Below, piece after piece: positions 1 through 22,570 of a stretch of 22,570 bases of DNA. The notes under the pieces were generated by a model. It did no database searches. It saw only the letters and a program-made list of their open reading frames with translations, and had not been told where the DNA came from. Source of the stretch: a virus; IMG/VR virus record IMGVR_UViG_3300018424_000283, positions 1 through 22,570 of that record; one strand, 5' to 3'. The number at the start of each line of letters is the position of its first letter. Within the stretch, counting starts at the first letter, position 1. The position numbers and the translations under genes were made by a program.

Positions 1-582
1 AATATCTACACAACTTGGATCAATATCAAAACTGCGAATTTTATCTACCTTCATACCGCTTTCAAAAAGCATTGTAGCAAGTGTAGCATACCAACCTGCA
101 CACAAATACACTGTGCCTAGATCAACTTTAAGTTTTTTTAATTCTTTGACTAGCCAAAGTTTACTTTGTAATTGCCCTCTACTAAAACAATCGTCATCAA
201 TATCAATATTATTAACAAAAAAGTTTTTAAATGCAGATACAAATTGTGTATTTGTATAACGTTCTAAAACAGGCCATAACTTCCAAATATTATCTTCTAG
301 TACAAGTTTACGCAAATCATCATCGTTAAGTAATCTAAATACACTGTGTAAATTATTTTCTGTTACTGCCTTACGTAAATCTTCAGTATCATAATTGTTT
401 ACAACTCTAAAAATACTGTGAAGATTTTCCTCTATAATTGCTTTACGTAGTTCTTCATCTGCATTTAATAATCTAAATAAACTACTTAAATCATTGTCTA
501 TATATGTTCTACGCAAATCTGCTAATTTTGTATTTGTTGGATACAACAATTCAAATCTATCTAGCAACTCAAATGTTTGCAT
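1..582 (-). CDS. SAM-dependent methyltransferase with N-terminal helical repeats (3' end cut off by window edge)
   Basis: An open frame of 194 codons starts at ATG 582-580 and runs without a stop to the left edge, so the C-terminal part is missing. Residues 22-110 hold four tandem units of 21-24 residues with the core LR(K/R)-x5-(D/E)N(L/I), then an aliphatic-Phe-Arg stretch in the first three. They begin at residues 22, 44, 68 and 89 and look like a helical-repeat scaffold. Residues 157-194 (TVYLCAGWYATLATMLF, then SFDIDPSC) match motifs I and II of class I Rossmann methyltransferases: a glycine-containing SAM loop, then an acidic residue at the end of strand 2. The start overlaps the stop of the upstream glycosyltransferase by 14 nt, suggesting coupled translation. 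The substrate is unknown; catalytic motif IV lies beyond the edge. The fold call is fairly secure, the role is not. Confidence 0.72.
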   Translation of the reverse strand, partial: MQTFELLDRFELLYPTNTKLADLRRTYIDNDLSSLFRLLNADEELRKAIIEENLHSIFRVVNNYDTEDLRKAVTENNLHSVFRLLNDDDLRKLVLEDNIWKLWPVLERYTNTQFVSAFKNFFVNNIDIDDDCFSRGQLQSKLWLVKELKKLKVDLGTVYLCAGWYATLATMLFESGMKVDKIRSFDIDPSCVDI

Positions 583-1885
583 TTTTAAATTGCTCCTGTA
601 ACCAATCAAAATCATTAATCTTCTTTAGTGCTTCATTATCTCCTTGATACCTTGCACCATATGCTGCTCCGGATTTTGCACCAGCTATTACATATTTACC
701 GAAAGGTTTATCTGCACCTACTGTACACCAAATCTTTAATCTATTATTAGTTTCTTCGTCTTTTTGTCGATCAATAATTTTACTACTTAATTTACAACAT
801 TCTCTAAATGCACTTTTCCAGGATTCAAATTCGCCTGTATTAAAACTTGTAATATTAGCAATCTTTTTTATAGCATTAAATTTTCTACTAATACTTGTTG
901 TCATATCAGTATTTGATACATCCATATTAATAGTCATACTAGTAGGAAACAATTTTACACCACCATATCCGTATACTAAATCATTTACAGGATTTTGTGA
1001 TCTCCATACAAATACGTGATCGTGTTGCCATCTTGGTACTTGATAATCAAACTTAAAATCATCTACAATTATTGCATCTGCATCAACTATCCAAAACATT
1101 GATGTATCACATACTTTTGCAGCTTCAATATGTGCTTGGTGTATTCCAGTAATGCCGTGAACACGATGTATAACTCTATCCGGAAACTGTTCTAATAAAC
1201 ATTCAAAATTTTCATCAGCGTTTGGTTCGTTATAACTTATAAAAACAATATCATATGGTATTGGCGAAGAAGCATTTATTTCTACATCTATTTTTTTAGC
1301 AAACCAAGCATAATCATACTCGCGACGGGAAACGTGAAAATCTTTGTGCTGCAAAAAAATACCATCATTGTAATAATGATTTTTAAACAAAAAAACAAGA
1401 TCTTTATCCCAATAAGATACTTGATAGTTAAAATCAAAATTTACACTTATATCAGACGGTATTATCCATACAAATTCACTAGTAACGTTTTTTAATTTTT
1501 CTTTATAATCGTCGTAATCTTTAGCGTATATTTTTTCAAATTCAGCAGATTTACTTGCTGTTATATCTACTTCTTTTTTATGTATAAATTGTCTTTGACT
1601 TATTTCTTCATCTGTTAAAATTACATCCTTTGGAAATAAGCATACACCGTCAAATTTTTCTCCGTTTTTAAAAACGTGCGTAACATCTAAACTCCAATTA
1701 TCGGCTTCATAACTAAAATCAAAAGAATCTAATGGAGTAATATCATTCCATATTACCCAAAACATTTTTGTAAAAACTTTTCTTTTTGCGCTATCTAACG
1801 AGTCTGCACGTTTTGCTGTAAAGAATTTTTTCTTTACATTTTTCCAATTACTTTCGTCGTTTCCGATATATACAATATCATACAT
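569..1885 (-). CDS. Phage glycosyltransferase-like protein with three copies of one module (only the last has DxD)
   Basis: 438 residues. The C-terminal third (from about residue 210, YDIVFISYNEPNADENF) resembles a phage family with a GT-A-like fold: MFWIVDADAII at 263-273 carries the DxD metal/sugar-nucleotide motif (D268, D270), followed by VFVWRSQNP and YGYGGVKLFP. The same Phe-Trp-aliphatic / F-D-aromatic-Y / hydrophobic-phenylalanine / LFPKD pattern occurs at residues 41-87 and, more diverged, at 138-182. In those copies the acidic pair is replaced by IWND and IPSD. The enzyme therefore looks like one active domain behind two degenerate copies. A paralogue with the single active module lies at 9525-10445. 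Only 18 nt separate it from the sugar-nucleotide dehydrogenase upstream, which fits shared transcription. Donor and acceptor are unknown. Confidence 0.72.
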   Translation of the reverse strand: MYDIVYIGNDESNWKNVKKKFFTAKRADSLDSAKRKVFTKMFWVIWNDITPLDSFDFSYEADNWSLDVTHVFKNGEKFDGVCLFPKDVILTDEEISQRQFIHKKEVDITASKSAEFEKIYAKDYDDYKEKLKNVTSEFVWIIPSDISVNFDFNYQVSYWDKDLVFLFKNHYYNDGIFLQHKDFHVSRREYDYAWFAKKIDVEINASSPIPYDIVFISYNEPNADENFECLLEQFPDRVIHRVHGITGIHQAHIEAAKVCDTSMFWIVDADAIIVDDFKFDYQVPRWQHDHVFVWRSQNPVNDLVYGYGGVKLFPTSMTINMDVSNTDMTTSISRKFNAIKKIANITSFNTGEFESWKSAFRECCKLSSKIIDRQKDEETNNRLKIWCTVGADKPFGKYVIAGAKSGAAYGARYQGDNEALKKINDFDWLQEQFKNANI

Positions 1886-1903
1886 ACTTTATTATACAAT
1901 CTT

Positions 1904-3037
1904 TTATTGTAAATGTCTAGTGTTGCCATAACTTACAGTATAGTTATCGCCTTTGTAAGTACGCCAAGGATCAAATACAGTAAATTGCCCTTTTGGAACT
2001 TTGTCGTTTTCGTGAGCTAAAACAAAAACGCTCGGATTTTCGTTCACTATCCAACCACCGTGTTCTTTTATATAATGTTGTACAAGTAAACTGTAACTAC
2101 CATCTGTATATTCTACGCCAGACTTGTAGCTATCACTACTAAATTGTATCTTATTTCCATATTTAAGTATTTCGATAGCCATATTTTGTGCCTGTTGTTC
2201 TCTTGCATTCATTATACTATCAAAAATGTCATATCCTAAATGTAATTTCTTTGCCATAAATCTTAAAGCAATATTATCTCTAGGATGACAGGCTCCGCCG
2301 TCCCCCATACCGGCTTTCATATAACTAGGACCCATAATTCTTTGTGTACTATCCTTTAAAGCATTGGTTACAATGTCAACATTTATATTACCTTGTTGTT
2401 GTGCTACATCTTGAATCATATTCACCAATCCAATTTTAGTTGATATAAATGTATTATAAAAAACTTTTATACATTCACATTCGTCCCAAGTGCCAACAAC
2501 ATAGCGAGGATCATTTTCCATTATAGTTTTGTAAAAATCTACTAGTTGCTTTGCATCGCCTGTTTCGCTACCGTCTTCGGTACCAATCATTACCATTTCA
2601 GGATTTACCATATCCCAAGCAACTGTTCCCATTGCGATAAGATAAGGATTGTAAACAAATCTTGTATTAGTGATTAACTGAACGAACTCTCTACGAACAG
2701 TACCTGGTAAAACTGTACTTATAAGTACTAGCAATTGATTTTTATTCATATGCTTGTTACACTCTGTTAAAACTTCTTTAACAATGTTATAAGAGAAGTC
2801 TTTAGGCTCAAGGTGTGCTGTTGGAGCTCTGCCGTCATAATCTGGATCGTGTGGTGTAGGTACTGCAACAAATACAATATCTCTACCATTTACTGCTCCT
2901 TCTATAGTAGGAAACTGATCAACATTGTTAGTCTTATATTTTTTAATATCATAACCTGTAACATTATGTCCTTTAGAAGCAATAACCTCTGCACAAGGTA
3001 AACCTAATTTACCTAGACCTATAAAACTTATATTCAT
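1904..3037 (-). CDS. Nucleotide-sugar 6-dehydrogenase (UDP-glucose/GDP-mannose dehydrogenase family)
   Basis: 377 residues from the chosen start. Family members oxidise C6 of UDP- or GDP-sugars to the uronic acid using NAD. Visible signatures are the N-terminal Rossmann loop MNISFIGLGKLGLP (G7, G9, G12), STVLPGTVRREF at 108-119, the central-helix motif KVFYNTFISTKIG (K191, N195, K201), and GDGGACHPRDNIAL at 246-257, whose C250 aligns with the catalytic thiol of the classical GGSCFPKD motif. The shortened C-terminal part (VFVLAHENDKV, FDPWRTY) matches the distal nucleotide-sugar-binding domain; the total is below the usual 390-450 residues. A longer frame reaches 3073, but a strong AAGGAG six bases before ATG 3037 and the fold starting right there favour the shorter protein. 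It is divergent from the plus-strand cassette across a 76-nt region. Whether the sugar is UDP-Glc, UDP-HexNAc or GDP-Man is not readable here. Confidence 0.86.
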   Translation of the reverse strand: MNISFIGLGKLGLPCAEVIASKGHNVTGYDIKKYKTNNVDQFPTIEGAVNGRDIVFVAVPTPHDPDYDGRAPTAHLEPKDFSYNIVKEVLTECNKHMNKNQLLVLISTVLPGTVRREFVQLITNTRFVYNPYLIAMGTVAWDMVNPEMVMIGTEDGSETGDAKQLVDFYKTIMENDPRYVVGTWDECECIKVFYNTFISTKIGLVNMIQDVAQQQGNINVDIVTNALKDSTQRIMGPSYMKAGMGDGGACHPRDNIALRFMAKKLHLGYDIFDSIMNAREQQAQNMAIEILKYGNKIQFSSDSYKSGVEYTDGSYSLLVQHYIKEHGGWIVNENPSVFVLAHENDKVPKGQFTVFDPWRTYKGDNYTVSYGNTRHLQ

Positions 3038-3043
3038 AGAAAA

Positions 3044-3049
3044 CTCCTT
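3044..3049 (-). promoter_or_regulatory. Shine-Dalgarno site fixing the dehydrogenase start
   Basis: On the minus strand AAGGAG lies six bases before ATG 3037-3035. No comparable site precedes the alternative ATG at 3073, and the extra 12 residues are absent from the family's usual N-terminus. This is the reason for choosing the internal start. Confidence 0.75.
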
Positions 3050-3082
3050 ATAGTCATACTTATCTGCGTACATTACTCAACC

Positions 3083-3092
3083 CTAATAAATA
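3083..3092 (+). promoter_or_regulatory. Candidate T4-type late promoter for the plus-strand cassette
   Basis: CTAATAAATA contains AATAAATA, matching the NATAAATA late-promoter element described for T4-like phages (T4: TATAAATA). It lies in the 76-nt divergent region, 21 bases before the first ATG of the five-gene cassette. That spacing leaves room for a start site and a short leader. The nine-base string TAATAAATA recurs, correctly oriented, before the giant virion gene at 19815. In AT-rich DNA an eight-base match is weak on its own; position and recurrence are what support it. Confidence 0.45.
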
Positions 3093-3113
3093 TGACATAT
3101 ATTGGATTTATGA

Positions 3114-3701
3114 ATGTTTGAAAAAATTTTAGATTTTGAAAATAAATTATCAGAATTTACAGGTGCTCCTTATGTCGTTACTACCGATTGTTGCACTCAC
3201 GCTATCGAATTATGTTTATATCTAGATGAAGTTAAAGAGTGCAATTTTAGTGCGTTTACATATATAAGTGTTTTACAAACAATGCACAAATTAGACGTTA
3301 ATTACAATTTAATAGAAGAACACTGGATAGGAGAATATAATTTACACAAAACAAGAATTTGGGACAGTGCAAGAAGATTAGAACCTAATATGTACCGCAA
3401 AGGTCAACTTCAGTGTTTGAGTTTTGGTTATAGTAAACCGTTAGACATAGGGAGGGGTGGCGCAATATTATTAGATTCGAAAGAAGATTATAACAAACTT
3501 AAAAAATTAGGATACGACGGCAGAGATTTAGAAATTCAACCTTGGATTGACCAGCAGGAGTTTTCTATAGGATATCATTATAAATTAAATCCTGAAGAAT
3601 GTATAAAAGGTATAACATATTTAGATTATTATATTAAAGCAAGAAAATTTGATCCAATAAATGTAGTATATCCCGATTGTAGGAAAGTAAAAATAAAATG
3701 A
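3114..3701 (+). CDS. Minimal DegT/DnrJ/EryC1/StrS-type PLP aminotransferase-like protein
   Basis: 195 residues, about half the usual 360-400. The order of signatures follows the DegT/StrS family of sugar aminotransferases. The N-terminal helix is MFEKILDFENKLSEFTGAPYVV. TTDCCTHAIELCLYL at 23-37 corresponds to the SSGTxAL phosphate-binding turn. IWDSARR at 82-88 has D84 at the position of the Asp that pairs with the PLP pyridine nitrogen. LSFGYSKPLDIGRGGAILL at 102-120 has K108 as the expected Schiff-base lysine. Several inter-strand segments are shortened and the C-terminal small domain is almost absent, so it may work as a tight dimer, need a partner, or be degenerate. First gene of the plus cassette; its stop overlaps the next start (ATGA). 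Family assignment is reasonable; activity is uncertain. Confidence 0.62.
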   Translation: MFEKILDFENKLSEFTGAPYVVTTDCCTHAIELCLYLDEVKECNFSAFTYISVLQTMHKLDVNYNLIEEHWIGEYNLHKTRIWDSARRLEPNMYRKGQLQCLSFGYSKPLDIGRGGAILLDSKEDYNKLKKLGYDGRDLEIQPWIDQQEFSIGYHYKLNPEECIKGITYLDYYIKARKFDPINVVYPDCRKVKIK

Positions 3702-4369
3702 AAATATTAATTTGTGGCGACAGTTGGACATCCGGTTACGGTGTTGATTATAAAGATAGTTGGCCAAACTTAATTGGTTATGGGTATATTGATACTTCAG
3801 AAATAGGTGCTTCTAATGATTTAATAGTTACACGTTTTTTAGAAAATTATAATGATACTTATGATGCTGTAATTATAGGATGGAGCGGAGTTACAAGATT
3901 TTGGGACGGAAAAGCTAGAGATTTTTCCAGTGTTGATAATAATGTAGTCGAATATTATAAAGATAAAAGTTTAAATGATATACTTGTAAATTGGGATAAT
4001 CAAATTTCAAAAATTTTAGAAACTGCAAAAGTGCCAGTTATACAATACAGCGTATTTGGTGATATACCTATTAACAAAGATTATTTTTTAGAAAAAAGTT
4101 ATTTAGAATTTCTTGCTAATAAAAGCGGAGTATTTTTTAATTATCAAATACCTATATTTGAATTTGACTGGCTAAATGAAAATAATTTAAAAATGACTGA
4201 GTCATTTGGCGAAAAATATTTTCCTCGTAAATGGAAGAGAGCTTGTGTAGAAAGAGAAAACTTACGTGGTACTGGATATTTTTTAGATTGCGGACATCCT
4301 ACTGCTGAAGGACACAAATTATGGGCAGAATATATAAAAGAGAAATTAAATGATATATTCAGTAAATGA
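3698..4369 (+). CDS. SGNH/GDSL-type hydrolase or acyl-group enzyme
   Basis: 223 residues. The N-terminus MKILICGDSWTSGYGVDY carries the GDS block with S9 as the expected nucleophile. IGASNDLIV at 36-44 fits block II with its oxyanion-hole glycine. IIGWSGVTRFW at 59-69 occupies block III but lacks the typical GxND asparagine. YFLDCGHPTAEGHKLWAEYI near the end gives the D197-x-x-H200 pair of block V. Family members are esterases, or acetyl-transfer/removal enzymes acting on polysaccharides. No signal peptide is visible, so it should act in the cytoplasm or in the virion. The start overlaps the upstream stop by four bases and its 3' end overlaps the amidinotransferase by 20 nt, so the three genes are probably co-translated. 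The exact substrate is unknown. Confidence 0.75.
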   Translation: MKILICGDSWTSGYGVDYKDSWPNLIGYGYIDTSEIGASNDLIVTRFLENYNDTYDAVIIGWSGVTRFWDGKARDFSSVDNNVVEYYKDKSLNDILVNWDNQISKILETAKVPVIQYSVFGDIPINKDYFLEKSYLEFLANKSGVFFNYQIPIFEFDWLNENNLKMTESFGEKYFPRKWKRACVERENLRGTGYFLDCGHPTAEGHKLWAEYIKEKLNDIFSK

Positions 4370-5264
4370 ATGGGACCAGTTAAAAAGAATAGTTGTAGGT
4401 TCAGCAACAAATGCTCACTGGCCTGTTCAATGTCCTATATTTAGAAATCAAGAAAAAACAACATTGTGGAAAGAAACTCCTGTCCCTGCTGGGCCTGTTG
4501 ACGAAAATATAATTTTAGAAGCTAACAAAGACTTAGATAACTTTTCGTCAATCTTAAAAAACTATGGTGTAGTTGTTGAACGACCTACAGAACTTGATTT
4601 TCATTTATTTGACGGTATGTATAACTATTGCCCGAGAGACAGATTACTAATTGTTGGTGATAAAGTGATTGATGCTCCTATGCTTTACCCTACTAGAAAA
4701 AAAGAAATAGAAGCATTAAATCATTTGTTGGACACAGAAATAATTATTTGCAATGATCCGGAAGCAACCTTTGATGCTGCAAATATCTGTAGGCTAGGAA
4801 AAGATCTTTTATACTTAGTAAGCGAAAGTGGAAATATTAAAGGTGCTAAATGGTTACAAGAAACTTTAGGATCAAAGTACACAGTTCATATATTAGATAA
4901 TCTATATAGCGGTGTACACATAGATAGTACAATTAGTCCAGTTCGAGAAGGATTAGTTGTTGTAAACGGTGATAGAATTAATTCTAATAATATGCCAAGT
5001 GTTTTTAAAAAATGGGATGTTATTAGTATTTCGGGAAAAGATTTAGTGGCACAGCCTTTTATAGACTATCCTTACGCAAGTAAATATATAGCACTCAACT
5101 TTTTAGCAATTAATCCTAATACTGTAGTTTGTGATCCATTTCAAACAGTTTTAAGAAACGAATTAGAGAAAAAAAACATAGAAACAATCGGATGTGAGCT
5201 TCGACATAGCAGAACCTTAGGAGGTGGACATCATTGTGTTACACTAGATTTAGAAAGGAATTAA
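4350..5264 (+). CDS. Amidinotransferase (glycine/inosamine-phosphate amidinotransferase family)
   Basis: 304 residues. The family moves an amidino group, usually from arginine, to an amine via a covalent cysteine adduct. Visible family blocks are VNEWDQLKRIVVG at the N-terminus, YCPRDRLLIVGDKVI at 93-107, FDAANICRLGKDLLYLVS at 141-158 (D142 in the position of the catalytic Asp), GVHIDSTI at 188-195 (H190) and LGGGHHCVTLDL at 290-301 (C296, the nucleophile). All three catalytic positions are present, so the enzyme should be active. It is shorter than vertebrate AGAT (about 420) or StrB (about 350). It starts inside the SGNH gene and ends one base before the next gene. Next to a DegT/StrS-like aminotransferase, an amino-sugar or amino-cyclitol acceptor is attractive, but glycine or another amine cannot be excluded. 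Confidence 0.87.
   Translation: MIYSVNEWDQLKRIVVGSATNAHWPVQCPIFRNQEKTTLWKETPVPAGPVDENIILEANKDLDNFSSILKNYGVVVERPTELDFHLFDGMYNYCPRDRLLIVGDKVIDAPMLYPTRKKEIEALNHLLDTEIIICNDPEATFDAANICRLGKDLLYLVSESGNIKGAKWLQETLGSKYTVHILDNLYSGVHIDSTISPVREGLVVVNGDRINSNNMPSVFKKWDVISISGKDLVAQPFIDYPYASKYIALNFLAINPNTVVCDPFQTVLRNELEKKNIETIGCELRHSRTLGGGHHCVTLDLERN
5255..5259 (+). promoter_or_regulatory. Shine-Dalgarno site supporting a GTG start
   Basis: AAGGA lies six bases before GTG 5266-5268. The neighbouring ATG at 5264 is in another frame and hits TAG after four codons, so GTG is the only sensible start for the following gene. Confidence 0.65.
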
Positions 5265-5265
5265 T

Positions 5266-5763
5266 GTGTGGTATATAGACAAATTGCCTGAAGGTATAAT
5301 TGACGATAGCTATAAAACATTGCCTTACATTAAAGAACCATTTAATGATCCTACAGCAGTTAAAGAATGGATACAAATTTATGGTAATATTTTTGACACA
5401 GGTGAAATGGTAGATTATAGACACCCACAACCGGAGTGGACACAAAAAATTATTGAGTATACTGGTTTAGGTTTAGCAGGTAGTAGTTACTATAAAATGA
5501 ATCCTGGAAAAATACTTCCTTACCATAGAGATGCATATGTAAGATATATCGATTATCACAAATTAGAAGAAGTTGAAAGAATACATCGTGCTATTATATT
5601 TTTAGAGGACTGGCAGCCGGGACATATATTTGAAATAGACGGATATCCTTTAACAAATTACAAATCTGGAACTATAGTAGTATGGCAATATGACACTCCA
5701 CACCTTGCCGCTAACTTAGGTACTAGTGACAGATACACTCTTCAAATTACCGGAATAAAATGA
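5266..5763 (+). CDS. Cupin-fold Fe(II)/2-oxoglutarate hydroxylase-like protein (aspartyl/asparaginyl hydroxylase type)
   Basis: 165 residues from a GTG start. The C-terminal two thirds look like a double-stranded beta-helix oxygenase. KMNPGKILPYHRDAYVRY at 77-94 gives an H87-x-D89 metal pair, PGHIFEIDG and SGTIVVWQYDTPHLAANLG supply the distal H146, and the last strand RYTLQITG supplies R156, the usual 2-oxoglutarate anchor. The pattern is closest to the aspartyl/asparaginyl beta-hydroxylase-like group seen in many marine phages. It starts one base after the amidinotransferase stop and overlaps the next gene by four bases, so it belongs to the same cassette. It could hydroxylate the cassette's sugar product, an amino-acid side chain or a nucleobase; nothing here decides. 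The fold call is moderately secure. Confidence 0.6.
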   Translation: MWYIDKLPEGIIDDSYKTLPYIKEPFNDPTAVKEWIQIYGNIFDTGEMVDYRHPQPEWTQKIIEYTGLGLAGSSYYKMNPGKILPYHRDAYVRYIDYHKLEEVERIHRAIIFLEDWQPGHIFEIDGYPLTNYKSGTIVVWQYDTPHLAANLGTSDRYTLQITGIK

Positions 5764-6938
5764 AATATCCAAATATTGAAATAATTACTGAAGATAAAAA
5801 TATCTTTTTTGACGAGAATGGCATCTTCAAAGAAACATACTTATTCCGTGAATCAGACTATCTTTACCAAAAAATAAACAAAGATACTGTATTACTTGTA
5901 ATTTCGCAAAATATAAAAAAAGTAAATCCAGTAGTACAGTTCCTATTAGAGAATAAGATAAAAGAAATTATTTTTGTAATAGATGACATATTCCGTATAT
6001 CTTACAAAGGACAAATTTTACCTATGATGGAGGGTAAGGTAATAGAATCTGATTTTGAAAACACAAAACTTTTAGAAATAGAAATAATATCAAACATTTT
6101 ATCACATACACAAATAAAAAAATTTGATGTATTTCATTGTGAAATTATTCCAGATGATATTAAAAATAAAATAGGATATGATATAAAATATTACGACAAG
6201 TTTTTAAATACTTGGAAAAAATTCAAATCACATCATTTAGATAACATAGAAAATAATTTAAATTTTGAATATAAAGTATCTTCTTTATCAAACAGATGGG
6301 ATTATCATAGAACATTTATTACGTCACTTTATTATGATAATCCAGAATTTTCTTATACATTTTGTGAAAAGCCTGATCAAGATGATATGTTAGACAATAA
6401 TAGTTTAATTATTAAACAATTTCCAAAAAACGTTCGTAAAAGACTAAAAAACAAATTAAATAATTTTTTAGATACACCTTGTGTATATTTAGATGAAAAA
6501 TACGAACAAACAAGTACAAATAATATACTAGACTATCAAGTACAAAACAACTTAAATGTATATACACATATACAAAATAGTTTTGTAAATGTTACAAATG
6601 AAACTAGATTTGTTTCTCCTATGCAATATATAAGTGAAAAATCATTCAAGCCTATAATGTGCTTTAGGCCTTTAATAATGCTAGGACCGCCCGGAAATCT
6701 TAATATTTTAAAAACTTGGGGCTTTAAAACATTTAATCAATGGTGGGACGAAAGTTATGATTTCGAAAAAAATCACCACAAAAGATTTTCAATGATTGTA
6801 AAAATAATAGATGAATTATTAATAAAAGACAAAAAAGAATTATGTGATATGTTAGATAGTATGCAAGATGTTTTAGAGCATAACTACAATATTTTTACAA
6901 AATTTAACAGCGAATTTTATAAGTTAGTAAGTAACTGA
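5760..6938 (+). CDS. Phage glycosyltransferase-like protein of the LNR...SEKxxKP family
   Basis: 392 residues, last gene of the plus cassette, starting in an ATGA overlap. The N-terminal half is not recognised. The middle has SLSNRWDYHRTFITSLYY at 175-192, equivalent to LCLNRRPSAQRLALYEF in the paralogue at 6917-8131. The C-terminal part YISEKSFKPIMCFRPLIMLG (290-309), then GFKTFNQWWDESYD (321-334), has a Ser-Glu-Lys-x-x-Lys-Pro block and a Gly-(F/Y)-x-TF-acidic-SYD block. This resembles the C-terminal donor-binding half of GT10-like (fucosyltransferase-like) proteins, where a (T/S)EK motif contacts the nucleotide. That resemblance is from memory and only local. No signal peptide or membrane segment is seen. 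A sugar-transfer role fits the cassette but is inferred. Confidence 0.6.
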   Translation: MKYPNIEIITEDKNIFFDENGIFKETYLFRESDYLYQKINKDTVLLVISQNIKKVNPVVQFLLENKIKEIIFVIDDIFRISYKGQILPMMEGKVIESDFENTKLLEIEIISNILSHTQIKKFDVFHCEIIPDDIKNKIGYDIKYYDKFLNTWKKFKSHHLDNIENNLNFEYKVSSLSNRWDYHRTFITSLYYDNPEFSYTFCEKPDQDDMLDNNSLIIKQFPKNVRKRLKNKLNNFLDTPCVYLDEKYEQTSTNNILDYQVQNNLNVYTHIQNSFVNVTNETRFVSPMQYISEKSFKPIMCFRPLIMLGPPGNLNILKTWGFKTFNQWWDESYDFEKNHHKRFSMIVKIIDELLIKDKKELCDMLDSMQDVLEHNYNIFTKFNSEFYKLVSN

Positions 6939-8131
6939 TTAACTAACAAAGATAAATCTTTGTTCCTTTTTTCTAGATTATTATAATTATGTTCTAAAAT
7001 AGGTATCATTGAATTAAGATCCTTTTTAATATCCTCAAAGTCTCTAGAAATAAATTTATCAATAGAATTGCAGGTAGCTAAAAATCTTTTATTATAATTT
7101 TTTATTTCGTCGTAAGATTCATCAATAAAACTATCAAAGGTCTTATAGCCTAAAGATTTTAAATATTTTAAACTATTTGCCTGTCCAAAAAGAATAAAAG
7201 GTCTCATAAAAAATATAGGTTTAATTATTTTTTCACTAAAAAACATCCTATCAGATTTATCAGTATAAAATGTTTCACTCACAATATGTAAATATGATTC
7301 GTAATATTTCCTTAGTTTGATATCGTGGGTAGGATTATTAAAAGTCATATCTTCATAATCTATTACTGCTGGCAGTGTTTTAGATAAATTTTTTTTGTTA
7401 AATCTTTTATATATTTTAGGAAATTTTTCTGCAAATTCTTTAATTGCAAAATCTATATTATCATTATTTGCAATATCCACTGCTTGAGATACTAATCCGT
7501 ATTGCTTATTATTAATAAATTCATAAAGAGCTAAACGTTGCGCACTAGGACGTCTATTTAGACACAAAAATTTATATTTTAAATTTTCATTATTTTTTAT
7601 TTTCTTTAATGATAATTCTTTAAAATTTATTTTGTGTTTATTATAGAAAAGATATATATCTTCAAATCTATTATGATATATGTTTATTACACCGTTAGGG
7701 CTTTGTCTTACTAAATTACCTGTTAAATATATTACATTAGAAAAATCTAAATCATACTTTTTTAAAATTGTCTCATAAACAGTATTATCTAAATAACCCA
7801 AATTCCAACCTTCTAATGTGTTGTGAATTAAAAGTTTACATTTTCCATCTTTTATTGATTTAACAATATCAATTGGGATAAAAAATGAATCCCAAAGCAA
7901 CTTTCTGTCTTTTACATCTACATCGTAAGGAAAAAGCCAGTGTGATAGATACACAGGATAATAAAACTTATTAGTGCCTACACTGTTAATAAAATCTATA
8001 TGTTTTGCATCTATCGGATCAGTTACACTATAATCATTATCAGTATACTTCCCCCAGGTATCATTATTAAATCCGTTGAAAAGTTTATTTTTATCTCTGT
8101 ATAGGGGAACTTTTATACTAGGGCTTTGCAT
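6917..8131 (-). CDS. Phage glycosyltransferase-like protein, paralogue of the 5760-6938 product
   Basis: 404 residues. YKFLCLNRRPSAQRLALYEF at 186-205 and FFSEKIIKPIFFMRPFILFG at 297-316, followed by LGYKTFDSFIDESYD and EHNYNNLEKRNKD, match the same blocks in the same order as the plus-strand 392-residue protein. The two N-terminal halves differ. The genes face each other tail to tail and overlap by 22 nt, so each encodes its C-terminus on the antisense of the other's. It is the last gene of the seven-gene minus operon and overlaps the radical SAM gene by 19 nt. Glycosyltransferase function (GT10-like C-terminal half) is an inference from motif similarity and context. Confidence 0.62.
   Translation of the reverse strand: MQSPSIKVPLYRDKNKLFNGFNNDTWGKYTDNDYSVTDPIDAKHIDFINSVGTNKFYYPVYLSHWLFPYDVDVKDRKLLWDSFFIPIDIVKSIKDGKCKLLIHNTLEGWNLGYLDNTVYETILKKYDLDFSNVIYLTGNLVRQSPNGVINIYHNRFEDIYLFYNKHKINFKELSLKKIKNNENLKYKFLCLNRRPSAQRLALYEFINNKQYGLVSQAVDIANNDNIDFAIKEFAEKFPKIYKRFNKKNLSKTLPAVIDYEDMTFNNPTHDIKLRKYYESYLHIVSETFYTDKSDRMFFSEKIIKPIFFMRPFILFGQANSLKYLKSLGYKTFDSFIDESYDEIKNYNKRFLATCNSIDKFISRDFEDIKKDLNSMIPILEHNYNNLEKRNKDLSLLVNQLLTNL
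6945..6972 (+). terminator. Intrinsic terminator closing the plus-strand cassette
   Basis: Six bases after the stop at 6938 lies AACAAAGA-TAAA-TCTTTGTT, a perfect 8-bp stem with a 4-nt loop, then CC and six T (6967-6972). It is oriented for plus-strand transcripts. It sits entirely inside the 3' coding end of the convergent gene (6917-8131). On the minus strand no U-run follows the hairpin, so it should stop only plus-strand transcription. Confidence 0.72.
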
Positions 8132-9528
8132 ACGTGATAAAATTCTTCCATTTCAGGGAAAGTTTTTAAGAAGTCTGTTCCTCTGCGTCTATCGTGTTCT
8201 GTTACAAATTTATAAAAATCTGCTCTATTGCGATTTACTTCATCAATATGCTTATAACTTTCTGATAATTTTTCTTGGAATACTTGATAATTCCTTCTCA
8301 TACGTGTTATTTCGTGTTCATAAAAACCCATACCACACAATGGAGGCCAATCAATTTGTTCTTTATTTAAGTACATATAAGTAACCTGGTCTTTCATAAT
8401 ATTAAGGTAACTATGATCTAATATAAAAACACTCTGATGTTGTGGCCATCTAAGATATGCAGCATCCATACTTACTGGATTTCGTCTTTCTGGGCCTGTG
8501 TTGAACTCATATCTAAACTTAATAAAGTCTTGCATAAACTCTTTGTAAGTTGTTACACTCAAAGCATTATAAGTTGCCATATTAGTTAATTTGCTTTGTG
8601 GGATTTCATTTAATATTCTATGACAGTTATCTAGCCATTTGTTATAATCCAATCCGTGTCTAATATATTCTGCTTTTGCGCCTTTTGCTTCACAACTTGT
8701 ATACAATTTAAATTCTTTAATCATACCCTCTGATTGTATGCGTTTCATTTTTTCTATCAAACTATCTATCATCGAATCAGGAACGCACAAATTACTATTA
8801 ATATTCAATTCTAATTTAGGATTAGGATTTTCAATTATATAATCAAGCACCTTAAATGTATCTTTACACATTAAAGGTTCACCGCCTGTTATTCTAAAAA
8901 CTTGTAAGCTAGGATATAGTTCAGGCCACCATTTCCAAAATGCTTCTACATATGGATTGTGTTCTCTGTGTGGTATAGGTAATCTGTTTTCTCTTTCTAA
9001 GACATCCAAATTATTAAATCGAGTACTTGTAGGATAAGGTCCAAATTGTTTTATTTCTTCCATCCATTTACTACTAACTTCAGGTAAACAATAAGAACAT
9101 TTAAAATTACATACGCTACTAAAACTTACTTCTAAATATTTTGGATTAATATTTTTGGTAAAAGGATTATTTGTGATTTCTGAAAAATACGGATAGCTCC
9201 AATCTTCAGCACTTTTCATTACACGGTCACTAAACACAACATTATCTTTATCCGAATCTTCAATATTCCAACAGTAATCGCACTCTTCAGGTCTTTCGCC
9301 TTCGAGCATTTGTTTGCGTTTTTCTTTTTTGTAACTAGTATTATGTAATGCACTAGGATCAACTTCAATTTCTTGTAAAGGTATTTTATGTGCAGGTACG
9401 TGGTGGCAGCTATGTGTCATTCCTGTTTGAAGGTGTAAAGTTACTTGTGTCCATTTGGCCAAACATAGTGAACAACTTTTATTGTTTAGTTCACTTTGTA
9501 CACTTCTATAATCGTTTGCTTGTGTCAT
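8113..9528 (-). CDS. Twitch-type radical SAM protein
   Basis: 471 residues. SSVCNFKCSYCLPE at 137-150 is the CxxxCxxC motif (C140, C144, C147) binding the [4Fe-4S] cluster that cleaves SAM to the 5'-deoxyadenosyl radical. FRITGGEPLMCKDTF further on is the GGEP SAM-contact motif. An N-terminal extension has additional cysteines (C19, C22, C41, C83, C86; CSLC, SCHH, ECDYC), which could hold an auxiliary cluster or zinc. The protein matches the "twitch domain" radical SAM proteins common in marine T4-like phages, whose substrates are unknown. It starts in an ATGA overlap with the glycosyltransferase upstream and runs 19 nt into the next gene, so it is embedded in a sugar-transfer operon. It may modify a sugar, a peptide or a nucleoside. 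Confidence 0.92.
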   Translation of the reverse strand: MTQANDYRSVQSELNNKSCSLCLAKWTQVTLHLQTGMTHSCHHVPAHKIPLQEIEVDPSALHNTSYKKEKRKQMLEGERPEECDYCWNIEDSDKDNVVFSDRVMKSAEDWSYPYFSEITNNPFTKNINPKYLEVSFSSVCNFKCSYCLPEVSSKWMEEIKQFGPYPTSTRFNNLDVLERENRLPIPHREHNPYVEAFWKWWPELYPSLQVFRITGGEPLMCKDTFKVLDYIIENPNPKLELNINSNLCVPDSMIDSLIEKMKRIQSEGMIKEFKLYTSCEAKGAKAEYIRHGLDYNKWLDNCHRILNEIPQSKLTNMATYNALSVTTYKEFMQDFIKFRYEFNTGPERRNPVSMDAAYLRWPQHQSVFILDHSYLNIMKDQVTYMYLNKEQIDWPPLCGMGFYEHEITRMRRNYQVFQEKLSESYKHIDEVNRNRADFYKFVTEHDRRRGTDFLKTFPEMEEFYHVCKALV

Positions 9529-10445
9529 TCTTTTTCCAAAAATTTGTTTGACATTCTCATTGGATTTTGATAAATTTCTTTAAAAAATTTACTGTGAGGA
9601 CCATCCAATGGTTTTGTAGAAATAGGAATATTTAATTTGTCTTTTAATATATCCCCTAAAACTTCAATTTCTTGTAATAGATTTTTTTCTGTTAAATTTT
9701 TTGTTAATCCGTCCCAGTGCGAATTTAAATATTCAAAATCTCTTACGTTAATATAATCCCAATCAGTACACATTGTTTGATATAAACCTTCTCTAGCACC
9801 ATAGATAGCCCAAAGTCCGTTTTCTACATCTGCGCCGACCATTAACCAAATATATAGTCTATGCAAGTTTTTCCAATGATTTTTATGAAAGTCCTCGACA
9901 CTTACTTTTACGCCTCTATCTAGTGCCATTTTTACACCTTCACGAAATCCTGCTCTCCAGGCCTGATGTGGAGTAGAATTGTTATGCACATCACAATACA
10001 CTCCTTCCATTTGAATGTATTGTACGTCCCAGCAAAAATCAACTTGTGCGTGAGGGTTATTAGGATCGGCATTTTCGTGAGTTTTCATATTCAAAACAAA
10101 TTCTTTAGGCCAACATTTAAGTCCGCCATTACCGTATATTAGGCCGTTAATCATATTATTTCCTGCCCAACTTATTACACAGTTTGACAAATTTTTGTTT
10201 TCGTCAAAGTCTATAGTTTGATTTAAAAACTCTTGCCTAATAATATTATCGCCATCTACTGTGATAAATCTATCTGTTTCACTTAATTCAGCACAAGCTT
10301 TGTGTGCAGCATCTGAACCTTTTACACCGTGTACACGTTTTGCCCAAGGAACTTTGCTGCATAAGTCTGCGTAATTTTTTTCAGCATTTGGTTCATCATA
10401 ACTTAGATATATTATATCGTAGTCTAAAACTTTAAATTTTTTCAT
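9525..10445 (-). CDS. Phage glycosyltransferase-like protein (single-module paralogue of 569-1885)
   Basis: 306 residues. DYDIIYLSYDEPNAEKNY at the N-terminus, KRVHGVKGSDAAHKACAEL at 37-55, and FITVDGDNII at 60-69 with the DxD pair D64/D66 align with the third module of the 438-residue protein at 569-1885. So do INGLIYGNGGLKCWP and the tail HQAWRAGFREGVKMAL ... YIWLMVGAD. The full set of motifs suggests an active GT-A-like enzyme using a nucleotide sugar and a divalent metal. Start and stop overlap both neighbours by four bases (ATGA), placing it in the middle of the minus operon just before the radical SAM gene. Donor and acceptor are unknown. Confidence 0.73.
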   Translation of the reverse strand: MKKFKVLDYDIIYLSYDEPNAEKNYADLCSKVPWAKRVHGVKGSDAAHKACAELSETDRFITVDGDNIIRQEFLNQTIDFDENKNLSNCVISWAGNNMINGLIYGNGGLKCWPKEFVLNMKTHENADPNNPHAQVDFCWDVQYIQMEGVYCDVHNNSTPHQAWRAGFREGVKMALDRGVKVSVEDFHKNHWKNLHRLYIWLMVGADVENGLWAIYGAREGLYQTMCTDWDYINVRDFEYLNSHWDGLTKNLTEKNLLQEIEVLGDILKDKLNIPISTKPLDGPHSKFFKEIYQNPMRMSNKFLEKE

Positions 10446-11059
10446 TGTCTCACTTCATAATTATAAGTATCAAAATACTTTGCAGTGTATACACTTACGT
10501 TATTAGGATTAATTGTAGAATCAATTTGATCACTTATATTAACTTGTTCTTGATTAAGTAATGATTGATAATTTATTTTTATACTTTGGTGAAGTATGTT
10601 TGGATCGTTCTTATCAGTTATACTAAAATTCATCACTAAATCAAAAGATAATCTTTTATCTGCTTCAAAATGTTCTAATCTTTTTTCTTCATTCAAATAT
10701 ACAGTCCATTCATCTCGATAACAACATATGTTTATATCAGCATTTGGCACATTTTGTGGAATATTATATAATCTATCTCTTACATTAGGTATTTTTGTTT
10801 TTTCTAATTGATCTGTTATAACTAATCTATTTTTTGTTGGATTGTATGTTACAATAAAATCATCAATACGCCTTACACCGTGTTGTATATCTTTAACATC
10901 TTCATAATTGACATATATACTATGCAAGCCGGGTGCTGTTTCTTCTTTACTAGATATCTTGTTTATTTTTCCAGTATCAGGATCAAAATAAACGTGCATT
11001 CCTACATTTGATTTAGAAACTTCTAAATTTTCAACAAATTTTCTTAAATTGTTTATCAT
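10442..11059 (-). CDS. Unrecognised protein between glycosyltransferase genes
   Basis: 205 residues; I do not recognise a family. The N-terminus has a short amphipathic segment (MINNLRKFVENLEV), then a beta-rich stretch with GMHVYFDPDTGKINKISSKEE, IYVNYEDVKDI and FIVTYNPTKNRLVITDQ. That looks like a small beta-sheet domain with a repeated Tyr/Asp-Pro turn. The second half (WTVYLNEEKRLEHFEADKRLSFDLVMNFSITD) is also strand-rich. There is no signal peptide, membrane helix or cysteine pattern apart from one CC pair. Both ends overlap neighbours by four bases, so expression is tied to the flanking transferases. It could be a structural/accessory domain or an acceptor, but there is no direct evidence. 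Confidence 0.55.
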   Translation of the reverse strand: MINNLRKFVENLEVSKSNVGMHVYFDPDTGKINKISSKEETAPGLHSIYVNYEDVKDIQHGVRRIDDFIVTYNPTKNRLVITDQLEKTKIPNVRDRLYNIPQNVPNADINICCYRDEWTVYLNEEKRLEHFEADKRLSFDLVMNFSITDKNDPNILHQSIKINYQSLLNQEQVNISDQIDSTINPNNVSVYTAKYFDTYNYEVRQ

Positions 11060-11892
11060 TGCACTAATTCCATATAATTGTTTAACATATATGGTTTTAA
11101 GAAATCTTTTTCAGTATAATGTAAAATTCCTAACTGTTGAAAATTTCCTAATTTTATTTCGCCTTTATGATTCATATATACGTCTACACAATCTTGCCAG
11201 TTTTTCTTTTTATTTGTCCATCCTTGTATCTGTGACTTCATATGGATAAAGTTAGGAAAGCTAGAAACTTTGTTAGTAATTTTATCTTCACAATCTAGTA
11301 TTATTGTAACAATTGCACTACACACATCAATACTACACCAAGACGGTCTGTTTTCTTTCAAAAATATTTCATAAAATTTTTGCCAATTTTGTACCACAAA
11401 TTCTAACCATTTATAAAACTTGTGCGCAAAATCGCCTTTATTAAAATAATGAAATCCGCTGTATATATTAGGTAAATTATTACTTACAAATGTTTTTCGA
11501 TAATATGTGTCAGTTATAATGTCTCCTCTATAGGTAAAGACTTTACTTGTATAAAACATTTCATAATTTTCTAAAAAGTCCCACCAAGAAGATATAGATT
11601 GTAAAATTAAAGTATCTGTATCAAGTACAATTGTTCTATCATACGGTGATGAATGATAAATTTTCCATCTATTTTGAATCTTCCATTCAAATTCTGCGGC
11701 ATCATCATCCCACATTATAGGAATAATCTTGTCAAATAAGTTTTTGTACTTTGCTGGAACTACATCGTCAGTAATAATACTTATTAGTTCTGTAGGATTA
11801 TGTTTTTTCAAACTTAGAGCAAGTAGACAAGCTTGTTGTACATAATTAACTTGTTCATTATTCTGTGCAAGTACAACTATACCTTTACTCAT
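11056..11892 (-). CDS. DxD glycosyltransferase-like protein (GT8-like), paralogue of 11885-12736
   Basis: 278 residues. The N-terminus MSKGIVVLAQNNEQVNYVQQACLLALSLKKHNPTELISIITDD is a GT-A Rossmann start. TIVLDTDTLIL at 87-97 has the DxD motif (D91, D93), and PNIYSGFHYFNKGD resembles the acceptor-loop region of GT8-like enzymes (a Gly before an aromatic, then Asn). GILHYTEKDFLKPY near the end resembles the H-x(2-5)-K-P/W tail in which His helps bind metal in GT8. It overlaps both neighbours (8 and 4 nt) in the operon. The paralogue upstream shares the start and the LDTD motif. It likely transfers a sugar from a nucleotide donor; specificity is unknown. Confidence 0.7.
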   Translation of the reverse strand: MSKGIVVLAQNNEQVNYVQQACLLALSLKKHNPTELISIITDDVVPAKYKNLFDKIIPIMWDDDAAEFEWKIQNRWKIYHSSPYDRTIVLDTDTLILQSISSWWDFLENYEMFYTSKVFTYRGDIITDTYYRKTFVSNNLPNIYSGFHYFNKGDFAHKFYKWLEFVVQNWQKFYEIFLKENRPSWCSIDVCSAIVTIILDCEDKITNKVSSFPNFIHMKSQIQGWTNKKKNWQDCVDVYMNHKGEIKLGNFQQLGILHYTEKDFLKPYMLNNYMELVQ

Positions 11893-12736
11893 ATCCTACC
11901 TCGTCTATTATTCTATTTAGACTAAATTTATTCATTACGTGTACACTTTGATCTTTAATAGAAATAGCTGTATATTCGCCTCTGTAATTTTCTTTTTCTA
12001 CTAAAAAAATAAATTTATTATCTTCTAATTTCCACAAAATGTCTCTATCTATTGTATATAAATGCTTTCCTGGCAATTCTGCAATAAAACTACCTCTAGA
12101 AAATCCATTCATAATATGACCTGCTATACTAAATGCAAAATCATTCCTAAATAATGAGCTTTCTAGCTGATATACTGTTGTGTAATGACTCCAATTTTCT
12201 TGTATGTGCTTAATTAAGTCAAAATATATTTTGTTAAGTTCAGTTTTTCGAAAAAAAACTACAGTAGCCCAATAAAAGTCTATACTGTAATCGCTTATAT
12301 AATCAAACTCTCTTTCGTCTCTTACTTTTGCAATATCTTCTGATTTTTTAAACATTTGAAGATCATTTGGAGAATCAAAACAATTAGATAGTAAATTATT
12401 AGAAATTATATAATCAGTATCCAACAATAAAGTTTCTTCATAAGGAGACAAATCGTATGCTTCTACTCTATAGTTATTTTTAAAATTTAGTTTCTGGCTA
12501 TAAAGAGTTCCATCGTGATAACTTTTTTTGTTAGGACTGTCGTCTTTGTAATCAATTTTAATAATTTTTTCAAATGTGTCCTCAGGGAAAGAATCTTGAA
12601 GGTATAAGACACTATCTGTAATAATACTTACAGGAATATTTAAATATTTTTTTATTCTGTTTGCAAGGAATACTGCTTGTTTTACATAATCAATTGTATC
12701 GTTATTTCTTGCAATTAAAAGTGCGCCTTTAGTCAA
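11885..12736 (-). CDS. DxD glycosyltransferase-like protein (GT8-like), paralogue of 11056-11892
   Basis: 283 residues. MTKGALLIARNNDTIDYVKQAVFLANRIKK matches the start of the next gene's product almost position by position. YEETLLLDTDYIISN at 99-113 carries D106-x-D108. The middle (FYWATVVFFRKTELNKIYFDLIKHIQENW) aligns with the neighbour's SGFHYFNKGDFAHKFYKWLEFVVQNW. A late VHVMNKFSLNRI may replace the neighbour's HYTEKD tail; histidine is kept but the KP pair is not. The tandem arrangement with an 8-nt overlap points to duplication followed by strong divergence, presumably giving two donors or acceptors. No membrane segment is visible. Confidence 0.7.
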   Translation of the reverse strand: MTKGALLIARNNDTIDYVKQAVFLANRIKKYLNIPVSIITDSVLYLQDSFPEDTFEKIIKIDYKDDSPNKKSYHDGTLYSQKLNFKNNYRVEAYDLSPYEETLLLDTDYIISNNLLSNCFDSPNDLQMFKKSEDIAKVRDEREFDYISDYSIDFYWATVVFFRKTELNKIYFDLIKHIQENWSHYTTVYQLESSLFRNDFAFSIAGHIMNGFSRGSFIAELPGKHLYTIDRDILWKLEDNKFIFLVEKENYRGEYTAISIKDQSVHVMNKFSLNRIIDEVGYE

Positions 12737-13085
12737 TTTCTAATCCTACTAAATCAGTAACACTCCTATTTTTTTTGAGTTTTTCGTATTCGACAAAATA
12801 ATTATTAGACGATGTAAAATACGTATTCAATATTTCATTGTAAAATTCTTGTATATTGTCAATTTGTAAGGGTATGTTATTATCATCTACTAATACAATC
12901 TCATCTTGCTCCGATGACAACATTGTGTAGCAAAAATTTATTAGTTCTTTAGTAACTGTGAACTGGCAACCGTCATAAAAATAAATTAGATCTTCTAAAT
13001 ATTTTTCTTTTAACAATCTTTTCTGGTTGTTAAGTGTAACCATAAAATTAGAAAATTCAATAGCTTTTTCTAAACGCTCGTCCAT
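12729..13085 (-). CDS. Small acidic conserved-type phage protein, first gene of the seven-gene operon
   Basis: 118 residues from ATG 13085-13083, chosen because AGGAG lies seven bases upstream; a TTG at 13121 would extend it into the promoter. MDERLEKAIEFSNFMVTLNNQKRLLKEKYLEDLIYF begins as a charged helix. The protein continues with CQFTVTKELINFCYTML, an acidic stretch (DEIVLVDDNNIPLQI), and ends with YEKLKKNRSVTDLVGLEID. The last block resembles uncharacterised proteins I recall from marine T4-like phages. No catalytic motif is seen; a small adaptor or regulatory protein is possible. It overlaps the next transferase by 8 nt. Confidence 0.6.
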   Translation of the reverse strand: MDERLEKAIEFSNFMVTLNNQKRLLKEKYLEDLIYFYDGCQFTVTKELINFCYTMLSSEQDEIVLVDDNNIPLQIDNIQEFYNEILNTYFTSSNNYFVEYEKLKKNRSVTDLVGLEID

Positions 13086-13092
13086 ACTTGTA

Positions 13093-13097
13093 CTCCT
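13093..13097 (-). promoter_or_regulatory. Shine-Dalgarno site fixing the start of the small acidic protein
   Basis: AGGAG on the minus strand stands seven bases before ATG 13085. The same segment would be coding if translation began at TTG 13121, which would overlap the promoter start region and has no ribosome site. Confidence 0.65.
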
Positions 13098-13109
13098 ATA
13101 AGATATAAT

Positions 13110-13138
13110 AGTATATAACAAAAAAAATTATTTGTCAA
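13110..13138 (-). promoter_or_regulatory. Near-consensus sigma70-type promoter for the seven-gene minus operon
   Basis: Reading the minus strand, TTGACA (13138-13133, six of six to the bacterial -35 consensus) is followed after exactly 17 bases by TATACT (13115-13110, five of six to TATAAT). Initiation would fall near 13103, leaving a leader of under 20 bases with AGGAG before ATG 13085. The spacer has a run of eight T. Early promoters of T4-like phages typically resemble strong host sigma70 promoters, so an early class is inferred. Confidence 0.68.
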
Positions 13139-13142
13139 ATAA
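13120..13142 (-). terminator. AT-only hairpin plus T8, possible weak terminator or operator overlapping the -35 box
   Basis: TTATTTGACAAATAA (15 nt, 13142-13128) is a perfect inverted repeat around its central base and is followed on the minus strand by eight T (13127-13120). As RNA it could form a six A-U-pair stem with a U-tract just after the DUF6065-like gene, a weak terminator. As DNA it is centred on the -35 element of the next promoter and could be an operator. Both readings are possible. Confidence 0.35.
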
Positions 13143-13149
13143 GATCTGA

Positions 13150-13872
13150 CTACATTTTCCGCTGATGATCTAGAAATTTGTTACCTTGGGTGTCTTCACC
13201 ACGCCAATATCTCTTTCCTACACCGTGCGGTTTTTTCTTGTCGACGCTGTTGCGTTCAATTCCTGCATTTTTCATTTCTTGTTGTTCAAGTTGAATGGCG
13301 TTTTCACTAAAATAATTTTCAGCAAGTTCTATTTCAAATTTATCAACAAAATATCTAGGAATAGGCATAACTGCACTTATTATATCTCCTTTTTTTACTT
13401 CTACTACTAGCTTAGGAGAAAGTATTTTTAAGTTAAAAGTAAAGTCTCTACGTAAATTATCTGTTTCAACTACTGCGGTCATATTAGATAAATTTGGTAT
13501 AAAATAATTAGGAGGATTCATTACCATTAAATTAATACCGGGAGGAGTTCTAAATGTAAATCTATTTTGTACAGTAATAAGTCCACTTCCAAAATGAGCA
13601 CTTATTGTTTGTTTACTGCAAGGACTTGTTTTTATTGTAACATCATTAGGCGCTTCTCCACCATTCCATTCTGCTGTAAAATCACAACTACTCCTTATTG
13701 CAAAACCGTATTGATTTCCAATGACTACAGGCAAACAGTGAGCAACGTGTTTGTTGACCCAGTCTCTTGTTTTCATTCCTTTTAATGGTTGTACTATATC
13801 TAGATAATCATCTTTATGATATATCGATTCTGGTACAACTAATATTTTGTTTTTTGGAAAATTATTAAGCAT
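13150..13872 (-). CDS. DUF6065-like protein
   Basis: 240 residues. The signature order fits what I remember of DUF6065 proteins: a DWVNKHVAHCLPVVIGNQYGF start, FTAEWNGGEAPNDVTIK, SAHFGSGLITVQNRFTFRTPPGINLMVMNPPNYFIPN (residues about 92-127), AVVETDNLRRDFTFNLKI and VVEVKKGDIISAVMPIPRYFVD. The second half before residue 185 is a beta-rich domain. The C-terminal 40 residues are charged with a KRYWRG block. The function of the family is unknown; it is common in marine phages and some bacteria. It overlaps the upstream oxygenase gene by 8 nt, so the two are probably co-expressed. The charged tail resembles short basic tails seen in several DUF6065 homologues, but I cannot verify that here. Confidence 0.68.
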   Translation of the reverse strand: MLNNFPKNKILVVPESIYHKDDYLDIVQPLKGMKTRDWVNKHVAHCLPVVIGNQYGFAIRSSCDFTAEWNGGEAPNDVTIKTSPCSKQTISAHFGSGLITVQNRFTFRTPPGINLMVMNPPNYFIPNLSNMTAVVETDNLRRDFTFNLKILSPKLVVEVKKGDIISAVMPIPRYFVDKFEIELAENYFSENAIQLEQQEMKNAGIERNSVDKKKPHGVGKRYWRGEDTQGNKFLDHQRKM

Positions 13873-14392
13873 TTTTTGTCAAAAATAGAACTATTGTATA
13901 TCTTTCACCAGATTTAACTTCAGTTACTCCGTGTAAATATTCTTTTGTACCTTCAAATTGTACAAGTGTTCCCGGAGTTGTTTCTGGTTGTAAATTTTGG
14001 TTTGGAAAAAATATTTGGCCGCCTTCGTAATCTTCATTAAGATAGATTAATACACTATAATGTCTATTAGGATAAGGGTGTAGAGAACCGTCGAGATGTT
14101 CACAATCTGCGTGAGGAGGGTCTAGTTTATCTCCTTTGCGCCATCTTACCAACTGAAATGTTTCTATCAAACATTTGGTTTTGTATTTTGTTTCTATAAT
14201 TTGTCGTACGTTTAATCCTATGTCGTCTAACAATTGTTGTATATCTTTATTAGATATATTACTTTTATGAATAAATTTTTCAGACCAATGGTCGTTTGTA
14301 ACTATCCAGTCATTTGTTGTTGTTACATAATCTACGAGACTGTTAATATTATTCTTATTTAAAAAATTATTATCTATATAAATGTCCTGCAT
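13865..14392 (-). CDS. Prolyl-4-hydroxylase-type Fe(II)/2-oxoglutarate oxygenase
   Basis: 175 residues, a compact version of the P4Hc domain. LDPPHADCEHLDG at 90-102 has the H94-x-D96 metal pair, HYSVLIYLNEDYEGGQIFFP at 111-130 is the typical YLN-x(5)GG-x-(F/L) strand pair, and TPGTLVQFEGTKEYLHGVTEVKSGERYTIVLFL at 139-171 supplies H154 and R164 (2-oxoglutarate). All four expected ligands are present. Such proteins hydroxylate proline or other residues, or nucleic acid bases. It lies just downstream of a virion protein with three poly-proline linkers, which would be an obvious if unproven substrate. It is separated from that gene by 47 nt and overlaps the DUF6065-like gene by 8 nt. Confidence 0.86.
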   Translation of the reverse strand: MQDIYIDNNFLNKNNINSLVDYVTTTNDWIVTNDHWSEKFIHKSNISNKDIQQLLDDIGLNVRQIIETKYKTKCLIETFQLVRWRKGDKLDPPHADCEHLDGSLHPYPNRHYSVLIYLNEDYEGGQIFFPNQNLQPETTPGTLVQFEGTKEYLHGVTEVKSGERYTIVLFLTKNA

Positions 14393-14439
14393 ACTTTATA
14401 TATTTAAAATACACAGGACACTATATAGTAATTGGTTTA
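14393..14439. other. 47-nt intergenic segment with ACTATATAGT palindrome
   Basis: Between the giant virion gene and the oxygenase gene lies the perfect 10-bp palindrome ACTATATAGT (14420-14429). A TTAAATA string (minus strand, 14407-14401) lies only eight bases before the oxygenase ATG, too close to act as its late promoter. A 7-bp imperfect stem (14434-14440 with 14448-14454) spans the virion gene's stop without a T-run. I see no convincing terminator or promoter here; read-through is likely. Confidence 0.3.
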
Positions 14440-17400
14440 CTACGGAAGCAAACCGCCTGATATTGTGAACGAAGCACCATCTGAACCTGCGCCTGTTTGC
14501 GCAACTCCTACAGTATAGAAACCAGTTGGAAGTTGAGCAGATATAGTATCAGTACCGTTTGCATCTGTTGTTCTACTACCAGATGTATATGCTGCGCCGT
14601 CTTTGTACACTGAATACGCATACGATGTATTTGGTATTCCGCCTGTGATACTGACATACGCTGTCAAACCTACTGCTACTGCCGTAACCTGAATAGCATA
14701 CGTCGGAGGTGGCGGAGGCGGTGGTGGTGGCGGAGGCGGAGGTGGTGGCGGAGGTGGTGGCGGAGGTGGTGGCGGAGGTGTTGAGACTGCCGAAACTATT
14801 GTAAACGCTTGATCTACTACAGTGCCATTTAAAACTAAATCTGCTCTCCAAGTACCTACTTGCCCGATACCTGTACTTGTACTTCCACTAGCACTCGAAC
14901 TAAATAATCCTTGGAATACATTATCTTTATAAGCGTTTACGGCCACAGTTGTTGCATTGCTACTGCTCCAGGTAATAGTATAAATGTCTGATGTAGTTCC
15001 AGATAGAGGAGATATACTAACACTTCCAGTTGGTCCAGGGGGCGGTGGTGGAGGTGGTGGAGGTGGCGGAGGTGGTGGCGGAGGTGGTGGTGGTGCTGCA
15101 CTTACAAAGATAGTATCTGTATCTAGTGTATCTGTACCGTGCGCTAGTGCTGCTGTATGGATTCCTCCTGCAGTAGCAGTAAAAGTTCGAGAACCAGAAG
15201 TTCCATTAACTGGGCCAACAACTATACTATTCAATCCATAATAAGCATAAGCTGTAACTGTAGTGGTTGTATTACTACTTGTCCAGGTTACTGTTATTGT
15301 GTCTCCTACGTTATATACACCTGATCCTTCAAAATAAATATTTCCAGTTGGTCCTGGTAAGCCGACTGCAATAGTATCACTTGCTGTTACGTACTTTAAT
15401 GTGTTAGTGGCATCATAATAAGATGATGCAATACTTGCTCTCCAATTGCCTGTATTAGCTAGAACTTCGTATGTTAAGGCGCCACCCGGTTTTGTAGTTG
15501 AACTTACAACTGCTGTAGTAGACGATGGCGGATATATAGCAGCATAGGTAGTATTCGCACCAGTACCAGCGGTGTAATCAGCACGTATGGTTTCTCCTAT
15601 AAACGCAGACGCAGCGTCAAACGCAATAGTTGGGTTTGGAATAGTTACTGCTTGATTAACAGTTAATGCTGGATTAGTTGATACTGTAATTTCTAGGGAT
15701 GTATCAATTAAATTATATATTTTAATATAACCAGTCCAGGTACCTACTTGGTCTGCTACGCCAGATGCTGATCCTGACTTTGTGTTATACCTATTAGGAT
15801 TAACATTACCTGATGGACTTATTACATAAATGTCATACCCAAATAAGGTTGCAGAGTTATAGCCGCCGTCCCAAGATAATGTAAATGAAGTAGAATTTAC
15901 TGTACCCGATGTTGGTGACCAAGATATTGCAACATTATCATAAGTAGGTGAGGGGTTCGCAACAGGTGTTTGGCTAGTGTCATTGATAGTTATTGACTGA
16001 CTAGCAACTGCTCCGCCCGATGCTGTTTTTCTGACGTTAATTGTTTTAGATTCTGCACCTTCTGTGGTTGCATCTGCTATAGGACTTAAACTAAAACTTC
16101 CGGAATTATTAAACATCGAGAATGATCCACTAGATGTACTAAAATCTGATCCGCCCGTTACATCCCAATATAATGTAGGTGCACTTGCCCATCCTGTAGC
16201 TGTTACTGTATAAGTACCAGAACTTCCTTCGTTAATATTACTGGGTCCACTTATGCTATAAGTTGGTTCAACTGGAGTGACTGCATAGTATGCACTTGTA
16301 CCGTCAGAAAAGTTAACAGTTATTGTTACACCTTCTCCGAAGCTTGTAGACATTGTAACAGGAAAAGTAGCTGTTCCACTAGCATTGGTTGTGCCCGACC
16401 CGCTATTGCCTGAAGTTAATTCTGTAGCAGACCAGGTAAAGTTTGTATTAGGGCGAGCATAATAGATATATACATCACCATCCGGATTTCCGGTAGCAGA
16501 TACAATACTAACACTAGGACTATATACTGCTGTTACCGTAAATGTAAGTGAACTAGCTAGGTCAGGGTTAGGCACTGATACATTATATGTTCTTTGTCCT
16601 GCTGAACCAAAAGATACTGTAGAAGTATAATTGCCGCTACTGTTAAAAGTTCCTGTAAATACGTCACTGCCCGAAACACTAAACGATCCATTAGGTCGAC
16701 CTGTTATAGTTAAAGTTGCATTTTGATTTACATCAGGCGAACTAGGACTAATAGATATAGTGCTTTGATATACATCTGTTACAGTATAATTTAACGTTGT
16801 TGAGTTGTTACTAAATGCTTCTGCAATAGTAAAACTATATGATCCTGCAGGGGAAGTTTGTATTTGTATTGTTGCCGTTCCATTAGAATCAAATACAAAA
16901 GCACTAAGGGATTGACCATTAATACTAAACTGTCCGCCGGGGAAACCTCCAGCTATAGTAACTTCTCGATCTGCGCCTGTCGCGCCTTCTATTACTGTAA
17001 AATTATTTCTACTTAAACCTAGCACAGCAGTAATTGTATAGTTTGTCGAAGCTGTCAAAGGGCTATAACCAGACACATTTTCAAAATGTGAAGTATATGT
17101 ATAATTTCCAGGTTTTGCTTGTAACCTAGTAAAAACTAATTGTCCATTTGCAGGAATAGTTGCCCCTGTTCCAGGTAATCCTTTTGGTACATCAGCCACA
17201 GACGGATTATTACTAGTCACAGAACCAAGATGTTCGGTATTAGGAGGACCAACTACAGTATGTGTGAACGAATTATACACAGGAGAAGATGTCGGATTAA
17301 CTGTTGTACTGTTTACTCCCGAAGGTAAATCATCATTAATAAGCGTTAGTGAAGTACTAGCACTATCACCTGTATCTCGATGTGTCCAAGTTACCGTCAT

Positions 17401-19815
17401 AGTTTTGTTGCCATCATTGACAGATTCTTGTAGGAACTGCTTTACAATACCTACATATCCGCTGACGCCGCCGCCCGATTGTGCTTTCGAACCACTTAAT
17501 GCACTGTAGGTGCTAGTAAAGTCTCCGGCGGTTATTGTACCAGAAATCGACCAATCCCAAATATCTCCCGCGTTATAGCCGGTTGACTCACATTGTAATA
17601 TAATAGAATCACCTTCATTAGCTGATGTTATGAGACTTTGTAGTGCAGTACTCCAAAAATTTACTGTAATGCTTTTTGCAATTGGTGTTGTTGAAGTGTC
17701 TTGTATTATAGCAAATATAGCATTTGAACTATTGTTAGGTCCACTTACTCGTGTTCCAAAAATTTCGGATCCTTCAGTTGTAGAATCTGCAACAGATGTT
17801 CTAGTAAATGTGTATGAACCATCTCCTGTGTTTGGAAGATTAGTAATTGTTACAGATGCTGTGCCGCTCATAGCCCCGCCAACAAAGTCTGCTGCAACAG
17901 CATTTGTTCCACTAACTGCATTTACGTTAGACCAACTTACTCCGCCAGTTGTAGCTTCCCAGTTGCTTACTGTTCCTGTATATGTAAAGGTTTTGTATGT
18001 AGTTTCGTCACCGAGAGTTGGAGAACTATATCCAGTAGTAACATCTAAATCACTATTTACTACAGGAACGTTTGCAATTTCTGATTTTCCTGTCCAATAA
18101 ATTTTAGTGCTTTGACCATTACCGTCTGATTGAAGAACTGTAAAATCATATGTTATGCCTGCACCTCTAGCATCCAACACTGTTGTTGGTGTTACACTTA
18201 CCGGTACTGTAACGCTTTGTCCAACACCTATGGTATAATTTTTACTTGCAACTCCGCTGGCTGAACTTACACCGTCGACATCTACAGTCCAGGCAGCAGG
18301 TCTGTTTGTTTCTTGAACTGTTATTGTTCCGCTACTATTGCCGGTGTTTGTAACAGTAATGTTTGTACTTGCCGAAGTATTGACAATTACATCTCCAATA
18401 TCCCACGCAGTATTTTGAGTAAGGTATGCACTTGGGGTAACGCTAAAAGTGAATACCGCCGGTGGTGGAGGTGGTGGTGGTGGAGGTGGTGGGGGCGGTG
18501 GTGGGACACTAGTATCATTAATAACTATACTAATGGAATCTGCACCATTATCTAGACTAAGTGTTAATGTTTCAGGACCTTCTGCAAGTTGATCAGACAC
18601 AGGACTAATTACTAAAGAATTTAAAGTTCCAACTGTAAAGGCTCCTTGCAAAGGTATTCCAATGTCTGCTTGGCTAGTTCCTGTAATAGTATAAGGGATA
18701 ATAGTACCATTAGAAACATTTGTAGTTGTAAGAGTAATACTAGCACTGCTGCCTTCATTGACACTAGCAGCTGATCTACTTAAAGTATAAGACGGAACAG
18801 GTGGCTGGCTTGCACTTAATTGTACTATTGTGCTGCCCACAGGAAGACTTGCTGTGGGAAATACTACAGTATCGTAAGCTGTACCATTAATATTTACTGT
18901 TCCATCTGGAATTAGTAGAGATACAGAACTTGTCCAATCACCTAATACAGCTTCATCTATCGAAAAACCTCCGGGATTGGGATCTGTAAATAAAACTTTA
19001 AATTGAATTGTTCTACTGCTTGTCTGTAATGCATATAACTCATATGCACTTTGACTATATGTATTACCTGCATCTTTTCTATAACAAAGTTGATAACTAC
19101 TACTTAAATTTGTAGCACCGATATTTTGACCTTGGCCTACACCTTTATTACTAAATGTACTATCGCCTTTAAAACTAACAACTCCCATATTGTTCATTTC
19201 GGTTTGCCAGTCTATTGTTTTTTGCTGATTAAGATTATAGCTTACACTTGCATTAAATCGTATTTCACCACCTGCATTAAAAAAATGTCTACGAGCAGCA
19301 TCTGAAGGGAAAGTAACACTAAAAATATGGTTTATATAACTAGTCCAATTTCCGCTTACAGAATTTAAATATGTACTTGATATTTGTGTACCTGAACTAT
19401 TATTTAAATTTACTGTAGCTGCCTGATCAACAGTGTCGATTTCAAATTTATCATTTTCAATTTGAGTCATTAGGTTTTCTAATGACTGGATATATGCGAT
19501 TTCTATTAGATCTGCATTCACAGGATCATTTTCAAAATCTCCAACAATAAAATCATTTATAGATACATTTCCAGCACCCACTTGATGTGCTCTACATCTA
19601 ATTAGATCAACATAAAGATCTTCATATTGCTGTGCAGTTATTTTGTCTGAAGTTGGAGGATTAACAGTGCGAGTACCTTGCACATCGCTATTAGCATTTA
19701 AAGTTTCTCCGTAACCGAAACTTGGAGTACTAGCTAATGATAAACCTAGAACTTTTTCTAACCTATTTTGAAGGTTGTTAAATCTAGATGCTAAAATAGT
19801 TGTAGTTGTAGGCAT
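14440..19815 (-). CDS. Giant modular virion protein (tail fibre/adhesin-like) with Calx-beta and Ig-like domains and three poly-proline linkers
   Basis: 1791 residues. The N-terminal part (about 1-340) is a helical start followed by a beta domain with RHFFNAGGEIRFNASVSYN at 176-194, a block I recall from virion structural proteins of marine T4-like phages. It probably anchors the protein. A Calx-beta-like unit follows (343-437, SVNEGSSASITLTT ... SIVINDTS), then a 15-proline linker (438-452). Next come about ten Ig-like/beta-sandwich units rich in Ser, Thr, Gly and Asn, including a second Calx-beta unit near 1184-1280. A 19-proline linker (1575-1593), an Ig unit, a 25-proline linker (1680-1704) and a terminal beta domain ending GGLLP complete it. 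No signal peptide is present, as expected for a virion protein. GC is visibly higher than in the neighbouring small genes. It is likely a long extended fibre binding host surface, but the receptor is unknown. Confidence 0.78.
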   Translation of the reverse strand: MPTTTTILASRFNNLQNRLEKVLGLSLASTPSFGYGETLNANSDVQGTRTVNPPTSDKITAQQYEDLYVDLIRCRAHQVGAGNVSINDFIVGDFENDPVNADLIEIAYIQSLENLMTQIENDKFEIDTVDQAATVNLNNSSGTQISSTYLNSVSGNWTSYINHIFSVTFPSDAARRHFFNAGGEIRFNASVSYNLNQQKTIDWQTEMNNMGVVSFKGDSTFSNKGVGQGQNIGATNLSSSYQLCYRKDAGNTYSQSAYELYALQTSSRTIQFKVLFTDPNPGGFSIDEAVLGDWTSSVSLLIPDGTVNINGTAYDTVVFPTASLPVGSTIVQLSASQPPVPSYTLSRSAASVNEGSSASITLTTTNVSNGTIIPYTITGTSQADIGIPLQGAFTVGTLNSLVISPVSDQLAEGPETLTLSLDNGADSISIVINDTSVPPPPPPPPPPPPPPPAVFTFSVTPSAYLTQNTAWDIGDVIVNTSASTNITVTNTGNSSGTITVQETNRPAAWTVDVDGVSSASGVASKNYTIGVGQSVTVPVSVTPTTVLDARGAGITYDFTVLQSDGNGQSTKIYWTGKSEIANVPVVNSDLDVTTGYSSPTLGDETTYKTFTYTGTVSNWEATTGGVSWSNVNAVSGTNAVAADFVGGAMSGTASVTITNLPNTGDGSYTFTRTSVADSTTEGSEIFGTRVSGPNNSSNAIFAIIQDTSTTPIAKSITVNFWSTALQSLITSANEGDSIILQCESTGYNAGDIWDWSISGTITAGDFTSTYSALSGSKAQSGGGVSGYVGIVKQFLQESVNDGNKTMTVTWTHRDTGDSASTSLTLINDDLPSGVNSTTVNPTSSPVYNSFTHTVVGPPNTEHLGSVTSNNPSVADVPKGLPGTGATIPANGQLVFTRLQAKPGNYTYTSHFENVSGYSPLTASTNYTITAVLGLSRNNFTVIEGATGADREVTIAGGFPGGQFSINGQSLSAFVFDSNGTATIQIQTSPAGSYSFTIAEAFSNNSTTLNYTVTDVYQSTISISPSSPDVNQNATLTITGRPNGSFSVSGSDVFTGTFNSSGNYTSTVSFGSAGQRTYNVSVPNPDLASSLTFTVTAVYSPSVSIVSATGNPDGDVYIYYARPNTNFTWSATELTSGNSGSGTTNASGTATFPVTMSTSFGEGVTITVNFSDGTSAYYAVTPVEPTYSISGPSNINEGSSGTYTVTATGWASAPTLYWDVTGGSDFSTSSGSFSMFNNSGSFSLSPIADATTEGAESKTINVRKTASGGAVASQSITINDTSQTPVANPSPTYDNVAISWSPTSGTVNSTSFTLSWDGGYNSATLFGYDIYVISPSGNVNPNRYNTKSGSASGVADQVGTWTGYIKIYNLIDTSLEITVSTNPALTVNQAVTIPNPTIAFDAASAFIGETIRADYTAGTGANTTYAAIYPPSSTTAVVSSTTKPGGALTYEVLANTGNWRASIASSYYDATNTLKYVTASDTIAVGLPGPTGNIYFEGSGVYNVGDTITVTWTSSNTTTTVTAYAYYGLNSIVVGPVNGTSGSRTFTATAGGIHTAALAHGTDTLDTDTIFVSAAPPPPPPPPPPPPPPPPPPPGPTGSVSISPLSGTTSDIYTITWSSSNATTVAVNAYKDNVFQGLFSSSASGSTSTGIGQVGTWRADLVLNGTVVDQAFTIVSAVSTPPPPPPPPPPPPPPPPPPPPPPPPPTYAIQVTAVAVGLTAYVSITGGIPNTSYAYSVYKDGAAYTSGSRTTDANGTDTISAQLPTGFYTVGVAQTGAGSDGASFTISGGLLP
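14704..14778 (-). repeat. 25-codon poly-proline tract with a 12-bp tandem unit
   Basis: Twenty-five consecutive proline codons (residues 1680-1704). On the plus strand the last 42 bases (14737-14778) are 3.5 copies of CGGAGGTGGTGG. It joins the last Ig-like domain to the terminal domain. Confidence 0.95.
15037..15093 (-). repeat. 19-codon poly-proline tract
   Basis: Nineteen consecutive proline codons (residues 1575-1593). Two copies of the 12-bp unit CGGAGGTGGTGG on the plus strand (15067-15090) are shared with the tract at 14704-14778. Confidence 0.95.
18460..18504 (-). repeat. 15-codon poly-proline tract
   Basis: Fifteen consecutive proline codons (residues 438-452), following the first Calx-beta unit. 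Codons are mixed and the 12-bp unit of the other two tracts is absent. Confidence 0.95.
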
Positions 19816-19826
19816 TAATTCTCTCT

Positions 19827-19846
19827 ATACACTTTGCTTAGTGTAT
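19827..19846 (-). other. Hairpin in the leader of the giant virion gene
   Basis: ATACACT (19827-19833) and AGTGTAT (19840-19846) form a perfect 7-bp stem with a 6-nt loop. The stem touches the late-promoter motif on one side and, on the other, lies just before GAGAGAATTAATG carrying the ribosome site. Depending on the start point, it may be part of the 5' end of the transcript. Confidence 0.4.
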
Positions 19847-19852
19847 TTATTA
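19844..19852 (-). promoter_or_regulatory. Candidate T4-type late promoter for the giant virion gene
   Basis: TAATAAATA on the minus strand contains the NATAAATA late element and stands 28 bases before ATG 19815, in a 58-nt gap between two virion genes. The same nine bases occur before the plus-strand cassette at 3084-3092. A late class fits the structural product. Confidence 0.5.
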
Positions 19853-19873
19853 AAAAATAATACACAACTATTT

Positions 19874-22570
19874 TTACGGTAAAATGCCGCCAATGCCGCC
19901 ATCATTTGGTAGTACTTCGATGTTAGCCTGATCTACAAATTCTCCATTTAACCATAATTGTACATAATAAAAGCCTTGAGTAGCAAAGTAGTACGAAGAT
20001 GAACCGCTTGCACTAACTGTAGTTAACGGATTAAGGGTACTTACACCTTCTTTGCCTACTCTAATTTGGACAACTCCTGCTCCTTCACTTGTCCAAGTAT
20101 ACGATTCTATTATACCTGTTTCACTAAACGGAGCATCCCAAGAAATACTTCCTGATGGTTCTGGCGGTCTAGCAATCATACTAGTTGAATCTGAAGCTAA
20201 CTCTGTAGTTCCGTCAAATAATCTAACAGTCCACGTACCTATTTGGTTTAAAGTTACAGGTCCTATCTGTCCTGATGCAGCAGTACTCACTGGACCAATT
20301 GTTTGTCCGTCTGGTCTAGTAAATGAATATTTAGGTGAATCGGCATTTGCTGTGGTCCACTCTATAAAGACTTGTGTTTCGTCAACATATCCATTAGCAG
20401 GATAAACATCTAAAGTTCCAGTTGCTTCTGGTGCAACTACTGTAACAGTTGATGTATCAATAACTGTGCCATCTAATACTAATTCAAATGTATATGATCC
20501 AATTGTATTTAGAATAATTGTATCTGTACCTTGTGCTGTAACTTTATCATATTGTAAACGTAAACCATCAGGTTTTAATATATCCACTCTAACAGTTGAC
20601 GCATTTGCCGATGCCCAAGTATAGCTACATAAATTTGCACCTTGCATTTCAGCTGTAATTGTACCAGTAACTCTTGCTCCTACAGTAAATCCAACGGTAT
20701 CAAGTGTTGCGCCTGTATAACTGCCTGTTCTAACTTGTACAACCCAATTTCCTACAGGAGCATTTATAGGCACATCATAAATCCAATTTACGCTGTTACC
20801 GGTAATCTGTTGTACAGAAGATTGTGTTGTAGTGCCTAGCGGGTTAGTTACCGTTATATATACTAGTTCGCCATCCGGAACATTAGTTGTAGTAAGTGTG
20901 TATCTTATAGCACTTTGTGCAAACACATCAACGACCCTCGGACTTAATGAATAAGTAGGATCTGGAACATCTATTACTTCTCTTTGAACAGTAATAGTGT
21001 GTGTAGGGAATTCTCCACTAAAACCAGAAGCAGGTGCAGATATGGTAAATTGATATGTTTCTGCTTCGTCATCTGGAATAATTATAGCATAATAAACTAG
21101 TTTTGATTCAAAGTATTGTGTACCACGTGCATCTATAGACCAAGTTCTTGGAGCAGTTGATACTCCAGAAATATTGCTCGGTTTATCAGAAAAATACACT
21201 TCGCCTGATACAACTGAATCTCTACCGTAATCTATATAATTATCTTTATAGTCATCTTCAAAAATAATTGTAAGTCTACCACTTATTGTGTGTCTTCCGG
21301 TAGAAGGAATAGTTAGTGTGTCGGAAGAACCTTCTTGGAATCTGATAGGAGAAGCTGTATATTCATTTGGTTTTTCATTTATTACTATTTGTACAGTATC
21401 AGCTTCAATGCCAGGATAATCATATGTAACATTATACACATAAGTACCAGCGGCGGTAATTTTGAATGTTCCTTCCCAATTACCTTGAGCATCAAATGTG
21501 CCAGTCTTTTCTTCTATTCCGTTATTAGCTCTCCAAATAGTATTTGGTCTGCCTCCTGAGGCGGTTACTGTAAAGAATTCTCCTTTAAAGGCTGATCCCG
21601 GTAGTGACCATTTTACGTCATACTCTGGATCTTCTTCTCCAGTTGATGTATCTACTATTGCAACCCAAGCAACATCTAATCTAGGACCAGATCGGCTTGT
21701 TCTTATTTCAGTACCGAATGTTTCGCCACCTTCTTTTAGTAAATCCTCTGCAAGTGTTCTTGAAAAAGTTCCTGTATTATTGTTAATTGTAATACTTCCT
21801 GACAATCTAAAATCAGTAAAGTCGTCTTCTTCTAAATAACGAGGTTGTCCTACAATATCACTATATTGTGTATGATTCCAATATAAAGTAGTTCCGTTTG
21901 GAACAAATGTAGTATTAACTGTATAGGTAAGTGTCTCTCCTTCATTGACAGAATCTTTGTTTGCTGATATACTGTATGTTGGAGTTCGATCTATTGCTTT
22001 TTCGTATGTAACTGGTATTACTATATTATCTATGCCTGCTTCATTAGCCTCTAGGAAAAATGTCAAACTTCCAGTAAAATTGTTGCTGTTAGTATTAAAA
22101 GAAAATTCTAGTGTAGGGGAGAAAGTAGGCGTTGCTGTGAAATTTAAAATAGAGCCCGGAGTAGTTGAAGTTGGAGTATAGTTTACTGGAGTTAAACTAG
22201 TAGTTACACCAGATGGGAAACTTGGACTCCAGCCTATAACTTTATATTGACCGTTTTTAGCTTGGAACTGTATCTGTCTAGTAGTGATAGTAGTAAAATC
22301 AAGGCTCGCCGGGGCAGTACTTGCTTCTAAAGGTGCCTCAGGTGGATCTACGTTCTCTTCCCATTCAATGTAAACAGCTCCAACACCGCCACTACTTTGT
22401 CCTGAACTTGATCCGAATCCAATACCTGATACGTCTCCGCCTGTCGCTCCGCCGCCACCGCCGTATCTTCCGCCTGTACCATCTGAACCCGACCCGGAAG
22501 TTCCGTCGTTGCCACTGCCGCCTCCTGTTCCTGAACTACCAGAAGGAGTACCAAATGCGCCTCCGACTGT
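19874..22570 (-). CDS. Large modular virion protein with Gly-rich, Calx-beta and Ig-like domains (5' end cut off by window edge)
   Basis: The frame is open from the right edge to TAA at 19876-19874, giving at least 898 residues; an apparent start at 22066 is only an internal TTG. Residues counted from the edge: 1-65 are glycine-rich (runs such as GGRYGGGGGATGG), ending in VYIEWEE. This resembles glycine-rich tip modules of phage fibres, here internal. A beta domain (about 75-168) precedes a Calx-beta unit (YSISANKDSVNEGETLTYTV). Further beta-sandwich units follow, then three tandem Ig-like domains of one type (TGTITAEMQG..., TGTLDVYPAN..., SGSISWDAPF...), also present once in the 1791-residue neighbour. 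The C-terminus is GGIGGILP, close to the neighbour's GGLLP. It is probably a tail-fibre or decoration component working with that neighbour, 58 nt downstream. Confidence 0.78.
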   Translation of the reverse strand, partial: TVGGAFGTPSGSSGTGGGSGNDGTSGSGSDGTGGRYGGGGGATGGDVSGIGFGSSSGQSSGGVGAVYIEWEENVDPPEAPLEASTAPASLDFTTITTRQIQFQAKNGQYKVIGWSPSFPSGVTTSLTPVNYTPTSTTPGSILNFTATPTFSPTLEFSFNTNSNNFTGSLTFFLEANEAGIDNIVIPVTYEKAIDRTPTYSISANKDSVNEGETLTYTVNTTFVPNGTTLYWNHTQYSDIVGQPRYLEEDDFTDFRLSGSITINNNTGTFSRTLAEDLLKEGGETFGTEIRTSRSGPRLDVAWVAIVDTSTGEEDPEYDVKWSLPGSAFKGEFFTVTASGGRPNTIWRANNGIEEKTGTFDAQGNWEGTFKITAAGTYVYNVTYDYPGIEADTVQIVINEKPNEYTASPIRFQEGSSDTLTIPSTGRHTISGRLTIIFEDDYKDNYIDYGRDSVVSGEVYFSDKPSNISGVSTAPRTWSIDARGTQYFESKLVYYAIIIPDDEAETYQFTISAPASGFSGEFPTHTITVQREVIDVPDPTYSLSPRVVDVFAQSAIRYTLTTTNVPDGELVYITVTNPLGTTTQSSVQQITGNSVNWIYDVPINAPVGNWVVQVRTGSYTGATLDTVGFTVGARVTGTITAEMQGANLCSYTWASANASTVRVDILKPDGLRLQYDKVTAQGTDTIILNTIGSYTFELVLDGTVIDTSTVTVVAPEATGTLDVYPANGYVDETQVFIEWTTANADSPKYSFTRPDGQTIGPVSTAASGQIGPVTLNQIGTWTVRLFDGTTELASDSTSMIARPPEPSGSISWDAPFSETGIIESYTWTSEGAGVVQIRVGKEGVSTLNPLTTVSASGSSSYYFATQGFYYVQLWLNGEFVDQANIEVLPNDGGIGGILP

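Follow-up and report, generated by a model that had tools for sequence, protein, structure and literature searches.

The question raised by this locus is what is made by a phage gene cassette in which a protein of the DegT aminotransferase family, an amidinotransferase and several potential tailoring enzymes are encoded side by side. The preliminary description had likened the first two of these to StrS and StrB of streptomycin biosynthesis. The reading developed here, which we consider about as apt to prove right as wrong, is that the cassette directs both the synthesis and the attachment of a guanidino sugar. If so, phages make a positively charged sugar, which is unreported from viruses in the literature searched, using enzymes whose cellular relatives are far larger; this would also explain the presence of amidinotransferase and DegT genes in aquatic phages. 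In the open-licence literature, no paper was found that joins the amidinotransferase, the DegT protein and their partners into a pathway, and none on the combination of guanidino, phage, glycosyltransferase and aminotransferase.

The operon and its surroundings

The window, meaning the whole stretch of DNA analysed, is a complete 22,570-base IMG/VR record, and its source is a large T4-like aquatic phage. Its features are collected in Table 1, in which mini-DegT denotes the compact DegT protein and AMT the amidinotransferase. Open reading frames were called mechanically, the IMG/VR contigs are fragments, the viral scans were pattern-based and the trees were quick ones. The five genes for mini-DegT, the SGNH protein, AMT, the oxygenase and GTx touch or overlap on the plus strand between positions 3114 and 6938, with successive junctions consisting of a 4-nt overlap, a 20-nt overlap, a 1-nt gap and a 4-nt overlap; the overlapping arrangement with an SGNH enzyme that had been described earlier was recovered with all its reading frames in place. 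The same gene order, together with a 100% identical AMT, occurs in four IMG/VR contigs, the window included, and is therefore no assembly error. The sequence is extended by an overlapping 64-kb contig (its AMT is identical and the window end is present), which runs on into genes for tail-fibre, baseplate, endolysin and SbcCD proteins. Its SbcC has its closest counterparts in large myoviruses, among them Sinorhizobium phage Phosso (469 kb) and Pseudomonas phage PA5oct.

Table 1. Features of the cassette and neighbouring genes in the window
Feature	Position	Strand	Support
Glycosyltransferase family 2-like protein	569..1885	-	PF13641 7e-4, below cut-off
UGDH-like nucleotide-sugar dehydrogenase	1904..3037	-	PF03721/PF00984; phrog_9148 2e-97
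mini-DegT, compact PLP sugar-aminotransferase-like protein, 195 aa	3114..3701	+	PF01041 4.7e-12; AF2/Foldseek; K108, D84
SGNH/GDSL hydrolase- or acyltransferase-like protein, 223 aa, accessory	3698..4369	+	PF00657 5e-4 (below cut-off)
AMT, StrB-type amidinotransferase, 304 aa, D142/H190/C296	4350..5264	+	1bwd StrB1 1.3e-60
2OG-Fe(II)-type oxygenase, 165 aa	5266..5763	+	H87-x-D89...H146...R156
GTx, putative glycosyltransferase ('SEK..KPI...GFKTF..DESYD' family), tentative assignment	5760..6938	+	
GTy, second member of the GTx family, convergent with the operon	6917..8131	-	alignment
Twitch-domain radical SAM protein, possible tailoring enzyme	8113..9528	-	NF033640 (NCBIfam) 1.1e-96
Putative glycosyltransferase, same cluster as the 569-1885 gene	9525..10445	-	no Pfam match of its own
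Repeat-/proline-rich protein, 1791 aa, beside the tail-fibre/baseplate block	14440..19815	-	ORF

Directly upstream of the operon, and divergent from it, lies the UGDH-like gene, whose start is probably at 3037 and not at the listed 3073, the longer version being probably too long because relatives begin at the equivalent of 3037. This gene had been passed over in the preliminary description, as had the radical-SAM gene and the absence of a whole domain from the DegT protein. Beyond the minus-strand GTy, radical-SAM and glycosyltransferase-like genes lie long repeat-rich proteins, and the 1791-residue protein may be regarded as a candidate acceptor for the sugar.

The gene formerly called hydroxylase-like does encode an enzyme of the 2OG-Fe(II) type, its HxD...H triad being present in 46/46 sequences and its 2OG-binding Arg in 44/46, and its homologue in cyanophage S-SCSM2R is annotated as a 2OG-Fe(II) oxygenase. 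GDSW and DxxH blocks are seen in the SGNH protein. For GTx no glycosyltransferase match was obtained in Pfam, PHROGs or PDB sequences, and the glycosyltransferase-like identity first proposed for it drew no support from these databases. A role in anti-phage defence was considered and set aside, since PADLOC turned up nothing beyond a weak match of viperin type to the core of the radical-SAM protein.

The amidinotransferase and the compact DegT protein

The best phmmer match of AMT is StrB1 (E-value in Table 1); AGAT, HsvA and SxtG follow with E-values of roughly 1e-30 to 1e-32. A profile built from 26 relatives scores StrB1 at 320 bits as against 184-194 for AGAT, SxtG and HsvA (human AGAT 194). 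The AlphaFold2 model (pLDDT 93.7) matches 1bwd in Foldseek with a TMq of 0.92 and 36% identity, compared with 25-27% identity to AGAT, HsvA and SxtG. It has the pentein fold, with an Asp/His/Cys triad and the active-site residues common to AGAT. The D142/H190/C296 picked out in the preliminary description align with D254/H303/C407 of human AGAT and with the equivalent residues of StrB1, and are invariant in 23 viral AMT sequences; more widely, D170, D254, H303, D305, R322 and C407 of human AGAT are kept in 23/23 viral rows and S355 in 22/23.

The 300-flap bears on substrate choice, and its glycine-type form consists of five residues, DPNPM or DIFPS, the longer flap being that of AGAT and CyrA (PMC4887976). 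In alignment the flap reads FKDPNPMHID in AGAT, RK-LYASTHVD in StrB1 and LD-NLYSGVHID in the window AMT, which lacks the glycine-type five residues and is one residue shorter than AGAT here, the same as StrB1. Viral amidinotransferase matches have been catalogued as K00613, glycine amidinotransferase (PMC8226683), and creatine-pathway genes in viruses have been discussed (PMC11360552), but the notion that AMT is an auxiliary metabolic gene for guanidinoacetate or creatine formation (GATM) deserves hardly any credence: StrB1 is ahead of AGAT by 126 bits and the glycine-type flap is missing. The glycine/creatine label is therefore rejected, and the placing of AMT on the StrB side and away from the free-glycine enzymes is upheld by profile, structure and flap alike. 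If the guanidino-sugar reading is right, the customary annotation of viral amidinotransferases as auxiliary genes of the creatine pathway (GATM) would also need correcting.

The term 'StrB-like' is thus apt insofar as fold, sequence and flap are nearest to StrB1, but it does not extend to membership of the StrB1 clade. A quick maximum-likelihood tree places the viral sequences in a separate clade (21 viral rows and one MAG row, SH-aLRT 100) and StrB1 with actinobacterial rows. Alongside the shared fold, triad and shortened flap, AMT differs from StrB1 in being about 40 residues shorter, in lacking some 26 residues that StrB1 carries before the catalytic Asp, and in having no recognised cyclitol genes nearby. 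AMT is StrB1-like in fold and flap, but the tree does not reveal its acceptor. Its cellular relatives are found in mixed contexts: those of cyanobacteria adjoin ATP-grasp/ABC genes, and those of Paenibacillus and Mesorhizobium are next to a GlmS-like gene.

A genuine though lesser possibility is that AMT guanidinylates some other amine (a polyamine, an amino acid, an amino lipid or a protein lysine), and that the DegT, UGDH-like and glycosyltransferase genes are mere neighbours in a tailoring island. Enzymes of related fold do act on polyamines (HsvA) and on amino acids (AGAT, AmtA), and the cyanobacterial relatives adjoin ATP-grasp ligases. On the other side, sequence and flap place AMT with StrB1 and not with AGAT, SxtG or HsvA, and AMT persistently adjoins mini-DegT and the UGDH-like gene.

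The assignment of mini-DegT to the DegT family, made earlier from K108 and D84, was confirmed: both residues lie in the DegT PLP motifs, the protein matches PF01041 at 46.2 bits (cut-off 19.8), as do 21/21 aligned homologues, and all of 78 distinct mini-DegT sequences carry T28, D84, S103 and K108 without variation. In a profile alignment K108 falls on K185 of WbpE, for which a K185A mutant is in the PDB. The AF2 model (pLDDT 90.5) superposes on the DegT fold, as had been expected of the short protein, though over the large domain only; its best 50 Foldseek matches are all DegT-type or fold-type-I structures, mainly sugar aminotransferases, at probability 1.0. The TM-score is about 0.7 by query length (TMq) and about 0.38 by target length (TMt), the latter because only the large PLP domain is present. 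DegT sugar aminotransferases such as GDP-perosamine synthase, ArnB and WbpE have this large-domain fold and the PLP Lys/Asp/Ser/Thr motifs in common with mini-DegT, but are two-domain proteins of about 370 residues, whereas mini-DegT lacks the C-terminal domain and has a shortened middle, so that activity is not assured. The 'StrS-like' label holds at the level of the family but is too narrow beyond it: with the mini-DegT profile, perosamine synthase and WbpE score about 1e-7, against 8e-4 to 5e-3 for inosose aminotransferases. The difference points to nucleotide sugars in preference to cyclitols, although all these scores are low.

That mini-DegT instead catalyses a different PLP reaction, or does no more than bind a sugar nucleotide, with the amine coming from the host, is unlikely. 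Such a role would sit well with its 195 residues and missing small domain, with the invariant H155 in place of the Asn of the usual GxNxR motif, and with an Arg three residues after the Asp. It sits less well with the invariance of the PLP Lys, Asp, Ser and Thr, or with the best PDB profile matches, which are aminotransferases; and whereas DegT-family sugar dehydratases carry His instead of the PLP Lys, mini-DegT keeps the Lys. The family is of enzymological interest as a natural minimal PLP domain. At least 598 viral stretches were confirmed in one scan, and it is far commoner than AMT. At 1e-10 it was not found in 690 sampled bacterial genomes (292 and 398, from two phyla), which held no positive control, while the same profile did recover viral records. 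When mini-DegT was compared by hhalign with a single full-length DegT protein of a phage, no usable alignment resulted.

A possible route to a guanidino sugar

Starting from gene order, families, invariant catalytic residues, folds and recurrence, all of them observed, we infer the substrates, acceptor, product, order of steps, carbonyl source and target as follows. The UGDH-like dehydrogenase would oxidise an NDP-sugar; mini-DegT, which retains just the large domain of a fold-type-I PLP enzyme, would add an amino group at a sugar carbonyl; and AMT would use its cysteine to shift the amidino group of arginine to the new amine. The 2OG-Fe oxygenase and the SGNH enzyme, and sometimes the products of radical-SAM or carbamoyltransferase genes, could then tailor the sugar, which glycosyltransferase-like proteins would transfer; a glycan of the virion or tail is the likeliest recipient, the host surface a less probable one. 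The virion is preferred because the cassette lies close to tail genes. The cyclitol version of this scheme, modelled on streptomycin, is unsupported: family searches revealed neither a cyclitol dehydrogenase (inositol dehydrogenase) nor an inosamine kinase among the cassette proteins.

The weak step is the carbonyl. DegT enzymes need a 3- or 4-keto sugar, and no enzyme of the cassette clearly makes one; either the carbonyl comes from another enzyme (of the host, the oxygenase or the radical-SAM protein), or the dehydrogenase halts at an aldehyde. In loci found via AMT, the catalytic C250, K191, N195 and D254 of the UGDH-like protein are invariant (18/18), and PYLIAMG replaces PEFLxEG with the loss of both Glu residues, likewise in 18/18; the motif PEFL(R/K/A)EG is that of UGDHs (PMC9927302). 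The corresponding 80/80 motif count from the UGDH scan is biased, that scan having been seeded partly with NPYLIAM. It is tempting to imagine that the UGDH-like enzyme halts at the C6 aldehyde, that mini-DegT aminates this directly and that AMT then yields a 6-deoxy-6-guanidino nucleotide sugar, which would amount to a three-enzyme guanidino-sugar synthesis without a keto-sugar dehydratase, but this version is doubtful. In cyanophage Bellamy and pelagiphage HTVC008M the UGDH-like gene lies near genes for NadE-like, carbamoyltransferase and methyltransferase proteins, and the NadE-like neighbours would fit a carboxylate product, which argues against the C6-aldehyde route.

Recurrence of the cassette and its relatives

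The AMT query returned 37 viral loci. Viral loci with a core AMT were clustered at 80% identity into 26 clusters, and neighbours were counted within 3.5 kb: DegT in 20/26, UGDH in 21/26, the oxygenase in 24/26, GTx in 21/26, radical SAM in 11/26 and SGNH in 9/26. Three of the clusters were found via the DegT query, and S-SCSM2R via both, so that the DegT count is slightly inflated; with these removed, DegT is near AMT in 16/22. The remaining 6/26 have no DegT inside 3.5 kb, and in one 317-kb record that lacks it beside AMT a mini-DegT lies about 95 kb away; all four large AMT-carrying genomes checked (176-382 kb) contain mini-DegT. In a separate sample drawn with the UGDH-like gene (80 loci, among the matches listed), AMT and DegT occurred together in 7, DegT alone in 6, AMT alone in 1 and neither in 66 (Fisher p 4e-6; 1e-4 after 90% dereplication). 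AMT and DegT thus co-occur far above chance within UGDH-bearing phages, and the recurrence of the gene pair in phages with sugar-nucleotide genes, anticipated in the preliminary description, is found in many of them. Co-occurrence may partly reflect shared islands, dehydrogenase, DegT and glycosyltransferase genes being common in phage glycan islands. The gene order varies (DegT-SGNH-AMT, DegT-AMT, oxygenase-DegT-AMT, or DegT several genes away from AMT), which argues for a functional link and against one frozen segment.

Among the matches listed, 66/78 mini-DegT loci and 72/80 UGDH-like loci have no core AMT, and the mini-DegT proteins that do accompany AMT are spread over several branches of the mini-DegT tree. 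Since most mini-DegT phages are without AMT, it is an add-on: AMT is an optional decoration within a larger, modular phage sugar toolbox. In the huge phage LR756502 a UGDH-like gene and mini-DegT lie about 5 kb apart, and in Flavobacterium phage immuto mini-DegT adjoins a pilin-glycosylation protein and an epimerase.

Among the matches listed, mini-DegT has a GalE-like epimerase on one side and FolE on the other in the majority of the 78 loci, and QueD, QueE-like and glycosyltransferase-like genes come next. FolE, QueD and QueE are employed in phage 7-deazaguanine modification (PMC6884629), and these neighbours of the larger mini-DegT group would suit a cassette devoted to DNA hypermodification and not to a glycan. 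That is quite improbable here: there are no base-modification genes among the annotated genes of the window and its 64-kb relative, and the cassette adjoins tail and baseplate genes.

Partners of AMT also recur on contigs assigned to bacterial MAGs. On one of these, a phage-looking contig from a Chloroflexi MAG, the genes for AMT, a GTx relative, mini-DegT and a carbamoyltransferase form a single series with overlapping ends. A chromosomal-looking contig in a Bdellovibrionota MAG (UvrC-like by eye, SpoIID) encodes an oxygenase and AMT with overlapping ends, a GTx relative, and a compact protein resembling class I/II aminotransferases (a weak match in Pfam, 0.0084); a similar compact protein, 33% identical to that one, occurs with mini-DegT, oxygenase and AMT in a viral locus (L043). 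The Bdellovibrionota locus, a single bacterial case, looks like the swap of one aminotransferase for another around the same AMT, which fits an AMT that needs an amine-making partner.

The exchangeable modules of Campylobacter phages CP220 and CPt10 were described in 2010 as containing five radical-SAM genes and a 'glycine amidinotransferase', and were not read as sugar synthesis (PMC2853527). These phages are T4-like and, as here, have AMT and radical-SAM genes in a module near baseplate genes, but their AMT is just 24-29% identical, and no mini-DegT, UGDH-like or matching oxygenase gene was seen among the genes tested. So distant an AMT, in radical-SAM company and with no mini-DegT among those genes, speaks for the other-amine alternative; against it, the AMT of CP220 likewise adjoins genes with sugar-transferase domains.

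The cultured cyanophage S-SCSM2R carries a version of the cassette, which makes the guanidino-sugar idea directly testable. Within one gene run (SSCSM2R_301-310) it has mini-DegT (305), radical SAM (306), glycosyltransferase (307), 2OG oxygenase (308), AMT (309) and a further glycosyltransferase (310); its own UGDH lies elsewhere in the genome and is only 29% identical. The record is annotated gene by gene, with no pathway proposed there, and the names in GenBank include 'inosamine amidinotransferase' and '3-amino-5-hydroxybenzoic acid synthase'.

The second amidinotransferase-like family and the setting of mini-DegT

A divergent second amidinotransferase-like family (325-379 aa) recurs near genes for GalE, FolE and the short sugar-aminotransferase-like protein mini-DegT, at loci L062, L080, L085, L091, L093, L095, L097, L110 and L119. 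The catalytic Asp is replaced by Asn or His in the seven rows checked, a substitution which suggests that the reaction may differ from that of AMT, the StrB-type amidinotransferase of the window. In a conserved phage block (L046-L121, for example L057), mini-DegT is surrounded by a 7-deazaguanine-type neighbourhood: GT, GalE-like, mini-DegT, FolE, HIT-like, QueD, GT, radical SAM, SGNH and QueE-like.

UGDH-like proteins

The PEFLxEG motif is altered in the UGDH-like (nucleotide-sugar dehydrogenase-like) proteins of Bellamy (L292; NPYLIAMG), HTVC008M (L293; NPYLIAQG) and a 642-kb phage (L294; NPFFIAMG); in each, a NadE-like gene, assigned by eye in L294, adjoins the UGDH-like gene or stands one gene away.

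The UGDH-like gene of L006 appears to be interrupted by two inteins, the Pfam intein match being under the Pfam cut-off. The first apparent intein sits in the KxxxN active-site motif; the second is inserted exactly at the catalytic Cys and is split, its halves separated by a 269-aa gene.

Other genes of the cassettes and the window

Tryptophan-halogenase-like genes lie near two AMT cassettes, and AMT also occurs in a bacterial locus. The DUF6065 and PF13640 genes of the window are placed between the cassette and long repeat-rich proteins.

Coordinates of individual genes and loci
Location	Strand	Source	Feature
L006:3096-6696	-	176-kb record	UGDH-like gene
L198:12840-14069			tryptophan-halogenase-like gene
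L002:27253-28662			tryptophan-halogenase-like gene, annotated PrnA
L196:521-4890		Bdellovibrionota MAG	oxygenase, AMT, compact aminotransferase-like protein, relative of putative glycosyltransferase GTx
13150-13872	-	window	DUF6065 protein
13865-14392	-	window	PF13640 2OG-Fe(II) oxygenase

Follow-up and report, generated by a model that had tools for sequence, protein, structure and literature searches.

A predicted prolyl hydroxylase gene adjoins and co-varies with a polyproline tail fiber gene in a T4-like virus and its relatives

Prolyl hydroxylases are already known from chloroviruses and mimivirus, so the new part of the locus described here is the pairing of a dedicated enzyme with a bacteriophage fiber. 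The chlorovirus enzyme vCPH of PBCV-1 (5C5T/5C5U) hydroxylates proline-containing peptides in vitro; its role is given as "unknown," and hydroxyproline was undetected in purified PBCV-1 virions despite the viral P4H (PMC7019647). Mimivirus encodes prolyl and lysyl hydroxylases for its collagens, i.e., viral enzymes modifying virus-encoded structural repeats (PMC9546862). Cyanophages carry 2-oxoglutarate (2OG)-Fe(II) oxygenases of the same superfamily, sometimes near fiber genes, with DNA repair or 2OG metabolism guessed as their function (PMC3037559); marine phages widely encode EGLN3-like folds (PMC12774648), and the use of P4Hs by aquatic viruses "remains cryptic" (PMC9301287). The open-access papers searched contained no description of polyproline fibers accompanied by a phage P4H. 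Here, "P4H" serves as a label and makes no claim about the hydroxylated position.

The window, i.e., the whole stretch of DNA analyzed, is the 22,570-nt IMG/VR virus record IMGVR_UViG_3300018424_000283 (positions 1 to 22,570), and unless a relative is named, coordinates are those of the window. It is a piece of a T4-like virus, as indicated by the myovirus genes of a related 104-kb record, which include SbcC/SbcD-type (gp46/47-like) endonuclease genes and baseplate wedge and hub genes. All features discussed at this locus lie on the minus strand. The gene at 14440 to 19815 encodes a tail-fiber-type protein of 1,791 residues, assigned from the ORF and from synteny with relatives, in which this gene ends a run of tail-fiber and virion structural genes according to PHROG matches just upstream. 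The protein consists of a conserved N-terminal region (18505 to 19815), also present in short fibers of about 310 to 330 residues that have no distal part, followed by repeated distal domains, polyproline rods, and a C-terminal tip domain (14443 to 14703) located after the last proline run, homologues of which also occur in fibers without polyproline. The 59 prolines in three runs counted by the first-pass annotation were confirmed as P15 (residues 438 to 452; 18460 to 18504), P19 (residues 1575 to 1593; 15037 to 15093), and P25 (residues 1680 to 1704; 14704 to 14778), the last with mixed codons and partly with 12-nt repeats. An artifact of short-repeat DNA was ruled out by the mixed codons and by conservation of the runs across relatives that share about 70% P4H identity. 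Among 221 comparison loci not picked for polyproline (about 3.3 Mb), no ORF had a proline run of at least 10. In one relative, the fiber gene just upstream of the polyproline fiber (L003, 2 to 4519) was observed to have polyglycine runs of 9, 7, 6, 5, and 5.

The enzyme gene (13865 to 14392; 175 residues) starts 47 nt after the fiber gene, the gap first reported. Its P4Hc-type active site is complete, with H94, D96, H154, and R164 exactly at the positions initially assigned, and thus displays the superfamily hallmark of an HxD...H iron triad with a basic 2OG anchor; the match to PF13640 (40.9 bits against a cut-off of 27) likewise places the protein in the 2OG-Fe(II) oxygenase superfamily. In an alignment of the enzyme family, the iron-ligand columns showed no variation in 28 relatives, and the AlphaFold2 model reached a pLDDT of 95.4. 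Together with the rarity of polyproline ORFs in the comparison loci, these features put the observation beyond chance. A profile search of the PDB gave P3H1 as the best match (6.6e-15), with the 2OG anchor, the Arg located ten residues after the second His, aligned with the Arg of P3H1. By fold comparison, the closest structures were P3H1 (Z 18.4), PBCV-1 vCPH (Z 17.9; rmsd 2.9 over 162 residues), PHD2 (17.8), and a Pseudomonas P4H (17.5), all equivalent within error, with mimivirus lysyl hydroxylase L230 (16.4) close behind; Foldseek ranked PBCV-1 vCPH first. Since the nearest solved structures by both profile and fold are prolyl hydroxylases, the best-supported class predicted from the model is peptidyl-prolyl hydroxylase, C3 and C4 hydroxylation not being readable from sequence. 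The name P4H given previously is therefore right as to the prolyl hydroxylase fold but too exact as to the "4," the best-matching solved enzyme being a prolyl 3-hydroxylase. The PHROG annotation of the enzyme, "DNA endonuclease," was rejected on the basis of the catalytic residues and fold. Cyanophage genes called "DNA endonuclease," such as NC_026924 gp024 (L307, 9848 to 10333), also match the enzyme's 2OG oxygenase family, and the labels of PHROG 2297 and 274 look wrong.

Each of the known systems differs from this locus. vCPH is likewise a small virus-encoded prolyl hydroxylase, but it belongs to a eukaryotic algal virus, whereas here a candidate substrate gene adjoins the enzyme gene and co-varies with it. 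The mimivirus substrates are collagen repeats rather than pure polyproline, and L230 hydroxylates lysine. P3H1 and PHD2 are about 20% identical to the window enzyme and act on unrelated substrates, and the window enzyme is without accessory domains. Algal P4H (3gze, a structure containing a (Ser-Pro)5 peptide) shares the fold at Z 16.5, but hydroxyproline-rich glycoproteins of algae and plants are glycosylated components of cell walls, whereas here the partner is a fiber of a bacterial virus and glycosylation is unsupported. The cyanophage oxygenases are 28 to 43% identical over part of the protein, and no polyproline was found near the five examined. Wherever the fiber gene is readable, close homologues at 100% and about 70% identity to the enzyme directly follow a polyproline fiber, with runs of P15/19/25, P14/17/26, or a single P36, and the enzyme is the sole PF13640 match in the records searched, a 104-kb one included.

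A syntenic census was compiled from relatives gathered in two ways, by the fiber N terminus and by a conserved downstream gene, the latter search being blind to both P4H and polyproline. The downstream gene (11885 to 12736) encodes a DTD motif and is glycosyltransferase-like by motif only, with no significant match in Pfam or the PDB; of the relatives returned by the downstream-gene searches, the best 80 of 335 and the best 80 of at least 557 were used, and this blind route likewise yielded all P4H-positive types. The census comprised 55 nonredundant loci at the same genome position, all records being fragments, with a conserved 119-aa gene (12729 to 13085) delimiting the variable position on its downstream side. 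P4H was present between the fiber and the 119-aa gene at all six loci with a proline run of at least 20 and at none of the 49 loci whose longest run was at most 6, where a gap of 49 to 114 nt holds no gene (Fisher 3e-8, relatedness ignored). The first-pass annotation had considered that P4H being equally common beside fibers without proline runs would speak against its idea; the opposite distribution was found. The jump from runs of 6 without enzyme to 20 with enzyme suggests a length requirement. On a tree of two flanking genes, P4H and polyproline each change four times, always jointly, and all four independent pairs were concordant (sign test P = 0.125, the floor for four events). Fiber length as the cause was ruled out by the fibers of at least 500 residues, among which P4H accompanied 5/5 with polyproline and 0/7 without (P = 0.0013).

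Natural contrasts between related loci provide further controls. Loci L209 and L216, with flanks 92 to 94% identical in DNA, differ by one 2.28-kb insert, which comprises the polyproline fiber extension and the P4H gene. L197 and L199 differ by a fiber extension that has no long proline runs, and no P4H gene accompanies it. L009 and L140/L142 have in common the proximal fiber, repeated distal domains, and tip domain; L009 has P36 before the tip together with P4H and a gene for a DUF6065 protein, whereas L140/L142 have a cysteine-containing linker and neither gene. In the latter two fiber C termini, the rod's place before the same tip domain is taken by a cysteine-containing repeat (NCSGTTLVEQIADGSGGS...SPTCGY). 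Total proline content was rejected as the cause, as L140/L142 have 126 to 128 prolines (6%) with no long runs and no P4H, and so was tip-domain identity, as homologous tips occur in fibers without P4H. The rod and the enzyme can move as one cassette, so that their co-occurrence is partly linkage; with each transfer counted once, the effective sample is the four changes plus two outside contexts.

These two contexts are virus groups unrelated to that of the window and with different polyproline proteins. In one (L235 to L247), the P4H gene is convergent with a gene for a protein of roughly 1,150 residues bearing up to P15 and Hint domains; in L236 (10572 to 14036), this structural-type protein has about four Hint-like repeats split by polyproline runs. 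In the other (L312 to L323), a DUF6065-P4H fusion is encoded three genes downstream of a 224- to 231-aa protein with P18 to P23 and a Hint domain. The isolated phages PSTNGR1, JWF, and 2-1, which have Hint-domain homologues, contained no polyproline, P4H, or DUF6065 in the stretch read and thus offer no isolate for bench work. Within the fiber position itself, lineage B (L190, L209) has a P4H 29 to 33% identical to that of lineage A, with PF13640 scores of 25 to 26, just under the cut-off of 27, and no DUF6065. Polyproline was the one common feature found across all four settings. Because the two outside groups were found while exploring, one via the enzyme and one via polyproline, they are supporting rather than confirmatory.

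DUF6065 accompanies P4H in lineage A. In the window, its gene (13150 to 13872; 240 residues) overlaps the enzyme gene by 8 nt, and the product is a clear member of the family (PF19541, 136.7 bits against a cut-off of 26.6); in L310, DUF6065 is fused to the P4H domain. It probably assists the enzyme in some lineages but is dispensable in others. The predicted core resembles dUTPase (Z about 11, rmsd about 3 over about 115 residues), though its partner is a prolyl hydroxylase, and with a model mean pLDDT of 63.7, the dUTPase-like fold is a lead only. In L325 to L391, DUF6065 occurs within tandem arrays of 2OG-Fe(II) oxygenases, often 6 to 10, near large tail-type genes; these arrays, from many viral contigs, are without polyproline.

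The pairing is not universal. Most sampled viral cases of polyproline are without a nearby P4H, and the reverse is common too: in the loci read, relatives of the enzyme occur beside replication genes or within arrays of oxygenases, and polyproline is absent. The survey of P4H beside polyproline proposed by the first-pass annotation was positive at the fiber position. Among 41 viral records with polyproline genes, PF13640 matched two, including one from the window enzyme's own family; relative to polyglycine controls, these 41 records showed no useful enrichment. A scan of bacterial genomes gave only P4H-like domains, none with polyproline nearby. The effect is confined to certain virus groups.

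Because related viruses without proline stretches lack the enzyme, the enzyme probably hydroxylates the fiber rods. The best explanation of the sequence comparisons, to which we assign a probability of roughly 0.7, is that it is a peptidyl-prolyl hydroxylase modifying the polyproline rods of the adjoining fiber. The rod prolines would be the substrate, oxidized in the infected cell with 2OG, Fe(II), and oxygen, presumably before the fiber is assembled. Polyproline forms a rigid polyproline-II (PPII) helix with a rise of about 3.1 Å per residue, and 4-hydroxyproline favors PPII. At this rise, P15, P19, and P25 would add a spacer of about 18 nm per chain. The rods may act as PPII spacers bearing the C-terminal tip domain, and stiffening or protecting the spacer would be the simplest purpose of hydroxylation. 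A point against this explanation is that prolyl, lysyl, and other peptidyl hydroxylases are not told apart by fold; the negative result for hydroxyproline in PBCV-1 virions (PMC7019647) is another.

That shared fold, together with the travel of enzyme and distal fiber as one unit, also leaves room for the distal or tip domains being hydroxylated at another kind of residue (Asp, Asn, Lys, or an isolated Pro), with polyproline as a passenger of the cassette; this is unlikely, given that homologous distal and tip domains in L140, L142, L185, L197, and L173 come without P4H and that the proteins of the other two contexts have only polyproline in common with the window fiber. An action on a host protein, such as EF-Tu, or on a small molecule, the fiber end being an insertion hotspot, would fit the frequent carriage of 2OG oxygenases by marine phages, in which they can adjoin polyproline-free fiber genes (PMC3037559, PMC12774648), and the structural kinship with P4Hs of Bacillus and Pseudomonas that modify or bind EF-Tu. 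This, too, is improbable, as it leaves the joint presence of enzyme and polyproline unexplained; non-polyproline viruses have no gene at the position, and a PF13640 match was found anywhere in the record in just 5/49 of them, although these are soft negatives because the profile misses lineage B. Most doubtful by far is that hydroxylated prolines are then glycosylated by neighboring glycosyltransferases, in the manner of the hydroxyproline-rich proteins of plants and algae: the window has sugar-pathway genes (UDP-sugar dehydrogenase and DegT aminotransferase), but the "many glycosyltransferases" described in the region came down to one subthreshold GT2 match in Pfam (569 to 1885), the two conserved downstream candidates gave no significant Pfam match, and a PDB search with the first was likewise negative, and such candidates, bearing no recognizable glycosyltransferase domain, occur at 6/6 P4H-positive and 48/48 P4H-negative loci, i.e., without the co-variation expected of a glycosyltransferase linked to the hydroxylase. 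The original idea thus survives in its link between P4H and polyproline and is unsupported in its glycosylation step.

The carriers of the gene pair are certain marine bacterial viruses, and hydroxylation of the rods by the adjoining enzyme would be new for bacterial viruses. If correct, phages would mature their fibers by a modification otherwise familiar mainly from collagen and the cell walls of plants, and the small enzyme could be used for producing hydroxylated polyproline in bacteria. As the locus predicts a concrete substrate and comes with natural controls, it makes the role of a viral prolyl hydroxylase directly testable. We lean, by a little, toward a general phage module of repeated origin or spread, whose dedicated prolyl hydroxylase, in some cases joined by the dUTPase-fold DUF6065, would mature polyproline rods of virions. 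On that reading, no earlier virion protein of a bacterial virus would have contained hydroxyproline, and a viral polyproline hydroxylase would have its natural substrate assigned for the first time. Elsewhere in the window, an ORF at 5266 to 5763, without Pfam or PDB support, has an HRD...H...R pattern like that of aspartyl-hydroxylase-type oxygenases, and a related virus record carries a 5,270-aa ORF amid its tail and baseplate genes (L397, 1933 to 17745).
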